Source of the DNA: Desulfobacca sp.
GTDB lineage: Bacteria > Desulfobacterota > Desulfobaccia > Desulfobaccales > Desulfobaccaceae
NCBI GenBank assembly: GCA_020725545.1
Contig: DYEV01000025.1
Span: forward strand, 1 to 64,000
Length of the DNA: 64,000 nucleotides
Direction of reading: 5' to 3'
The position numbers and the translations under genes are program-made. Positions 1-64,000 of the stretch are shown here, piece by piece; within the stretch, counting starts at the first letter, position 1, and every line of letters starts with the position of its first letter. The notes under the pieces are model-generated. The model was not told where the DNA came from and did no database searches. It was given only the letters and a program-made list of their open reading frames with translations.

Positions 1-2
1 CC

Positions 3-74
3 CAGTTCATCGCGCCGACATTCCTGTCGGCGTTAGCACAGTTCATCGCGCCGACATTCCTGTCGGCGTTAGCC
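3..74. repeat. Two tandem copies of a 36-bp hairpin-bearing repeat
   Basis: Two directly abutting units at 3-38 and 39-74 are identical over 35 of 36 bases. Each contains a perfect 8-bp inverted repeat, CGCCGACA / TGTCGGCG, around a TTCC loop, so each copy can form a hairpin. There is no spacer between the units. More copies may lie left of the window edge. The repeat sits just downstream of the minus-strand gmhB gene, so it could act as a 3' stabiliser or terminator, or it may be an intergenic palindromic repeat family. Confidence 0.85.
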
Positions 75-121
75 TGCTTTGCACGGTTCGCGACCGATTT
101 ATCGCAACTTTCTCTTGCCGA

Positions 122-694
122 TCAAAGCCTGCCGGCCGTCGATTGTTGGATATCCGCCAGAATCCAGGCGGCCGCGTCATTGAGATCCGTGGCGATATAG
201 GCCGGCGTGGCCAGCCGCGGCCCTTGATAATTCTCCACTTCCCCCCGCCCGTAGCCGGTCAACACTAGGATGCCCTGGGCGCCGACGTTGGCTGCCAGCT
301 GCACGTCATTAAAGCGATCGCCCACCACGTACGACCGGGTCAGATCAATATCGAGCTCCCGGGCCGCCTGGTGGAGCAGTCCCGGCTTGGGTTTGCGGCA
401 GGCACAGGCCTCATCCGGACCGTGCTGGCAGACATAGATACCATCCAGGCGGGCGCCTTGGGCCGCGAGAAGGCGCTCCATCAGGTCGTGGACCTGGGCG
501 ATGAGGCTGGCCGGGAAATACTGCCGGGCAACCCCTGATTGGTTGGTGGCCACTACCACCAAAAGTCCGGCCTGATTCAGGCGGGCGACGGCCGGGGCGC
601 TGGCCGGCAACAGGTGGAAGCGGCTCAAGTGATTGATGTAGCCCATCTCCTCGTTGATGGTGCCGTCTCGATCTAAAAAGACTGCCCGTTTCAT
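122..694 (-). CDS. gmhB: D-glycero-D-manno-heptose 1,7-bisphosphate 7-phosphatase (GmhB)
   Basis: A cytoplasmic HAD-family phosphatase that removes the 7-phosphate from heptose bisphosphate during ADP-heptose synthesis for the LPS inner core. The 190-aa protein matches the usual family length. It starts with the HAD motif LDRDGT (nucleophile Asp8, acid/base Asp10). It also has the GmhB zinc ligands Cys89, His91, Cys97 and Cys99, and GDRFNDV near residue 126. The ATG at 694 was chosen because residue 1 sits directly before the HAD motif and the codon overlaps the upstream stop as ATGA. A longer open frame upstream only shadows the heptosyltransferase. It is the last gene of the gmhB-heptosyltransferase-lpxK-msbA run. 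Confidence 0.93.
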   Translation of the reverse strand: MKRAVFLDRDGTINEEMGYINHLSRFHLLPASAPAVARLNQAGLLVVVATNQSGVARQYFPASLIAQVHDLMERLLAAQGARLDGIYVCQHGPDEACACRKPKPGLLHQAARELDIDLTRSYVVGDRFNDVQLAANVGAQGILVLTGYGRGEVENYQGPRLATPAYIATDLNDAAAWILADIQQSTAGRL

Positions 695-1845
695 ACATCC
701 CTCGTCAGCCAATATTCGGCCTGCGCCATGACTTCGGCCACAGTGATCAGGTCCAGACAGCGGTAATGGCCTTCTGGACAAGTCCGTTTTAGGCACGGAT
801 TGCAGGGGAGGGGCTGCCAGAGGACCGACGCAAAGGGAGTGAAGGGACCGGTGGCCAAGGGGTCGGTGGAGCCGAAGATGGCCACGAGCGGCGTCCACAG
901 GGCCGCGGCGGCATGCATCAGCCCAGAATCATTGGTGATCAGCAGATCAAGATGCTGGAGCACGGCAAAGGCGGTGCGCAGATCCGTCTGACCCACCAGG
1001 TTGATGGGGGGCGTGGTCATGGTGCTCACAATGGTTTGGGCGACCTGCCGGTCACCGGCTGCCCCTAAGAGGACAATGTCGGCCGCGTATTTTTCCTGCA
1101 GGGCGGTGGCCACCGCGGCAAAGCGGTCGGGGAACCATTGTTTGGCCGGGCCATAAGCGGCTCCCGGACTCAAGCCGATGAGCTTTGCCGCCGGCCGCCA
1201 ACCGGCCGCGGTCAACAATGCGGCCGCGGCCTCCCGTTCCGCCTGGGTCGTGCTCAGCTCCGGCAGGCCGTCAGCCGCCACCCAACCGAAGGCTGTGAGG
1301 ATGCCCACATGCCGATAGACCTGATGCAATCCCGCCATCTTTTCCGGCCCCTGGACGGACTGCGTCAACAACCAGGACCGGCCGTCGGTATTGTAGCCCA
1401 CCCGGTGCGGGATGCCGGCAAGGCGGGCGATCAGAGCCGACTCCAGGGAATTGGGGAGGACAACGGCCAGATCAAAGGAGCGCCGCCGTAGTTGCACGAT
1501 ATATTGCCACCAGACTTTTAGGTCGGTTTGCGGCGGTTTGGGCAGATAAGGAATGATCTCGGCCACCCCTGGCTGGTGGGCAAAGACCGGCGCCACCCGG
1601 TCCACGGCCAGGACGCTGATGCGAGCTCCTGGAAAAAAGCGGGGCAATTGCCCGAGGGTGGGGAGCGTCAGAATGGCGTCGCCCAGCCAATTGACGGCGC
1701 GCACCAGGATAGACTTGATCTGATGGGGGAAAAAGCGGCGCCGCCGCGCCACCGTCAACGTTTCCAACACAGCCTGCACGGCCTGGGGCAAGGGGGAGTG
1801 GTGGTTGCCGATGGTTATGGGCCTCGAAACCGGCAGTCTTTTCAT
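691..1845 (-). CDS. waaF: LPS heptosyltransferase (glycosyltransferase family 9, WaaF-like)
   Basis: Transfers L,D-heptose from ADP-heptose to the growing LPS inner core at the cytoplasmic face of the inner membrane. The 384-aa protein has the family hallmark NWLGDAIL at about residues 52-59 and a C-terminal donor-binding stretch TNDSGLMHAAAALWTP followed by AIFGSTDP. NWLGDA fits heptosyltransferase II (WaaF) better than WaaC. About 43 residues precede the core domain, longer than in most homologues, so a start further in cannot be excluded; the ATG at 1845 lies 7 bases after the lpxK stop. Its stop overlaps the gmhB start, implying translational coupling. Confidence 0.88.
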   Translation of the reverse strand: MKRLPVSRPITIGNHHSPLPQAVQAVLETLTVARRRRFFPHQIKSILVRAVNWLGDAILTLPTLGQLPRFFPGARISVLAVDRVAPVFAHQPGVAEIIPYLPKPPQTDLKVWWQYIVQLRRRSFDLAVVLPNSLESALIARLAGIPHRVGYNTDGRSWLLTQSVQGPEKMAGLHQVYRHVGILTAFGWVAADGLPELSTTQAEREAAAALLTAAGWRPAAKLIGLSPGAAYGPAKQWFPDRFAAVATALQEKYAADIVLLGAAGDRQVAQTIVSTMTTPPINLVGQTDLRTAFAVLQHLDLLITNDSGLMHAAAALWTPLVAIFGSTDPLATGPFTPFASVLWQPLPCNPCLKRTCPEGHYRCLDLITVAEVMAQAEYWLTRDV

Positions 1846-1852
1846 AAGTAAC

Positions 1853-2950
1853 TCATTTTCCTTGACAAGGCAGGGGCAGCAGCTGGTCCGGCCAGTCGTC
1901 CAGCAAGTCCACCATGAGGGGGACGACGTACAGCGGCAAGGCCGCTAACCACTCCCCGGCCAGGCGCACCCAATCTTTTTCAGTAGTCAGCAAGCCCTCG
2001 ACGCCTCGGCGCGTCGCCGCGGCCGTCAGGTTGGCCACTTCCTGGCGAGCGAAGGCATGGTGGTCCGGGAAAACAAAAAAATGCTGGATGTTTAAGCCGG
2101 CCTCTCGCAAACTGGCAGCAAACCTCTCCGGTCGGGCCAGACCGGCCAGCGCCGCCAACTTTTTCTGGGCCAATGCCGCCAGGCTCAGCCGCCGCCCGCC
2201 GGGATAGGCCACCGGTTGGCCCAGACGAAAGGCGGCGCGCAGCACCACAGCCGCAGGGAAGGCCTTTTGCAAATCGATCCAGGTCTGGTGATGGCGGCTG
2301 CCATCGTAGCGGCTCAAAACCAGGATGAGCGGCCTTTGCAGGGTCCGCACCGGCTCCCGCAGCGGGCCTCGAGGCAGCAAACAGCCGTTCCCAAAGGGTT
2401 GGGCCGCATCGAGAAGGACCACATCCAGATCCCGGTGTAGTTGGAAGTGTTGGAAGCCGTCGTCCAGGATGAAGAGGTCGGGCTGGAAGGCCTCCCAGGC
2501 CCGCAGTCCCGCCTGATAGCGGTCGGCGCCGGTAACCACAGGGACACCGGGCAGTTTTTGAGCCAAGAGATAGGCCTCATCCCCGGCCTGCGGCGGCCGC
2601 AAGAGCAGGCGCTGGCCGTCGCTGATCACCTGAATCCCTGTGGCCCGCCCGCCATAGCCACGGCTGACAATAACTACCCGACAGCCGGCTGCCTGATAGC
2701 GTCTGGCCAAGAAGGCAGTGAACGGCGTCTTGCCCGTGCCGCCCACCACCAAGTTGCCGACACTCAACACCGGCGCCGGCAGGCGTTTGCGGGACAGCCA
2801 ACCTTTATCATAGAAGCGTCGACGGCTGCCGCTGCCCACGCCATAGAGGCAGGCCAAGAGGGCGGCGGCGCCCCGTAAGGCCAATCCCGGCGGCGGCGCC
2901 TCTGCTTCCCCCTGCAGAGACTGGAAGGCGGTCTGCCACCAACTCATCAT
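1853..2950 (-). CDS. lpxK: Tetraacyldisaccharide 4'-kinase (LpxK)
   Basis: Phosphorylates the 4' position of the lipid A disaccharide precursor at the inner membrane. The 365-aa protein shows an N-terminal hydrophobic stretch, the LpxK Walker A region SVGNLVVGGTGKTPF at about residues 63-77, and the conserved ILDDGFQH motif. Length is normal for the family. The start overlaps the msbA stop as ATGATGA, so lpxK and the flippase gene immediately upstream are likely translated together. That order, msbA-lpxK, is common in Gram-negative bacteria. Confidence 0.95.
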   Translation of the reverse strand: MMSWWQTAFQSLQGEAEAPPPGLALRGAAALLACLYGVGSGSRRRFYDKGWLSRKRLPAPVLSVGNLVVGGTGKTPFTAFLARRYQAAGCRVVIVSRGYGGRATGIQVISDGQRLLLRPPQAGDEAYLLAQKLPGVPVVTGADRYQAGLRAWEAFQPDLFILDDGFQHFQLHRDLDVVLLDAAQPFGNGCLLPRGPLREPVRTLQRPLILVLSRYDGSRHHQTWIDLQKAFPAAVVLRAAFRLGQPVAYPGGRRLSLAALAQKKLAALAGLARPERFAASLREAGLNIQHFFVFPDHHAFARQEVANLTAAATRRGVEGLLTTEKDWVRLAGEWLAALPLYVVPLMVDLLDDWPDQLLPLPCQGK

Positions 2951-4755
2951 GAAACGGCAACCGGCTGTGGGCCTACAGCAGAGCTTGACTCGACGCCACC
3001 CTCCTCCTCCTCCGGTCGGAACTGGAGGTAATAGAGGCGGGCATAAACGCCGTTGCGGGCCAGAAGTTCTTCATGCCGCCCTTCTTCCGCGATCCGGCCG
3101 TCCTCGAGGACAACGATGCGGTCGGCATGGCGGATAGTGGAGAGGCGATGGGCGATAATGAGCGTCGTGCGCCCCGCGATCAAATTATCCAAGGCTTTTT
3201 GCACTTCCTGTTCCGCTTCCGAATCCAACGCCGAGGTGGCTTCATCCAAAATAAGGATGGGCGGGTCTTTTAACAAGGCCCTAGCGATGGCCAGGCGCTG
3301 GCATTCGCCGCCGGAAAGCATCACCCCCTGCTCGCCGATGACCGTATCCAACCCCTTCGGCAAGTTCTGAACAAAATCCCAGGCAAAGGCCGCTTGGGCC
3401 GCCTGGATGATCTCGGCCTCGCTGGCCTCCGGCCGTCCATAGGCAATATTGGCCCGCACCGTATCATTGAAGAGGAAGGTCTGCTGCGTCACCACACCGA
3501 TCTGGCCACGCAGGGAATTAAGGGTCACCTCCCGGATATCATGGTCATCAATGGTAATGGCTCCCTGGGTGACTTCATAAAACCGGGGCAAGAGATTCAC
3601 CAAGGTGGTCTTGCCGGCGCCGCTGGGTCCTACCAGAGCCACGACTTCCCCTTTTTTCACGGTCAGATTGATATCCTGCAGGACAAGCCGACCCTCGTAG
3701 GCAAAGGCAACGTCGCGGAACTTTATCTCCCGACTGATGCTCGGCAGCTCCCGGGCCCGTTGCTGGTCCTCGATCTCCAACGGCAAGTCCAGAATTTCAT
3801 AGACCCGCTGGGCCGCCGCCATCCCCTCCTGAATGGAATTATTGATATTACTCAGACTTTTAATGGGTTGATACAACATCAGCAAAGCGGCCAGAAAAGA
3901 GAAAAATGTCCCTGGGGTGGAGGTGCCTTGAATGACCTGATAGCCGCCGTAAAACATGATGGCCGCGATGCCAAAACCGCCCAGCAGTTCCATGACCGGC
4001 GGCGACAGGGCCCGGGTGGAGACATTCTTCATCCGCAGCCGGAAAAATTCCATGTTCTCCCGTTGGAACCGCTGGATTTCATAGTCCTCCCGGCAGAAGG
4101 CCTTGACGATCTTGTTGCCCACCAAAGTCTCCTGCAAATGACTGTTCAGGCGGCTCATGGACACCTGGCTGTGGGTAGAGATGCGCCGCAGACGCTTGCC
4201 GAACTTGATGATGGGCCAGACTGCCACCGGAAACACCACCATGGCAATGAGGGCCAGCCGCCACTCCCGGTAAAAAATGACCCCCACCAGACCGATGATG
4301 GTGAAAATGTCCTTAAGAAGATTGGTAATCACCGTGGAGACCGAGCTCTGCAGGATGTTGACATCATAAGTCACCCGGGAGATGAGCAGGCCCGTAGAAG
4401 TGCGATCATGGAATATCTGGGGCAAGGCCATGTACCGCCGATAGAGGGCATCCCGAAGTTGGGTGATGATCATGCCCCCCACATAATTCATCATAAATTC
4501 ATGAGTATAAAAAAAGAGACCTTTGAGAGCGTACAAAATAATGACCAGCGGGGGCAGGAGATAAAGCATATCCTGACGTTTGCCGAAAAAGATATCATCC
4601 AGGGCCGGTTTGATGAGAAAGGCAATGAGGGCCGTGATGCCGGATACCCCCAGCATGGCCAGCATGGCGACGATAATGCGCCGCCAATAGGGCTGAATGA
4701 GCCGCCAGAGGCGCAGGTATAATTCCCGATTGGGGCTTAGAGGCACAGAGGTCAC
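2947..4755 (-). CDS. msbA: Lipid A/phospholipid flippase ABC transporter (MsbA)
   Basis: A 602-aa half-transporter that flips lipid A-core across the inner membrane. The N-terminal half is a six-helix exporter domain. The C-terminal ATPase has Walker A GPSGAGKTT near residue 375, the signature LSGGECQRLAIARA near 478 and Walker B ILILDEATSALD. LSGGE in place of LSGGQ is a common exporter variant and should not impair function. A GTG start at 4755 is preceded by a GGGAAAA ribosome site. It is the first gene of the LPS operon; a candidate promoter lies just upstream. Confidence 0.95.
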   Translation of the reverse strand: MTSVPLSPNRELYLRLWRLIQPYWRRIIVAMLAMLGVSGITALIAFLIKPALDDIFFGKRQDMLYLLPPLVIILYALKGLFFYTHEFMMNYVGGMIITQLRDALYRRYMALPQIFHDRTSTGLLISRVTYDVNILQSSVSTVITNLLKDIFTIIGLVGVIFYREWRLALIAMVVFPVAVWPIIKFGKRLRRISTHSQVSMSRLNSHLQETLVGNKIVKAFCREDYEIQRFQRENMEFFRLRMKNVSTRALSPPVMELLGGFGIAAIMFYGGYQVIQGTSTPGTFFSFLAALLMLYQPIKSLSNINNSIQEGMAAAQRVYEILDLPLEIEDQQRARELPSISREIKFRDVAFAYEGRLVLQDINLTVKKGEVVALVGPSGAGKTTLVNLLPRFYEVTQGAITIDDHDIREVTLNSLRGQIGVVTQQTFLFNDTVRANIAYGRPEASEAEIIQAAQAAFAWDFVQNLPKGLDTVIGEQGVMLSGGECQRLAIARALLKDPPILILDEATSALDSEAEQEVQKALDNLIAGRTTLIIAHRLSTIRHADRIVVLEDGRIAEEGRHEELLARNGVYARLYYLQFRPEEEEGGVESSSAVGPQPVAVS

Positions 4756-4786
4756 GGTTTTCCCATGAGATTCATCATAACGTTAT

Positions 4787-4816
4787 TTAATATCCTATTA
4801 GAGACCAATAATTCAA
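4787..4816 (-). promoter_or_regulatory. Candidate sigma-70 promoter for the msbA-lpxK-waaF-gmhB operon
   Basis: Read on the minus strand, TTGAAT (4811-4816) and TATTAA (4787-4792) are separated by 18 bases. They lie about 32 bases before the msbA start. The boxes are only moderately close to consensus, so this is a prediction. Confidence 0.35.
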
Positions 4817-4932
4817 GGAAAATAATGGCCCGGCCGCGGTCAGGAAATGGCCTTCAGAGCCACCGGCACGGCGGCAAGAACATTAGACGCAGTTTAGCCG
4901 CCGATTGGCGCCAAACATCGCCATCCTTCCCG

Positions 4933-4976
4933 GCCGAATTTAAGTTAACTGCAAGTCCTGCCGAATTTTAAGTAAC
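4933..4976 (+). promoter_or_regulatory. Direct repeat with a weak sigma-28-like promoter before the wsp operon
   Basis: GCCGAATT followed by a TAAG/TAAC-rich tract occurs twice, at 4933-4949 and 4960-4976, with a 27-bp period. The arrangement TAAGTTAA, 11 bases, GCCGAATT (4941-4967) has the spacing of the flagellar sigma-28 promoter (TAAAGTTT-N11-GCCGATAA). Only about half the positions agree. The repeat could equally be a regulator's binding site. It ends 29 bases before the first wsp start codon. Confidence 0.3.
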
Positions 4977-5005
4977 ATTGCTGCTACATTCCTGTTGGGA
5001 TCATT

Positions 5006-5458
5006 ATGAATACTCATGAGCAATATCTCGTTTTCGGGCTCAACGGCAACCGTTTCGCCCTATCCCTGGGCCAGGTGCAGCGGGTAGTATGGGCTGTGGA
5101 AGTTACGCCAGTGCCGGACCCGCCGGCGGGCATGCGCGGCGTCATCAATGTGGCCGGTCAGATTGTGCCGGTGCTCGATTTGCGGCCATTATTGCATTTC
5201 CCCGTCGACGAGATCAAGCCCTCCGATTATCTGATCCTGGTCAAGCACACCACCGGCAGATTAGCCCTCTTAGTCAACGAAGTCCTCTGGATTATCAGCC
5301 GGGGGCAAGAGGATATTATTCCAGCCCATCATATTTTCCCTGGGCTGGCCCACATCCGGGGCGCCGTAAAAATTGACCAGGAGATCATCCTGATCCATGA
5401 TCTGGAAAATCAGGAAATACCGGCTTTGCCTCAGACCAGACAGGTTTCCCAGGCATGA
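5006..5458 (+). CDS. wspB: CheW-type coupling protein (WspB-like)
   Basis: A 150-aa single CheW domain that would link receptors to the histidine kinase. It shows typical CheW features: YLVFGLNGNRFAL at the N-terminus, MRGVINVAGQIVPVLDLR at about residues 43-60, and a C-terminal beta-rich half. It is first in an eight-gene plus-strand cluster whose composition matches the Pseudomonas Wsp surface-sensing pathway, with the REC-GGDEF gene at the far end. The stop overlaps the next start as ATGA. Assignment to Wsp rests on neighbours; the domain call itself is secure. Confidence 0.88.
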   Translation: MNTHEQYLVFGLNGNRFALSLGQVQRVVWAVEVTPVPDPPAGMRGVINVAGQIVPVLDLRPLLHFPVDEIKPSDYLILVKHTTGRLALLVNEVLWIISRGQEDIIPAHHIFPGLAHIRGAVKIDQEIILIHDLENQEIPALPQTRQVSQA

Positions 5459-7017
5459 CTATTGAGCAAGTATCTCCCGATCTACTCATGCCCCTGAGCG
5501 CCTTCCTGGAAGAGCATCTGGGATTATCTTTCCCTCCCAGCCGCTGGCGGGATTTGGCCAAAGGTCTGCAGGCTGCGGCCCAGGAGCTGGGTCGCCGGGA
5601 CGTGGCCTCGCTGGCCGAGCAGCTGCTGCAGACACCCGCAAGCCCTGATGTCCTGGCCGTCTTGGCCAGCCAACTTACCATCGGCGAGACCTATTTCTTC
5701 CGGGAAAAAGGGATGTTTGCCTTCTTGGCGAACAAGATCCTGCCGCCGCTTCTGGCGGCCCGTCGCTTTGGCGAACGACGCCTGCGGTTATGGAGTGCCG
5801 GCTGCGCCAGCGGTGAGGAGGCCTATTCTCTGGCAATCGTCTTGCATCAGACCATCCCCGATTGGCAAAACTGGCAGATCGTGTTGTTGGCCACCGATGT
5901 CAACCCCCGGGCCTTGGCAAAAGCGCGGGAGGGAATTTACTCGCGCTGGTCCTTTCGGGGAGTACCGGCCAGTCTGCTGGCGACCTATTTCGAGTCCTTG
6001 CCTGGGGACCGTTGGGAAATCAAACCTTGGATTAAAAAGCTGGTCACCTTTGCCCCCCTGAATCTGGCTAAGGACCCATTTCCCTGCCCCAGCACCAACA
6101 CGTGTGATGTGGATATCATTTTCTGCCGCAATGTCTTGATGTATCTCTCGTCAGAGGCAACGTCCCGTATTGTTGAGAAGTTCGCTGCGGCTCTCCGGGA
6201 GGGCGGCTGGCTGCTGGTCAGCCCGGCGGAGTGCAGTCTGATCCAGGAGGACTGCTTCCAGCCCTGTCACCAGCCCAACGCCATACCTTTTCAAAAAGTT
6301 TCTGCGCCAACCACCCCACGGTGGTTGGCCGACCGGCCGACTCCCAGGCCGGCCGCCCCAGGCGTATCACCGCACGCCCACCCACCTGGCTGGCCGGACT
6401 CCACCTGGTCGGCGCCGCCCACCGCCCCCTGGACCGCTCAAGGGCGCGAAAGCCAGGGGCTGCCCACAAGGGAACCGGACCGAGCCAAAGTAGCTAACCC
6501 TGGAGCGCCGCCGCCCTTAGCGACATCAGCCGTGGCCACGGGCGACGATATCGACGTCGAGTTGGCCAGAAAACGCCGACTGGCCGAAGTCTCCGGAGAT
6601 GCCGGTGCCATGGCGGCGTTAGCCAGGCTCTATGCCAACCTGGGCCGTTTGGAGGAGGCCAATCTCTGGGGAGAGCGGGCCATCTGCCAGGATTGCCTGA
6701 ACCCCCACCATTATTATCTCCGGGCTGCCATCCTTTTGGAACAGAACCAGCCCGATGAGGCCAGCCGCCTGCTCAAGCAGGCCCTCTACTTACAGAACGA
6801 CTTTGTGCTGGCCCATTTTTCGCTGGGCCGCTTGGCCCTGGAGCAGCAGCGACGGCCGGAGGCGCTCCGCCATTTTAATAATGTTCTGTTTATCTTAAAT
6901 AATTTCGCCGATGAGGAGCCGGTGCCGGCCGCCGACGGATTGACCATGGGAGCTTTGCGGCAGGCGGTCCTGACCATCAAAAGCCGCCTGGCTGCAGAGG
7001 GAAAGACAGGAGCGTAA
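5455..7017 (+). CDS. wspC: CheR-type receptor methyltransferase with C-terminal TPR repeats (WspC-like)
   Basis: Methylates receptor glutamates using S-adenosylmethionine. The 520-aa protein has the CheR N-terminal helical domain, then the methyltransferase core with GETYFFRE, the SAM-binding SAGCASGEEAYSLAI, LLATDVNPRALAKAREGIY and DIIFCRNVLMYL (residues about 80-225). A Pro/Ala-rich linker spans roughly 285-360. The last 150 residues form tetratricopeptide repeats (LARLYANLGRLEEANLWGER and following). The CheR-plus-TPR layout is diagnostic of WspC/FrzF-type enzymes rather than flagellar CheR. The start is coupled to the preceding CheW gene. Confidence 0.92.
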   Translation: MTIEQVSPDLLMPLSAFLEEHLGLSFPPSRWRDLAKGLQAAAQELGRRDVASLAEQLLQTPASPDVLAVLASQLTIGETYFFREKGMFAFLANKILPPLLAARRFGERRLRLWSAGCASGEEAYSLAIVLHQTIPDWQNWQIVLLATDVNPRALAKAREGIYSRWSFRGVPASLLATYFESLPGDRWEIKPWIKKLVTFAPLNLAKDPFPCPSTNTCDVDIIFCRNVLMYLSSEATSRIVEKFAAALREGGWLLVSPAECSLIQEDCFQPCHQPNAIPFQKVSAPTTPRWLADRPTPRPAAPGVSPHAHPPGWPDSTWSAPPTAPWTAQGRESQGLPTREPDRAKVANPGAPPPLATSAVATGDDIDVELARKRRLAEVSGDAGAMAALARLYANLGRLEEANLWGERAICQDCLNPHHYYLRAAILLEQNQPDEASRLLKQALYLQNDFVLAHFSLGRLALEQQRRPEALRHFNNVLFILNNFADEEPVPAADGLTMGALRQAVLTIKSRLAAEGKTGA

Positions 7018-7077
7018 CGGCAGCAATGGCTCAGTCGATGCCAGTGCAGATGGGAGCTTGTTTGAGCAGGGTACACC

Positions 7078-7728
7078 ATGTCTGAGAGATCAGCTTTGCG
7101 AACGGCGGTTCCGGAGATGATCCGGCCGCAAGGAAATCTGGCCACGAGTCCTGGGGCGTCATCACCTTCAGCACCATACAGTTTTGCCGAGAACTTGGCC
7201 CCGGATCGTGACCACATTGATATCCGGGGCATCTTGCGGGAGCGGGCCCGCCTTTTGGCTCAGGAGCCTCCCCCCGCGCCTACGGGCGAAGTCCTGGTGG
7301 TGGTGGAATTTACCTTGGGGGCGGAACACTATGGGGTTAAATCCAGGCTGGTCAGGGAGGTTTACCCCCTCAAAGACTTTACGCCGCTGCCGGGAACGCC
7401 CCCGTTTATCCTGGGATTAATGAACGTTCGGGGTCAGATCCTTTCCATCACCGATCTGAACACCTTGTTCGGGCTGCCGGACAGCGGTCTTAGGAATGCC
7501 AACCAGGTCATCATCTTACAGAATCCCGTCCGGGAATTCGCCATCCTGGTGGATACTATCGTCGGGATGCGCACCATCCCCATGGCAGAACTCCAGCAAG
7601 ACTTGCCAACCTTAACGGGGCTGGCCGGTGAATTCGTCAAGGGCATAACGCCGGATCGGTTGGCGGTCTTGCACGGCGACAAACTTCTAACTGATAACCG
7701 CCTGGTGGTAAACGGCGACTTGGCTTGA
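7078..7728 (+). CDS. wspD: Second CheW-type coupling protein (WspD-like)
   Basis: A 216-aa protein with a divergent N-terminal extension of about 70 residues and a CheW domain after it (VVVEFTLGAEHYGV, then FILGLMNVRGQILSITDLN). The longer N-terminus distinguishes it from the 150-aa CheW at the head of the operon. This is the same size difference as between WspD and WspB, and two non-identical CheW genes flanking a CheR-TPR gene are a Wsp hallmark. The ATG at 7078 lies 60 bases after the CheR stop. Its TGA stop is embedded in the ribosome-binding site of the next gene. Confidence 0.87.
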   Translation: MSERSALRTAVPEMIRPQGNLATSPGASSPSAPYSFAENLAPDRDHIDIRGILRERARLLAQEPPPAPTGEVLVVVEFTLGAEHYGVKSRLVREVYPLKDFTPLPGTPPFILGLMNVRGQILSITDLNTLFGLPDSGLRNANQVIILQNPVREFAILVDTIVGMRTIPMAELQQDLPTLTGLAGEFVKGITPDRLAVLHGDKLLTDNRLVVNGDLA

Positions 7729-7739
7729 GGAGGACGGCA

Positions 7740-9464
7740 GTGGGTCTGAAAGTGGGGATCAAGATTGGCGGCGGCTATTTCCTGGCCGGTCTCATATTAG
7801 TCATTATTGGCGGCATTTCCTACGCTACCATTAACAACCTGATTACTTGCATGAATGAGGTGAATAACTCCCACGAGATGCTTTCGGAGTTGCATGATGT
7901 CCATGCCACCTTTTTTGAAATGAATCTGAGCGGCCGCCAGTTTCTTCTCACCGGAGATGAAGGCTCCTTGGATATCGTCAAGAGATCCCGGACCGAATTG
8001 GGACGAAAACTGGCACAGGTCCGGAAGATGTCCACCAACCCGGTTATACACGACAAACTCACCGCTTTAACTACGATCATCACAAATGCTGGCAAAGACC
8101 TGGATACGGCCATCGACCTCCGCCGTCAGAAAGGGATGGACGCCGCCGTCCAGGCAATACGCCTGTCCCGGACCCACAATGTGTTGGACGAAAATACCAA
8201 GCTGCATGACGACATGGAAGCCGAAGAAATGAAATATCTCCAGGAAAAAGAAAAAGAGGCGAACAGCCGGGCTGCCACGGCCGTCAACACGATTATTTGG
8301 GGCATTCCCGCCACCATCATCCTGTTGGCAGTGGTGGGCTTCCTGATCACCCGGCATATCGCCCGACCTCTAAGGGAAATGTCCCAGGCGGCGGATCGCC
8401 TGGCCGCCGGGGATGTCTCCTTGGACTTCAGTGCCTATCAACGGCGGGATGAAGTGGGGCAGTTGGCCCATAATTTCGACCGCATGATCCATTACCAGAA
8501 AGAGATGGCCGAAATCGCCCATAACATATCCCAGGGAAACCTTGCGGTCACGTTCCGGCCCCGGTCCGATAAGGACTTGTTGGGTCAGTCCATGGCAACC
8601 ATGATTGCCAACACCCGCCAGCACCTGGAAGGGATCACCGCCGGCATCGGCGCCTTGACCGCGGCGGCCAGCGAAATCATGGCCACGGCCACGCAGATTG
8701 CTTCCGGGGCCACCCAGACAGCTTCGGCGGTAAGCGAGACCACTGCCACCATCGAACAATTGCGCCAGACCATTCATCTTTCCAGCCAGAAGGCCCGGGA
8801 AGTCTCGGAATATGCCAACCAGACGGCCAATGTGTCAATGGATGGCAAAAAAGCGGTGGAGACCACCATCAATGGCATGAATCGCATCAGACAGCAGATG
8901 GATTCCATCGCCGAAAGCATCGTCAAATTGAGCGAGCAGAATCAGGCCATCGGCGCCATTATCACGGCCGTCAATGACATGGCCGACCAATCCAATCTCC
9001 TGGCGGTGAATGCCTCCATTGAAGCGGCCAAGGCCGGTGAACAGGGCAAAGGCTTTGCCGTCGTCGCCCAAGAAGTCCGCAATCTGGCGGAACAGTCCAA
9101 ACAGGCCACCGCCCAAGTGCGCCTCATCCTCAATGATATCCAAAAAGCCATTACCACCGCGGTCATGGCCACGGAACAGGGCGGCAAAGTGGTGGAAGTG
9201 GGAGTGAATCAATCCACCGAGGCTGGCAATTCCATCGGTCAGTTGGCTGAGGCGGTATCATCTTCGGCCCAGGCCTCCCTGCAGATTGTTGCGGCCACCA
9301 ACGAACAACTAATCGGCATGGACCAGGTCGCCCAGGCCATGGAGAGCATCAAGCAGGCCAGTGATCAGAACGTCATGGGCATCCGGCAGGTGGAAACGGC
9401 CATCCATGAACTCACTGGTTTGGGACAAAATCTACAAGAGATGGTCCAACATTATCGGATTTAA
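7740..9464 (+). CDS. wspA: Methyl-accepting chemotaxis receptor with CHASE3-like sensor and two HAMP units (WspA-like)
   Basis: An inner-membrane receptor of 574 aa. TM1 is at about residues 8-30, and a CHASE3-like extracytoplasmic region follows ([12 protein letters not shown]). TM2 is at about 184-206, followed by a HAMP unit and a second HAMP-like unit ([20 protein letters not shown]). The signalling hairpin has the canonical [20 protein letters not shown] tip. The open frame begins at a TTG at 7725, but AGGAGG at 7728-7733 lies six bases before GTG at 7740, so 7740 is the likely start. It is paralogous to the next gene. Two receptors in one Wsp-type operon is unusual. Confidence 0.92.
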
Positions 9465-9505
9465 AGCCTTTGGCAGGATCCGACAGCCAAGGAGGTTCGA
9501 CTCCC

Positions 9506-11350
9506 ATGCAACTGACGGTAGGGAAAAAAATCGGCCTGGCCTTTGCCCTGGCCGTGCTCCTCTTATGCCTCGGCGGCACCATGACCTATCTGGCCAACGG
9601 CAAACAGTTGGCGGCCATGGAACGGGTGCAGCAGACCTATGATTTATTTTCGCACTTGCATGACATCCATGCCGATATTGCTGAGTTGGTCAGCGTCGGT
9701 CGGGCCTACCTGCTTACCGGCGCCGACGCCTATCTGCAGCTCTTTCAGAAAATCGAACTGCGGCTGGCGGACAAAATCAAGGCGGTCCGGCAGCAACACA
9801 GCCAGCGTCATGTCCTCGAGAACCTCACCGCTCTCGAGGCCAGGCTGACCGACGTCAGCCAGGAAATGCAGCGATTTTTTCAGATGAGAGCTCGTGAGGG
9901 GCTGGAAGCTCTCAGCCTGGCGGTCCAAAAGGGGGCATCGCAAAGGCTTCTCGGCGAGATCGAACGTCTGCACAACGAGCTGGAAGAAGGCGAGCTGCAA
10001 AAACTGCAGCAGTTGGAACAGGAGGCCCATCGGCAGGTCCACCTGACTAACGGCTTAATTCTTGTCGGCGTCCCGGGGCTGGCCATCCTGTTAAGCCTCA
10101 TGGCCTGGTTCATCACCCGGAATATTGTTAAACCCATCCAGGCCATGGCCAGGACTTCCGCCGCGATGGCCAGCGGGGACCTCAGATTCTCCTTTCAAGT
10201 CCATGACCGCACCGATGAGATCGGTGTTTTGGAAGAGACCTTTGCCAAACTCATCGACTATCAGCGGGAGATGGCCGAGGTGGCCGAGCAGCTCTCCGTG
10301 GGGGATGTGGGGAACGATGTCCGCCCGCGTTCCGACCAGGACCTGTTGGGTCAGGCCTTTGATCGGGCCATTCGGTATCAGCGGGAAATGGCCGAATTGG
10401 CCCATCAGATATCCCAGGGGAATCTCACCGTTGCCGTAAACCCGCGCTCCGAAAAAGATATCCTGGGCCGCTCCATGAAAAACATGGTGACCAATATGCG
10501 GCAACATCTCAGAGAGGTCAACGATGGGGTCAGCGCCCTGGCCACCGCAGTGAGCGAGATCACCGCCACGGCCTCCCAGATCGCCGCCGGTGCCACCCAG
10601 ACGGCCACAGCCGTAACCCAGACGACAGCCACCATTGAAGAGCTGCGGCAGACCATCCATCTCACCAGTCAAAAGGCCCGAGAGGTTTCGGAAAATTCGC
10701 AAACCACCGCGCAAGTCTCCCTGGATGGCAAAAAAGCCGTGGAGGCCACCATCGACGGGATGAACCGCATCCGCCGGCAGATGGATTCCATCGCCGAGAG
10801 CATCGTCAAACTGAGCGAACAGAGCCAGGCCATCGGCCATATCATCGCGGCGGTGAACGACATGGCGGACCAGTCCAATCTCTTGGCCGTCAATGCCTCC
10901 ATTGAAGCGGCCAAGGCCGGGGAGCAGGGCAAAGGCTTTGCCGTGGTAGCCCAGGAAGTCAGAAATCTGGCCGAGCAGTCCAAACAGGCCACCGCCCAGG
11001 TCCGGTCCATCCTCAACGATATCCAAAAGGCCATCAGCTCGGCGGTCATGGCCACCGAACAGGGCGGCAAGGTGGTGGAGTTGGGCGTCCAGCAGTCCTC
11101 GGAAGCCGGAGGTTCTATCCAGTCCCTGGCGGCCTCCGTTACCAATTCGGCCCAGGCCTCGGTGCAGATCGTGGCCGCCACCAACGAACAATTGGTGGGC
11201 ATGGATCAGGTGGCCCAGGCCATGGAAAGCATCAAACAGGCCAGCGATCAGAATGTCCTGGGCGTGCGTCAGGTTGAAACCGCCATCCTCAATCTCAATT
11301 CTCTGGGCCATAACCTGAAAGAGATGGTGGGGCATTACCAGGTGAGATGA
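9506..11350 (+). CDS. wspA: Methyl-accepting chemotaxis receptor, paralogue with three HAMP-like units (WspA-like)
   Basis: A 614-aa receptor closely related to its upstream neighbour, nearly identical in the signalling hairpin but divergent in the sensor region. TM1 is at about 9-30 and TM2 at about 180-203. Between TM2 and the hairpin there are three consecutive HAMP-like units, one more than in the neighbour. The second and third each begin with an EMAE(V/L)A block and contain a PRS(D/E)xD(L/I)LG block. ATG 9506 is preceded by AAGGAGG at 9489-9495; an in-frame TTG at 9470 has no such site. It arose by tandem duplication with gain or loss of one HAMP repeat. Confidence 0.92.
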
Positions 11351-11464
11351 GCAGGGGAAAGGTTTCCATAAGAGATCAGGCATTTTGTTGTTTCCCCGAT
11401 CTGTTGGCCAACCCCAGGTTTTGTTCTTTAAACCGACAATTGGGTTCATCACCGTGGACTGACC

Positions 11465-13861
11465 ATGACCAGCAAAGATGACGAATTTTATCAGCGATTG
11501 CTGACGACCTTTAAGGGCGAGGCTGCCGAACACCTGCAGGCGATTGCTGATGGTGTGCTGACCCTGGAAAAAGGCACCTCCACCTCGGAGCGGGCCAGCC
11601 TCATTGAGACCATCTATCGGGAGGCCCACAGCCTCAAAGGCGCGGCCCGGGCCGTCAATCTCAGGGAGATTGAAGCCCTCTGCCAACCTTTGGAGAGCCT
11701 GCTGGCTTCCTGGAAAAATGAGAGCAGCCAGCCAGTCCCGGAACACTTTGATCTCATTCATCAGACCGTGACTGTCCTGGAAGATCTGGTGGCCCGATCC
11801 GGAATCGGCGTCACGGCGGCCCAAGGGGCCCAGGCCAGAGACCTGGCCAAGCTGTTAACCAGGGCTCTGGCCGGCAGACGAACAGTGGCTCCCGCTTCTG
11901 GACCTGGAAAAGCTGCGCCACCGGCCCCCCCCATAGAGCTACAGACGGCTCCGAACCCGGAACCTGCGCCTGCCGCCCGTCCGGAGACCGCTGGCGACTC
12001 GCCGGCAGGCCCAACCGCGCCGACCGCAGCCACGGTGCAACCGCCCCGCCCTCCCCACCAGGAAAAACCCTTGGCAACCGAGACCGTCCGGGTGGCCACG
12101 GCCAAATTGGATGCCCTGCTGCTCCAGGCGGAAGAATTTATCGCCGCCAAGTTAATTGCCGGACAGCGGGCCGCGGATCTGCGGGAGGCAGTCGCCGAGT
12201 TTGCCCTCTGGCAGAAATATTGGGCTAAGGTGCAACCTTTGCTCCGCGACCTGAAGCGGCTGACCAGCGGTGATGGCAGACATCGCCAGGCTGAGCAGTT
12301 TTGCCGCACTGCCACCCAGATAGGGGAATTTTTGGATTGGAACGCCGAGCTGGTCAAAAATCTCGAACATAAACTCACCCCCATTCTGCGGGCTGCGGAA
12401 CAGGATACCCGGGTGATTGGCGGTCTGGTGGATAATCTGTTGTTCGACGTCAAAAAGGTTTTGATGCTGCCCTTCGCCATGCTGCTGGAAACATTTCCCA
12501 AATTTGTCCGGGATCTGGCCAGGGAACAAGGCAAGGAGGTGGATTTTACCATCCAAGGGCGGGAAGTGGAGATTGATCGTCGCATCCTCCAGGAGATTAA
12601 AGATCCGTTGCTGCACCTGGTACGCAATAGTATCGACCACGGTTTGGAAACCCCGGAGGAGCGGGCGCGCCGCCACAAACCGGTGCAGGGCCGCTTGAAT
12701 ATTGCCATTGCCCAAAAGGACAGCGGCAAAGTGGAAATCTGTGTGGCCGATGACGGCGTCGGCATTGACCCAGAGAAGGTCAAGGCTGCGGCAGTCAAGC
12801 AAGGGTTCCTCTCGGCCGCCGAAGCCGAGGGCTTAACCGCTGACGAGGCCCGGCAATTGATCTTCCGTTCCGGCATCTCTACCGCCCCCATAATCACGAC
12901 CATCTCGGGACGCGGTCTTGGTCTGGCCATCGTCCAAGAAAAGGTGGAAAAAATGGGGGGCAGCCTGCAGGTAGAGGCCGTACCAACGGGGGGCACTATT
13001 TTCCGCCTGGTCCTGCCTTTGACCCTGGCCACCTTCCGGGGCACCCTGATCCAGGTGGGACAGAGACTCTTTGTCATCCCCACGACCCATTTGGAACGAG
13101 TGGCGCGAGTTAAGGGAGAAGACGTCAAAACGGTGGAGAATCGGGAAACCATCCTTTTGAACGGCCACCCCATCGCCTTGGTGTCGCTGGCCGCGACGTT
13201 GGGAGTGCCGTCCCAGGGGCAAGGCAGCAGCCAGAATGGTTTTCTGACAGTCTTGGTGCTCAATGTCAATGGCCAGCGTTTGGCTTTTAGTGTGAATGCC
13301 GTCTTGAATGAGCAAGAGGTCCTGGTGAAAAATTTAGGCCCCCAACTCCTGCGGGTGCCCAACATCGCCGGGGCAACGGTCCTGGGCTCCGGAGCCGTCG
13401 TGCCGATCTTGAATGTTACCGACCTGGTCGCCTCGGCCATCAAAAAGACGGCCCCCCAGCATGTCGTTGGCCAAGGGAAAAAAGAAGCGGAACAACAGGT
13501 TAGCTCTATTCTGGTGGCGGAAGACTCCATTACCGCCCGGACGCTGCTGAAAAATATTCTGGAATTGGCCGGCTACCGGGTACAGACCGCCATAGACGGC
13601 GTTGAAGGCTTCACGGCTTTGCAACGGGAGCATTTTGACCTGGTGGTTTCGGATGTGGAAATGCCCCGGATGAATGGCTTTGAATTGACCAGCCGAATTC
13701 GGGCCGACAAACGCTTGGCAGAGCTCCCGGTGATCTTGGTGACCGCCCTGGAATCTCCGGAGGATCGCAAACGGGGCATTGAGGTGGGCGCCAATGCCTA
13801 TCTGGTCAAGAGCAGTTTTGACCAGGGCAACCTTTTGGATCTGATCAAACAATTTATCTAA
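11465..13861 (+). CDS. wspE: Hybrid histidine kinase CheA with C-terminal receiver (WspE-like)
   Basis: A 798-aa cytoplasmic kinase. The Hpt domain is N-terminal, with phosphoacceptor His55 in EAHSLKGAAR. A Pro/Ala-rich linker spans about 135-205. Dimerisation and ATPase regions follow (LLHLVRNSIDHGLE as N box, ADDGVGIDPEKV as G1, RGLGLAIVQEKVEKMGG as G2). Next come a CheW-like regulatory domain beginning FRGTLIQVGQRLFVIP, and a REC domain from about 675 with phospho-site Asp730. The attached receiver is the WspE/FrzE arrangement, absent from flagellar CheA. It probably phosphorylates the receivers of the CheB and GGDEF proteins encoded next. No clear ribosome site precedes the ATG. Confidence 0.93.
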   Translation: MTSKDDEFYQRLLTTFKGEAAEHLQAIADGVLTLEKGTSTSERASLIETIYREAHSLKGAARAVNLREIEALCQPLESLLASWKNESSQPVPEHFDLIHQTVTVLEDLVARSGIGVTAAQGAQARDLAKLLTRALAGRRTVAPASGPGKAAPPAPPIELQTAPNPEPAPAARPETAGDSPAGPTAPTAATVQPPRPPHQEKPLATETVRVATAKLDALLLQAEEFIAAKLIAGQRAADLREAVAEFALWQKYWAKVQPLLRDLKRLTSGDGRHRQAEQFCRTATQIGEFLDWNAELVKNLEHKLTPILRAAEQDTRVIGGLVDNLLFDVKKVLMLPFAMLLETFPKFVRDLAREQGKEVDFTIQGREVEIDRRILQEIKDPLLHLVRNSIDHGLETPEERARRHKPVQGRLNIAIAQKDSGKVEICVADDGVGIDPEKVKAAAVKQGFLSAAEAEGLTADEARQLIFRSGISTAPIITTISGRGLGLAIVQEKVEKMGGSLQVEAVPTGGTIFRLVLPLTLATFRGTLIQVGQRLFVIPTTHLERVARVKGEDVKTVENRETILLNGHPIALVSLAATLGVPSQGQGSSQNGFLTVLVLNVNGQRLAFSVNAVLNEQEVLVKNLGPQLLRVPNIAGATVLGSGAVVPILNVTDLVASAIKKTAPQHVVGQGKKEAEQQVSSILVAEDSITARTLLKNILELAGYRVQTAIDGVEGFTALQREHFDLVVSDVEMPRMNGFELTSRIRADKRLAELPVILVTALESPEDRKRGIEVGANAYLVKSSFDQGNLLDLIKQFI

Positions 13862-13875
13862 CCGGAGCCTTGCCC

Positions 13876-14913
13876 GTGATTCAAGTGCTTATTGCCGACG
13901 ATTCTACCGTGGCCAGAGATTTTTTGGCCCATCTCATTAATGGGCAACCGGATATGCAGGTCATCGGCACGGTCAAAAACGGTGCCGAAGCCGTGGCCTC
14001 GGTAAAATCGCTGCGTCCAGACATCGTGGTGATGGACAGCAATATGCCCATCCTGGATGGTTTTCGGGCCACCCGGCAGATAATGGAGGAGGTACCCACA
14101 CCCATTGTTATCGTCACTGCCAGCCTCAGTCCTGAAGAAGTGACCACCACCTTCAGAGCTGTGGAAGCTGGGGCCTTGGCGGTTTTGGCCAAACCTGTGG
14201 GTCTGGGCCACCCCCGCTTCGGCCAGCTGACTGACACCTTTGTTCAAACTATCCGTCTCATGGCCGAAGTCAAGGTAATACGGCGCCGGGGGGCAGGAAC
14301 GCAGCCAAGAATCCCCTCAAATCGACCGAAAAAAAGTATCCCACGGCTTCAGGGAAGCATTGTCGCCATTGGCGCCTCCACTGGCGGGCCCCAGGTGATT
14401 CAGACCATCCTCAGTCTCCTGAAGCCATCTCTGGCCGCCCCGGTGCTCATTGTCCAACACATTTCCCCAGGATTCGTCCAGGGATTTGTGGATTGGCTGG
14501 CGAAAACCACTAAATTTCCTGTAAAATTAGCCACTTCGGCAGAGAAACTCCTCGCCGGCCAGGCCTATATTGCGCCCGACGGTGTCCATCTGGGGGTGCA
14601 GAGCGGCGGCCACCTGTTGCTCAGTGAGGCCCCACCCGAAAATGGTCTGCGGCCAGCCGTCTCGTTCCTTTTCCGCAGCGTCGCAGCCGCCTACGGCCAG
14701 CTGGCCGTGGGCGTGCTCCTCTCCGGTATGGGCCGGGACGGCGCTGCCGAATTAAAGCTCTTGCGAGAGGCGGGGGCCCTCACCATCGCCCAGGATCAGG
14801 CCAGTGCGGTCATTTTTGGTATGCCCGGTGAGGCCGTCAGATTGGAGGCAGCCTGCCATGTTGTCCCTCCCGAGGAGATTGCTCGCATCATTAACAGCGC
14901 GGTGCACCCTTAA
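13876..14913 (+). CDS. wspF: CheB-type protein-glutamate methylesterase (WspF-like)
   Basis: Demethylates or deamidates receptors to reset the pathway. The 345-aa protein has an N-terminal REC domain (acidic pair Asp8-Asp9, phospho-site Asp54, Lys in LAKPVG). Its C-terminal methylesterase domain carries the catalytic Ser in GASTGGPQ, His in VQHISPGF and Asp in LSGMGRDGA. The open frame starts at TTG 13870, but GGAG at 13864-13867 is spaced properly only for GTG 13876. In Pseudomonas, loss of WspF locks the diguanylate cyclase on; the same negative role is inferred here. Confidence 0.92.
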   Translation: MIQVLIADDSTVARDFLAHLINGQPDMQVIGTVKNGAEAVASVKSLRPDIVVMDSNMPILDGFRATRQIMEEVPTPIVIVTASLSPEEVTTTFRAVEAGALAVLAKPVGLGHPRFGQLTDTFVQTIRLMAEVKVIRRRGAGTQPRIPSNRPKKSIPRLQGSIVAIGASTGGPQVIQTILSLLKPSLAAPVLIVQHISPGFVQGFVDWLAKTTKFPVKLATSAEKLLAGQAYIAPDGVHLGVQSGGHLLLSEAPPENGLRPAVSFLFRSVAAAYGQLAVGVLLSGMGRDGAAELKLLREAGALTIAQDQASAVIFGMPGEAVRLEAACHVVPPEEIARIINSAVHP

Positions 14914-14979
14914 CCACATCATATTGGCGACATTTTTGCCAGCGGCCCCTGGCTGCGACCACATTCGGAGGTAACGTCC

Positions 14980-16131
14980 ATGGACAGTTCACTGCTGCAA
15001 CTTGCTGAACCGATGGATATCCTTATTGTTGAAGATAGTCCCACCCAAGCGGAACGCCTGAAGTATATCTTGGAGAGGGAACGGTTTGCCGTCAACTGGG
15101 CTCGCCATGGCAAAGAAGCCCTGGCACTGTTGGAACATTGCCAGCCAGATCTCATTATCAGTGATATTGTCATGCCCCACATGAACGGCTTTGAACTGTG
15201 CCAGCGCATCAAAAGTGAAGCACGGTGGCAACACATTCCCGTGATGCTCCTGACCTCGCTTTCCAGCATGGAGGATGTCATGCACGGCCTGAAGTGTGGA
15301 GCCGAAAATTTCATCACCAAACCTTATAATGATTATTTGCTGCTGCGCCGCATTGAATTCATCCTTCTCAATAAAAATGCTAAGAGGGTCAAGCAGGGGG
15401 AACATGGCATCGAAATAATCTTCGGCGGCAAGAAACACTTTATCAATTCGGACCCGGGCCAGATCCTCTCTCTGCTGATCTCCACCTTTGAAAGCGCCGT
15501 CGCCAAAAACCAGGAATTGGAGGCTGCCAACCAGGAATTGGCCAAAGCCAAGGTCTTGCTGGAAAAACAGGCCGAAGAATTGCAGGCCCTCTCTTTGCAA
15601 GATGGCCTTACTGGTCTCTATAACCGGCGCGGCTTCATGACCTTGGGAGAGCATCAGCTGAAAGTGGCCAGCCGGAATCTGAACCACCTGAGCCTCATGT
15701 TCATCGATCTGGATGACCTAAAATACATCAACGATACATTCGGCCATGCCATGGGCGATCGGGCCATTATCGCTGCCGCCCGCCTCCTGCAGACCACGTA
15801 TCGTCAGTCTGATATTGTCGCCCGGTTGGGTGGCGATGAATTTGCTGTGCTGCATATCTGTTCTTCAGAGAACTGTTGCGAGGTCCTGCAAGAAAGACTG
15901 GAGAAAAATTTGGCGGAATATAATTCCTGCCAGGAACACCCTTACATCATCTCCCTGAGTATTGGTTTTGCCTGCTTTGACCCAGACCAGCCCTTGGACT
16001 TGGAGGGCATGTTGGCCCAGGCCGATGCCCGCATGTATGAACAGAAGAAGGCCAAAAAGGCTCAGGGGCTGAACGCCGTGGCAGGCAAGTCCCAGTCGGA
16101 TAAGGTGATAGCCAATCTAAGACTCCTGTAA
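14980..16131 (+). CDS. wspR: Response regulator diguanylate cyclase, REC-GGDEF (WspR-like)
   Basis: Makes cyclic di-GMP when its receiver is phosphorylated, the expected output of the preceding kinase. The 383-aa protein has a REC domain (Asp18-Glu18 region, phospho-site Asp62 in ISDIVMPHMNG), an alpha-helical linker rich in Glu/Ala/Leu, and a GGDEF domain with the intact active-site motif at residues 284-288. An inhibitory-site motif RQSD at 275-278 sits exactly five residues before GGDEF, so product feedback inhibition is likely. CGGAGG precedes the ATG. It completes the Wsp-type gene set and is the last gene before a 395-base gap. Confidence 0.93.
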   Translation: MDSSLLQLAEPMDILIVEDSPTQAERLKYILERERFAVNWARHGKEALALLEHCQPDLIISDIVMPHMNGFELCQRIKSEARWQHIPVMLLTSLSSMEDVMHGLKCGAENFITKPYNDYLLLRRIEFILLNKNAKRVKQGEHGIEIIFGGKKHFINSDPGQILSLLISTFESAVAKNQELEAANQELAKAKVLLEKQAEELQALSLQDGLTGLYNRRGFMTLGEHQLKVASRNLNHLSLMFIDLDDLKYINDTFGHAMGDRAIIAAARLLQTTYRQSDIVARLGGDEFAVLHICSSENCCEVLQERLEKNLAEYNSCQEHPYIISLSIGFACFDPDQPLDLEGMLAQADARMYEQKKAKKAQGLNAVAGKSQSDKVIANLRLL

Positions 16132-16261
16132 ATACCAAACTTCGTACCCGCAGGCAGGCGTTACATAAAATTATTCGGGGAGGACCTGGGGCCGGAACCC
16201 TCCAGCCTCCCTGCAACCTCCCCTTCCACCCCTCGGCAGTCTCCAGTCCTCTGAAATTCAT

Positions 16262-16290
16262 TTGCCAAAACTGCGGCTCTGCGATACTAT
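16262..16290 (+). promoter_or_regulatory. Predicted sigma-70 promoter of the fmdE-tatC unit
   Basis: TTGCCA at 16262-16267 and TACTAT at 16285-16290 are separated by 17 bases. Transcription would begin near 16297 and give a 230-nt leader before the FmdE-like start codon. The upstream part of this gap, 16132-16261, is C-rich with no recognised feature. Confidence 0.55.
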
Positions 16291-16296
16291 GGAAAA

Positions 16297-16526
16297 AACA
16301 AAGGCTCCGGGGAGAGGCACCCTGCTGGCCAGGTTGGCCAACGGGGTTCAGAAGAAATTTGGTCCTTTGTGAAGGCATTGCTGGCGGTTTTGTGTGGCTC
16401 ACACCAACTCGCCAGTTGCTGACCCCCCCGGACCGTCTTGCCATTGAAACACCTACTCCCAATGGCTAGCTGCTTATCACCGCTCAGGCGGCGCCGGCAG
16501 AGGCCGTTGCCGGAGAGGGAGGATGT
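16297..16526 (+). promoter_or_regulatory. Hairpin-rich 5' leader upstream of the FmdE-like gene (candidate riboregulator)
   Basis: The leader contains at least four inverted repeats able to form hairpins: TGGCCA-GGT-TGGCCA (16326-16340); an extended stem from CTGGCG to CGCCAG with an inner GTGTG/CACAC stem (16381-16415); CCATTG/CAATGG (16441-16465); and CCGGCA/TGCCGG (16494-16513). The last ends directly at the ribosome site GGAGAGGGAGG, so folding there could gate translation. FmdE-family genes often belong to molybdenum or tungsten metabolism, so a cofactor-sensing RNA is possible. The sequence was not matched with confidence to a known riboswitch class. Confidence 0.4.
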
Positions 16527-17237
16527 ATGCACGATCATGCCCACGGCCGCCGGGCCATCGAAGCCATGATCCGTAGTGCCGATTTGGGAGGCTTGCTCCG
16601 ACTGGCCGAAACCTTTCATGGCCACCTCTGCCCCTTTGTCTCTTTGGGGGTGAAAGCCGGTCAGTATGCCATGGCCACCTTGGACCGGCCCAATACGGGC
16701 ATGGAAGAAATCGTCGCCATTGTTGAGTGTAACAATTGTTTCACCGACGGCATCCAGGTCGTTACCGGCTGCACCTTTGGCAATAATGCCCTGATCTTTC
16801 GAGATCTGGGCAAAACTGCCGTTACCGTGAGCCGGCGGGAAGACGGTCAGGCGGTGCGTTTGCTGGTCCGTCCGGACTACCGGGAGCAGATGTTCGCCCG
16901 CTATCCCACGGCCGAACCTCTCTTTCAGAAAATCGTCGTGCAGCGCCAGGGGACCCCGGAGGACTGGCATCGCTTTGAGCATATGTGGGAGGCCATCGCC
17001 CGCCGGGAGCTGCAGACCCCCCTGGAAGAGCAATTTGTCATCCAGCACCTGCGCATCGACCCCCCGGAATATGCCCGCATTTATGATTCGGTGCTCTGCA
17101 GCCGGTGCGGCGAACAACTCATGGCCCCCCGGGCGGTGGGCTCCCCGGCGCAGCCCCTCTGTCGGGTCTGCGGCCAAGCCCATTATTATCTGCTCACCGG
17201 CCAGGGGATCTCAGAGGTCAATGAGACCCAGCTGTGA
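16527..17237 (+). CDS. FmdE-family protein with C-terminal zinc ribbon
   Basis: A 236-aa protein related to subunit E of formylmethanofuran dehydrogenase. The FmdE core shows FHGHLCPFVSLGVKAG near residues 31-46, then VECNNCFTDGIQVVTGCTFGN, where conserved Cys and His residues bind metal. The C-terminus carries two CxxC pairs (CSRCG and CRVCG) forming a zinc ribbon. In bacteria such proteins are not part of methanogenesis; they occur near molybdopterin or tungsten enzyme genes and are thought to assist them, but the reaction is unknown. The stop overlaps the tatC start as GTGA, tying it to a transporter that exports folded, cofactor-loaded enzymes. Confidence 0.85.
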   Translation: MHDHAHGRRAIEAMIRSADLGGLLRLAETFHGHLCPFVSLGVKAGQYAMATLDRPNTGMEEIVAIVECNNCFTDGIQVVTGCTFGNNALIFRDLGKTAVTVSRREDGQAVRLLVRPDYREQMFARYPTAEPLFQKIVVQRQGTPEDWHRFEHMWEAIARRELQTPLEEQFVIQHLRIDPPEYARIYDSVLCSRCGEQLMAPRAVGSPAQPLCRVCGQAHYYLLTGQGISEVNETQL

Positions 17238-18094
17238 CCGATATGGAAATGCCCTTCCTGGATCACCTCCAGGAGCTGCGGAAACGCCTGATTATCTCCC
17301 TCATCGCCCTGTTCATTGGCATGGGTCTGGCCTGGACCTTTGCCATGTCGGCCCTCACGGTCATCCAACGGCCCCTGACCCAGCCCTCCCTCATGAAGCG
17401 CCTGCAGTATGATTTGGCGACCAGGCTCGGGGAGAGGTTCCCGCAACTGGCTGCCAAGATCCAGGTGGAGCCGCCGATGGTGGACACCACCAGCCGCCGT
17501 TTGAATTATATGGCCCCCCTGGAGCCTTTTTTCGTCCAGATGAAGCTGTCGCTAATCATGGGCTTCATCCTGGCCCTGCCAGTGATCCTCTATCAGACCT
17601 GGCGTTTCATTGCCCCCGGCCTGTACCCGCACGAAAGGAAATATGTCCATATTTTTGTTCCGGTGGGTACGGTGGCCTTTGTGGCCGGCGATATTTTTTT
17701 CCTTTACATTGTCTGGCCGCTGATCGTCGCCTTCTCTTTGGGCTATGAAAGTCCGACCCTTTACCCGCTGTTAAACCTCACCCAATATGTTAATTTCTGC
17801 CTGCGGCTGCTGTTGCTCTTCGGTCTCATTTTTGAACTGCCTCTCATCCTCTTGATCCTGGCCCGGCTGGGTGTGGTGAAACTGGATTTTTTGGTGCGCC
17901 AGCGCCGCCTGGCTGTCCTCCTCAGTCTGATCGTGGCCGCTTTTCATGCTGATGTCATCACCATGATCATGGTGGCCTTGCCCCTGTATGGCATGTACGA
18001 GATCAGCATACTGGTGATCCGCCTTTTGGGCCAGCGGGTCGCCCCTCGCACCGAAGCTTCGCCAGAGGAGCCGCCGTCGCCGGTGGCCCCGTAA
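17234..18094 (+). CDS. tatC: Sec-independent twin-arginine translocase subunit TatC
   Basis: A polytopic inner-membrane protein that recognises twin-arginine signal peptides on folded proteins. The 286-aa sequence opens with FLDHLQELRKRLIISLIAL, the conserved TatC N-terminus, and includes PGLYPHERKYV in a loop. About six membrane helices follow, with a larger than usual first extracytoplasmic loop at residues 50-95. The GTG start at 17234 overlaps the FmdE stop. No tatA or tatB is present in the window. The C-terminal tail is Pro/Glu-rich and probably unstructured. Confidence 0.95.
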   Translation: MTDMEMPFLDHLQELRKRLIISLIALFIGMGLAWTFAMSALTVIQRPLTQPSLMKRLQYDLATRLGERFPQLAAKIQVEPPMVDTTSRRLNYMAPLEPFFVQMKLSLIMGFILALPVILYQTWRFIAPGLYPHERKYVHIFVPVGTVAFVAGDIFFLYIVWPLIVAFSLGYESPTLYPLLNLTQYVNFCLRLLLLFGLIFELPLILLILARLGVVKLDFLVRQRRLAVLLSLIVAAFHADVITMIMVALPLYGMYEISILVIRLLGQRVAPRTEASPEEPPSPVAP

Positions 18095-18204
18095 TTACCC
18101 GGGATGCTGCTGCGAACCGACGGTTCGGGCCGATGCCAGCATAAACAGTTTTTTAAGGAATTGTCGCCGGTTCTGATAAGCTGACGCTGAAAAGGTAAAA
18201 TACT

Positions 18205-19116
18205 GTGCTCGGGAGAGCCGGACAAACAAAACAGCGCTGCCTGCTAATCATGGTGGGCCTCCTCTGGCTCATGGTGCCAGTGGCCCTGGCCGCCGCGCCA
18301 GACCCTACATCACCTGCCATTGTTTTACTGGCGCAACCGGCCTTGAGCCAGGCCGCCATTAGGGACCAGTTTGCCCAGAAGGTTCGGGAGCGCTTTCCGG
18401 GGCGGGAGATCCTCTGGGCCGCCCTGCCCGGTTTGGGCAGTGCGCCGCAGGCCAGCGACGCGGCAGAACAACTTCCTGATCTGGCCCAAGTCCTCACCGC
18501 TTTGCAAAGCCGAGGAGTTGCTCAGGTGGCGCTCCAGTCTCTGGCCGTCCTGCCCGGCGGTGACTGGGAACAGCGTTTAGCTGACCTGACGACACAAACT
18601 GGCCTGAAAATCGCCGTGGGCAAACCCTTGCTCAGTTCCCTGGTCGACCGCCAACGACTGCTTGCGGGCTTGGCCGCAACCTTTATCCACGACAAAGACC
18701 AGGCTGTTCTCCTGGTGGGCGACGGCAGTCGGAACCCGGCCGCGCTCCGGGAATATCTGGCTCTTTACACCCTGTTGTTGGCTAAATTCAAGGAGAGCAA
18801 TCTCTTTTTCGGCACCAGCAACTCCCTGCCCAAGATGAACACGGCGCTGGCTGCCTTAAAAAAATCGCCGGCCAGCGCAGTAACCATTGTGCCCCTGCCG
18901 GCCTTTGCCGATGAACCACCGCCCTTGCCGCAACTGGAGGCCTTGGAGGCCTACAGAGCTGCTCTCTCGGTTGCAAAATCGGCAACCGTGCAGGTTTATC
19001 AGAAGGAATTAGGGAGTGTTGATGGCATCCTGGCCATCTACGTGGACCATCTGGCTGCAGCCCTGGACGCCTTGGCCCCGAAGAAACCGGAGAGGAAAAA
19101 GAAGGGGAAAAAATAG
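18205..19116 (+). CDS. CbiK-family cobaltochelatase-like periplasmic protein lacking metal-binding histidines
   Basis: A 303-aa protein with an N-terminal signal peptide or anchor (hydrophobic stretch at about residues 12-31) and a fold resembling CbiK, the sirohydrochlorin cobaltochelatase. Family-like blocks include KVRERFPGREILWAALPG, VALQSLAVLPGG, a GKPLL segment and LFFGTSNSLPKMNTALAAL. In the chelatases, histidines occur in the motifs QSLHxxPG, VGHG and AGDH. Here the same places read QSLAVLPG (Ala114), VGDGS (Asp173) and LPAFAD (231-236). Only two histidines remain in the mature protein. Metal insertion is therefore unlikely; a binding or scaffold role is inferred. The Lys-rich tail ends the protein. 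The GTG start is plausible but not certain. Confidence 0.7.
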   Translation: MLGRAGQTKQRCLLIMVGLLWLMVPVALAAAPDPTSPAIVLLAQPALSQAAIRDQFAQKVRERFPGREILWAALPGLGSAPQASDAAEQLPDLAQVLTALQSRGVAQVALQSLAVLPGGDWEQRLADLTTQTGLKIAVGKPLLSSLVDRQRLLAGLAATFIHDKDQAVLLVGDGSRNPAALREYLALYTLLLAKFKESNLFFGTSNSLPKMNTALAALKKSPASAVTIVPLPAFADEPPPLPQLEALEAYRAALSVAKSATVQVYQKELGSVDGILAIYVDHLAAALDALAPKKPERKKKGKK

Positions 19117-19195
19117 GGAAAGCCACGAACTCTCACCCGGTCTTCAGGCCAGGTAAAACCTTCGTGGCTCCATTGTGGCTGGACGTGGCTTTCCG

Positions 19196-19357
19196 TTAAT
19201 GACAGCAGGTATGGCCATGATCGTGATGGCCGTCGTTGTGGACATGCTCGTGGGTATGTTTACCTGCCTCATGGCAGTGCTCATGGCCATCGTGGGTATG
19301 AGTCACCGCTTGGTGCTCATGCTCGTGCTCATGTTTGTCTTTGCTATGGCAGCACAT
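19196..19357 (-). CDS. 53-residue His/Cys-rich putative metal-binding peptide
   Basis: A small gene on the strand opposite its neighbours. The 53-residue product starts MCCHSKDKHEHEHEH, ends GHTCCH, and contains 19 histidines and 5 cysteines, many in HxH alternation with Glu, Thr or Asp. Such composition is typical of nickel, zinc, cobalt or copper storage peptides. Support for a real gene is strong. A near-perfect Shine-Dalgarno AAAGGAGGTG (19365-19374) sits 7 bases before the ATG, and a consensus-quality promoter lies just upstream. The opposite strand of the same bases is open but has no comparable signals. No homologue was recognised; metal identity is unknown. Confidence 0.85.
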   Translation of the reverse strand: MCCHSKDKHEHEHEHQAVTHTHDGHEHCHEAGKHTHEHVHNDGHHDHGHTCCH

Positions 19358-19388
19358 ATATTTTCACCTCCTTTGAACAATTTACTTG

Positions 19389-19417
19389 AATATAATATTC
19401 CGCAGTCTGCCTGTCAA
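19389..19417 (-). promoter_or_regulatory. Strong sigma-70 promoter of the His-rich peptide gene
   Basis: On the minus strand a perfect TTGACA (19412-19417) and TATATT (19389-19394) are exactly 17 bases apart, placing transcription start near 19382 and giving a short leader of about 25 bases. It is among the best promoter matches in the window. It overlaps the 5' end of the divergent ABC-like gene, so the two transcripts may interfere. Confidence 0.75.
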
Positions 19418-19433
19418 GCGGGGGAGACCTTTA

Positions 19434-20213
19434 TTGGCCGTGTTATCACGCCGTCCTGAAAACGCGCTGCGGCCGGCGGCCCGGTTTACCACCAGTCTGC
19501 TGTTGGCCAATGTGGTGCCGGGCATCGATTGGCAACCGGATCTAGGTCCCGTTTCCCTGGCCTTGAGGCTGACGGAGTGCTGCCTGCTGGAGGGCTTGGC
19601 CGTGCAGAGGGCTGACCTGTTGTTGCGGGCTGCGGCCACCCTGCTGCCGCCCCTGACCGGGCGTATTTTTCATTGGGGTGAGGATCTATTTGCCCTGCCC
19701 CGCCGCCAACTCCTGTCCTGGCGCCGTCATCTGGCCTTTGTCTCGCCGAAGCATGCCCTCCTCCCTCGTCTCACCCTTCAGGAAAACCTTACCCTCGCCC
19801 AGGTCCTGGCGACCAAACATCGGTCCCAGGATCTGATGCCACGGCAGGGCCGACTCCTGGAACAGCTCGGCCTCACCGCCCATCTCGCTCAGTATCCCAA
19901 AGAACTGCCACCCCGGCAGTATCAATTGGCCCTCTGGGCACGTGAATTGGTGAAAGAACCGCGCCTACTCCTGGGCGTCCTGGCCGGCCAGGAAGAGCCC
20001 TACGGAGCGCCGGCCCTGGCTCCGAACCTGCTGCCCCTCCTCCAGGAATATCATCGGCACGGCCAGGGTGCTATCCTCTTGGCCGGCCCCTGGCTGGCCG
20101 TGGCCCATGCGCTGGCCGACCGCCGGTTCGTGCTCCGGGATTCCCGTTGGCACGAAGAACCCTTGCCCCAACACCACTGCCATCCCTTGGCTTCATATCT
20201 GAATGTCCTCTAA
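19434..20213 (+). CDS. Degenerate ABC-transporter ATPase-like protein without catalytic motifs
   Basis: About 259 aa from the chosen TTG (19434, behind GGGGGAG at 19420-19426); a GTG at 19440 or the open-frame limit at 19386 are alternatives. The sequence follows the ABC ATPase pattern: GRIFHWGEDLFALPRRQLLSWRRHLAFVSP, then RLTLQENLTLAQVLA, then a helical LLEQLGLTAHLAQYPKEL. The functional motifs are gone. The Walker A region reads GLAVQRADLLLR, the signature LSGGQ is replaced by LPPRQYQLALWARELV, and Walker B has no Asp-Glu pair (LLLGVLAGQEEP). ATP hydrolysis is therefore improbable, yet the frame is intact. It lies downstream of the CbiK-like gene, whose catalytic residues are lost too. Confidence 0.6.
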   Translation: MAVLSRRPENALRPAARFTTSLLLANVVPGIDWQPDLGPVSLALRLTECCLLEGLAVQRADLLLRAAATLLPPLTGRIFHWGEDLFALPRRQLLSWRRHLAFVSPKHALLPRLTLQENLTLAQVLATKHRSQDLMPRQGRLLEQLGLTAHLAQYPKELPPRQYQLALWARELVKEPRLLLGVLAGQEEPYGAPALAPNLLPLLQEYHRHGQGAILLAGPWLAVAHALADRRFVLRDSRWHEEPLPQHHCHPLASYLNVL

Positions 20214-20313
20214 CAGCAGCCCTCGGGTCCCCCCAGGACGGCAGGATGCTGCACCGAATTTACCATGAAGTTCGCAATGAGAAGGTTTTCCAATCTCCCT
20301 TTAGAAAAAATAT

Positions 20314-20342
20314 TTGACCGGCACTTTTGCTAAGAGTATTAT
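20314..20342 (+). promoter_or_regulatory. Predicted sigma-70 promoter before the small membrane protein gene
   Basis: TTGACC (20314-20319) and TATTAT (20337-20342) are separated by 17 bases. The implied leader is about 120 nt and ends in AAGGAGG before the ATG at 20470. No known riboswitch motif was recognised in the leader. Confidence 0.6.
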
Positions 20343-20469
20343 ACCAGGAAATAACCACGATGGGATAACAGAGAGGGATTTCCGCTACGAGGGGTAGTGC
20401 CGCCAGCTGTTGGGTGAGGCCAGATGACTGCGAGGCAGTGCTGACCCTGAGAAAACAAGGAGGCATGCC

Positions 20470-20709
20470 ATGAAAAGCCCTGGACTGGCCGCAGTTCTGA
20501 GCCTCTTTTGCCCCGGTGTTGGCCAGGTCTATAATGGCCGCTTCCTCAGTGCCCTTCTCTGGTTTGCCTTAGCCGGCTTGAGCTGGCTGCTCATCATGGT
20601 GTTCATCGGCTATCTGACCACCCCGCTCGTCCACTTTATCTCCGCCTTCTGCGCCTACCGCCAGGCGGAGCGTCTCAATCAGGCCCATGGCAGACTGGCC
20701 CCGTTTTAG
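20470..20709 (+). CDS. Small two-helix membrane protein (TM2-like)
   Basis: A 79-aa protein with two predicted membrane helices (about residues 5-20 and 26-48) and the segment PGVGQVYNGRF between them. That resembles the GxGxxYxGR pattern of TM2-type and related small membrane proteins. A good ribosome site AAGGAGG precedes the ATG and an upstream promoter is predicted. Function unknown. It is separated from the next gene by 235 bases, so co-transcription with the large downstream cluster is possible but not shown. Confidence 0.7.
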   Translation: MKSPGLAAVLSLFCPGVGQVYNGRFLSALLWFALAGLSWLLIMVFIGYLTTPLVHFISAFCAYRQAERLNQAHGRLAPF

Positions 20710-20944
20710 ACGGCAGAGCGGCGAAACCCTGGAGGTATGAGCAGGGTCTGCGGTTTGCCTGTTATCCCCCGGCGATTTGTCTGGCCAGCAAAGGCTCATG
20801 TTGCATTAACCGGTAGCCATCTTGATCAGTTTCTTGTCCTGCCCGTTGTGCCGGGGCCGTCTGAGGATACCTCGGCACCGCAGCCAGTATGCTCAACCAG
20901 GTATTTCAGCAGGCGGACCATTGCCAGATCCCGGGAGGAAAACC

Positions 20945-21343
20945 ATGTCGGAAAATTTATTGGCTCAGGTAAGCACCCACCTCAGTTTTTTGGGCTATGA
21001 GGTCTCGTGCGATGATGAAGACCAGATCTATCGGGCCATACATCCCGTCCGCACGAATTTTTTATTTTGGAAATATCGGGGGGGTATTCTCCTCACGAGT
21101 TTCTACAAGTCCACTCGCACAGCTCAGACTGAGTATGCAGGATATCTCAACCAGATAAACACCCTTAACCAAGAGGCGGCAGTCTGCCGCTTTCTGGCCG
21201 ATAAGGAAAATGACCTGCGACTTGAGGCCTGGTTTCCCGGGAACTATGATAAGACGACGTTTGGGATCTTTATGGAATCCTGGCACGGTGATTCCGATCT
21301 TTTGAGAAGGCTTAGCCCGGATTTGGCAGATTTCCTGGATTAA
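20945..21343 (+). CDS. Conserved hypothetical protein, possibly YbjN-like
   Basis: A 132-aa soluble acidic protein without signal peptide. The start is the ATG at 20945, six bases after GGGAGG (20933-20938); the frame is open further upstream but without a comparable site. The order of beta strands and helices (FLGYEVSCDDEDQIYRAIHP, then ILLTSFYKS, then LNQINTLNQEAAVCRF) recalls YbjN/secretion-chaperone-like folds, which act as small protein-binding modules. This is a weak resemblance. It lies 154 bases before the VWA gene and could be an accessory of that cluster. Confidence 0.6.
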   Translation: MSENLLAQVSTHLSFLGYEVSCDDEDQIYRAIHPVRTNFLFWKYRGGILLTSFYKSTRTAQTEYAGYLNQINTLNQEAAVCRFLADKENDLRLEAWFPGNYDKTTFGIFMESWHGDSDLLRRLSPDLADFLD

Positions 21344-21497
21344 TCAGGATATTGGGGCTGTGACCAGGCGAGGCGACCTTTGCTGGTCTGAATCCCTAGC
21401 GTCGCTGGGCAACATTTTGGCCGCACAGGTATACAGCATCTGGCGCCAGTGCAGAGAAAGTCCCTCTTGGACTCTGGATAACCCTTAGGGAGGCCGC

Positions 21498-23546
21498 TTG
21501 CTGCGTATCCCTATGAGCATCCTTTGGTTGGTATGCTTGCTGAGCGCTTATCTCGGCGTCGCCCCGGCCGCGGCCCGCACCGTCGTGGTAGTGTACGATG
21601 ATTCGGGGAGCATGACCCAGCCGCCGGCGAAATGGTGGCAGGCCAACTATGCCATGCAGACCCTGACGGCCTTGTTGACGCCACAGGATAGGCTCAGCGT
21701 CGTCTTCATGAGCCGGCCTGGCCTAGCCGTCCCCTGGCCAGACCAACGAGCCGCCCTGCAAGAACTGCAAAACCAAATCCCGCCCAACGCGCAAACCCCT
21801 TTTCAGGCTCTGGAGACCGCCATGCGGGCCGTGGAACAGAGTCGGGACGAGGACCGTTGGCTCATCGTCATTACCGACGGAGGCTTTAACGAGTATCCGC
21901 CGGAGGATAGGCTGCGGGAACGCATTCAGCAATTTGCCGGAGCTACCGGCGCCAAGACCGTCTTTCTGCTTATCGGTACCGAGGTTAGTGACAGCTTGCC
22001 GGTCTTTTGGGATGCGATTGCCTCGGCTCAGACCTTTCGGGCCGTCAGTTCTCGGGATATCACGCCCCGCATGCAGGAGATCGCCGCTCTGGTCAACGGC
22101 CGGCCCCTTGCGCCGGGACAGTTGCGTCTGGCGGCACAAGGGAACCAGATCAGCCTGGCCACAGAAATGCCTCTCAAACGCCTGACCATTTTCCAACAGG
22201 AAGACCAGCAGCGGGACCTGGCGGTTGTCCGGCAGGCCGAAGTGGGGGCGGCGCCCCTGCAGACCAACGGTCTGGTGGCGAAGATGCCCCAGCGGGCGCA
22301 GCTCAGCAAATTTGCCGGCATTACCCATATTACCCAGAAAATTCCTAACCAGGTGATCCCGGAAGCCACTCTGACCATTACCTTGGAGCGGCCGGTGGCC
22401 CTGTCCCGTTTGACCTTTTTCCCCGAAGTCGCGGCCCGCTTTGAGCTGCATCTGGAGAAGGAGGACGGCTCACCGCTGTCACCCACCTCGCAGAATATCT
22501 ATCAAGTCTGCGTCGGCAGGAAAATCCGTTTGGTGGCCCGACTCCTGGACCCCCACAGTCAACAACCCTTAAGTGTCACCATCAAACATCCCGAAAAGAT
22601 TACGGTGACGGCCAATTACCAGAAAAAAGACTATGCCCTGACCCTGGAACCCCAGAAGCGGTTTTTTACCGCGCTCATCCCGGTGCAGATGGGACAGGAG
22701 CCCTTGGGGGCCACGGCCTCGTTCCCTGGTTATTTTTATTTTAAATCCAAAGTTTTCATCATTGATGGTATTCCTTGCTATCGGAAGCTCGCCCTGGAAC
22801 CAACGGCTCCCTGGTCGGCCAAGGTAACGGAGTTAGCTCAGGCGCCGGCCCTGCGGCTGTTGCCCACGGCGGATGGTCAACCGGTGTCACCCGAGGAATT
22901 TCGGAACTGGACCCTGACCATCCGCAAAGCGCCGCCGGTTCAGCTGCAGATCAAGAAACAGGGGGACCATTGGCTGGTGCGGCCCCAAGGCAACCGCTGG
23001 TCCTGCTGTTTCACCCCCACCGGCAGCATGCCCCTGGAAGTGGAGATCAGCTCCTCTCACCCCGGCGAAACTATCCGGGAAACCCTGGAATTTACTATTG
23101 AGAACGTGCATTGGTGGACAAAATGTGGTTGGCTCATCATTCTTCTGCTTGCCACCCTTATCTTCCTCTGGTGGCTCATCGGCATCATCCGCAAGCGGCG
23201 CTTCTGCCGGGGCAGCGCCATCGTCTATCACTGGGCCACCCGGACCCAGCAGGGGCGACCTTATACTTACGCCCTGCCCACCTCTTTCTGGCAACGGTGG
23301 CTGGTGCCCTATCGGGCGGAACGACGGCTGGTGGAAGGCATCTGTTTCATCGCGGGCCAGAGATGCAGCTATATTTATGTGGCCAAAGAGTCTCTGACGG
23401 ACCAGATGAGCATTGACGGGCAGCCGGTCATCGACCCAGCCCATCAGGAACGATCGGGCAGAGATAAACGCTTGGATAATAATTCGAGGCTGGCGGTGCA
23501 CCATGACTTGCGGGATGAATATTATCAGTATTCGTCGGGTAATTAG
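21498..23546 (+). CDS. Membrane-anchored von Willebrand factor A (VWA) domain protein
   Basis: A 682-aa protein with an N-terminal signal peptide, then a VWA domain directly after it. The MIDAS motif DDSGSM is at residues 34-39 and the strand WLIVITDGGFNEYP contributes the distal Asp. A beta-rich middle (about 200-540) follows, with a membrane helix at about 545-567 and a basic cytoplasmic tail of about 110 residues. The VWA domain should bind a partner through a divalent metal outside the cell membrane. TTG 21498 is spaced five bases from AGGGAGG; ATG 21513 is an alternative. It is the first of four contiguous genes, 17 bases before the tubulin-like gene, and probably the receptor or anchor of that complex. 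Confidence 0.85.
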   Translation: MLRIPMSILWLVCLLSAYLGVAPAAARTVVVVYDDSGSMTQPPAKWWQANYAMQTLTALLTPQDRLSVVFMSRPGLAVPWPDQRAALQELQNQIPPNAQTPFQALETAMRAVEQSRDEDRWLIVITDGGFNEYPPEDRLRERIQQFAGATGAKTVFLLIGTEVSDSLPVFWDAIASAQTFRAVSSRDITPRMQEIAALVNGRPLAPGQLRLAAQGNQISLATEMPLKRLTIFQQEDQQRDLAVVRQAEVGAAPLQTNGLVAKMPQRAQLSKFAGITHITQKIPNQVIPEATLTITLERPVALSRLTFFPEVAARFELHLEKEDGSPLSPTSQNIYQVCVGRKIRLVARLLDPHSQQPLSVTIKHPEKITVTANYQKKDYALTLEPQKRFFTALIPVQMGQEPLGATASFPGYFYFKSKVFIIDGIPCYRKLALEPTAPWSAKVTELAQAPALRLLPTADGQPVSPEEFRNWTLTIRKAPPVQLQIKKQGDHWLVRPQGNRWSCCFTPTGSMPLEVEISSSHPGETIRETLEFTIENVHWWTKCGWLIILLLATLIFLWWLIGIIRKRRFCRGSAIVYHWATRTQQGRPYTYALPTSFWQRWLVPYRAERRLVEGICFIAGQRCSYIYVAKESLTDQMSIDGQPVIDPAHQERSGRDKRLDNNSRLAVHHDLRDEYYQYSSGN

Positions 23547-23563
23547 CAGAAAGGAGAAGAACA

Positions 23564-26500
23564 ATGCCTAACGGCGCCTCGGTCACAACCACCCCCACCA
23601 TCCTCATCGGTCTGGGCGGCATTGGTTCCCAGGTGGTGGATCAGGTCTATGGCATGCTGCCTCTGGAGGAGCGGGGCCGGGTGGTCGTTCATGCCTTTGA
23701 CACCAATGTTAATGATATTCAAAGATTAGAGCATTTAAGGGGCAAGGTGACCCAGACCAGCACCGATCTCACCGTGGGTCAATACCTCCATCGGGCTGGC
23801 GAGGCGGTGTATGAGTGGTTTCCCAGGGCCTCCCCGGAGCTGCAGCGGAAAACCTTGACCGAGGGCGCCGGCCAGATCCGGCTGGTCTCCCGCCTGGCCT
23901 ATCGCAGTGCCATTGAAGCCGGCAAATTGGAAGGGCTCAGACAACAGATCACCCATCTTTTTCAGGTCCGGCCCGATGACACCACGTACAGTCCCCGGGT
24001 CATGATCGTGAGTTCCTTGGCCGGTGGCACCGGGTCCGGCATCTTCCTCCAGGTGGCCATGTATCTCCGCTGGCTGCTGGAGACTATTCTGGGCCGCCAG
24101 AATATTTATGTCCGGGGCGCCTTTCTCCTGCCCGATGTTCTGATTCAGACCCAATGTCTGCGGGATGCGGGCGAGCACGCCAATGTCCGGACCAACGGCT
24201 ATGCCTGTCTCAAGGAGTTGGATGCCATCGTCGCCAATGCCCGGGCCCAGGGACAGGGCAGTGTAACCATTGATCTGGAATTCCGCCCTTACCAACAAGA
24301 TACCTATGGACGGCCCAACGTCGCCATTTTGCCCAACATGCTGCCTTATGATTTTTCTTTTCTGTTCGATTTTGAGAATGTGAGTGGCCATAATCTGAAA
24401 TTTTTAGCCAATTATCAGCGGCAGATGGCTAAAGCCATTTATCTGCAGCTCTTCAGCCCCATGGCCGGCCCCAGTTTTTCCCAAGAAGATAATAATATTC
24501 TCAAATTAATTGCTACGGCCGGTCGCAGCCGCTATTGCGGCGCCGGCGTCAGCACCCTCTGCTACCCCTATCATGACCTCCTGACCTATCTGTCCCTTTG
24601 TTGGCTCACCGAGACCGTGGGCGACCAGTGGTTGCGTTTGGATAGCGATTACTTGCAGGAATTGCAGCAATATGAGAGAGATCTGTACGCCGGCGTCAAC
24701 CGGGACAGACCCAAGCTCGATGAACGTTATGTGTCCCTTCTCCAGAATTATGGCGAGGCCGATACGGCCCAGCCTTTCTTCAAGTTGGCTTATCGCTCCT
24801 GTCACCTGCTGGATAAGCTAAACCGGCCGGTGGCGGCCAAAGCCGAGCGGTTCCTGCAGGCACTGATGGATTTGATCGGGAGGACCGTCAATAACGACCA
24901 GGAGCTCTCCCTGGCCGAAATAAACTGCAGCCTGGATGAAGGCAAGGTCAAAATCAGGGAACAGGCGGCCCGGGAGGTGGAACGGCAGGAAGATGCCTTG
25001 GAAACCCTGAAACAGCGGGTCTTGGCCAAGGTGCAGGAGCACAAGGTCTTTATCGTCAACCAAGCCCTCTGGTACGACTGCGATGTCTCTGGCCATATGA
25101 TGGGAAATGACCACCAGCTCAATACCTGGCTGCTCGGCCGCGACGAGCCTCTCCAGCCGGTGGCGGTGCGCGCCGTCCTTTACCAGATCCATAGCCTTCT
25201 GCAGAAAGAGATCACCACCCTGGCGGAGGCCAATAAGAAGACTTTGGAAGCCATCCGGCGTTACGCCCACGTGTACGATCTGGAAGAAACCGAAGAGATT
25301 ACGGAAACCGCCAGTGACCGCATCCGCCGGGCGCTTCAGCAACCCATGCTGCGGCGCCTCTGGAACAACCAATTTAAGGAAGTTATCGAGGAATATATCG
25401 AGAAGTCTACCCACCAATTCCGCAACCTGGTGGACTATAAAACGAAAAAGCTTAAAGAGTTGGTCTATGCCGAAGTGGCCAGACAGATTCGCCTGATGCT
25501 GGACGGTTGGGAACTGTTTTTCCGCAACCTGCGAGAAACCCACCTGGAGCTCTTGGCCCAGAGAAATTTGGCGGCCATCGAACATGATGGGACGGCCGAC
25601 CCGACCCAGATCTTCGTGCTGGCCAGCGCCGACCGGAAAAAGCAGTTATGGGAGGAGCTGCGGCCTCAGGTGGTGGGCGAAACCCTGCCCACTGATCTCT
25701 GCCGAGAAATCTACCTGGGACAATTTGCCTTCTTCTGCCAACAGCACCACCACCGGCGCGAGGCCATGGGCGCCCTCCACACCACGCGGTTTTTCCAGGA
25801 GAGGATTCTGCCCTGGTGCCAGAGAAAGCTGCAAGCCAGCCAGGATTTGAATCTGAGCATTTTCCGGGCCCTGCAAAAAGAAGCTGCACTGGCCGGGTTC
25901 ACCGACGAAGCCTGCCAGCAGTATGTCACCGAGAAAATAAAGGGCCTGCTGCCATTGGCCCAACCCTTTACCCCCCGTTTCTCAGAGGCCAGGGAATTGC
26001 TCTATTGGGGGATTAACCCGACCAGCGCCACCGCCCTGACCCAACAGGATAAACAGGAGCTTTTTGGCACCCAGGGGATTTATCATGAGGCTTTTTCTCC
26101 TTACGAAATTATCTGTTACCGGTCCCACTACGGTCTGAAGGCCGAGGACTTCCCCAAATTTTCGGCCGGCGACCCCGGCCACGGCATGCCCGTCGGGGTC
26201 TATTTCCAGGCCTATAGAGATCGCATCCGGAGGATGGAGCAGTTAAGGGAAGAACAACAAGGGGACAGAACGGTCACGCCCCACCTGGATAAACGCTGGC
26301 ACCTGCCGGCCTACCTGCCCGATCTGAATGAACGGCAGATTCAGGCCGATCAAGAAAAGATCGACCGGGCTCTGATCCTGGGGGTGATTTATGATCTCCT
26401 GCGAGTAGTCAAGGAGGATCAAAGAGAGGTCTGGGTCCATACCGGGCCAGGGGGTATCCGGTTTATCCAGGTGGCGGGCCAGGAGGTCCCAGGACACCTT

Positions 26501-26941
26501 TATCGTCTCCACGAAGCCCTGGCGCACAATCCCGGTGTTGTGGATGCCGTCCTGGAACAGGCCGAGCAAAGAAAAAATGAGGACATTAACAGAGAACCCC
26601 GCGATATTGCCCAACATCGCTTTGCTCGGGGCTGTCTCCGGGAAGGGCATAATATTTTGGAACCGGTGTTGAGCTATCCGGACGCAGCTCCCAGCGATGC
26701 CACCTTGAGCGAGAAAAGTGCCCGCTTATTGTCCCGGCTGCTGGAGGAAATTAATCAATATTTTCTGGCCTGTCATGGGAGGCAGAGGCATATTGCCGGG
26801 AGTCAGGCGGCAGCTTTGATTGAAAATTTGCGCAAGGAGTCGTCCACTTACTCGGCCAGGGCCGCGGGGGCCGGTGCTGACGCGAGCTTCATCCAATGGC
26901 AGACCATCATTGACAACAAGATTGCCGAGCTTACAAGATAA
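23564..26941 (+). CDS. Tubulin/FtsZ-superfamily protein (Tubulin_2/FtsZl-like), 1125 aa
   Basis: The N-terminal 400 residues carry the tubulin-type GTPase landmarks: ILIGLGGIGSQVVDQV at about 13-28 (first nucleotide loop) and the glycine-rich tubulin signature SSLAGGTGSGIF at about 150-161. A segment NVRTNGYACLKELD near 209-222 stands where the T5/H6 region is expected. A long C-terminal extension of about 700 residues is mostly helical, with coiled-coil stretches. This architecture corresponds to the divergent FtsZ-like families proposed to act in membrane remodelling, not to cell-division FtsZ. The ATG follows AAAGGAGAAGAAC. It is encoded between a VWA membrane protein and two further membrane proteins. 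Polymerisation is inferred, not shown. Confidence 0.85.
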   Translation: MPNGASVTTTPTILIGLGGIGSQVVDQVYGMLPLEERGRVVVHAFDTNVNDIQRLEHLRGKVTQTSTDLTVGQYLHRAGEAVYEWFPRASPELQRKTLTEGAGQIRLVSRLAYRSAIEAGKLEGLRQQITHLFQVRPDDTTYSPRVMIVSSLAGGTGSGIFLQVAMYLRWLLETILGRQNIYVRGAFLLPDVLIQTQCLRDAGEHANVRTNGYACLKELDAIVANARAQGQGSVTIDLEFRPYQQDTYGRPNVAILPNMLPYDFSFLFDFENVSGHNLKFLANYQRQMAKAIYLQLFSPMAGPSFSQEDNNILKLIATAGRSRYCGAGVSTLCYPYHDLLTYLSLCWLTETVGDQWLRLDSDYLQELQQYERDLYAGVNRDRPKLDERYVSLLQNYGEADTAQPFFKLAYRSCHLLDKLNRPVAAKAERFLQALMDLIGRTVNNDQELSLAEINCSLDEGKVKIREQAAREVERQEDALETLKQRVLAKVQEHKVFIVNQALWYDCDVSGHMMGNDHQLNTWLLGRDEPLQPVAVRAVLYQIHSLLQKEITTLAEANKKTLEAIRRYAHVYDLEETEEITETASDRIRRALQQPMLRRLWNNQFKEVIEEYIEKSTHQFRNLVDYKTKKLKELVYAEVARQIRLMLDGWELFFRNLRETHLELLAQRNLAAIEHDGTADPTQIFVLASADRKKQLWEELRPQVVGETLPTDLCREIYLGQFAFFCQQHHHRREAMGALHTTRFFQERILPWCQRKLQASQDLNLSIFRALQKEAALAGFTDEACQQYVTEKIKGLLPLAQPFTPRFSEARELLYWGINPTSATALTQQDKQELFGTQGIYHEAFSPYEIICYRSHYGLKAEDFPKFSAGDPGHGMPVGVYFQAYRDRIRRMEQLREEQQGDRTVTPHLDKRWHLPAYLPDLNERQIQADQEKIDRALILGVIYDLLRVVKEDQREVWVHTGPGGIRFIQVAGQEVPGHLYRLHEALAHNPGVVDAVLEQAEQRKNEDINREPRDIAQHRFARGCLREGHNILEPVLSYPDAAPSDATLSEKSARLLSRLLEEINQYFLACHGRQRHIAGSQAAALIENLRKESSTYSARAAGAGADASFIQWQTIIDNKIAELTR

Positions 26942-26944
26942 GCT

Positions 26945-29089
26945 ATGTTGACCTTGGTTATATCGTTAACTCCGAAGGTCGCTGATCTGGGGTTGGCTGC
27001 GCCTTTTCTCTACCCCCTGCTGGCCAGCGGTCAGGTACGCCTGGTTCCGGCAACCCTGCCCCTGGATCACATGGATGAGTTTATCCGTTTGGAAGTGCAG
27101 CATGGCCACGTGTCCCAGTGGCAGCTCTTTTTTCTCCTGCATCAGGATGACCAGATCACCAGCCCGGAGGAAGGCAGCCTCACCGCCACCCTCTGGCAGC
27201 TGCAGCGGCAGGTCCTGCAGCCTTTGGCCGAGCACGGCCTGCATCCCCGGCAGGTTTGGCTCGGCGTCATGGATGAAGTGCAGCGGCTGGCCGAAGACGC
27301 TCCAGAACCACGCCAGCCGCTCGCTTGGCAGCGCCGGCACCTGGACGCCACGGGTCTGGTGACCACTGCAGACTTTCCCTATCTTTTCACCCGCGCCGAC
27401 ATGGAGGCAATGCGAAAGGCATGGGGGCAGCCCTTTTCTTTGGCCGCCTACCAGACGGACAGAGGCCTGGCCGGTCTGCCGCCTGAAGAAGAGCAAGAGG
27501 TGCGGCAACGGCTGAAGACCTTGCGCCAGCAAGCCCAGGAAATCATCACAAGGAAACTCAACAACGTACCCCCGGCATCCGGGCCAGCAGCAACGCCCTT
27601 TACTGAGAAAGGCATTCTCCAGACTATTCAGGAAGAGTACGAAGGATTTCTCAAAGATCTGGAGATCTCCCCAAATATCAATTGGCTGGGCACTTGGGAA
27701 GCACCGGACGCATTGCCTCGTCTCATCGCCCGGCATTTAAGCTTTGCAGCCGTCAACCATAACGTGGTCCTGGTCTTTTGCCGGGAGGTTGGCGGGGCCC
27801 CTTTTCAGCGCCTCCTCCTGCGATTGGTGTATGGCATCATGACCGCGGCCACCCAGCCCGAGAACTTTTTCAACCAGGATGGCAAAATTTTGAACCTGCA
27901 GCTGGAGTGGGACCAGGAGGCCTGCCAGCAGCTGCTGGCCATCCACCAAGCGGTGTTGAAGGGAGGCCAAGCCCAAGTAAAGGCAACATTAAACGCCGCT
28001 GTCGCCGTTGCCTGTGAGGAACCTGATGAGACGGCCTGCGTCTGCCGGGAGGTGCTGCCCACGGTTCGCCTGCCCAAGATTACCTTCCCGTGGCTGCGGC
28101 AGGCCAACGATACCGTTAGGTGGCAGCAATGGCTGAGAGATATGGGAGAAAAGGTGGCCGAGCAGACCACCTCGGCTGACCGTCGGCTGCGAGATTGCCG
28201 GCGGGATCTGAAGCCCCCGCAAGCCGGGATGGCCGAGGCTAACCTCGAACAACTGCAGGATTTTATCGCCGCCAAACAAGGGGAACTGGAAACTGCCCGC
28301 CTGGCCTTGCTCCGGCCCGAAGCGTTTGCCTGCCGCCCGCCCTCGGCTTTTAGCGTGAGCGAGGCTGAGCAGGGCGCGCTTTTAGAGCTCATCAACCAGC
28401 GGCCCCATGGCTGGTTGTTGGTCAAGGGTCTATTGGGGGCAACGCTGCTGGCCGGCTTGCCGCTAGGTCTTTATGCCCTAAGCTCTGGGGGGAGGGATGA
28501 ATATTTGCGCTTGGGGGAATTTCTCGGCCTGCTCCTCCTACTCACCGGCTTGGGGGCGGCCGCGGCGCTCTGGCGCCTCCGGCGCCGTTTGGCAACCCTG
28601 ATCGGCCAGATACACCAGGCGGCCGAGGCCCAGCTTGCGGCCATTGCTCAACATTTCGCTAATGCCAAGGAATACCTGCAGAAATTCTGCCGCTGCCAGG
28701 CCCTCCAGCAGCTGCTGGGGCAGGCCCAGGCCCAGGCCGCGGAACTGGACCGCCGGCTCCGGCTGAGTCGCTACCATGAGCGGCTGCTCGAGCAACACCG
28801 TCAAAACCTGGCCACCTTGGCACAAATTTTGGGGATTGCTCTTCCGGCCCCACCGGCCCAGCTCGATTTCGCCAGCGAGGTCCGCGTCGAGGTAACCCTC
28901 CCTGAGGAACGCAATGTTGTTTATTACCCGACTTGGACGCCCGAGAGGATTGGCCAAGTTGAGATTCCTCTGGTTATCGGCTCCCAACAAATCTTGGTCC
29001 GCCAGCCGTGGTTGCGTGGCTTAAAAAAATTGGTCTTTGAAGATGGCACCGATGTTTATCTGGAGCCCAGACGTCGCCTATGGACGTAA
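26945..29089 (+). CDS. Uncharacterised membrane protein with two TM helices and coiled coils
   Basis: A 714-aa protein that starts three bases after the tubulin-like stop. No known domain was recognised. The N-terminal 480 residues are predicted soluble, with helical Gln/Glu/Arg-rich stretches near 180-200 and 395-460. Two adjacent membrane helices lie at about 488-508 and 522-544, separated by a short charged loop. A coiled-coil region (about 545-640, alanine/glutamine-rich) and a small C-terminal beta-rich domain follow. The topology suggests both large portions face the cytoplasm, where they could contact the tubulin-like polymer. It overlaps the next gene by 10 bases, so translation is coupled. 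Confidence 0.8.
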   Translation: MLTLVISLTPKVADLGLAAPFLYPLLASGQVRLVPATLPLDHMDEFIRLEVQHGHVSQWQLFFLLHQDDQITSPEEGSLTATLWQLQRQVLQPLAEHGLHPRQVWLGVMDEVQRLAEDAPEPRQPLAWQRRHLDATGLVTTADFPYLFTRADMEAMRKAWGQPFSLAAYQTDRGLAGLPPEEEQEVRQRLKTLRQQAQEIITRKLNNVPPASGPAATPFTEKGILQTIQEEYEGFLKDLEISPNINWLGTWEAPDALPRLIARHLSFAAVNHNVVLVFCREVGGAPFQRLLLRLVYGIMTAATQPENFFNQDGKILNLQLEWDQEACQQLLAIHQAVLKGGQAQVKATLNAAVAVACEEPDETACVCREVLPTVRLPKITFPWLRQANDTVRWQQWLRDMGEKVAEQTTSADRRLRDCRRDLKPPQAGMAEANLEQLQDFIAAKQGELETARLALLRPEAFACRPPSAFSVSEAEQGALLELINQRPHGWLLVKGLLGATLLAGLPLGLYALSSGGRDEYLRLGEFLGLLLLLTGLGAAAALWRLRRRLATLIGQIHQAAEAQLAAIAQHFANAKEYLQKFCRCQALQQLLGQAQAQAAELDRRLRLSRYHERLLEQHRQNLATLAQILGIALPAPPAQLDFASEVRVEVTLPEERNVVYYPTWTPERIGQVEIPLVIGSQQILVRQPWLRGLKKLVFEDGTDVYLEPRRRLWT

Positions 29090-32000
29090 AACTCTATAGC
29101 TCTTGGCTGCTGACTTTTGCCGTCCTGGTCGTCCTGCTCTGGCGGGCTAATCTTCCCCGCCGGCAACGATATCGCCAGCATTGGCTGCCGGCTGCGGCGG
29201 CAGGCTATATATTGGTTGCGATCTGTTGGTATCACGACCTCTGGGAGCCGGCGGTGCAGCTGCTGGTCGCAATCCTGCACCAGTGGGGTCTAGCCTGGCT
29301 GCCCCTGAGCGGGGCTTTTCCCTTGGTTTTTAATGTTGCTGTCCTGCTGCTCTTTTTGCTGTGGAAAAGTCTGGCCTTGGGTTTACAAACGCTCTTTTCC
29401 CGGCTGCACATTCTCTTGAGCAGGAAGAAACAAGATACGGGCACAGCGGTGGACCCAGGCGCTGAACCCGCCCTACCCCGCTGGTCCTGGGCCTATGAAT
29501 GGCAGCGGCAGCGGGGTGTGCTCCTGCGCCAGGAATGGGTTTTTCCGGGCATGGTCCTCCAGGCTCTGGCATGGTTCTTGTTTCTGCTGCTGGCGGTCTG
29601 TCTGGTCCAGATCATCCGCCCCCTGCCTTTCCCTCTCCCGCAATTCCCAGCCCTGTCGCTGCTGCTGGTCTTGGAAATGGCCTGGTATCTGGGCGGTCTC
29701 AGACCCTGGGAGCAGCCGGGTCAGATCACCGGTACGGATGTGAGCAGCCAACGGCTGGCAGATTATCAGGCTTTGTGGCAGGAGTATCAAGAGGTCTGGC
29801 CGGACCGGTTCTTGGCGGCCTGCCAGCTGGCCAACCGTCAGCCTGAATCTCCGGCTTACCCTCCAGCCCCCCAGGCCACAGCGTCCGGCCTGGAACAGGA
29901 AATTGCCGCGGTCTGCCAGACCCTGCGGGAACAGGGGTTCCCCCTGGCCACCATGCACCAAAGCATTATTGAGCAACTCTGGCGGGGCTACGATCTTATC
30001 ATCAGCGAAGCCTGGTATGATGAGCTGGCTCCCTTGCTCCTGGCTTATTGGCAGCACCTCTGGCTGCAAGGAGGCCGGGTGGCTGTGCTTGCCGAAACCG
30101 AAGAACAACGGCGGGAGCTGATCTCCTGGCTGAACCAGTGTCTGGCCGGCGCCCCAGCCTATCTTCATTGGCGCACGGCAGCATCATATCAGGATTGTCT
30201 CACGTCCTCCAGCCACCCTGATATTCTCGTGGCCACGGTGGCGGATCTGCACACCCCGACGATTTGCCACGATTTTCACCAGGCTCAGGTCCAGGCCGTT
30301 CTCATCATCCCGGCCAACCGGACTTTAGGGCAGCATCTCGGGACAGTCCAGGCCTTTTTGGCCCGTCTCCACGAATTCCTATCGCGGCGCCTGCAATATG
30401 TCATCTTCAGCCCCGATCGGTATGGCCTGGAATCAGCCCTGCGGCGCAATATTTGTCTGGATCCGGACAGCCGGGAACGCAAGCTCTCTCCTGCGGCCGC
30501 CCACAAAGTCTTTGCCATTCTCTGGCAGGCGGAGGGGAAAGCGTGGCAAAAAGCGCTCCTTCCCGTGGAGATCTCAACGTATCTGGGAGCGGAGCCAATA
30601 TTGGCTACCTTGGCTTGGCGGCAGGACATTCAGGATATTCTCCTGCTCCAGCCAGAATCCTTGCCGCTGATCGAATTTCTCCAGGAAATTGATAATCATC
30701 TGGCGATCCTTAATAAGGGTCCCCGTCTTTTCGGGAAATTAACCGGGACCGCTTTTCAGGTCCTGCAAAGGCTGGCGGCTGCCTGGCTGTGCCAACCCCT
30801 GCCTCAGGGCGTCTTCGCCATCCGTGATGCGGAATATAACCTGGCGACGGCCCTGGGACGCTGGCAAACCCGGGCGACCCATCTGGCTTTGCTGCTCATC
30901 GTCTCACCCCCGTATTTGCTGCGGGACTACCTGGCGCAAAACGCTGCCTACTTTCTGACAGCAGCCCCGCTGGCGCTGGCACCCCGCATCATGAAAAGCC
31001 GGTTTGCCGTGGCTTTTACCCTGCTGCAACGCCTCCTGGCCGTCGAACTCCGGGACGACGATATCCTCACGGAGCTGCGGGAGATTTATCCCCAGACCAA
31101 AAATGTCCCGGATCAACTGAACCAGCTTTTTGAGGAGATTTTTGCCATTAATCCGAACCGGTTGTCCCTGCTGCAGCGCCGTCGGCACCACCGGTTTGAT
31201 ACCGCCGCCGCCCGGTTTTACGAAGAGATCACCTGGCGTTTGGACGCCCGCATCCTGGAACAACCGGGGCTGGCCTTCCTGGACCGCTATATCATCAGAG
31301 ACAGTAATCACAATAAACTGGGGGGCATCAGCGCCGACCACCTCCAGCAGACCTATCTGCCGGCCCAAATCCACACCCTGAACGGCCGGCCCTATGCCAT
31401 CATCCGCTCTGACCCGGCCACCAAATTGGTCCATGTGGAACATTGTCCCAACCTGAAAGGCGAGGGTACCTATCGGCCGGATATCCGCATTGCCCTGGAA
31501 ACAGAACATGCCTTGTTTTATGGCGGCCATACCCGGGAACGGGAACGGGGCCCTTGGCAAATCCGATTGGACCTGCGGGAAGGTGATTTCATCATCCAAC
31601 GGCTGGGGTATTTCTTTTTTCCCCAGGGGATCGATCTACGCCCTGCTCAGTTTCATTATGAAGCCGTCAGCCCGGTAGTGGCTCCCCCCCGCGCCTACCG
31701 CTATGGTCGCCTTTTGACCATAGAACTATCTGGGCAAGATAAAGACGTGTCAGCCAACGCGGCCAAAATTGCCTTCACTCTGGCGACCCTGCTCAATGAA
31801 ACCTTTTTGACACTGTTCCCGGAAACCCATCGGTTTCTTCACGCTTCCACCAGTCTGCCCGACAATTTTTTCAGCAATAAAGACCTGGCCAGACTCTTCC
31901 CCACTCTCAGCGTCAGAGAAGAAGCCGTGGCTGACCGGCCTCCGACACAATCCTCCCCTGCCCCTGTCATACGTCTGGTGCTAGTGGAGGATTCCCAGGT

Positions 32001-32949
32001 GGACCTGGGTCTGGTCCAATGCTTGTTCGATGATTGGCAGTATGTCTTCTTGGTCCTGCTGGACTATCTGACCTGGCTCCTGGAAGAAGAAGGACCGCCG
32101 ACTTCGGAAGGCTGGCGTTTAGCTGATCTGGATAAACAGCGATTCCTGAAGTACGGGTTTGATACTTTTCCCGAAGAATTCGACCTGGCTGGCACTCTCC
32201 ATCTTCTCCGGCAGCTGGAACCCTTTGAGGCGACGACACCCTGCTGCCAACACCGACGGGACTTTTATGCCAAGGGGGGCGCAGCGCAGGGCGCGTGCAG
32301 CTCCACTGAGGCGCACCGCTGTGATTTCTGCGGCCGGCCCCTCTCAGCCAGTGAACTGGAGCGTCTCCAGGACGGCCGGGAGCGGTGCCCTGCCTGCAAG
32401 GCCAGCGCCATTGATACGGTGGCCGTGCTGACCAGGGTCTTTGAAGAAGGCCGAGATTTTTTAGTGCGTTTCCTGGGAGTCAGCCTCCGTCGCAACCTGC
32501 AGGTTGCCTTCATCGATGCCCACACTCTCCACCGGGCAGCAGGCTCCTCGTTTCTGCCGACCCATGAACATGACCCCCGCACCGTCGGCCTGGCCCTCAA
32601 AGAAGGCGACGTCTTCACAATTATCATTGAAAATGGCCAGCCCTACCACCTCACCCTGGCTACCATCGTCCACGAATTGACCCACATCTGGCAGTTTGAC
32701 AACCTCAATATCGAGCAGCTGACCCAAGAGCACGACGGGTTATTGGTGGAAGGACTGGCTGTCTGGGCGGAATTGACCTGCCTGGCCCAGAAAAATCTCG
32801 CTCCCGAATATCGCCAACAGTATCTGGAACGAGACGATAACTATGGCCAGGGCTATCGCCTGGTACTGGAGTTTCTCCAACAGTACGGACAGAGAGACAA
32901 CCCCTTTTCCCTGCTCCGGAATCTGTATCCAGCGTCGCCTGCGATCTAA
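29080..32949 (+). CDS. Giant multi-pass membrane protein with zinc ribbon and C-terminal HExxH metallopeptidase domain
   Basis: A 1289-aa protein. The first 220 residues hold about five to six membrane helices. The region at about 270-500 has a Rossmann or helicase-like rhythm (GGRVAVLAETEEQRRELISWL, then DILVATVADL) but no Walker motifs. A cysteine-rich module near 1080-1106 (CDFC and CPAC) looks like a treble-clef or zinc-ribbon fold. The C-terminus contains HELTH at 1198-1202 and EGLAVW near 1224, the zinc ligands and catalytic Glu of gluzincin peptidases. It closes the four-gene VWA-tubulin-like cassette. A cytoplasmic protease fused to membrane helices suggests processing of a partner. 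Overall function unknown. Confidence 0.8.
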   Translation: MDVKLYSSWLLTFAVLVVLLWRANLPRRQRYRQHWLPAAAAGYILVAICWYHDLWEPAVQLLVAILHQWGLAWLPLSGAFPLVFNVAVLLLFLLWKSLALGLQTLFSRLHILLSRKKQDTGTAVDPGAEPALPRWSWAYEWQRQRGVLLRQEWVFPGMVLQALAWFLFLLLAVCLVQIIRPLPFPLPQFPALSLLLVLEMAWYLGGLRPWEQPGQITGTDVSSQRLADYQALWQEYQEVWPDRFLAACQLANRQPESPAYPPAPQATASGLEQEIAAVCQTLREQGFPLATMHQSIIEQLWRGYDLIISEAWYDELAPLLLAYWQHLWLQGGRVAVLAETEEQRRELISWLNQCLAGAPAYLHWRTAASYQDCLTSSSHPDILVATVADLHTPTICHDFHQAQVQAVLIIPANRTLGQHLGTVQAFLARLHEFLSRRLQYVIFSPDRYGLESALRRNICLDPDSRERKLSPAAAHKVFAILWQAEGKAWQKALLPVEISTYLGAEPILATLAWRQDIQDILLLQPESLPLIEFLQEIDNHLAILNKGPRLFGKLTGTAFQVLQRLAAAWLCQPLPQGVFAIRDAEYNLATALGRWQTRATHLALLLIVSPPYLLRDYLAQNAAYFLTAAPLALAPRIMKSRFAVAFTLLQRLLAVELRDDDILTELREIYPQTKNVPDQLNQLFEEIFAINPNRLSLLQRRRHHRFDTAAARFYEEITWRLDARILEQPGLAFLDRYIIRDSNHNKLGGISADHLQQTYLPAQIHTLNGRPYAIIRSDPATKLVHVEHCPNLKGEGTYRPDIRIALETEHALFYGGHTRERERGPWQIRLDLREGDFIIQRLGYFFFPQGIDLRPAQFHYEAVSPVVAPPRAYRYGRLLTIELSGQDKDVSANAAKIAFTLATLLNETFLTLFPETHRFLHASTSLPDNFFSNKDLARLFPTLSVREEAVADRPPTQSSPAPVIRLVLVEDSQVDLGLVQCLFDDWQYVFLVLLDYLTWLLEEEGPPTSEGWRLADLDKQRFLKYGFDTFPEEFDLAGTLHLLRQLEPFEATTPCCQHRRDFYAKGGAAQGACSSTEAHRCDFCGRPLSASELERLQDGRERCPACKASAIDTVAVLTRVFEEGRDFLVRFLGVSLRRNLQVAFIDAHTLHRAAGSSFLPTHEHDPRTVGLALKEGDVFTIIIENGQPYHLTLATIVHELTHIWQFDNLNIEQLTQEHDGLLVEGLAVWAELTCLAQKNLAPEYRQQYLERDDNYGQGYRLVLEFLQQYGQRDNPFSLLRNLYPASPAI

Positions 32950-33219
32950 GCCGGCAACGGCAGCCTCATCGCCGTTGGCGGGGACCGAAAAATCGGCGCG
33001 GCTGCGGGTCATCCGCCTCGACGCACTGCGGCCAACAGTCCCGGCGACGAGTCGGCCCCAGCAAAAATCTCCCGAAACTCTGGCCCCGGCGGACCTAGAA
33101 GCCGATGAAGGCGATGAAGCCAAAGGCTGATTACCAGGGTGCGACGGACGGGCCCGGCGATCCGCCCCCCTTTTGGACTTTTCTGACCGAAGATTACACC
33201 GATAACTGACCCTCCATGG
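32950..33219 (+). other. Gene-free spacer after the VWA/tubulin-like cassette
   Basis: The first 180 bases keep an open frame in another phase than the preceding gene, ending in TGA near 33130 and coding Ala/Pro/Glu-rich sequence. No start with a ribosome site was found; it may be the remains of a longer C-terminus or chance. Nothing else was recognised up to the inverted repeat at 33220. Confidence 0.4.
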
Positions 33220-33274
33220 TCATTGAAAATTGACCCCTGCAGAGATAGACCGATGTCAGCAGAGGGCGTCGGAG

Positions 33275-33436
33275 ATGAGGAGGGCGATTTCTATGGAAGT
33301 GTGGCATACCATTCAGGGTTGAAGCGGCAGGGGTTATAGAAGCGGGCCGTTGGCCGGCAGTTGGGGATTTTCCGGAACACGGTGAAACGCCACTGGGACA
33401 GCTAGGAGCCGCCCAAATATCAGCGGCGCGCTATGG
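33275..33436 (+). pseudogene. istA: istA transposase fragment (N-terminus)
   Basis: Translation gives MEVWHTIQG, then after a one-base frameshift LKRQGL, a stop, KRAVGRQLGIFRNTVKRHW, a second stop and PPKYQRRAMAKG. This is the IstA helix-turn-helix region, normally continuous and followed by an RNase H-fold catalytic core that is absent here. One frameshift and two stop codons make it non-functional. Confidence 0.75.
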
Positions 33437-33489
33437 CTAAGGGTTTACCCCCTTGGCCCCGCAGGTCCCGAGCTGGTGGTGCCGCAGCC

Positions 33490-33591
33490 ATTATCGACCG
33501 CCTGGTGCCTCAGGCCCACAGCTTTGCCAGCAAAGGCAACAGCCTCCGGATGCGGGCCAGGAGCAGTGAGAAAACGGCCGACCAGGGATAA
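33490..33591 (+). pseudogene. istB: istB ATPase fragment (C-terminus)
   Basis: The frame reads IIDRLVPQAHSFASKGNSLR and continues briefly to a TAA at 33589-33591. This matches the conserved C-terminal end of IstB helper ATPases (IDRLxHHA...SYRxR). The AAA+ core with Walker motifs is missing, so only the tail survives. Confidence 0.7.
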
Positions 33592-33735
33592 AGGTCCGGG
33601 GCACGAAGCCAGTCGCCGTCGGAAAATCAAAATACCTCTCCCGGCCAAGGCTGGCCCTGACAGCTCACCACAACCTTTCCCCAGAACCAACAGGCCGGTC
33701 AATTTTCCCTGCCCAAAGGGGTCAATTTTCATTGA

Positions 33736-34048
33736 TAATCTTCACCCAAGGTAAAGATACCAAGGTCAACCCGCGCCGTAGCTTTCCTGCGACCGGAGAC
33801 CAGCGGGGCTTAAAAAAACTGGTTACACTTCGGCTAATTGAGGGATCTCGTTTTACATTTGCCGGCCGGCATTCTTTGGAACATGCGTTCGGGGCCAAAA
33901 AGGGCCGCAACCAGGAATTTCACAATCTTACTTTATTGATTTTGCTAATATGAGATAATGAGTTTGACCCTTCTAAGGAAAAGATTTTTCCCGCTTGGGG
34001 AAGGTTATAGCCCCACGCAAGAAGTCTGCCGGACACGCATGGTCCTGT
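33736..34048. other. Gene-free region between the IS relic and the EIIA-like gene
   Basis: No convincing gene. A 73-codon open frame on the plus strand has no ribosome site or recognisable domain. The stretch becomes AT-richer toward 34000. Confidence 0.4.
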
Positions 34049-34858
34049 TTATTTTATTGATCGTGCTACAATTGGGGTAGGGTGAAGTTTGACGGCAATA
34101 CAGTCATGGGTAGCCCGACCGCCTTGATAGGCGACCGTGCCGTGGCGCACGAGGCGCCAGCCGCCGTTCTGATACATGCCTTCGGTTTCTATTTTGCTGA
34201 TCAGGTCAGGGTCAGATTCGAGCAATTCCAAGAGGGTTGGATTCTGCGTCAAGGCCACAGGTTTCAGGCCCGGACCGGTGACCAGGGTGACGGGCTCCAC
34301 GATCAAGTTCGCGAGATCGCGAAAGATGATGGCCTCCGGTGCCGGCCTGGCCTGTAAGCGGATCATCCTGGCCCGGGTGTCCGCAGTGGCCGATTCTTTG
34401 GTAACGTCAATCAAGTCCAACAGGTAATGGCGCACATCATCCAGATTTTGGACTTCCTGGAGTTTTTCGTGGTTGGGATAGGTCTCCAAGGCTTTGGCCA
34501 GGCTAGATATCTCCCGCAGGTAATGGTTGCGCTGGTTTTCCGGCACCAGATACATGACGATCAGCACCACGGGTTTGCTGTCCGGGGCGTTATAATCAAT
34601 ACCTGATGGACTCCAACCGATTACGCACATGAGATCTTCATCGAAGGGGACGCGGGCGTGGGGACAGGCCCAGCCATTGCCCAGCGCCGTGTTGGTGATT
34701 TTTTCCTTCTGCATGACGTTGCCGACAATATCCGTGCCGGCCGGGACTTCCGGAAACGCCTCGATGATGTGCGCCAGGAATTGCAAGGCGTCAGCCTTGT
34801 CATTGTCAGGCAGTTCAAAAAGCCTGCCGGCCTGCAAGGCGTCTAAAATCGTATTCAC
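34049..34858 (-). CDS. PTS EIIA type-2-like regulatory protein of the magnesium operon
   Basis: A 269-aa cytoplasmic protein whose N-terminal 150 residues match the fructose/nitrogen-type PTS EIIA fold, including the phosphorylatable His67 in ALGNGWACPHARVP. The C-terminal 110 residues are unrecognised. The GTG at 34858 is preceded by GGAGGGG, which overlaps the mgtA stop; the frame remains open upstream but there only shadows mgtA. No PTS sugar permease is nearby, so a sensory role, perhaps adjusting the adjacent Mg2+ ATPase, is inferred. It is the last gene of the Mg operon. Confidence 0.8.
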   Translation of the reverse strand: MNTILDALQAGRLFELPDNDKADALQFLAHIIEAFPEVPAGTDIVGNVMQKEKITNTALGNGWACPHARVPFDEDLMCVIGWSPSGIDYNAPDSKPVVLIVMYLVPENQRNHYLREISSLAKALETYPNHEKLQEVQNLDDVRHYLLDLIDVTKESATADTRARMIRLQARPAPEAIIFRDLANLIVEPVTLVTGPGLKPVALTQNPTLLELLESDPDLISKIETEGMYQNGGWRLVRHGTVAYQGGRATHDCIAVKLHPTPIVARSIK

Positions 34859-34860
34859 GT

Positions 34861-37509
34861 TTAATCCCCTCCATAGCGGTTGAAGAACCAGGTTTTCGCC
34901 CAGTGGGTTAAGATACCGTAACTGATCAGAAAAAGCGCGATCCAGGCCCAATAGCTGGCCGGCAAGGGAACCAGCCTCAAAGCCGCGGCGAATGGTGAAT
35001 AGGGCAGCCAGGCGCCAATGCCCATAATGATCAAGGTGGTCATCATCATGTAGCCGGACGCCCGGCTGCCGAAAAAAGGCGTGCGTCTGGTCCGGATGAT
35101 ATGGACGATGAGCGTTTGGGTCAGCAGCGATTCCACGAACCAGCCCGTCTGAAAGAGTTGCGCCCAGGCCTCCTGTTGCCCGGGGGTAGTTGCAGGATCG
35201 AGGTAGGCGCGACAATTAAAAAAGAACCACATTAAAGCAAAAGTCGCGTAATCGAAAAGCGAGCTGATGGGTCCAATAAAAACCATGAACCGCTTGATAT
35301 TGTCAATGTTCCATTTGAGGGGCTGGGCCACCTGTTCTTCATCAACCTTATCTGTAGGTATCCCGGTCTGGGAGAAATCGTACAGCAGGTTATTGGTAAG
35401 GACCTGGATCGGCTGCATGGGCAGAAAGGGTAACAGATAGCTGGCGCCCACGACGCTGAACATATTGCCGAAATTAGAGCTGGCCCCCATGCGGATGTAT
35501 TTGACGATATTGGCAAAAACGCGCCGGCCTTCCGTGATCCCTTCCTCCAGGACCAGCAGGCTTTTTTCCAGCAGGACGATGTCCGCGGATTCCTTGGCCA
35601 CATCCACGCCTGAATCCACCGAGATGCCCACATCAGCCTCCTTCAGGGCCGGGGTGTCGTTGATACCATCGCCCAGGAATCCGACCACATGGCCGTTACG
35701 CCGCAAATCCCGAACAATCTCTTCCTTCTGTGACGGCGTCAGTTTGACGAAAACATTGTTCTCCTCCAGCGCTTGGGAAAACTGCTCCGGGGAGAGCCGG
35801 GCCAGATCGGCACCCGTCAGCATTCCGATCACCGTTAGCCCCACGTCTTTGCAAACCTTCTCGGTTACCAGGCCGTTATCGCCGGTCAGCACTTTGACCT
35901 GGACACCAGCCCGGGCCAGAAGCTCCAAGGCTTCATCGGCCATATCCTTGGGCGGGTCGAAGAAAGCAATATAGCCGAGTAAGACGAGTTGAGATTCATC
36001 CTGGACGGTGAACGTGGTCTTTTCCTGGGGAAACTCTCGATAGGCAATACCCAGGACACGGAAACCGGCACGGTTTAGTTTTTCAACCTCCTCAAAAAGA
36101 TTGCCGCGCAGCATATCGACCAAAGGATACACTTCATCGTCGATCTGATAGCGACTGCAACAGGCATAAATCTCCTCCACCGCTCCCTTGCAGATGAGGA
36201 CATGATCGCCCTCATACTCCACGACCACTGACATGCGGCGGCGTTGGAAGTCGAAGGGCAGCTCATCCACAAGGCGACATTGTTGGGTATCCAGGTCGGA
36301 GTGTTCCAGCACGGCACGGTCAAGGAGATTGCGCAAGCCCGTCTGGAAATAGCTGTTGAGATAGGCATAATACAAGACCTCTTCGCTGGGGCGCCCAAGG
36401 ATATCCACATGCTGTTTCAAGACCACCCGATCCTGGGTCAGGGTCCCGGTCTTATCGGTACACAGGATGTCAACGGCTCCAAAGTTCTGGATGGCCTGCA
36501 AGCGCTTGACAATCACCTTCTTGTTGGCCATTGTTAGTGCCCCTTTGGCCAGATTGACGGTGATGATCATGGGCAGCATTTCTGGGGTCAGGCCCACCGA
36601 GATGGCAAGGCCGAACAAGATTGCTTCCAGCCAATCGCCTTTAGTCAGGCCCACGATTAAGAAGACGACACAGACCATCACCACCATGAACCGCATCATG
36701 AGCCAGACAAAGGAACGCACCCCCCGGTCGAAGTTCGTCTCCGGCCGTTTTTCCGTCAGACGTTCAGAAATGGCCCCAAACAGTGTCTGAACGCCGGTGT
36801 TGATGATCAGCCCCCGAGCCGTGCCGCTGGTGACCGAGGTGCCGAAGAAACAGGCGTTGGTGAGCTCCAGGGGCGAGGCCGCAGCAGAGCCGGCATTCCC
36901 CGCCGACTTCTCCACGGGCATGGCTTCGCCGGTTAGGGCCGATTCACTGACGAAGAAATCTTTGGCCGCGATCAGCCGGAGATCGGCCGGGATGATGGAA
37001 CCGGCCTGGAGAAGCACGATGTCGCCGGGAACAATTTCGGATATCCGCACCTCGGACTCTTCCCCCTCCCGCAGCACAAAAGTATGGGATTGGACCCGTT
37101 TGCCGAGGCTTTCCACCGCCAGACTGGAGCGGCGGTCAAGGATATAGGACAGTCCCACACTGAGCAGGACCATGGCGCTGACGATGACCGCAGCCTTCAG
37201 CTCACCGATGACCACCGACACCACGGAGATGACCAGAAGTTGGATCACCAACGGACTTCGCAATCGTTGCCACATGTCGGCCCAGAAACCCAGACGCTTA
37301 AAACGGGAGAGCTCGTTGGGGCCAAACTCGTCCAGACGTCGAGCCACTTCCTTGTGACTTAACCCTTGCAGCGTCGTCTGCAGAGCGAGCAATGCCTCCT
37401 GGAGAGGGACAGTGCAGAGTTGCACCAATCGCTGCTCGTGTTCGGGTTCCGCCCGCTGGCCAGCAGATAAAGAGCGGTTCACACCAAGGTTGAGCCGGAG
37501 CGTTTTCAT
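34861..37509 (-). CDS. mgtA: Magnesium-translocating P-type ATPase (MgtA/MgtB)
   Basis: Imports Mg2+ across the inner membrane using ATP. The 882-aa protein has the P-type phosphorylation motif DKTGTLTQD, the actuator motif LTGEAMPV, the hinge VGFLGDGINDTPALKEADVGISV, and about ten membrane helices including a long C-terminal bundle. Length and motifs fit the P3B (MgtA) class; the N-terminal LSHKEVARRLDEFGPNELS is the usual cation-ATPase N-terminal domain. It lies downstream of mgtC and upstream of an EIIA-like gene. The operon leader predicts control by Mg2+. Confidence 0.94.
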   Translation of the reverse strand: MKTLRLNLGVNRSLSAGQRAEPEHEQRLVQLCTVPLQEALLALQTTLQGLSHKEVARRLDEFGPNELSRFKRLGFWADMWQRLRSPLVIQLLVISVVSVVIGELKAAVIVSAMVLLSVGLSYILDRRSSLAVESLGKRVQSHTFVLREGEESEVRISEIVPGDIVLLQAGSIIPADLRLIAAKDFFVSESALTGEAMPVEKSAGNAGSAAASPLELTNACFFGTSVTSGTARGLIINTGVQTLFGAISERLTEKRPETNFDRGVRSFVWLMMRFMVVMVCVVFLIVGLTKGDWLEAILFGLAISVGLTPEMLPMIITVNLAKGALTMANKKVIVKRLQAIQNFGAVDILCTDKTGTLTQDRVVLKQHVDILGRPSEEVLYYAYLNSYFQTGLRNLLDRAVLEHSDLDTQQCRLVDELPFDFQRRRMSVVVEYEGDHVLICKGAVEEIYACCSRYQIDDEVYPLVDMLRGNLFEEVEKLNRAGFRVLGIAYREFPQEKTTFTVQDESQLVLLGYIAFFDPPKDMADEALELLARAGVQVKVLTGDNGLVTEKVCKDVGLTVIGMLTGADLARLSPEQFSQALEENNVFVKLTPSQKEEIVRDLRRNGHVVGFLGDGINDTPALKEADVGISVDSGVDVAKESADIVLLEKSLLVLEEGITEGRRVFANIVKYIRMGASSNFGNMFSVVGASYLLPFLPMQPIQVLTNNLLYDFSQTGIPTDKVDEEQVAQPLKWNIDNIKRFMVFIGPISSLFDYATFALMWFFFNCRAYLDPATTPGQQEAWAQLFQTGWFVESLLTQTLIVHIIRTRRTPFFGSRASGYMMMTTLIIMGIGAWLPYSPFAAALRLVPLPASYWAWIALFLISYGILTHWAKTWFFNRYGGD

Positions 37510-37764
37510 GGCGTCATCCTTAATTTCCAGCTGCCCACATTTGGCGCCGCTTGAGACTATAGAGGGGGAGGTTGGTCTGCAAGTTCACCTCTGGTTCGGC
37601 CTTGATGACAAGACGGACGCGGCCGGAGGCGAACCGGCGGGCTAGATTCAGATTGCGCCCCGACAGTTCACTCCGCCAGGCTCAGACGTCGCGGTCATTG
37701 GTTTTCTGGTTTCTTGAGCAATCTTTGAGCTTTGTTTAGGCAATAAGACTGCCAGGTGAGTCGT

Positions 37765-37884
37765 TCATAACAGTTTCTCCCAGGGGTTGATCAACCAAGA
37801 TGATTCTTTTGGCCGTGATAAACTTCTGCCAACCGCTGATTTTTTCCCGTCGCCGGGGTGCTGGCGAGAATTGTTTGCGGACAT
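37765..37884 (-). CDS. Small ORF between mgtC and mgtA (39 aa)
   Basis: The peptide begins MSANNSRQHPGDGKKS and ends SSWLINPWEKLL. GGAGGGGAGGG lies five bases before the ATG, and the frame fills part of the 397-base gap between mgtC and mgtA. Its stop overlaps a second tiny frame, ATG at 37768 coding ten residues, as ATGA. Short translated leaders control mgtA in enterobacteria, so either frame could be regulatory. No domain recognised; expression is uncertain. Confidence 0.4.
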   Translation of the reverse strand: MSANNSRQHPGDGKKSAVGRSLSRPKESSWLINPWEKLL

Positions 37885-37906
37885 GAAAACCCTCCCCTCC
37901 TTAATT

Positions 37907-38614
37907 TCATGATTCTTCCTGCGTTTCTTGCCTGACGATTTCCCAACTGACGGCACTCACTCCGGCCTCCAGGCTGAGGCGGGACACGAGTTGCTCCAGA
38001 GCGGCTTGGTCATTGCCCCTGCCCGTCAAGCTGGCCAGCATCTCCACTTTGGCTGGATTATGGGTATCCTCGCTGCGCAGTGAAGAGATCTGCAGGGTAC
38101 TGGTATTCACGATTTGGAGAAGCAAGGCCCGCATTTTTTGTTCGTCTTCTGCCCGACAGATGGCCGTCAAAAGATAATGGGACTCAGGTTCCGGGACATC
38201 GGTCAGGTGCCGGATAAATTTTTGGGCAATCGGCCGCAGCACGATATTTACCATGAGCACAGCCATCGCGCCAACCAGGGCATGTATTAGGAATCCCGCC
38301 CCGGAAAGGGTGCCGACTGCCGCAGAACACCACAAAGTTGCCGCAGTATTCAGCCCTTTGATGGTCATGCCTTCACGAATGATGACCCCGCCTCCTAAAA
38401 AACCGATCCCTGACACTACCTGCGCGGCGATCCGGGTAGGGCTCGCATCTCCTGGCGTCATCAGACCCATGATGACAAATAAGGCAGAACCTACGGCAAC
38501 TAGGGTGTTCGTACGCATGCCCGCCATCCGCTGGCGCCATTGTCTTTCAAAACCGATGATACAGCCCAACAGAAGCGCCAAGGTGAGCCGAAAACAAAAC
38601 TCCAACCAGTTCAT
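37907..38614 (-). CDS. mgtC: MgtC/SapB-family membrane protein
   Basis: A 235-aa inner-membrane protein. The N-terminal half has four to five helices with the MgtC signature GCIIGFERQW near the start and GIGFLGGGVIIREG. The C-terminal 95 residues form the ACT-like cytoplasmic domain present in long MgtC proteins. MgtC is linked to growth in low Mg2+ and, in pathogens, to inhibition of the F1Fo ATPase. Its place in an operon with mgtA fits the Mg2+ role. The ATG at 38614 lies 46 bases after the preceding gene. Confidence 0.92.
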   Translation of the reverse strand: MNWLEFCFRLTLALLLGCIIGFERQWRQRMAGMRTNTLVAVGSALFVIMGLMTPGDASPTRIAAQVVSGIGFLGGGVIIREGMTIKGLNTAATLWCSAAVGTLSGAGFLIHALVGAMAVLMVNIVLRPIAQKFIRHLTDVPEPESHYLLTAICRAEDEQKMRALLLQIVNTSTLQISSLRSEDTHNPAKVEMLASLTGRGNDQAALEQLVSRLSLEAGVSAVSWEIVRQETQEES

Positions 38615-38660
38615 AATTTCAGCCTCTTAGGACATCAAGCTATTGTCCCCGAAGAAATGT

Positions 38661-39020
38661 TCACTTTATACCAACCAGCAACCTGGTTAAGGTTGCCTCT
38701 ATGATGGCAGTGGCCAGTCTGGTAACAATTTCTTCCGAGATTTCAGACATTGCAGATGTCTGGCCGCCGTCCCGATAGGAAGGCAGGTAGCCACCATCTA
38801 TCAGGAAACGAATAATCTGCTGTTGGGTAATCGTTTGTGGATGGTAAAAAATGAGAACGTTGCCAGTAACGGGATTGGCGACCACATTCTCCACCCCTTG
38901 AACTTGGCTCAAAAAAAACTCAACGTCCCGGGCTTTTTGATCATTTCCTTTTATTTTCAAAAGCTTGAGGCGCACTCTCCCTTCTATGGCGTGCATCAAT
39001 GGAGTGGCTAAAATCTTCAT
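38661..39020 (-). CDS. HMA-like small protein, first gene of the magnesium operon
   Basis: A 119-aa protein with a ferredoxin-like heavy-metal-associated fold: GRVRLKLLKIKGN near the start, then FFLSQVQGVENVVANPVTGNVLIFY. The CxxC metal site of classical HMA domains is absent, so it probably does not bind soft metals. A C-terminal amphipathic helix follows. The start is ATG 39020 behind GGGGGTGAT; a TTG two codons earlier is the open-frame limit. Function unknown. Confidence 0.75.
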   Translation of the reverse strand: MKILATPLMHAIEGRVRLKLLKIKGNDQKARDVEFFLSQVQGVENVVANPVTGNVLIFYHPQTITQQQIIRFLIDGGYLPSYRDGGQTSAMSEISEEIVTRLATAIIEATLTRLLVGIK

Positions 39021-39102
39021 GGCCAATCACCCCCTTTTTGATTGAATGGAGGAGATGACTCAGCAGGCCAAGCCAGGCAGGCAGAAATTTGGTGTGGTTT
39101 CT

Positions 39103-39142
39103 CAGAAAAAAGAAATCCCCCGGTCAGACCTGGCCGGGGGGG
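39103..39142 (-). terminator. Intrinsic terminator in the leader of the magnesium operon
   Basis: On the minus strand a GC-rich stem (CCCCCGG...CCGGGGG with one mismatch inside, 39117-39141) is followed by ATTTCTTTTTTC. It lies 80-120 bases before the first start codon, the position of an attenuator. Downstream genes can be expressed only if this hairpin is bypassed. Confidence 0.85.
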
Positions 39143-39302
39143 CATTAAGCAAGAGAGCTCCTCACAACGCAGTCCTACCCCGTAATACTCCCCTCGCGAG
39201 GTCCGGCCGGAACACCATGACCGCCAAGGTCGGTGCCGTTCATCTTTCTCGGTGAGCGACTACTGTCGCTACTGTCCATAAGGAGCATCCTCTCTCTTTC
39301 TT
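39143..39302 (-). ncRNA. Candidate Mg2+-sensing riboswitch (M-box-like) controlling the magnesium operon
   Basis: The leader begins after a good promoter. It contains GCTCCTTATGGACA (39273-39286), resembling the conserved 5' core of the M-box/ykoK riboswitch (GCTCCTxTATGGA), and ends in the terminator above. The 5' segment GCTCC (39282-39286) can pair with GGAGC (39157-39161), and flanking AGAGA with TCTCT, closing a domain of about 130 nt. The operon codes for MgtC and MgtA, the usual M-box targets. Other M-box landmarks were not identified with certainty, so the class assignment is tentative while a structured attenuator is well supported. Confidence 0.55.
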
Positions 39303-39322
39303 GAATTTGCATGCCACTCGTC

Positions 39323-39351
39323 ACTGTAGCAAACACCTCGTCCTCTGTCAA
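39323..39351 (-). promoter_or_regulatory. Sigma-70 promoter of the magnesium operon
   Basis: Minus-strand TTGACA (39346-39351) and TACAGT (39323-39328) are 17 bases apart; transcription would begin near 39316, giving a leader of about 295 nt to the first start codon. The remaining 130 bases up to the divergent regulator gene at 39491 show only a TATACT box near 39462 that may serve that gene. Confidence 0.6.
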
Positions 39352-39490
39352 CCCACCATGTGCCAAAATAATTTTTCCAGAAAAGTGAAGAAAGTTGCTT
39401 CTTCTTTTGGTAATCGTCCAAACGTATTGACCTTGCCATTCCCACCTTTAATGGGCATGGTGTATACTGTCATCCCAAGGAGACAGTGTC

Positions 39491-40165
39491 ATGCGCCTTT
39501 TAGTGGTGGAAGACGATGCCACGATTGCCTCTTTCATTGTCAAGGGGTTGCAGCAGGCGGGCTATGCGGTGGATCATGCCGCCGACGGGCAAGAGGGCCT
39601 GCATCTGGTCTTGACCGAACCCTACGACGCCGCCATCGTCGATCTCATGTTGCCCAAACTGGACGGCCTCAGCCTGATCCAAGAGGTGCGCCGTCAAAAA
39701 ATCACGCTGCCCATCATTATCTTAAGCGCCAAGCGCAGCGTTGATGATCGCATCAAAGGCCTGGAGACCGGCAGCGATGATTATCTGATCAAACCCTTTT
39801 CATTTGCCGAACTGTTGGCCCGGCTGCAGGCCCTTCTCCGGCGGGCCAGCCGCGGCACCGCCACCACCCGCCTGGAATTTGCCGATCTGTCTCTGGATTT
39901 ATTGACCCGCCAAGTCAAGCGCGGGGAGACGGAAATTCTCCTCCAACCCCGGGAGTTTGCCCTCCTGGAGTATTTATTGCGCCAGCCCGGCCGGGTGGTC
40001 TCCAAGACCATGATCCTGGAGCATGTCTGGGACCTGGATTTTGATCCCCAGACCAATGTGGTGGATGTCCTGGTCTGCCGGTTGCGCAGCAAGATCGACC
40101 GGGATTTTCAGCCGAAATTGCTCCACACCATCCGGGGGGTGGGCTATGTCCTTAAACTTTCTTAG
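39491..40165 (+). CDS. OmpR-family response regulator
   Basis: A 224-aa transcription factor with an N-terminal receiver (acidic pair Glu7-Asp8, phospho-site Asp51, SAKRS switch and Lys in LIKPFSF) and a C-terminal winged-helix domain (LLQPREFALLEYLLRQPGRVVSKTMILEHVW split over two motifs). ATG 39491 follows CAAGGAG. It overlaps the sensor kinase gene by 20 bases. Likely targets are the PepSY-type genes immediately downstream, two of which share an upstream element. The signal is unknown. Confidence 0.93.
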   Translation: MRLLVVEDDATIASFIVKGLQQAGYAVDHAADGQEGLHLVLTEPYDAAIVDLMLPKLDGLSLIQEVRRQKITLPIIILSAKRSVDDRIKGLETGSDDYLIKPFSFAELLARLQALLRRASRGTATTRLEFADLSLDLLTRQVKRGETEILLQPREFALLEYLLRQPGRVVSKTMILEHVWDLDFDPQTNVVDVLVCRLRSKIDRDFQPKLLHTIRGVGYVLKLS

Positions 40166-41537
40166 CCGCTGCCGCCCGCACCTGAGCCTCCGGCTGACTC
40201 TGTGGTTTTCCCTGATCTTTTTGCTGGCTTCCCTGACCGTCCTCGGGATGGCCTATTATCTGCTGGCTACTTCCCTGCGGCAGCAGGACCGGGAGAGCAT
40301 TCGGACAGCCTTGCAAGAATACCAGGCCCAATACAAGGCCGGCAAGCTGATAGCCCTGCGCAACGCCATCAAGTTTGAACGGGCCGCCGGCAAGCCCAAT
40401 ATCTTTTTCGTGCGCCTGGCCGGTCCTCGCAATCAGACAGTTTTTCTCCATTTCCCGGAGCAATGGGCGGATTTCAACCTGCAGGAGTTGGAGAGGATGG
40501 CCACGATTCCCGCCTGGTTCCAGCTCCGGGCGGCCCAGGAAGAGGAGGTCTTGGAAATTGCCACGGTTCGATTGCCGGACAACTTTCTTTTACAGGTGGG
40601 CAAAGACACGAGCGCCCGGGAAGAACTCCTGGAACATTTTCGACGCGTCGCCTTTGGCGTCACCATCCCCCTCATTATACTGGGGCTGGTAGGCGGCAAA
40701 TTTCTCGCCGGCCGGACCCTGCGGCCCATCCGCCAGCTGATCCAGACCGTGCAGACCATCACGGCCACCGGCATGATGACCGCCCGGGCCCCAGTGGGAC
40801 CAGCCCGGGATGAGTTAGCCGAACTGGCCCGGCTCTTTAACCAGATGTTGGACCGCATCAGTGCCCTCTTGGATGGGATGCGGGAGACCCTGGACAACGT
40901 GGCCCATGATCTGCGCACCCCGCTCACCCGGTTGCGGGGCGTGGCGGAAACGGCCCTGCAGGCTCAGGAGCAGCCAGACACCTGTCGCGCCGCCCTGGCC
41001 GATTGTCTGGAGGAAGCCGAACGTCTCTCGGGCCTCTTGACCATTCTCATGGATATCGCCGAAGCCGAGGCGGGGACGATGAAGCTGCGCTTGGAAACAG
41101 TGCCCATCGGCCCCTTGTTGGCTGATCTCGTTGACCTCTACCGCTATGTGGCCGAAGACAAGCAGATCAGCATCACTACCAACTATCCCCCCGAGCTTGC
41201 TGTTACCGCCGACGCCCCCCGCCTGCGGCAGGCCCTGGCCAATGTCCTGGACAACGCCGTCAAATATACGCCCCCCGGTGGCCGGATCACCGTGACGGCG
41301 GCGGCCGCCGGGGCATGGCGGCGGTTCATCATCGCCGATACCGGTGTTGGCATCCCGCCCGCAGACCTGCCCAAGATCTGGGACCGCCTCTATCGGGGTG
41401 ACAAGAGCCGGAGCCAGCGCGGCCTGGGGCTGGGTCTGAGCCTGGTTAAAGCCATCGTTACCGCGCACGGCGGCCATATTGAGGTGGCCAGCGAGCCCGG
41501 TCAGGGCTCCCGCTTCGACATCTACCTGCCGGGTTGA
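40146..41537 (+). CDS. Membrane sensor histidine kinase paired with the OmpR-type regulator
   Basis: A 463-aa kinase with TM1 at about residues 12-36, a periplasmic sensor of about 130 residues, TM2 near 172-192, HAMP, and a HisKA domain with phospho-His254 in VAHDLRTPLTRL. Its ATPase domain has N box NVLDNAVKY, G1 ADTGVGIPP and G2 GLGLGLSLVKAIV. The ATG at 40146 overlaps the regulator gene; a longer frame reaching 40023 only shadows it. No known periplasmic domain was recognised. Association with secreted PepSY proteins suggests an envelope-stress or metal/peptide signal. Confidence 0.92.
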   Translation: MSLNFLSRCRPHLSLRLTLWFSLIFLLASLTVLGMAYYLLATSLRQQDRESIRTALQEYQAQYKAGKLIALRNAIKFERAAGKPNIFFVRLAGPRNQTVFLHFPEQWADFNLQELERMATIPAWFQLRAAQEEEVLEIATVRLPDNFLLQVGKDTSAREELLEHFRRVAFGVTIPLIILGLVGGKFLAGRTLRPIRQLIQTVQTITATGMMTARAPVGPARDELAELARLFNQMLDRISALLDGMRETLDNVAHDLRTPLTRLRGVAETALQAQEQPDTCRAALADCLEEAERLSGLLTILMDIAEAEAGTMKLRLETVPIGPLLADLVDLYRYVAEDKQISITTNYPPELAVTADAPRLRQALANVLDNAVKYTPPGGRITVTAAAAGAWRRFIIADTGVGIPPADLPKIWDRLYRGDKSRSQRGLGLGLSLVKAIVTAHGGHIEVASEPGQGSRFDIYLPG

Positions 41538-41569
41538 GGGCCGCCAGGTTTTTTTCGGCCGTTAGATAA

Positions 41570-41610
41570 CCTTACCAATTTGTCATCTTGCCGCAAGGTA
41601 GTAGCAATCT
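41570..41610 (+). promoter_or_regulatory. Operator-like element, copy A, upstream of the first PepSY gene
   Basis: CCTTACCAATTTGTCAT opens a 41-bp block that matches a second block at 42125-42165 in 31 of 41 positions. Each contains an imperfect inverted repeat of the CCTTRCCG / CGGYAAGG type. The pair is a likely binding site for the OmpR-type regulator encoded just upstream. Confidence 0.55.
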
Positions 41611-41684
41611 ATTGGCGTTATCCTAACCTCTGAAAGCACCCGTCAGTCTAATAAAAAATCCCAGGGTGCAGAAGGAGGAAAACG

Positions 41685-42065
41685 ATGCCACAAGAAAAAA
41701 GTAGGGTTGGTTGTGCTATCCTGGCCCTTGCGCTGGTCCTGGCCTTGGGTCTGGCCGGTTTGGGATGGGCCCAATCGACCGCAGCTCCCCAGTACCCCTG
41801 TAGCATCAAGGTGCCGGAGCCGGAGCCGGCAGATCTGGCCACCTTGGCCAAGATCACCCCAGACCAGGCCAAAACCGCAGCCCAAGCCGCCCGCCCGCAT
41901 GTCCAGGTGAAAGAAGTGGAACTAGGTAACGAAAACGGTTGTCTGGTGTATGAGGTTGAATTCGTGGATGGCTGGGAAGTAAAGGTGGATGCCGGCAACG
42001 GTAAAGTTCTCCATCAGGAACAGAAAGGCAAAGAAGGGAGAGAAAAGAAAGAAAAAGAAAGATAA
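41685..42065 (+). CDS. Secreted PepSY-domain protein
   Basis: A 126-aa protein with a signal peptide ending near AQS (about residue 31), then a PepSY-like domain: VPEPEPADLATLAKITPDQA, with the final strands EVKVDAGNGKVL. The tail is Lys/Glu-rich. PepSY domains often inhibit proteases or bind metals and peptides in the envelope. The ATG has a strong ribosome site, AAGGAGG. It is closely similar to the third protein of this group (VPEPEPADL and the VKVDAGxG(K/R)V end). Probably regulated by the adjacent two-component system. Confidence 0.85.
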   Translation: MPQEKSRVGCAILALALVLALGLAGLGWAQSTAAPQYPCSIKVPEPEPADLATLAKITPDQAKTAAQAARPHVQVKEVELGNENGCLVYEVEFVDGWEVKVDAGNGKVLHQEQKGKEGREKKEKER

Positions 42066-42124
42066 AATTATGGCCGGCCGGTTCCGGATTCACAGGGAGC
42101 CGGCCGCAATTGCATTCAGTGCCA

Positions 42125-42165
42125 CCTTGCCGATTTGTCATGTTCCGGTAAGGTTCTGGTAATCT
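42125..42165 (+). promoter_or_regulatory. Operator-like element, copy B, upstream of the second PepSY gene
   Basis: CCTTGCCGATTTGTCAT opens the block; it carries the better inverted repeat, CCTTGCCG and CGGTAAGG, agreeing at 7 of 8 positions with 13 bases between. The spacing to the downstream ribosome site differs from copy A. Just before it, at 42072-42107, GC-rich inverted sequence could form a terminator-like hairpin without a clear U-tract. Confidence 0.55.
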
Positions 42166-42215
42166 TAGCTGGTTATCATGAAAGCTACAACGGTATAACT
42201 CAAGGAGGAAAATGT

Positions 42216-42746
42216 ATGAAGAAGCAGCTTCACATCGGTGTGGTGGTAGTCGCCCTGATCCTTATGTGCGCCAATGCCGCCTGGGCAAAAAAGGAAAAAG
42301 GCGGGGGCGGGCCCCAGGTCCCGCCGGTTATTACCGCGGAGCAGGCCAAAGCCACGGTGACGGCCGCCCTGCCCAAGCTGGCCGTGGGCAAACCCTATTC
42401 CAAAACGGGCAAACAGGGAGACATCAAATTGGAAGTGCCGCTGACTCTGGAGAATAAAATTGTCGCCCGGGTACGGGTGAACCCGGCCACCGGCGAGATT
42501 CTTACCAAAGGGCAGCGCGTCCAGATCCAAAAACTCTCGGTGACGCCGGAGCAGGCCAGCCAAGCCGTGGCCGGTCTGGTAAAGGAATTCCAAACCGGCG
42601 CCCCCTGGCTGGGCAAACAGGGCGAATGGAAGGTCCCCCTCCTCTATAAGGGGGCGGTGGTGAGTGACATCTCCGTCCACGGCCAGAACGGCACCATCCT
42701 GCCAGACTGGAAGGCCTCGAAAGATGCCACCATGTTCGGACGATAA
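42216..42746 (+). CDS. Secreted protein with two PepSY-like repeats
   Basis: A 176-aa protein with a signal peptide (hydrophobic core to about residue 22, AWA cleavage motif) and two PepSY-like units. One starts PPVITAEQAKATVTAALPKL and includes ARVRVNPATGEIL; the other starts LSVTPEQASQAVAGLV. The ATG at 42216 is preceded by CAAGGAGG; an upstream in-frame ATG at 42135 has none. It overlaps the next gene by 23 bases. Role in the envelope unknown, likely part of a small regulon with its neighbours. Confidence 0.85.
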   Translation: MKKQLHIGVVVVALILMCANAAWAKKEKGGGGPQVPPVITAEQAKATVTAALPKLAVGKPYSKTGKQGDIKLEVPLTLENKIVARVRVNPATGEILTKGQRVQIQKLSVTPEQASQAVAGLVKEFQTGAPWLGKQGEWKVPLLYKGAVVSDISVHGQNGTILPDWKASKDATMFGR

Positions 42747-43125
42747 AAAGCGTCGGCTGGGCTCGCGGCTCTGGCCCCTGTTCTGGCTGGCACTTTGCTG
42801 CAGCCTCGGCACCGGTTGGGCCGGGATGCCCCCCCCTGCCCCGCCCCGACCGGCTTCCTCGGCCCCCATAGCATGGAGCATCAGAGTGCCGGAGCCGGAG
42901 CCGGCCGACCTCACCGCCTTGGCCAAAATCTCGGCCGCAGCCGCCATGGCTGCGGCCGAGGCGGCCTATCCCGGCGCGCGGGTCCGAGCCCTGGCTCTGG
43001 AAAACGAGAACGGCTTCCTGGTTTACAGCGTCCGGCTCAGCAACGGCTTAGAGGTTAAGGTGGACGCCGGCACCGGCCGGGTCAGCCGCCCTCCATTAGA
43101 TGACGAGGCGGAAAATCAAGAGTAG
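42724..43125 (+). CDS. Secreted PepSY-domain protein, paralogue of the first
   Basis: A 133-aa protein with an N-terminal membrane or signal segment (SRLWPLFWLALCCSLGTGWA) and a PepSY domain beginning VPEPEPADLTALAKISAAAA, ending VKVDAGTGRV. It shares these blocks with the protein at 41685, indicating duplication around the middle gene. The start ATG 42724 lies inside the preceding gene; a second ATG at 42732 is out of frame. The C-terminus is acidic. Confidence 0.8.
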   Translation: MPPCSDDKKRRLGSRLWPLFWLALCCSLGTGWAGMPPPAPPRPASSAPIAWSIRVPEPEPADLTALAKISAAAAMAAAEAAYPGARVRALALENENGFLVYSVRLSNGLEVKVDAGTGRVSRPPLDDEAENQE

Positions 43126-43249
43126 ATGTAGCCAGAAAATAAACGTGACACCGGCGGGAAAGGTTCTTTCTCCCACTCATATTATATTCTTACGAAATTG
43201 CGCGATTCCCTTTGGTGATAAAAAACAGGATCATCTTCAGAGCCATTGC

Positions 43250-43918
43250 TCAGGATACAGCAGCTTCTGAGCAGAGGCGGCCCGTCACGCCCACCAATTC
43301 GGTCCCCTGGTGCCACGGCAGTCTTGCCACTGCCGGGGCATCCAGGGGCCGGCCGTCCAGAAATACCTGCCCCACGGTCCAAAAAACCGCCGGCAAACCT
43401 TGCAAGAACGTGAGCACCAAGCCTTGCGGCCACCAGATGCCTCTTGCCAAAAAATGGGGACCCAATTCCTGGCAGAGCAGATTAAAAAGCTTGACTTGCA
43501 CCCAGCAGGGTCCGGTTGCCGGGGATCGGGTTTCATTCCTGTGGGTGATCCCGGCCCGGAGTGGCGCGCAGACGCCGCCTTTCCGGAAGGTGGCGCCCAC
43601 CAACCCCGGCATGGCTGCGGACAACGCCAGGGTGTCGCGATCTCCCACCAGTGCCGCAACGCTATCCACCGGCTGGCCGTTCAGGAAGATGGTTTGAATC
43701 CGGCTTGCCAAGTAGACGGGGCTCAGACCCCAAGAGTGGCAGAACAAGGTTTCAATGCTGCCGGCAGCCGGCACCCGGAGCCAGAAGCCCTGCTGCAGGA
43801 GTGCTAACAACCTCTGAAAATACTGGGCCGGCAACAGCAAGACAAGCGTCCCGGAGGCGACGGTAATACATGGCGCGGGTTGGCCGACTTTGTCGGCAGA
43901 ATTCTCACAAAATGCCAT
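43250..43918 (-). CDS. Hypothetical protein downstream of the aldehyde:ferredoxin oxidoreductase
   Basis: About 222 aa from ATG 43918; the frame is open to 43999. The sequence holds two similar blocks, IFLNGQPVDSVAALVGDRDT with LALSAAMPGLVGATFRKG, and VFLDGRPLDAPAVARLP. This suggests an internal duplication, perhaps of a beta-rich fold. No signal peptide, metal motif or known domain was seen. It is 151 bases downstream of the AOR gene on the same strand, so a role in that tungsten enzyme's maturation or regulation is a guess from position only. Confidence 0.6.
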   Translation of the reverse strand: MAFCENSADKVGQPAPCITVASGTLVLLLPAQYFQRLLALLQQGFWLRVPAAGSIETLFCHSWGLSPVYLASRIQTIFLNGQPVDSVAALVGDRDTLALSAAMPGLVGATFRKGGVCAPLRAGITHRNETRSPATGPCWVQVKLFNLLCQELGPHFLARGIWWPQGLVLTFLQGLPAVFWTVGQVFLDGRPLDAPAVARLPWHQGTELVGVTGRLCSEAAVS

Positions 43919-44069
43919 ACAATTCTTGCCGCCGTTCTTAAGTGTCCAAGCCGGCCGGACCCCAACAGCGAAACAACCGCCGGAGCCGCTAAAACCCACC
44001 TTGTCTCTGGGCTTTGCAGGTCAGGCCTGGCTTGCCGGGGACCGGCCACGATCCAAACCACTAGCCGTT

Positions 44070-45806
44070 TTAGAAATTAAAGACGGCGTCCAACTCTTCG
44101 TCCGTAACCGTGAAAGTGACGTTATGCGGCGGCAAAATCTCCTTCTTGAAAAAGTCCGGCAACCGGTCCTGCTCTTTGCTGAAACCGGCCCGGCGGTTGA
44201 AATCCCGTTCCAGTTTCAGGACTTTCTTGCCCAAGGCCATGACATCATCTGCGGTCATGGACAGGCCGTAGAAGGCGTTGATCATATCGATGAGGGCCTG
44301 GAACGTCTCGGGCTGGTCCAACAGGGCAAAGGCCACAAAGAGACACATGCCGGTGGAATCCAAAGCGGCCGTAGCAATCTGCAAGTTGCGGGAGAGCTCC
44401 ACCTGCCCCTCGGGTTTTAGGGGATCCACATCGCCGCCCACCTTAAGAAGATTGGTAGCAACGGCATAGCCGGCAGTATGATCTGCGCCCATGGGACTGG
44501 TGGCATAGGTCACGCCGATACCTTGCACCGCCCGGGGATCATAGGCTGGCAGGGCCTGGTTTTTCACCACCGGTACCCGCTCCACGCCAAAAACCTTGCC
44601 GGCCACTGCTGCGCCGCTGCCCAGAATGCGGCCAAGATAGCTCCCTTTACCCACCTCTTTGAGCAGGTTGATGGCGCCTTCGGCATCCCCGAATCTGATG
44701 AGTCCCGCCTCCATGGCCACACCAATGGTAGCTCCCATCTCGATGGTATCCAGACCGAAGTCATCATCCAGGCGGTCCAGCATGGCGACGGCGTCCATAT
44801 CGTCAATGCCACAGTTGGCCCCATGGGCCCAGACGGTCTCATACTCTGGCTGCTTGGTCAGGTAGTTGTGGGACTTGTCATGGTAGATACCCGAGCAGCG
44901 GATGGTGCAGCCGCGGTGGCAACCATGGGTCGCCAGTCCTCCCCGGGCCTTTTCCAACTCTGCCGCGGTCTCGCCGCTGATATTATGCACCCCGGCAAAC
45001 CGCCCGGTGCTGAAATTATTGGTGGGATAAGCCCCGGCTTCATTCACAATGTTGGCCAAGACATTAGTGCCATAGGCTGGCAGGGCCTCTCCCGTAATGG
45101 GGTGTTTTTTCAAACCAGCCACAAACTGCCGGTTGGCTTCCCGAAATTTTTCCGGATCTTTGGCCCGCCGCAGGTCCAAACCGCTGTCATCCAGCACGAT
45201 GACCTTCACACCTTTGGAGCCCATGACGGCGCCCACACCGCCGCGCCCACAGTGGCGGGTCGGCCGGAGTTCCATATCAGTACAGGCGATGGACGCGGCT
45301 CCCAACTTCATCTCACCGGCCGGGCCGATGGAGATGCAGGCGATCTTGTCGCCAAACTCCTGCTGCATCCTGGCCACGACATCGTAATTGCCCAGCATCT
45401 TCAGGCTGTTGTCCGGGATAAAGTTCACCCCGTCCTTGTTGATGACGATCTTGTAGAGAGTGTCGTCCGGGGGCTTGCCCTCCAGGACAATGGCGGCATA
45501 GCCCAGCCGGGCCAGGACCTGGGCAGGCTGGCCGCCGGCGTTGGACTCTTTAATCCCCCCGGTAAGCGGGCTTTTGCAACCAACCGACAGCCGCCCGGAC
45601 ATGGCGGCCAGGGACCCGCTTAACAATCCCGGTGCGATAACCAACTTGTTGGCCGCCCCCAACGGATGGCAGGAGGGCGGTACCTCTAGCGCCACCACGG
45701 TGGTGGTCATGGCCCGACCGCCCAACCCGGCATAATCCCCCACCGGCTCGGTGCGCATCCGGGGACCTCCTGCCCCGCCCATGTCAATTCTGAGGATCTT
45801 CTCCAC
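44070..45806 (-). CDS. aor: Tungsten-dependent aldehyde:ferredoxin oxidoreductase
   Basis: A 578-aa cytoplasmic enzyme that oxidises aldehydes to acids with ferredoxin, using tungstopterin and one [4Fe-4S] cluster. Seen motifs: IASxxCTDMELRPTRHCGRGG-type pterin-binding loop, the cluster Cys group CHRGCTIRC, and the final cluster Cys in DSTGMCLF. Cysteine spacing in the first group is C-x3-C-x3-C rather than the common C-x2-C-x3-C. The GTG at 45806 is preceded by AAAGGAGG five bases away. A ThiF-type enzyme and a MoaD-like carrier for pterin maturation lie on the far side. The 296-base divergent gap contains an AAAGGG...CCCTTT palindrome at 45875-45891. Confidence 0.9.
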   Translation of the reverse strand: MEKILRIDMGGAGGPRMRTEPVGDYAGLGGRAMTTTVVALEVPPSCHPLGAANKLVIAPGLLSGSLAAMSGRLSVGCKSPLTGGIKESNAGGQPAQVLARLGYAAIVLEGKPPDDTLYKIVINKDGVNFIPDNSLKMLGNYDVVARMQQEFGDKIACISIGPAGEMKLGAASIACTDMELRPTRHCGRGGVGAVMGSKGVKVIVLDDSGLDLRRAKDPEKFREANRQFVAGLKKHPITGEALPAYGTNVLANIVNEAGAYPTNNFSTGRFAGVHNISGETAAELEKARGGLATHGCHRGCTIRCSGIYHDKSHNYLTKQPEYETVWAHGANCGIDDMDAVAMLDRLDDDFGLDTIEMGATIGVAMEAGLIRFGDAEGAINLLKEVGKGSYLGRILGSGAAVAGKVFGVERVPVVKNQALPAYDPRAVQGIGVTYATSPMGADHTAGYAVATNLLKVGGDVDPLKPEGQVELSRNLQIATAALDSTGMCLFVAFALLDQPETFQALIDMINAFYGLSMTADDVMALGKKVLKLERDFNRRAGFSKEQDRLPDFFKKEILPPHNVTFTVTDEELDAVFNF

Positions 45807-46102
45807 CGTTAGCCTCCTTTGCTCTACGTTGTTATCCTGAATAGTCGGTCTGGATCCCGGGCCAGTCCTGTTTAAAGGGCCGGACCCTTTGACTGCTTTG
45901 CTGTTTCTGGCTTCAGAGTACGGGTACGATTCGGCTCCAAACCCACCGATAATAATAGCGCCTGTCTGCCCCACTGCCCATTGGCCCAAATCTGCCGAGG
46001 CCGGAATTCATCTGCAGCTTGCCGCAGCGCAGGAAATCGGATAGAAGATACCCATCAACCCTGTCCCTGGTATTCCTGAGCAGCAACTCAGAAGAGCTGG
46101 CC

Positions 46103-46948
46103 ATGACCCCAAAAACCATCCTGACAGCTTGCCTAACTTCTCTGCAAAGGCTGTGCCGCAACGGCCAGGAGACCCGGACTGCGGCAGACCAGGAACTGCT
46201 GGCCTGGGGTGGGGCCCAAGGAATGGCGCCTTGGCAGATCTATGAGCAAGCCCTGGCCGCCGATATCTGGCCCGTCTCCTTGGAGCGCAATTTCCCCACC
46301 CTGACGACGGCAGAGCAGTTGCAGCTCTGGCGGAGCCGCGTCCTCGTCCTCGGCTTGGGCGGCCTGGGAGGGTTTCAGGCCTCTCTTCTGGCCCGTCTCG
46401 GGGTGGGCCGCCTGGTTCTCGCCGACGGCGATACTTTTACCCTGTCCAACCTCAATCGCCAACTCTTTGCCTCCCCCCAGACCTTGGGGCAGAATAAGGC
46501 CAAGGTCGCCGGCCGCCAACTCAACCTGAGCCATCCGGCTTTACAGGTGGAGGTCATCGACCAATTCCTGGATCGGCAGAGCCTGCCCGGGGTTCTGGCT
46601 CAGGTGCAGGTGGCCCTGGATGCCTTGGACACCCTGGCGGCTCGCCGGGCCCTCTTCACCACAGCCCGAACCGCCGGTGTGCCCGTCGTGCATGGCGCCG
46701 TCCACGGGGTGTACGGCCAGGTGGCCACCATCCTCCCTCAGGATGGGGAAGCCTTTCCAGCTCTCTATGGCTCCGACCCGTCACTTTCTGACATAGTGGT
46801 GGGGATCGCGCCCACCGTCTGTCTGGTGGCCAGTCTCCAGGTCCAGGAAGCCTGCCGCCTCCTGTTGGGTTGGCCGCTGGCTTACCACCGCCGCCTCGCC
46901 CATGTGGACGGCGATACCGGCCGTTTGGAGATCCTCCCCTTATTTTAA
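46103..46948 (+). CDS. ThiF/MoeB/HesA-family adenylyltransferase (E1-like)
   Basis: A 281-aa enzyme that adenylates the C-terminal glycine of a ubiquitin-like sulfur carrier. It has the nucleotide motif LVLGLGGLGG (82-90), the catalytic Arg-Gln pair in NLNRQ (117-121) and Lys133. The CxxC zinc pairs of MoeB and ThiF are missing, so it is closer to HesA-like members found beside tungsten AOR genes. The N-terminal 75 residues are an extra helical domain. The start is ATG 46103. Its presumed partner is the MoaD-like protein encoded convergently at 46982. Confidence 0.87.
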   Translation: MTPKTILTACLTSLQRLCRNGQETRTAADQELLAWGGAQGMAPWQIYEQALAADIWPVSLERNFPTLTTAEQLQLWRSRVLVLGLGGLGGFQASLLARLGVGRLVLADGDTFTLSNLNRQLFASPQTLGQNKAKVAGRQLNLSHPALQVEVIDQFLDRQSLPGVLAQVQVALDALDTLAARRALFTTARTAGVPVVHGAVHGVYGQVATILPQDGEAFPALYGSDPSLSDIVVGIAPTVCLVASLQVQEACRLLLGWPLAYHRRLAHVDGDTGRLEILPLF

Positions 46949-46981
46949 AAATACAGATGCCTACCTTCCGGCCATCTCACC

Positions 46982-47221
46982 TTAACCGCCCCCCACGGCG
47001 GGGAAGAGGCCGAGACGCTCATCACCCTGCAAGGGAAAATCCGGTTCCCGTCGGATACCGTTTACCATGATAATAGTTATTTCGCCCATGGGGAGACCAA
47101 GGCGCTCCACTACCTGGGCCACCGTTGTGCCCGGTTCCACCTGCACCGGCAGGCCCTGATAAGGATCATAATCAGGAAAAAACCGTCTTAACGAGGCGTT
47201 GAGAAGAACCTGCAAAGTCAT
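46982..47221 (-). CDS. MoaD/ThiS-family sulfur carrier protein
   Basis: A 79-aa beta-grasp protein ending in the activated glycine tail (AVGGG). It shows LLNASLRRFFPDYDP, a central VEPGTTVAQVVERLGLP loop and IIMVNG, as in MoaD-like carriers. The carrier is adenylated by an E1-like enzyme and receives sulfur for the pterin dithiolene. Its closeness to the AOR and ThiF genes points to tungstopterin rather than thiamine. It is 33 bases from, and convergent with, the E1-like gene. The 211 bases upstream hold no clear gene. Confidence 0.88.
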   Translation of the reverse strand: MTLQVLLNASLRRFFPDYDPYQGLPVQVEPGTTVAQVVERLGLPMGEITIIMVNGIRREPDFPLQGDERLGLFPAVGGG

Positions 47222-47432
47222 GATTGCTGCTCCCTGCCAGCCGAGGGGCTCACCGCCCTCGCCATCAACCTGACTCGGCTGGAAGCATTATTATAACAGA
47301 CGTTTCCTTCAGGATAACTTATTCCTCGCAAGGCCGTCCCTCTGGCCCTCCTCCTTGAACAAGCCTTTGTCCATGAGAGAATTGGATATTCCTTTGCCAT
47401 GCCGATAGCCCCTGACCGGAAAAATGTTATTA

Positions 47433-48719
47433 TTATCCCAGATCTGGCGCCTTGGGAACCGTTGGGTTGCCAGGCTTCCGAAAGATCGGTTCCGGATCAA
47501 AGCCCGGTGGATATTTCAGCCAGGGATAACCCTTGGCAGCCATCTCATAGCCCAGATCGAATAAGGCGTTCATGTAGGCGCGGTTAAAAGGTTCCCGGGG
47601 GCGGGTCGGGGCCCGGTCCGTGGGGATGGCCGCCAGGTTGTAAGCCATTTTATCGCGTTGGGCAAAGAGATAGAGACGGTAGAGGTCGCCGATGCCCTGG
47701 GTTTTGATCAGGGTGGCAATGGCCCGGCTGCCGATGGGAGCCAATCGGGGTCTGACATTTTCCCACTCCGGGTTGATCTGCGAATTCCGGATGATATAGA
47801 GGTAACGCGGCCGCGTCCGCATGACGGCATCCGCCCCATAGATTTCGGTAAAAGGTTTCAGCGCGGTTTCATAGAGCACCACTTGCGCGGTAGTGCCGCC
47901 GTCCACATGCATCTCCTCATACCAATTCCCCCCGGCCTCCACCTTGATGTATTGGGGCGGGAAGGCGGCCGGAATCGACGCGGAAGCCAGCATAATCTGG
48001 CGGAAAAGTTGGACGGCCGCCGGGTGGCCGCTGGCGGCGACGGCGCCCATGTCCCAAAGGACCAGACGCTGGGCGTCCAGTTGGGTGGTGCCGATGATTA
48101 ATCGCCGCCCTTTGGCGTGTTCCGCGGCCACCGCCGCTAGCATGGCCGCATCCACGTACTGGGCCAATTTATCGGCCAGGGGTGTGGTATCGGCGACGGC
48201 ATCCCGCCATAGGACGGTCAACAGACTTTTCAGACGGAAGATGTCTCGACTGGAAATGGTGGTATACAAAAGCCGCAGAGTATCATCATACTCCGAGCCC
48301 AGGAAGGCAAAGGGCGCAATCAGGGCGCCAGTGCTGATGCCCGTCACCAGCTTAAACTGGGGGCGGTCCCCATGGGCGGTCCAACCACAAAGGACCCCGG
48401 CGCCAAAGGCGCCGTCATCGCCGCCCCCTGATAACGCCAAAAAATAGGCAGGCGTTTTCAGAGAATCCGGACCGAAAGCGGCCTCTTCCTGGCGGATTGA
48501 TTCCAGGGCAAAGCTGGTAAAGGTCTTGCTGACCTCATCCCCCCAGGTGCGCACGTCGGGCATGCCGGGAACCACAACTTTACTTTCTAAATGCTGGGGC
48601 AATGGTTGGCGAGTCCTGAGCGCGGCGCAGCCCTGGAGCCCCAACAAGGATACGGTCCAAACCACCAACATGATGAGTCCGGACCCAGATCCCGGGGCCA
48701 GGAGAACTTTTAGGGCCAT
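47433..48719 (-). CDS. Patatin-like phospholipase lipoprotein
   Basis: A 428-aa protein with a lipoprotein signal (lipobox LQGC, Cys31), hence lipid-anchored in the envelope. The patatin fold shows the oxyanion motif SGGGDDGAFGAG (97-108), the nucleophile Ser129 in GISTG, and the catalytic Asp in VDGG, the Ser-Asp dyad of bacterial patatins. It should hydrolyse acyl esters of phospholipids or similar lipids; the natural substrate is unknown. The ribosome site AGAGGTG precedes the ATG. It stands alone on its transcript. Confidence 0.92.
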   Translation of the reverse strand: MALKVLLAPGSGSGLIMLVVWTVSLLGLQGCAALRTRQPLPQHLESKVVVPGMPDVRTWGDEVSKTFTSFALESIRQEEAAFGPDSLKTPAYFLALSGGGDDGAFGAGVLCGWTAHGDRPQFKLVTGISTGALIAPFAFLGSEYDDTLRLLYTTISSRDIFRLKSLLTVLWRDAVADTTPLADKLAQYVDAAMLAAVAAEHAKGRRLIIGTTQLDAQRLVLWDMGAVAASGHPAAVQLFRQIMLASASIPAAFPPQYIKVEAGGNWYEEMHVDGGTTAQVVLYETALKPFTEIYGADAVMRTRPRYLYIIRNSQINPEWENVRPRLAPIGSRAIATLIKTQGIGDLYRLYLFAQRDKMAYNLAAIPTDRAPTRPREPFNRAYMNALFDLGYEMAAKGYPWLKYPPGFDPEPIFRKPGNPTVPKAPDLG

Positions 48720-49326
48720 GCTGTTTCACCTCTCATAATCACGAAAGATCTGCAGCGACATCCTCAAGACCGCCGCATCTTCGGAAACTGATCAGGCACC
48801 GGGTAGCTCCTGTCGCCGCCGCCCTCCTGGCTGACCCGGTTGGCATGCCAGGGGACCTGCCGCCAAAAGAGCTCCCTTCATTATATTCTGGCACAAAAAT
48901 TGATAAAAGGTGAGGCTTGGGCAAAATTCCTCGTGATAATGAATTTTAGATTAAAATAAGCTTCATGAGCGGGTTCCTTTGTATTAAGGTATTTTAAGAG
49001 AAAAAACAATAGGATCAGGGGTGTTCGTGAAGCTTAGATGCTGTTGCGCAACCCTGAAAGCCGATTCCATGTCATTCTGAGCGCAGCGAAGAATCTTTTC
49101 TTTCCGACGAGACAAAGATCCTTCACTTCGTTCAGGATGGCAAGAAAAGAGGTTTTGCAACAACCTCTAGAGATAGAATATCATGGCTACTGGATCAAAT
49201 TACAGCACGTGACTTACACAACTGATTTAGGGAATATGGTGCGCCATGCCTCCTGGAGAAATTCAGCCAAAAACGTCTTGTGAAAGCGTGCTTGGAACCC
49301 ATTGGTTTTTGGCTTGCGAACTCTGA
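48720..49326. other. Gene-free interval of 607 bases
   Basis: No gene supported. The interval holds AT-rich stretches (48890-49020), the interspersed repeat described at 49038-49172, and 150 bases of unassigned sequence. An 81-codon open frame over 49038-49283 translates the repeat (HVILSAAKNL...RSFTSFRM) and is not considered a gene. Confidence 0.6.
49038..49172. repeat. Interspersed MITE-like repeat with terminal inverted repeats
   Basis: Ends CTGTTGCGCAACCCT (from 49042) and AGGTTTTGCAACAACC are imperfect inverted copies. The body contains GTCATTCTGAGCGCAGCGAAG and ATCCTTCACTTCGTTCAGGA, a sequence familiar as a dispersed non-coding element in many bacterial genomes that produces spurious protein predictions. 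It probably folds into a long hairpin and may be moved by a transposase elsewhere. Confidence 0.65.
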
Positions 49327-49971
49327 TTAAGAGAAGTTCTGGGCCGCCAATACCACGAAGGCGCCCTCGCCGTGACCTGAGCGCACCGGTTCCGGTACTC
49401 CCAGGGCAGCCGGGTCTTGAAAAATCGTCTGCCGCATTGCCACGTTTTGATATCCCAGAGACGCCAGCCATTGGAGCAGTTGAGGGACTCGCAGAAATCT
49501 GGCTTGGCGAAAAAACCTGCTCCGGTCTTTGTTGGCCTCATATAATTGACCTAAAGGGCTGTCCGGGTCGATAAGGCCGATAATCAGCCAGCCTTGTGGT
49601 TTCAGGACCCTCGTTGCTTCGCGCAGAGCTTGCAATGGGTCCGGGAGAAAGCAGAGAACCGTTACCATCAGGACGTAATCGCAAGAGGCGGTGGCGATGG
49701 GCAGGGCTTCAGCATAACCTCGGATAACCTGCAGCCCCCGTTTTCTGGCAATCGCCGCCATCGCCGCGGCCGGCTCGACCCCGATCTTGATCTTTAACGG
49801 TCCGGCAAAACGGCCTGTGCCGAGCCCGATTTCCAAACCCTGACCCGTGGTGGGCAACAAAGCCTTGACCGCAGCCAATTCAGCCCGATAGGCCGATTCG
49901 TGTTGGCTGAACCAGTCGTCATATTCTTCGGCATAGTTCTCAAAAGCATCCGTCACTGATTTATCCTCCAA
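49327..49971 (-). CDS. Class I SAM-dependent methyltransferase
   Basis: A 214-aa protein with the glycine-rich SAM site LEIGLGTGRFAG at about residues 45-56, the acidic strand VEPAAAM and the post-II motif CDYVLMVTVLCFLPDP. Motif order is that of the Methyltransf_11/UbiE group. Substrate unknown. It carries no signal peptide. The nearest same-strand gene lies 74 bases upstream. Confidence 0.87.
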   Translation of the reverse strand: MEDKSVTDAFENYAEEYDDWFSQHESAYRAELAAVKALLPTTGQGLEIGLGTGRFAGPLKIKIGVEPAAAMAAIARKRGLQVIRGYAEALPIATASCDYVLMVTVLCFLPDPLQALREATRVLKPQGWLIIGLIDPDSPLGQLYEANKDRSRFFRQARFLRVPQLLQWLASLGYQNVAMRQTIFQDPAALGVPEPVRSGHGEGAFVVLAAQNFS

Positions 49972-50045
49972 AAGTCAGCCGGTTCGTCCGCCCCCTGATC
50001 CCCCAAAGCCCTTGGTCAACACCTTGGCAGAAACCTGTGAGAATC

Positions 50046-51938
50046 TCAGAAGGAATGGCCGATATTGAAAATCACCTGATACACGTCGTTTTTGCGGTCG
50101 ATGGGGTTCAGGGGCCAGGCCAGTTCCAGACCGATGGGACCGATGGGGGTCTGGTAGCGCAGGCCGAAGCCGGCACCGTATTTGATCTGTCCCAAGTCAG
50201 TGTTCTTTAATTTATAAAAGACATTGCCGGCATCCACAAAGGTCACGCCACGGAACTCCCCATAGAGGGGAAAGCGGAGCTCCAGGTTGGTGAGAAAAAG
50301 AGATTCGCCGCCCAGAGGATTGCCGGCCGGGTCCCGGGGGCCGAGATAATAGAGCCGATAGGCCCGCATACTGCCAGGGCCGCCGGCAAAAAAGCGGCGG
50401 AAGATGGGAACTTGCTCGGTGCCCTGGATGGGGGGGATGAGGCCGAACTTGACCCGTCCGGCCAGGACCACGTTTTTCGCCCCCAGATTTTGATAACGTC
50501 GGACTTCAACGGTTGACTGGACAAATTGTGCCTGGGGAGAGATAACATCGGGCGCATATTCTCCCAGCAAATAAAATTGGCCGCCTTTCTGGGGGTCGGC
50601 CGGATTGTCCACGGTATCCCGGGTCAGGCCCCAGAGGAGCATGTTGACCGTGTAGAGTTTGCCGGACTCCGTCTCCCGGAGGATTTGCAGGGCCAGATCA
50701 GTGATGCCGAAGGGCCGGGCGAATTCCAGGCCGTGGCCCACATAGACCTTCGTCCGCTCGGCAATCTCCTTTTCCAGGAGGGCCCGGCTGTAAAAGGCCC
50801 GATCCGAAAACGAGGGGTAAAAACGGCGCAGGAAACCGCCGTTGACCACCAGATCGACCTGGGAACCGAAAAGCATGGGGTTGAGAAAGGAGCCTTCCAG
50901 GCGGGTATCCAGCCGGGAATATTTGGCGCCCAGCTCCAGGACGCGGCCCCCGCCGCCCAGGTTGCGATAGCGCAGGACGGCCCGGGCCCGGAACTGGTCC
51001 CAGCTGCCGTAGCCGGCCCCCAGCTTCAGGGAGCGTGGCTTCCGCTCGGTGACGCCCACGACCACTGGTATGTCAGTCTGCTCCGCCGGCACCTCCTCCG
51101 GGGTGACGTTGACACTGCGGAAAAGGTCCATCTCATAGAGCCGTTCCTGGGTGGCAATAATCTTGGCCAGAGAAAAGGGCTCCCCGGTATGGACCCGCAG
51201 GGCCCGGCGGATAAGGGCTTCCGGCGTGGCCTGCTGTCCCTGGACGCGGATAGGTCCGAAGCGGGCAAAGGGACCCGGCCAGACCTGGACATAGACCGCC
51301 GCGGTATTTTCCTCCGGGTCAATGAGGACCTCCCCTTCCACTCGGGCCTTGGGGTAGCCCCGGTCCATGAGGTAGCCGACGATTTCCTTCTTGAGGGCGT
51401 CGAACCCTTTTTCGGTAAAGCATTCGCCCTTGGCCAAGGGGCCATGTTTGACAAAATCCCTCAAGGCCGCCTGCACTTGGGGGGCCGCCACCACGCTCAC
51501 CTCCAGATGGCTGATCCGTATCCGGGGCCCTTCCTGAATATGTAGGGTAATTTGCACGGCATCCAGCTGTTCGGCAATATCTGTGGTAATCTCGGTATGA
51601 TAGAAGCCGGCGCGGCGATAGACTTCTTTGAGGCGGGCCACATCCTCGGCCAAGACTTCCGGCTGAAAGACCGGTGGGGGCTTCCACCGGAGAAAGTGGG
51701 GCCGGGGGGTGACCATCTCTCGGAACAGTTCCCGGGTCGAGAGCGTTCTATTGCCCCTGATCCGGAGGGCCTGGATCACCAGAGGGGCGGACGGCGAGGT
51801 CTCTGCTGACGGCTGGGCCCAGACGGGGGTGGCGAGCAAAGCCAGGAGAAGCATTAGGGGGATGAGACGCCAGCGCGTTGTCATACCGGATGAAATTTTT
51901 TGGCCAGGGCGCATCTCAGGGGAGGGGCCAGCCGCCAT
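50046..51938 (-). CDS. BamA/TamA-type outer-membrane protein with POTRA domains
   Basis: Inserts or translocates proteins at the outer membrane. From ATG 51938 the protein has 630 aa: a signal peptide (hydrophobic LIPLMLLLALLATPVWA), three POTRA domains (the first starting IQALRIRGNRTLSTRELF), and a C-terminal beta barrel ending in Phe with RGVTFVDAGNVF and PIGPIGLELAWPL, as in the Omp85 family. Length and POTRA number fit TamA better than BamA. ATG 51938 overlaps the helicase stop as TAATG; an ATG at 51884 would give a more ordinary signal peptide but has no ribosome site. Confidence 0.88.
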   Translation of the reverse strand: MAAGPSPEMRPGQKISSGMTTRWRLIPLMLLLALLATPVWAQPSAETSPSAPLVIQALRIRGNRTLSTRELFREMVTPRPHFLRWKPPPVFQPEVLAEDVARLKEVYRRAGFYHTEITTDIAEQLDAVQITLHIQEGPRIRISHLEVSVVAAPQVQAALRDFVKHGPLAKGECFTEKGFDALKKEIVGYLMDRGYPKARVEGEVLIDPEENTAAVYVQVWPGPFARFGPIRVQGQQATPEALIRRALRVHTGEPFSLAKIIATQERLYEMDLFRSVNVTPEEVPAEQTDIPVVVGVTERKPRSLKLGAGYGSWDQFRARAVLRYRNLGGGGRVLELGAKYSRLDTRLEGSFLNPMLFGSQVDLVVNGGFLRRFYPSFSDRAFYSRALLEKEIAERTKVYVGHGLEFARPFGITDLALQILRETESGKLYTVNMLLWGLTRDTVDNPADPQKGGQFYLLGEYAPDVISPQAQFVQSTVEVRRYQNLGAKNVVLAGRVKFGLIPPIQGTEQVPIFRRFFAGGPGSMRAYRLYYLGPRDPAGNPLGGESLFLTNLELRFPLYGEFRGVTFVDAGNVFYKLKNTDLGQIKYGAGFGLRYQTPIGPIGLELAWPLNPIDRKNDVYQVIFNIGHSF

Positions 51939-54856
51939 TAAAACAGGCTCCTTTGCCGAGGGCGGGGCCGCCGGAAGACGGCCAGAGGATTGGCCAGCAA
52001 CTGCGGCCGGACGGCCTGCAGCCAAGCCGGCAGGCGGCCCGAGCCGGGCTCGCCCCAGAGGTAGCGCTGCCGCACCGACGACAGAAAAATCTGGCGGCTG
52101 GCCCGGGTTAAACCGACGTAGAGCAAGCGGCGTTCCTCTTCTGGATCAACCGCGGCGGGCGCGGCCGGCTCATAGGGGAGCAGGCCAGCCTCGCAACCGC
52201 TGAGAAAGACATACGGAAATTCCAGGCCCTTGGCGGCATGCAGGGTGAGAAGGGTGACTTTCTCGGCCCTTAGGTCAATACCGCTTACCTCGGGACCCAT
52301 GACCTCCCGGGCCAACTGACAGGGGATGCCGGCCTCTTGCAAATGCTTTTGCAGCGTCTCCCCTAAAGCGTGAAACCGGTAGAGTATGGCAATGTCTTTG
52401 AAGCTGGCCTGTTCTTTGCCGTCGGCATAACGCAGGCGCAGGTCCTCCAGGGCCAGATGATTGCCGCCCCCCACCAGAAACTCGATCCACTGGGCCATCT
52501 GCCCGGCCTCGGCCCGGACATCAGCGGCTTCCAAGAGAACAGGCGGCAGGTCCGTGGCGTTATGGGTATTCAGGGGAACGGCGCCCCCCGGCGCCCCCAG
52601 GGTCATGGTCGCCAGCTGCAGAATGGGGGCCGGCAGACGATAGGTCTCCGTAAGGGTGACGGTGCGGGCCCTGGGCCAATCCCGGGCAAAGCGCTGAAAA
52701 TACTCCGGCCGGGCCCCCCGGAAACCATAAATGGCCTGGTGCGGATCGCCGATGACGAAGAGGTGCGGAAAATCGGGGGGCGCCAAAAGCCGCAACAGTT
52801 CATACTGGGCCTGATTTAAATCCTGATATTCATCCACCAGGATGGCGGCAAAGCGCTGCTGCCAGGCGGCCAGGAGCTCGGGACAGCGGCGCAGGGTCAA
52901 AACCGGGCGGGCTACCAGGTCATCGAAATCATACCACCCCTGTCGCGCCAGAGCCGTTTCATAGGCCTCATAGGCCGACCGCCAGGGCAGCTCGCCGGCC
53001 TCACCATCCGGGTAGCACAAATCCTGCTTGTGGCGGCTGATCTGCTGATCCAGGGTTTTTGGGTCTACCCCATAACATCGGGCGATCTCCTGGAGGAGGG
53101 GGTGGCGTTCTGCGTCGCCGACTACCCGACGGTCGCCCTGGCCCCACCTTTGGAGCATCAGGGCTCCCAGGGCGTGAAAAGTCTTGATATGAAGCCTGGC
53201 TGCGTCCTCAGACCCGGCCAAGAGGTTTTGCAGGCGGGCGGCCATCTCCCCGGCGGCCTGGCGGGTGAAGGTGACGGCCAGGAGCCGCTCCGGCGGCACG
53301 GCGCCGGTCTGCACCAGATGGGCCACCCGGTGGATCAGAGTGCGGGTCTTGCCGGTGCCCGGCCCGGCCTGGACGAGGACGGGGCCGCGCAAATCGGTCA
53401 CTGCCTCCATCTGGGCCGGATTCAACCCCTGCAGCCAGGGTTCTTGGCGGTCCAGAACTTGGGTCGCTCGTTTCAGTTGCCCGGTCGCTGCCCCCGTTTC
53501 AGCAACCCCACTGGCCGGCCTGGGTGGGCGGGCGGCCAGCGGTGCGGCCAGGGGTTTAAGCTGTTCCGGGCTGGCGAGCCAGAAGCGGGGCTGGCGGCTC
53601 AGCTCCTGGCGCTCGCCGTGGGTAAAGAGGCGGAGGGTGCCATATTCGCCGTCATAGCCCCCCTGAATATGCACCTGACCCCGGCGCATTTTGTCGATGC
53701 CGGCAGCCAGGAGCGCGCCGCCCTCCCGGGCCAGGTCCGACAGGGATGTTTCCCGCAAAATGCTCAGTTCCGGCCCCAGCTTGGCCAGCAGACGGAAATA
53801 AAATTCCTGGGCCTTCTTGGTCTCGGGGCCGCACTGCAGCACCTCCCCGACAATCTCGGGCAGCGGGATGAGGTGTTCAAAAGGTTTGGCCCCGGTTGGC
53901 CGCTCTGCGGGAGGCCGGTCGGCCAGTTCCAGGACCCGATGCAACACCCCGAGAGTCAGGGGTTTGCCGCAGACGGGGCAGAGGCCCTGGAATCTCTTGC
54001 TGTCCCCCGGCTCCAGGCGTTGGGCGCATTTGCGGTGGCCGTCCAGGTGATACTTGCCCTCATCCGGGAAAAACTCGATGGTACCGGCAAAACCGTCACC
54101 GGTGTGCAAGGCCGCGGCCATGGCCGGGTAAGAAAACTCGGAGGTAAAAATATTGGCTTCCCGGCCGATCTTGTGCGGCGAATGGGCGTCGGAGTTGGAA
54201 ATCAGGGTGAAGCGGTCCAGTGATCGCAGCCGCCAGTTCATGGGTGGGTCCGAGGATAAGCCAGTCTCCAGGGCGGCAATCTGATCCACCAGGTCCTCGT
54301 AACATTCTTCTAGGCTGTCAAAACCGCTCTTGGAGCCCAAGACCGAAAACCACGGGGTCCAGATGTGGGCCGGAATGACCAGCGAAGACGGGTCGATCTC
54401 CAGGACCAGCTCCAGGACGTGTTTGGCGTCCAAACCCAGGATGGGGCGGCCATCAGAGGTGACGTTACCCAAGCGAGCCAGGCGCTGGGAAAGCTGCTGG
54501 CCGGCCTCCAGGGAGGGCAACACCACCAGGGTATGGACCTTGCGGGTCTTGCCATTTTTCTTATAGATGCTGCTGATCTCGCCGGAAATGACAAAGCGGA
54601 CCGGGACCTGCTGGTCAGCGGCAGGTCCCGGGGGATGGGACTGCCGATATGCCGGCTGCAGGGTATAGAAACCCGGTTCCGCAGGCTGCAGCCGGGCGCT
54701 GATCTCAGCCAGCCAGCCCGGATGGGTGCAATCGCCGGTGCCCAAGAGGGCGATGCCCTTATAGGCCGCCCAGAGGTCGAGCTGCTCCAGATTCAGTTGG
54801 CGGCCCGTGGCCCGGGAAAAATGGGAATGGATATGCAGATCAGCCAGCCATGCCAT
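51938..54856 (-). CDS. PHP-domain/UvrD-family DNA helicase fusion
   Basis: A 972-aa protein joining two enzymes. Residues 1-420 form a PHP-type metal-dependent phosphoesterase (DLHIHSHFSRATGR, GTGDCTHPGW, SNSDAHSPHKIGRE) with an embedded zinc knuckle (CPVCGKPL). Residues 470-972 form an SF1A helicase: motif I QAGPGTGKTRTLIHR, motif II VDEYQDLNQAQYE, motif V TLHAAKGLEFPYVFLSG and motif VI LYVGLTRA. Such fusions occur in several Desulfobacterota and Firmicutes and probably couple unwinding with nucleolytic processing in repair. The stop overlaps the Omp85 gene start. No RecB-type nuclease is present nearby. Confidence 0.9.
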   Translation of the reverse strand: MAWLADLHIHSHFSRATGRQLNLEQLDLWAAYKGIALLGTGDCTHPGWLAEISARLQPAEPGFYTLQPAYRQSHPPGPAADQQVPVRFVISGEISSIYKKNGKTRKVHTLVVLPSLEAGQQLSQRLARLGNVTSDGRPILGLDAKHVLELVLEIDPSSLVIPAHIWTPWFSVLGSKSGFDSLEECYEDLVDQIAALETGLSSDPPMNWRLRSLDRFTLISNSDAHSPHKIGREANIFTSEFSYPAMAAALHTGDGFAGTIEFFPDEGKYHLDGHRKCAQRLEPGDSKRFQGLCPVCGKPLTLGVLHRVLELADRPPAERPTGAKPFEHLIPLPEIVGEVLQCGPETKKAQEFYFRLLAKLGPELSILRETSLSDLAREGGALLAAGIDKMRRGQVHIQGGYDGEYGTLRLFTHGERQELSRQPRFWLASPEQLKPLAAPLAARPPRPASGVAETGAATGQLKRATQVLDRQEPWLQGLNPAQMEAVTDLRGPVLVQAGPGTGKTRTLIHRVAHLVQTGAVPPERLLAVTFTRQAAGEMAARLQNLLAGSEDAARLHIKTFHALGALMLQRWGQGDRRVVGDAERHPLLQEIARCYGVDPKTLDQQISRHKQDLCYPDGEAGELPWRSAYEAYETALARQGWYDFDDLVARPVLTLRRCPELLAAWQQRFAAILVDEYQDLNQAQYELLRLLAPPDFPHLFVIGDPHQAIYGFRGARPEYFQRFARDWPRARTVTLTETYRLPAPILQLATMTLGAPGGAVPLNTHNATDLPPVLLEAADVRAEAGQMAQWIEFLVGGGNHLALEDLRLRYADGKEQASFKDIAILYRFHALGETLQKHLQEAGIPCQLAREVMGPEVSGIDLRAEKVTLLTLHAAKGLEFPYVFLSGCEAGLLPYEPAAPAAVDPEEERRLLYVGLTRASRQIFLSSVRQRYLWGEPGSGRLPAWLQAVRPQLLANPLAVFRRPRPRQRSLF

Positions 54857-54985
54857 GCCTGACTACATACCATAAAAACCCTCGCCCTGGAAAGAGTTCA
54901 TTGACAGAGGAGGAAGATTCGGATTATAGTCGAAAGGGCTGCGTGGACCGAGGCCGAGTGCCCGGCAGCGACGGCCGCACATCTT

Positions 54986-55990
54986 GTGGAGGTAGCAACC
55001 ATCACCAATATAACCTTAGAAGGCGCCCGTATTCTCATCACCGGCGGCGCCGGCATGATTGGCAGCCACATCGCCCAACTGGCTGTGGCCCAGAAAGCCA
55101 AGGTTACCATTGTGGACGCCCTCCTGCCCCTGTACGGCGGCAACCTTTTTGATCTGCAGGAAATTGCCACCCAGATCGATTTTATCCAGGGCGACATCCG
55201 GGATCCGGCGCTCATGGCGCGGGTAGTGCAGGGCCAGGATATCATCTTTAATCTGGCCGGGCAGGTCAGCTATGTGGACAGCAACCTGGACCCCCTCCTG
55301 GACCTGGATATAAATTGTCGGGGCCATCTCACCGTCCTGGAGGCCTGCCGCCATAACAACCGCCGGGCCAGACTAGTCTTTGCCAGTTCCCGCTTTGTCT
55401 ACGGCTCTATTGATTATACGCCGGTGGACGAAAACCACCCCTTCAACTGCCGGAGCATCTACGGCATCCACAAGCTGGCCGGGGAAAAGTACTATCGCTT
55501 TTATTACGACGCCCACGGCATGGATACCGTCAGCCTGCGCATCGCCAACCCCTACGGCCCCAAGCAGCAGATGAAACACAGTAAATACGGCATTGTCAAC
55601 TGGTTCATCCGTCTGGCCCTGGAAGGCAAACCGTTGACCATCTTTGGTAACGGAGAACAAAAGCGGGATTATATCTATAATCAGGATCTGGCCGAGGCCT
55701 TCTTGACCGTCGCCCAAACGCCGGGGACAGCCGGGGAGGTCTATAACGTCGGCTCCGGTACCGGCACCCCTTTCAAAGAGATGGCGCGCCTGGTGGCTGC
55801 AGCGGTACCGGGGACCCAAGTGGTTCAGGTAGAATGGCCGGCCGACCGCTATTTCGTGGAAACCGGGGATTACATCAGCGATCTCACTAAACTCACCACC
55901 GCCACCACCTGGCGCCCGCAAACCACCCTGGAGGAGGGCATTAACCGGACCGTAGCCTTCTACCGGGAGCATTGGCAGCAGTATTGGTGA
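54986..55990 (+). CDS. NAD-dependent sugar-nucleotide epimerase/dehydratase (extended SDR)
   Basis: A 334-aa protein with the NAD-binding GGAGMIGSH at residues 20-28 and catalytic YGIHK. Downstream segments (RIANPYGPKQQM and DYIYNQDLAEAFL) place it with UDP-glucose/dTDP-glucose-type epimerases and dehydratases for surface polysaccharide. The GTG start at 54986 overlaps GGAGG, so the exact initiation codon is uncertain. It stands alone, divergent from the helicase gene. Confidence 0.9.
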   Translation: MEVATITNITLEGARILITGGAGMIGSHIAQLAVAQKAKVTIVDALLPLYGGNLFDLQEIATQIDFIQGDIRDPALMARVVQGQDIIFNLAGQVSYVDSNLDPLLDLDINCRGHLTVLEACRHNNRRARLVFASSRFVYGSIDYTPVDENHPFNCRSIYGIHKLAGEKYYRFYYDAHGMDTVSLRIANPYGPKQQMKHSKYGIVNWFIRLALEGKPLTIFGNGEQKRDYIYNQDLAEAFLTVAQTPGTAGEVYNVGSGTGTPFKEMARLVAAAVPGTQVVQVEWPADRYFVETGDYISDLTKLTTATTWRPQTTLEEGINRTVAFYREHWQQYW

Positions 55991-56558
55991 TTACTCAGCC
56001 CCGGCTGAGCCTCAAAACCGGGGCTGATTCCGACACGCATCAGGTAATTTGGACAAGCGGCAAAACTCGATATCATCGCTGCCCACACCCATCCCCCAGG
56101 GGCTGCCCTGCCAGATCAATAATTTTCAGTGGCAGAGGTTGACCCATCCTTCCACAAAGCAAGTTTCGATTTCTTAACAAGTTTCTCTTTCCTTGATTTC
56201 TTCATGTTAATATTTTGGAACATAAAATATTCTATAAATATAGATAGTTACACTATTTATAGACATTGTTGTTCATATTTTTAAACATTTTTCCAAGAAA
56301 AAAATATCTTGTAAAGATAACTATTTAAAATTTCAACAAAATATTAGTATATATTTTATGGTATAATAATTGCATATCATTTGGTAAGAATTTTTTGAAA
56401 ATTTTTCAAAAAGGAGGAAAAACGGCAGGGTAGTTGAGCAAGCAATCAGGTTGATGTTCGGCATTCGGAGCAGGCGGGAAGCATTCAGTCCTCCTCTGCG
56501 ATGACGCAGCGGGACGATGGACGAGGGTGGGAGCTTAACACCCGAGGAGAAAGATCCT
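55991..56558 (+). other. AT-rich regulatory interval upstream of the secreted toroid protein gene
   Basis: A 568-base gene-free region. Bases 56150-56410 are strikingly AT-rich against the GC-rich surroundings, a pattern found at nucleoid-protein binding regions or in recently acquired DNA. The later part, 56410-56558, is GC-balanced and holds GGGTG/CACCC near the ribosome site. No riboswitch class was recognised. Confidence 0.6.
56359..56367 (+). promoter_or_regulatory. Extended -10 promoter for the PEP-CTERM-like gene
   Basis: TGGTATAAT is a perfect extended -10 element (TGn-TATAAT). No convincing -35 hexamer stands 17-18 bases upstream, as expected for this promoter type. Start near 56374 gives a leader of about 185 nt. 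Confidence 0.6.
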
Positions 56559-57791
56559 ATGAAAAAAGCATTTCTTTTATCTCTGCTAGTGGTTTGCCTT
56601 GTGGCTATCTCAGGGATGAGTTACGCCGCGAACGATGCCCAGAAGCAATTAGCCATTGATAACGGTTTGGCCTGGCTGGCTGCCAAGCAGCAGGCAAATG
56701 GTTCATGGTCTTATGGCTATGGGGGGACTGATGGTGCCACCGGTGCCGCCCTGCTGGCCTTTGTGGAACAGAAGTATAAGCCAGGCGGCTGGAAGGTTGA
56801 TTATACCAACACCGTGATGAAGGCCGCGAATTATTTATTCAGTACAGTGGGCACCTATAACCTCAGCGCCGGCGCTTGGTTCGGGCCGTGCAGTAAAGAT
56901 GGGAGTAATATCGGCTACGGTTGGGGTATCGGTACGGGGGAAGAAACCTACAATACCGGCCTAGTGGTCCCCGGCCTGGCCCGGATGACGGCAGGGATTG
57001 TCTCCCCCAGTACCGTAATAACGGCTCCCGGGGCCTTACATGGGGTAACATATGCCCAAATGCTACAACGGACTGTAGACCAGTTCGCCTGGGGCCAGAA
57101 TGGCGGCACCGGTAATTGGTACGACGGCGGCTGGAGATATACGCCCCGGCAGGCCTCGGCAGACAATTCCACAACCCAGTGGCCGGTTATTGCCTCGCTC
57201 TTTGCCGAAAGCGCCGGCGCCACTTCCTGGCCTCAGACTCGGTCGGAATTGAAGAAATGGATTGCTTATATCCAAAATCCCAACGGCGGGTCAGGTTATG
57301 ACGGTCCCTGGTCATATGTCAATGAATCCAAGACCGGCGGACTCCTCGTGGAAATGTACTGGGCCGGCGGTTACAGCGGCAGTACAGCCATGGACAAGGC
57401 CCTCGATTTTCTCAATAAAAACTGGAAGAATGGGCCAAGCGGTACTTGGTATGGAAATTTCGGCCATCCTTATGCCATGTGGTCCATCTATAAAGGATTG
57501 GAACTAACCATCGGTTTGGAAGATCCCAGTCATAAAATCAATAACCTCCTGGATCCGACCCAGTCCAATTGGTGGGAAGATTACTGCGAGTGGCTGGTAA
57601 ACAACCAAAATCCCAACGGCAGCTGGACCGGCTATTCTTATTGGGGTGACCCCCTCTCCACTGCTTGGAATATCAATATCCTCAACGCCACTAGGATAGT
57701 TCCTCCTCCGGTCCCCATTCCTGGCAGTTTACTGCTCCTCGGCTCCGGTCTCCTGGGGCTGCTGGCGGTGCGGCGGAAAATACGGCAATAA
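56559..57791 (+). CDS. Secreted alpha/alpha-toroid protein with PEP-CTERM-like sorting signal
   Basis: A 410-aa protein with a signal peptide (MKKAFLLSLLVVCLVAISG), two or more prenyltransferase/squalene-cyclase-type repeats (LAWLAAKQQANGSWSYGYGG; LVNNQNPNGSWTGY), and a C-terminal sorting signal VPIPGSLLLLGSGLLGLLAV plus a basic end. The tail resembles Pro-Gly variants of PEP-CTERM processed by an exosortase. The repeats build an alpha/alpha barrel used by cyclases and by many binding proteins; no catalytic Asp-rich motif was identified, so enzyme activity is doubtful. ATG 56559 follows GAGGAGAAAG. Likely a surface or extracellular-matrix protein. Confidence 0.88.
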   Translation: MKKAFLLSLLVVCLVAISGMSYAANDAQKQLAIDNGLAWLAAKQQANGSWSYGYGGTDGATGAALLAFVEQKYKPGGWKVDYTNTVMKAANYLFSTVGTYNLSAGAWFGPCSKDGSNIGYGWGIGTGEETYNTGLVVPGLARMTAGIVSPSTVITAPGALHGVTYAQMLQRTVDQFAWGQNGGTGNWYDGGWRYTPRQASADNSTTQWPVIASLFAESAGATSWPQTRSELKKWIAYIQNPNGGSGYDGPWSYVNESKTGGLLVEMYWAGGYSGSTAMDKALDFLNKNWKNGPSGTWYGNFGHPYAMWSIYKGLELTIGLEDPSHKINNLLDPTQSNWWEDYCEWLVNNQNPNGSWTGYSYWGDPLSTAWNINILNATRIVPPPVPIPGSLLLLGSGLLGLLAVRRKIRQ

Positions 57792-57816
57792 GGCAGGGGT
57801 GACATGCTTCATCCGA

Positions 57817-57838
57817 AGAGGGCGCTTTGGCGCCCTCT
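57817..57838. terminator. Bidirectional stem-loop between convergent genes
   Basis: AGAGGGCGC-TTTG-GCGCCCTCT is a perfect 9-bp stem with a 4-base loop, midway between the convergent toroid-protein and MoeA-PBP genes. The run after it is T-rich but interrupted (TGGTTTG). Confidence 0.75.
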
Positions 57839-57869
57839 TGGTTTGCAGGGTTTGGTGAACCACAGAGGC

Positions 57870-59798
57870 TCAGCCCCGCTTCAAGAGGACTTCGCCCGTC
57901 TCCCGAGTATCATAGCCGCCCAGAGCTTGCACAGTGGTCTGGAATTCCTCTGAACGGATAATCTCCAGGACTTTCTGAAAGCGCTCGTCTTCCCAAGTCG
58001 TCTCCGGCACCACCAGATCATAACGCTCCTCCACCACCGGGATGAAGTCCAGACCCAGGGCCTTGGCGGCAGCCATAATCCCCAGGCCGGCGTCGGCGGC
58101 GCCGGAGAGGACATTCACGGCCACGGCCATGTGGGTGTATTCTTCCTGGTCGTAGCCCTGGATGGTCTCCGGCGAGAGGTTTAACCGGGCCAAGTGGTAG
58201 TCCAGGAGGATCCGGGTGCCAGAGCCCCGCTGCCGATTAGTGAAACGGACGTCGGGGCGGGTCAGATCCTGGAATCCCTGGATGTTCTTGGGATTGCCCG
58301 GCAGGACCATGAGCCCCTGCTGCCGGTGCACCAGGTTGACAAGCTTTAAAGGTACGTCTGGCAGCAGACGTTCAATATAGGGGATATTGTAAGTACTGGT
58401 GGCAGGATCGAAGAGATGGCTGCCGGCCAAGTGGGCCCGTTGGTTTTTAATAGCCAGGAGACCGCCGGTGCTGCCTACGTGGGCCGAGGAGAGGCGCAGG
58501 CCGGGATGATGGCGGCGGAGCAGGGTGGCCAAGACGTCCAGGGTGTTGTCGTGGCTGCCGATGACCACCAGGGTCTCTTCCAATTCTTCCGGGGCCAACA
58601 GGAGTTCGGTGGCCACCTCCCGACCCGCGGCTATCCCTTCGCTGTGGGCCGGGATGCGGATGAGGCCGTCGGCCCGCATCAGGGAGGTAATGGTGCCGGC
58701 CCCCCGCGGCAGGGGCGTGGCCATGAGGTTACCCGCCACTCTTCCCAGGGTCACGCGCACAAACTCTTCCAGCCCCGCTTTGGAGGGTATATTTTGGGCT
58801 ACCTGGGCCATGACCAAGGGACGGCGGGGCGGGCGGCGGCCCAAAAGGCCGGCCAGGAGGGGCGCGGCAAACTCTTCAAAAGACAGGACCGCGGAGACCG
58901 GATAGCCCGGATTGCCCATGACCGGCTTGCCCTGGACGACCCCCAGGATAGTGGGCTTGCCGGGCATCATGGCCACACCGTGGACCAGGACCTCCCCCAA
59001 TTCGGCGATGACCGTGGCGGTATGGTCTTCGCTGCCGGCCGAGGAGCCGGCGTTGATAATCACCATATCGTTCTCGGCCAAGGCGCTGAGCAGGGCCGCC
59101 TTGATGGCGGGGCGCTGGTCGGGCACGATGGGGTGGCTGACCGGCATGGCCCCCAATTGCTCCACCAGGGCCGCCAAAACCACCGAATTGAATTCGATGA
59201 GGCGGCCGGGAGGAAGCGGCCCCGCCTCGAGGTCAGCCGCAGCGATCAGCTCGTCGCCGCTGGGAATGAGGCTCACCCGGGGCCGGCGCCGCACCAGCAG
59301 GCGGGTCACGCCGGCGGCCAAGAGGGCCCCCAGGGCATAAGGGGTCACTTCGGTCTTTTCGGGCAGGACCATCTCCTGGGCTACCAGGTCTTCCCCCACC
59401 TTGCGGACATTTTGCCAGGGATAGACGCTGGCCTCGATCTGGATATGAACCTCGTCCACCGGCTGCACGTTTTCCACCATGATCACGGCATTGGTCCCCG
59501 CGGGCAGGGGGTTGCCGGTATTCACCGGGAAGGCCTCGGTGCCGAGGGAGAGGACCATGGGCCGGTCCTGGGTGGCCCCAAAGGTTGCCGCCGCGGCCAC
59601 CGCATAGCCGTCCATGGCGGCCGCGTGATAATGCGGGGAGGACAGCCGGGCCAAGACTGGCGCCGCCGTCACCCGCCCCAAGGCCTGAATGGTGGGTATC
59701 TCTTCGGGCGGCAGGAAGGTGTCCAGGTCAAAGCGGGACAGGAATAATTCCCGGGCCGCGGCCACGGATGTCATTTTCAGGTAGATATGGCGCTTCAT
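57870..59798 (-). CDS. moeA: MoeA molybdotransferase fused to a periplasmic-binding-protein-like domain
   Basis: Inserts molybdate or tungstate into adenylated molybdopterin. The 642-aa protein has MoeA N-terminal and central domains (AAAMDGYAV, NAGSSAGSEDHT, GNPGYPVSAVLSFEEF) to about residue 410. A LysR-substrate-binding or PBP-like domain follows (IGSHDNTLDVLATLL... to the end). Such fusions are known in anaerobes; the added domain may bind the oxyanion or cofactor as a sensor. The ATG has AAGGAA before it. It sits next to a second MoeA; two MoeA enzymes often divide Mo and W insertion. Confidence 0.92.
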   Translation of the reverse strand: MKRHIYLKMTSVAAARELFLSRFDLDTFLPPEEIPTIQALGRVTAAPVLARLSSPHYHAAAMDGYAVAAAATFGATQDRPMVLSLGTEAFPVNTGNPLPAGTNAVIMVENVQPVDEVHIQIEASVYPWQNVRKVGEDLVAQEMVLPEKTEVTPYALGALLAAGVTRLLVRRRPRVSLIPSGDELIAAADLEAGPLPPGRLIEFNSVVLAALVEQLGAMPVSHPIVPDQRPAIKAALLSALAENDMVIINAGSSAGSEDHTATVIAELGEVLVHGVAMMPGKPTILGVVQGKPVMGNPGYPVSAVLSFEEFAAPLLAGLLGRRPPRRPLVMAQVAQNIPSKAGLEEFVRVTLGRVAGNLMATPLPRGAGTITSLMRADGLIRIPAHSEGIAAGREVATELLLAPEELEETLVVIGSHDNTLDVLATLLRRHHPGLRLSSAHVGSTGGLLAIKNQRAHLAGSHLFDPATSTYNIPYIERLLPDVPLKLVNLVHRQQGLMVLPGNPKNIQGFQDLTRPDVRFTNRQRGSGTRILLDYHLARLNLSPETIQGYDQEEYTHMAVAVNVLSGAADAGLGIMAAAKALGLDFIPVVEERYDLVVPETTWEDERFQKVLEIIRSEEFQTTVQALGGYDTRETGEVLLKRG

Positions 59799-59808
59799 AA
59801 TAGTTCCT

Positions 59809-59846
59809 TGACCCAGATCGTCTGGCTCACTGTGGATCTGGGGTCA
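59809..59846 (-). promoter_or_regulatory. Intercistronic hairpin between the two moeA genes
   Basis: TGACCCAGATC (59809-59819) and GATCTGGGGTCA (59835-59846) pair over 11 bases with one bulge around a 15-base loop. It lies in the 73-base gap between the genes and ends about 10 bases before the second start codon, so it could modulate its translation or mRNA processing. Confidence 0.6.
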
Positions 59847-59871
59847 GCCCGGGGTACGAGCGGACTTACGC

Positions 59872-61107
59872 TCAGGCAAACAACCACACTTGCACTGCCT
59901 CGCCCTGCTCCAGACCTTCGGTGTGCCGTGGAATGCGGGTAAGGCCGTCAGCCTTGACCATAGTGGAGATGAGGCCGGATTTGCCCAAGACCGGGTCGGC
60001 CCAGAGGATATCACCCTCAAGGCGCAGGCGGACCCGGATAAATTCCTCCCGGCCGGGGGCCGAGGCCAGGTTGCGGGAGAGGCGGGCGGTCACGGTCCGG
60101 CGCCAGGGAGGCTCCGGCCCCGCCAGGCCCAGGAGCCGGGCCATCAGGGGCTGGACCAGGATATCCATGACCACCATGGCGGAAACCGGGTGGCCGGGGA
60201 GGCCGAAGAGGGGCTTGCCGGCGATGGTGGCCAGAATAGTGGGTTTACCGGGGCTGATGGCCACACCGTGCACCAGGATCTCGGCGTCGGCAAAAGAGCT
60301 GATGGCCTCGACGGCCAGGTCCCGGGTGCCCACGGAACTGCCGCCGGAGAGCAGGAGCAGGTCGGCATTCGCCAGAGCCGCCTGCATCGTAGCTTGCCAA
60401 GCTTCCAATTCGTCGGGGATAATGCCCAGGAGATGAGGCTCGCCGCCGCCCGCCCTGATCTGGGCCGCCAGGGCGTAGGAATTGGCATCCCGCATCTGGC
60501 CAGGTTGGGGCGTCGCCGTGATGGGCACAATCTCATCGCCGGTGGCCACGACGGCTACCCGGGGTCGGCGGCGCACCGGGACTGCGGCCACCCCCAGGGC
60601 CGCCAGCAAGCCGATATCCTGAGGCCGCAAGCGGGTCCCGGCTGTCAGCAGGACTGTTCCGGCCTTGACATCCTCGCCCCGTTGCACCACGTTCTCCAAC
60701 GGCGCCACACTGCGGTAGACTTCTATGGTCTGGTCCCCCAGCTCCTGGGTATACTCCACCATGACCACAGCATCGGCGCCGGGCGGCAGCATCCCACCGG
60801 TGGCCAGGCGCTGCGCCTGGCCCGGCCCCAGCGTTTGCTCAGCCACCTGCCCCATGGCCACCTCACCGCTGATGGTCAACCAAGCCGGGCTGCCAGGGCT
60901 GGCCCCAAAGGTGTCCCGGGCCCGGACCGCATAGCCGTCCATGCAGGCCCGGTCAAATTCCGGCACATCGGCCGGGGCCGCCATGTCCGCGGCCAAAACC
61001 CGGTTCCAGGCAGCGTCCAGGGGGACAGTCTCTACTTTCAGAGGTGGGAATCTCTGGATATGGGCCAGGACTTCATCGATGGTTTGTAATTGGAAAAATT
61101 CCAGCAT
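59872..61107 (-). CDS. moeA: Molybdopterin molybdotransferase MoeA
   Basis: A 411-aa enzyme of normal MoeA size. It has RACMDGYAV, the PPGADAVVMVEYTQ substrate region, LLLSGGSSVGTRD and FGLPGHPVSAMVV, the motifs of all four MoeA domains. It lacks the substrate-binding-protein extension of the adjacent MoeA gene. The two sequences are clearly divergent, not a recent duplicate. It probably loads Mo or W for the AOR and for other pterin enzymes. A candidate promoter lies about 100 bases upstream. Confidence 0.94.
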   Translation of the reverse strand: MLEFFQLQTIDEVLAHIQRFPPLKVETVPLDAAWNRVLAADMAAPADVPEFDRACMDGYAVRARDTFGASPGSPAWLTISGEVAMGQVAEQTLGPGQAQRLATGGMLPPGADAVVMVEYTQELGDQTIEVYRSVAPLENVVQRGEDVKAGTVLLTAGTRLRPQDIGLLAALGVAAVPVRRRPRVAVVATGDEIVPITATPQPGQMRDANSYALAAQIRAGGGEPHLLGIIPDELEAWQATMQAALANADLLLLSGGSSVGTRDLAVEAISSFADAEILVHGVAISPGKPTILATIAGKPLFGLPGHPVSAMVVMDILVQPLMARLLGLAGPEPPWRRTVTARLSRNLASAPGREEFIRVRLRLEGDILWADPVLGKSGLISTMVKADGLTRIPRHTEGLEQGEAVQVWLFA

Positions 61108-61199
61108 GGCCAGCTTTCTTTTGAGGGACGGCGGCCCATCAGCCGGTTTACCGGCTGGGCACCATCGATCGTTGGAGATTATGTCATATTTGGCATAAA

Positions 61200-61229
61200 A
61201 ATCTATCCTCCCCCAGCGCCAAAAGTCAA
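61200..61229 (-). promoter_or_regulatory. Candidate promoter for the moeA pair
   Basis: On the minus strand TTGACT (61224-61229) and TAGATT (61200-61205) are 18 bases apart. Downstream, CAGCCGG-TTTA-CCGGCTG (61140-61157) can form a 7-bp hairpin in the leader before the ATG at 61107. A promoter here would uncouple the moeA genes from ispDF. Confidence 0.35.
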
Positions 61230-61254
61230 GGGGGATGAGAACCGACGGCGTATC

Positions 61255-62130
61255 TTATTGAGTGCCGATGAAAAAGGGGCGAAAGTCGCTCTCCGGGCAT
61301 TCCAGGGCGGCCTGCAACACCTGCAGCATTTTGTCTTTATCCTCGGGGAGATGGCCGGCCACAGCCACATAGTTGGTATAATGGTCGCTGGTGACCACGG
61401 TCGGCACCGTAATGCCTGCCAGGAGGGCCATGGTTTCCCGGATAACCCCATGGGGCGAGAGCATCTGCAAGCGGCCGGCCAGAACCTCGGCCAGGAGGGG
61501 GGTCTTGATTTTCGGCACAAAGGTCCGCAGGCGCAGGAAATGGGGCTGGATGGCATTAATAGCCTCGGCTGTGGCCTGGGCGTGAGTTTCACTGCGCTCC
61601 TGGCCGCCGATTCCCAGGATGACGTATTCGCTCACCTCAACTCCGGCCTCCCGCAGCATCTGCCCCGCGGCAATCTGAACATCTCGGGTGCTGCCCTTAC
61701 AGAGCCGTCGTAAAATTTCATCGTCGCCGCTCTCCAGACCCACGTGGACCCGGCTCAGGCCGGCCGCGGCCAACTGCCGCAAGCGCTCCAGACCTTTCTG
61801 GTGGATATATTGGGCGGAACCATACACCGTAATCCTTGCCAGTCGGGGGAACAAGCGGCGGCTGTAGCGGCAGATCTCTGCCAACGCTGCGGTGGGCATG
61901 GCGATGGTGTTGCCGGCCGGCAAAAAGAGGGTCCGCACCCGGTCGCCGTAGAGAGCCCGGGCTTCATCCAGATCAGCCTTGATCTCGGCGGTGGACCGAA
62001 TCTTGAAGGGCACCCCATCTTTGTAGACCATACAGAAGGTGCATTTATTATGGGGGCAGCCCACCGTCGCCTGGATCAAGAGGCTGTCGGCTTCACTGGG
62101 CGGCCGGTAGATGGGACCTTCGTAGCGCAT
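61255..62130 (-). CDS. Radical SAM protein
   Basis: A 291-aa protein (from ATG 62130; the frame extends to 62256 without better signals). The cluster motif is GCPHNKCTFC, a C-x4-C-x2-C variant known from one subgroup of radical SAM enzymes (GCxHNxCTFC). Further motifs are LFLPAGNTIAMP and VHVGLESGDDEILR. Substrate unknown. It lies 82 bases after ispF and before the moeA genes, so it may be co-transcribed with either set. Confidence 0.85.
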   Translation of the reverse strand: MRYEGPIYRPPSEADSLLIQATVGCPHNKCTFCMVYKDGVPFKIRSTAEIKADLDEARALYGDRVRTLFLPAGNTIAMPTAALAEICRYSRRLFPRLARITVYGSAQYIHQKGLERLRQLAAAGLSRVHVGLESGDDEILRRLCKGSTRDVQIAAGQMLREAGVEVSEYVILGIGGQERSETHAQATAEAINAIQPHFLRLRTFVPKIKTPLLAEVLAGRLQMLSPHGVIRETMALLAGITVPTVVTSDHYTNYVAVAGHLPEDKDKMLQVLQAALECPESDFRPFFIGTQ

Positions 62131-62212
62131 CTCGCACTGCTTCCGGGGAACGGTTCGGACTCTCTTTTTGGCCTGGTAGTCGGGTTGTGGAGTATGAAGC
62201 GGCCTTCTTGAA

Positions 62213-62704
62213 CTACGAAGCCAATTTTTCCACCAACACCACGGCGTAGGCGGCAATGCCCTGGCCCTGACCGGTGAAGCCCAGGCCTTCGGTGGTAGTG
62301 GCTTTAATATTAAGATCGGTGGGCTGCATTTGCAAGACGGGGGCCAAACTCCTCATCATGGCGGGGATGTGGGGGGCTAGCTTGGGGGCCTGGGCGACGA
62401 TGGTGGCGTCCACGTTGCTCACGGCATAGCCGCGGTCATGGACCACGGTGATAATCTGCTCCAAGAGGATCAGGCTGGAGATCCCCTTAAATTTCGGATC
62501 AGAATCAGGAAAATGGCGGCCCAGGTCGCCGGCGGCCACGGCACCCAGCAGAGCGTCACCGATGGCGTGGCTGAGGACGTCGGCATCGGAGTGGCCAGCC
62601 AATCCCAGGTCAAAGGGGATCTGGACGCCGCCCAGGATGAGGGGCCGCCCCGGGACTAAACGATGCACATCATAGCCAAAACCTATGCGGAGGGAGGCTG
62701 ACAT
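62213..62704 (-). CDS. ispF: 2-C-methyl-D-erythritol 2,4-cyclodiphosphate synthase (IspF)
   Basis: Forms the cyclic diphosphate in the MEP isoprenoid pathway. The 163-aa protein shows zinc and substrate motifs GFGYDVHRL (Asp-Val-His) and LAGHSDADVLSHAIGDALLG, plus DLNIKATTTEGLGFTG at the end. Length is standard. The start codon lies 22 bases inside the ispD gene, so the two enzymes are translated together. Confidence 0.97.
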   Translation of the reverse strand: MSASLRIGFGYDVHRLVPGRPLILGGVQIPFDLGLAGHSDADVLSHAIGDALLGAVAAGDLGRHFPDSDPKFKGISSLILLEQIITVVHDRGYAVSNVDATIVAQAPKLAPHIPAMMRSLAPVLQMQPTDLNIKATTTEGLGFTGQGQGIAAYAVVLVEKLAS

Positions 62705-63408
62705 GATCTGATCCTTTCCCGCTCCCGGTAGATGGCTGCTGCCAGCAGCAGATCTTCGGGGGTGGTGACTTTGATATTAAAAGGGGAGCCGGGTTCTACC
62801 ACCACGGGCAGGCCTAAGGCCTCCACCAATGAGGCTTCATCAGTCCCGTAAAACTCCCGGCCGTAGGCTTCTACAAAGGCTCGCCAGAGGATGGCGGCCT
62901 GGAAGGCCTGGGGGGTTTGGGCGAGCCAAATATCCTGTCGGTTGAGAGTCTTTTGGATCTGCTTTTCCCGGTTCACCTGTTTGACGGTGTCTTGAACCGG
63001 GCAGGCCAGGATGGCGGCGCCGTGTTTGGTGGCGGCCCGGAGGACCCGCCGCACTTCCTGGGGCGTGATAAAAGGCCGGACGCCGTCATGGACCAGGAAG
63101 AGATCCCAGTCATTCTGGCGCTGCAAAACTTTGAGGGCGTTATAGACGCTGTCCTGTCGTTCTTTGCCGCCGGGCACCAGACGCCAGACCTTCTTAAAGC
63201 CATAGGGAGTGATCACCTGTTTCTGGCAGAAATCCAAAGCCGCGGGTTGGGCCACCACGGTGATCTCGGTAATCTCTGGCATCTGCTCGAAGACGGCTAG
63301 GGTAACGGCGAGGATGGGGCGATCGCCCAGGGTCAGATACTGTTTGGGGAGATTTTTTTGCATGCGCCGGCCGATACCGGCTGCAGGAATAATGGCCGCC
63401 ACTCTCAT
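62683..63408 (-). CDS. ispD: 2-C-methyl-D-erythritol 4-phosphate cytidylyltransferase (IspD)
   Basis: Couples CTP to methylerythritol phosphate in the MEP pathway. The 241-aa protein has the nucleotide-binding IIPAAGIGRRMQKNLPKQYL at the N-terminus and VHDGVRPF, with KVTTPEDLLLA at the end. ATG 63408 overlaps the upstream stop as ATGA; the frame is open to 63543 but only shadows the deacetylase gene. Pairing with ispF is a typical bacterial arrangement. Confidence 0.95.
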   Translation of the reverse strand: MRVAAIIPAAGIGRRMQKNLPKQYLTLGDRPILAVTLAVFEQMPEITEITVVAQPAALDFCQKQVITPYGFKKVWRLVPGGKERQDSVYNALKVLQRQNDWDLFLVHDGVRPFITPQEVRRVLRAATKHGAAILACPVQDTVKQVNREKQIQKTLNRQDIWLAQTPQAFQAAILWRAFVEAYGREFYGTDEASLVEALGLPVVVEPGSPFNIKVTTPEDLLLAAAIYRERERIRSCQPPSA

Positions 63409-64000
63409 GGGGGTGTCTCCCTCGGGACCTGACAGGTTACGGTGCCGGCCCGGCCAGGAAGGGTGTTTGGTGCCATGGCCTGGCGGGGCAGATGCTGCCA
63501 CTGCTGCCAGAGTTCCGTGGCGTAGTCGAGCAGTCGTAGCCAAGTGATGCCCAGGGTTTGCACCTCCTCCAACAGGGCGGTAAAGTCCTGGAGACAGACC
63601 CGGCCCTCCACTTCGGCATGGATGGTCAGGACGTGGGTCTGACCCGGCCGGAGCGAGGCCACAATCTCCCGGTTGAAATCGGCAGGTCGACGCCCGTCCA
63701 GACCCAGGAGTTCATCCAGAGTGGGAAGAGTCGTGGGGATTTCCAAGAGCGGCCAGACCCGGTCGCCCTGCGCCGGGAAATAGGGACTCGTCCCCCGAGT
63801 ATTACTGACGTAATAAAAGCGTTCGGCCACCAAGGCATCCAAGGCCGCCGGTGTGCACTGCCAACCCGGCGCCGCAAAAGAGATGGCCCGATAGCCCAGA
63901 ATCTGTTCATGGACCTGTTGGGCCCGACGGATTTCCGCCTGAATCGCTGCGGTTGACACATGGGGCAGACGGTCCTGCCAATAGACGTGGTCAAAACCGT
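63405..64000 (-). CDS. ArnD-like polysaccharide deacetylase/deformylase, cut at the window edge
   Basis: The C-terminal 198 residues of a NodB-fold enzyme. The block DHVYWQD at the window edge, ISFAAPGWQ, YVSNTRGTSPYF and LTIHAEVEG match ArnD, which deformylates undecaprenyl-phospho-4-formamido-arabinose in lipid A modification. The N-terminal catalytic Asp and metal histidines lie outside the window, so activity cannot be judged. No internal start near 63959 is supported, since homology continues to the edge. The stop overlaps ispD as ATGA. Confidence 0.85.
   Translation of the reverse strand, partial: GFDHVYWQDRLPHVSTAAIQAEIRRAQQVHEQILGYRAISFAAPGWQCTPAALDALVAERFYYVSNTRGTSPYFPAQGDRVWPLLEIPTTLPTLDELLGLDGRRPADFNREIVASLRPGQTHVLTIHAEVEGRVCLQDFTALLEEVQTLGITWLRLLDYATELWQQWQHLPRQAMAPNTLPGRAGTVTCQVPRETPP

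What the first reader, a model, noticed from the sequence alone, without database searches (positions are those of the whole stretch)
21498..32949. Four-gene VWA / tubulin-like / membrane coiled-coil / membrane gluzincin cassette
Seen: four long genes in one orientation with gaps of 17 and 3 bases and a 10-base overlap, hence a single transcription unit of 11.5 kb. One product has the tubulin signature AGGTGSG and a second nucleotide loop GLGGIGSQ; one is a signal-peptide VWA protein with a single TM helix; two are membrane proteins with no close family recognised, one ending in HELTH...EGLAVW. Known: divergent FtsZ-like families with long extensions have been proposed as membrane-remodelling factors and occur near VWA genes. 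Inferred: a transmembrane machine in which an external VWA sensor signals to an internal tubulin-like polymer and a protease processes a component. The 1289-aa membrane protease fusion is the part least like anything familiar.
Basis: partly seen in the sequence, partly recalled or inferred. Interest (0 to 1): 0.9.

Follow-up and report, generated by a model that had tools for sequence, protein, structure and literature searches.

The report
Membrane tubulin operon with dead helicase-protease
Four adjacent genes encode what looks like one bacterial membrane machine: a sensor-like domain outside the cell, a tubulin-like protein inside, a hairpin membrane protein, and a membrane-anchored relative of phage-defence helicases that has lost its motor and carries a protease. 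The same set recurs patchily in at least five other phyla, and its function is still unproven.

Summary
In detail: four same-strand genes (gaps of 17 and 3 bases, 10-base overlap) encode a secreted VWA protein with one TM helix, a Tubulin_2/FtsZl1 protein (E 2e-53), a 2-TM-hairpin coiled-coil protein and a 1289-aa membrane protein with a gluzincin motif. The set is a real unit: 26 of 40 assessable tubulin loci from the GTDB scan carry all four in order, across Bacillota, Bacteroidota, Actinomycetota, Rhodothermota and Pseudomonadota. In the window's own phylum it is essentially absent, so horizontal transfer is likely. The tubulin-VWA link has been known since Makarova and Koonin (2010). New here: the "protease" is a membrane-anchored YprA/MrfA (DUF1998) helicase fold (Foldseek E 6e-23; profile match with controls) with every ATPase motif lost, plus a zinc ribbon and a C-terminal peptidase that other lineages replace with a transglutaminase fold or encode separately. 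My preferred reading is a membrane-bound conflict/defence-like machine. Support: YprA proteins are core defence components, a Csm6-like CARF-HEPN gene follows the cassette in two Bacillaceae, and VWA-tubulin pairs sit beside BrxL on Thermales plasmids. Many flanks are housekeeping, however, so the function is only moderately supported and membrane remodelling remains open.

The parts
21498..23546 (+). VWA: secreted/periplasmic VWA domain protein (682 aa; signal peptide, MIDAS DDSGS at 34-38, C-terminal TM 539-566, about 115-aa cytosolic tail); probable true start ATG 21513
   Evidence: Pfam VWA_2 8.4e-9; TM scan; MIDAS; homologues upstream of the tubulin gene in 48 of 62 assessable loci
23564..26941 (+). 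TUB: Tubulin_2/FtsZl1 GTPase-domain protein (1125 aa; GLGGIGSQ 16-23, AGGTGSG 153-159)
   Evidence: Tubulin_2 2.4e-53 over residues 13-350; hhalign against FtsZ 1.6e-5; 38-44% full-length homologues in Bacillaceae and Rhodothermota
26945..29089 (+). MCC: 714-aa protein with cytosolic alpha/beta N-terminal domain, TM hairpin 491-545, long coiled coil to about 628, small beta C-terminal domain
   Evidence: No Pfam family; AF2 model pLDDT 75.6; no significant PDB fold match; equivalent hairpin protein follows TUB in 49 of 57 assessable loci
29080..32949 (+). GLU: 1289-aa membrane-anchored ATPase-dead YprA/MrfA-like pseudo-helicase with zinc ribbon and C-terminal gluzincin
   Evidence: AF2 model of 195-1289, pLDDT 85.5, pTM 0.78; Foldseek top hit MrfA 6znp E 5.8e-23; hhalign against MrfA 6.2e-6 over 449 columns; no P-loop or DEAH in an aligned position in 35 homologous rows
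29080..29661 (+). GLU N-terminal membrane region (about 5 TM, residues 1-194 plus one more helix to about 208)
   Evidence: TM scan and positive-inside charges; 4-6 TM in most homologues
29995..30027 (+). GLU 306-316 LIISEAWYDEL: position of the lost Walker A (ATPTASGKT in active MrfA)
   Evidence: hhalign alignment, column listing
32320..32397 (+). GLU zinc ribbon CDFC...CPAC (1081-1106)
   Evidence: conserved in homologues
32671..32766 (+). GLU gluzincin motif HELTH...EGLAVW (1198-1229)
   Evidence: Pfam BSP/DUF6782 weak, 8e-4, below cut-off

Best explanation
The four genes encode one inner-membrane complex. A VWA domain outside the membrane is tied by its TM helix and tail to a cytosolic tubulin-like GTPase. 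A hairpin protein whose two large domains both face the cytosol links the tubulin to the membrane. A membrane-anchored YprA/MrfA-fold protein, which has lost ATP-dependent motor function, acts as a nucleic-acid- or protein-binding receptor/scaffold and holds a latent zinc peptidase on its cytosolic side. I think the most likely role is a conflict (anti-phage or anti-invader) system: binding of a foreign ligand (outside by VWA, or inside by the pseudo-helicase) changes the NTP-dependent tubulin assembly, and this clustering activates the peptidase. Shown here: the gene unit, its recurrence, the domain identities, the lost ATPase motifs and the predicted topology. Inferred: complex formation, polymerisation, nucleic-acid binding, peptidase activation and the defence role.
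For: Unit: conserved order VWA-TUB-hairpin-GLU in 26 of 40 assessable loci in several phyla; no stand-alone GLU in the searched genomes. Coupling: VWA-TM-Tubulin_2 fusion, L023:7326-11159. Pseudo-helicase: Foldseek MrfA 5.8e-23, hhalign 6.2e-6 against reversed control 0.0039, related operons 2.7e-12 over 629 columns including the DUF1998 end, motifs lost in all rows. YprA proteins are core parts of DISARM, Dpd, Druantia and ARMADA (PMC12458937). Defence neighbours: Csm6-like CARF-HEPN directly downstream in Evansella and Sutcliffiella; VWA-tubulin-hypothetical next to BrxL, with DNA methyltransferase and helicase genes nearby in two of the three Thermales plasmids. Patchy transfer: TUB groups with Rhodothermota then Bacillaceae, 98-99%; GLU in 1 of 59 relatives and 1 of 18 Sutcliffiella-family genomes. 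Swappable hydrolase: gluzincin, transglutaminase or separate gene.
Against: No PADLOC model matches any of the four proteins above noise. Many flanks elsewhere are housekeeping (GMP synthase, ABC transporter, amine oxidase), and of ten further downstream genes only an RmuC-type one matched PADLOC. The window's own neighbours are not defence genes. No GLU relative was found in the plasmid records and no TUB relative in viral contigs. The Thermales third gene shows neither TM helices nor profile similarity to protein 3. An extracytoplasmic VWA is unusual for DNA-sensing defence.
Confidence: 0.42

Rival explanations
1. Membrane-remodelling machine: tubulin-like filaments under the inner membrane, tied to it by the hairpin protein and VWA protein, bend or organise membrane; the pseudo-helicase is only a scaffold and the peptidase turns components over.
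For: This is the published proposal for FtsZl1-VWA operons (PMC2875224). All partners are membrane-associated; the T1 and T4 loops of the tubulin domain are intact.
Against: It does not explain a YprA/MrfA fold, patchy transfer, CARF-HEPN or BrxL neighbours, or swapping of the hydrolase. Makarova and Koonin could not find the T6-H7 elements needed for FtsZ-type filaments in the family.
Confidence: 0.25
2. Envelope-stress or surface-protein processing system: VWA binds envelope ligands and the cytosolic peptidase releases a regulator, with tubulin as a switch.
For: Secreted VWA with TM; conserved zincin in 16 of 28 complete GLU-type ORFs; the analogous L027 operon ends in a membrane transglutaminase-fold protein. 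A reviewer of PMC2875224 suggested transport or signalling.
Against: No conserved regulator gene sits beside the cassette; the zincin motif is lost in some lineages while the rest of the cassette is kept.
Confidence: 0.22
3. DNA-handling at the membrane (for example DNA uptake or segregation), with GLU as a membrane DNA tether.
For: MrfA fold; other tubulin relatives (TubZ) move plasmid DNA (general knowledge).
Against: No DNA-uptake, partition or mobility genes are linked; GLU lacks all ATPase motifs.
Confidence: 0.06

Closest known systems
FtsZl1 (Tubulin_2, PF13809)-VWA operons, Makarova and Koonin 2010 (PMC2875224)
   Same: Tubulin_2 protein over 1000 aa next to a signal-peptide VWA gene and uncharacterised membrane proteins
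   Different: Neither the fixed four-gene unit nor a YprA/MrfA-fold pseudo-helicase with peptidase is named in the text read; GTPase, kinase and OmpA partners named there are absent here
GAP1-N2 GTPase-centric conflict systems with tubulin and vWA, Kaur et al. 2020 (PMC7159879)
   Same: Tubulin proteins plus extracellular vWA in Firmicutes and Actinobacteria; two tubulin genes in some Firmicutes, as in some clostridial loci here
   Different: Those are centred on TRAFAC GTPases (GAP1), absent here; DUF1998 and MrfA are not mentioned
YprA/MrfA (DUF1998) helicases of DISARM, Dpd, Druantia, ARMADA (PMC12458937)
   Same: Same overall fold; profile match over the RecA domains and, in related operons, to the DUF1998 end
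   Different: Membrane-anchored, P-loop and DEAH lost, fused to a peptidase rather than a nuclease; tubulin, vWA, peptidase and transmembrane do not occur in that survey's text
VWA-tubulin-like-hypothetical-BrxL clusters on Thermus/Meiothermus plasmids (L111, L112, L113)
   Same: VWA and tubulin-like genes adjacent
   Different: Fourth gene is BrxL; third gene shows no TM and no profile similarity to MCC

Membership tests
Tubulin_2 / FtsZl1 (PF13809) | Tubulin_2 domain above the curated cut-off | tested here: met
   182 bits against cut-off 27
Tubulin_2 / FtsZl1 (PF13809) | Signature GTP loop GGTG(S/T)G | tested here: met
   AGGTGSG at 153-159
Tubulin_2 / FtsZl1 (PF13809) | VWA gene in the same operon | tested here: met
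Tubulin_2 / FtsZl1 (PF13809) | Relation to FtsZ/tubulin GTPase domain | tested here: met
   hhalign 1.6e-5 against FtsZ; reversed control 0.019, MrfA control 0.49; probability only 79%, no TUB structure predicted
Tubulin_2 / FtsZl1 (PF13809) | GTP hydrolysis and polymerisation | not testable with these tools
   needs purified protein
YprA/MrfA (DUF1998) helicase | Overall fold | tested here: met
   Foldseek 6znp 5.8e-23, 6zns TM 0.66 by target length
YprA/MrfA (DUF1998) helicase | Profile similarity | tested here: met
   hhalign 6.2e-6, 449 columns; controls 0.0039 (reversed) and 0.29 (FtsZ)
YprA/MrfA (DUF1998) helicase | Walker A and DEAH motifs of an active helicase | tested here: not met
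   Absent at the aligned positions in all 35 rows; so a homologue of fold, not a helicase
Gluzincin peptidase | HExxH plus downstream Glu | tested here: met
   HELTH 1198, EGLAVW 1224; most similar full-length homologues keep it
Gluzincin peptidase | Match to a curated family above cut-off | tested here: not met
   BSP 19.7 bits against 23.8; DUF6782 19.1 against 27
Known anti-phage systems (PADLOC: BREX, DISARM, Druantia and others) | Match of the four proteins to a defence model | tested here: not met
   Best is a weak JetA match of 0.012; homologues
GAP1-N2 conflict systems | TRAFAC GTPase component | tested here: not met
   No P-loop GTPase among the four or the adjacent genes scanned

The most novel reading that the evidence does not exclude
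A new class of prokaryotic immune system: an extracytoplasmic VWA and a tubulin-like NTPase assembly at the membrane control a YprA-family pseudo-helicase whose attached, lineage-swappable peptidase (zincin or transglutaminase fold) is the effector.
Probability: 0.3. Interest if true: 0.9.

Novelty: new variant of a known kind. Interest (0 to 1): 0.74.

Why it matters
FtsZl1/Tubulin_2 operons have had no function since 2010. Showing that one large branch pairs the tubulin with a membrane-anchored, motor-dead member of the YprA/MrfA family, a family that is otherwise the core of several phage-defence systems, gives the first concrete functional lead and a testable unit (four genes, culturable Bacillaceae hosts). 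It would also be, as far as the papers read here show, the first YprA-family member known to be membrane-bound and protease-linked, and a case where a bacterial tubulin may serve immunity rather than division.

Tried and rejected
Single-protein search of viral contigs with TUB: no relatives. Twelve-sequence alignment too diverse for a genome scan; a five-sequence one worked. PDB sequence searches of GLU and MCC: nothing; the YprA identity came only from structure and profile comparison. MCC fold search: coiled-coil chance matches to alpha-pore toxins and dyneins, no hit at or below 1e-3, rejected. MCC against L027 protein 3: no sequence similarity despite the same anatomy. MCC profile against the Thermales and gammaproteobacterial third genes: no match. 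The idea of a recent foreign block by G+C: rejected, composition matches the surroundings. No tRNA in the window as an integration site. YbjN/Trm112-like ORF 20822-21343 as a fifth part: rejected, no homologue in other cassettes. JetA/DUF3375 match of MCC (0.012): coiled-coil noise.
Full report
OBSERVATION. Pfam finds VWA_2 in the first (8.4e-9) and Tubulin_2 in the second (2.4e-53, residues 13-350), nothing in the third, and only sub-threshold zincin families at the end of the fourth. The hydropathy scan gives a signal peptide plus one TM in VWA, none in TUB, a hairpin at 491-545 in MCC, and an N-terminal membrane block in GLU. Positive charges after TM1 and TM3 of GLU suggest about five helices and a cytosolic core (inference).

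DISTRIBUTION. In the window's own group the cassette is nearly alone: GLU in 1 of 59 relatives, the one being itself; MCC in none of 395 phylum genomes apart from the window genome and one weak match (2.5e-4, 31% over residues 484-643, which include its coiled coil). Tubulin_2 occurs in 12 of 297, and the neighbourhoods retrieved hold no close VWA, MCC or GLU. A scan of one genome per GTDB species, anchored on the tubulin loop, gave 77 loci. TUB of Rhodothermota and three Bacillaceae is 38-44% identical over its full length, and GLU 27-34% identical over most of its length.

GENE MAPS. VWA upstream in 48 of 62 assessable loci, a 1-3-TM protein of 450-950 aa next in 49 of 57, GLU following in 32 of 44, all four in 26 of 40. 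Most misses are the more distant Myxococcota, gammaproteobacterial and acidobacterial loci. These counts are conditional on the tubulin anchor. In eight genomes re-searched with GLU, the matches shown lie in one contig stretch each, and 17 other genomes of the Sutcliffiella family lack it. A tree places the window TUB with Rhodothermota (98%) and then Bacillaceae (99%), far from same-phylum proteins: horizontal transfer is the simplest reading, although many same-phylum branches are very long.

LOCAL CONTEXT. In a same-genus genome the genes left of the cassette are syntenic up to the ABC-like gene (19386-20213), which there is followed by a different gene (a 586-aa protein whose N-terminus reads like MutL) instead of the cassette. 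G+C does not mark the cassette.

WHAT GLU IS. The AF2 model of residues 195-1289 is good (pLDDT 85.5, pTM 0.78). Foldseek against the PDB puts MrfA, the DUF1998 helicase, in all four top places (5.8e-23 to 1.9e-11), then Hel308, Lhr and other SF2 helicases. As an independent test, a profile of 31 GLU proteins was aligned with a profile of 17 intact MrfA/YprA helicases from relatives: 6.2e-6, 449 columns, colinear from the first RecA domain onward; reversed MrfA gave 0.0039 over 35 columns and FtsZ 0.29. The fourth genes of more distant tubulin operons (Methylococcaceae, Acidobacteria, Leptospiraceae, Azospirillum) match MrfA at 2.7e-12 over 629 columns, including the DUF1998 end; one (L100) still carries a CDC...CERC signature there. 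All 17 MrfA have (A/S)TPTASGKT and DEVH; no GLU homologue has either at the aligned position. So GLU is a membrane-anchored pseudo-helicase of the YprA fold.

THE HYDROLASE. HExxH is kept in 16 of 28 complete GLU-type ORFs, counting two Leucobacter loci where the zinc ribbon and zincin are a separate downstream gene. Five clostridial proteins carry a transglutaminase-type domain at the end instead (Transglut_core 3.8e-8). In two Bacteroidota proteins (L049, L075) the His-Glu motif is degenerate. The same-phylum operon L027 ends with a membrane transglutaminase-fold protein. A changing hydrolase on a constant chassis is what swappable effectors look like (inference).

COUPLING. L023 (same phylum) encodes a single protein with a TM, VWA, TM and Tubulin_2 in that order, placing VWA outside and tubulin inside; this supports physical coupling in the family.

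FUNCTION. For a conflict role: the YprA family is central to DISARM, Dpd, Druantia and ARMADA. A Csm6-like CARF-HEPN protein directly follows the cassette in Evansella and Sutcliffiella (Cas_Cas02710 2e-14; PADLOC CARF_HEPN 1e-110). VWA and tubulin-like genes sit beside BrxL on three Thermales plasmids, with DNA methyltransferase and helicase genes in two of them. A NACHT-type protein follows in Psychrobacter and a GmrSD_C/HNH protein in Leucobacter. Against: several flanks are plainly housekeeping, most other downstream genes hit no defence model, and the window's own surroundings are chemotaxis, Tat, P-type ATPase and molybdenum genes. I put defence at about 0.4, membrane remodelling at 0.25 and envelope processing at 0.22.

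LITERATURE. FtsZl1-VWA operons were described in 2010. Tubulin plus vWA in GTPase-centred conflict systems was described in 2020. The 2025 YprA survey has no mention of tubulin, vWA, peptidase or transmembrane, and the 2026 BREX survey none of tubulin. Supplements were not readable, and subscription papers are largely missing from the library, so prior description elsewhere cannot be excluded.

LIMITS. Single AF2 models; no TUB model; no complex prediction; hhalign probabilities of 79-85%; E-values from pairwise runs. Topology is from hydropathy only.

Noticed in passing
L023:3277-14635 (G097, same phylum): Three Tubulin_2 genes in a row; one is a VWA-TM-Tubulin_2 fusion and another has two TM helices before its Tubulin_2 domain.
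   Followed up: partly
L027:456-8942 (G163, same phylum): VWA, tubulin, 728-aa TM-hairpin protein and 4-TM transglutaminase-fold protein: same four-part anatomy with no sequence similarity in parts 3 and 4.
   Followed up: partly
L111, L112, L113 (Meiothermus, Allomeiothermus, Thermus plasmids): VWA-tubulin-like-hypothetical-BrxL runs; DUF1156 methyltransferase and Swt1 HEPN genes nearby in L111, Eco57I-type methylase and helicases in L112, TROVE and RecQ genes in L113.
   Followed up: partly
L094, L098-L101, L110 (Methylococcaceae, Acidobacteria, Azospirillum): A second tubulin-operon branch with up to four consecutive VWA genes and a membrane MrfA-like fourth gene without HExxH, followed by a further unknown gene of about 780-900 aa.
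   Followed up: partly
L071-L097 (Clostridia): Many clostridial cassettes carry two different tubulin copies in tandem.
   Followed up: no
L036:9143-19340 (Ornithinibacillus): Cassette looks broken: VWA short, MCC and GLU each split, one in-frame TAA in GLU; decay or sequencing error.
   Followed up: no
window 19386-20213: ABC-ATPase-like protein whose Pfam match starts only at profile position 27, so the N-terminal Walker A part may be missing; conserved in the genus and at the edge of the variable region.
   Followed up: partly
window 20822-21343: Small ORF with a weak Trm112p-like N-terminus and a YbjN-like rest, between the ABC-like gene and the cassette; no match in six close relatives (no positive control).
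   Followed up: partly
window 34861-38614: P-type cation ATPase followed by an MgtC-family gene, downstream of the cassette on the other strand.
   Followed up: no
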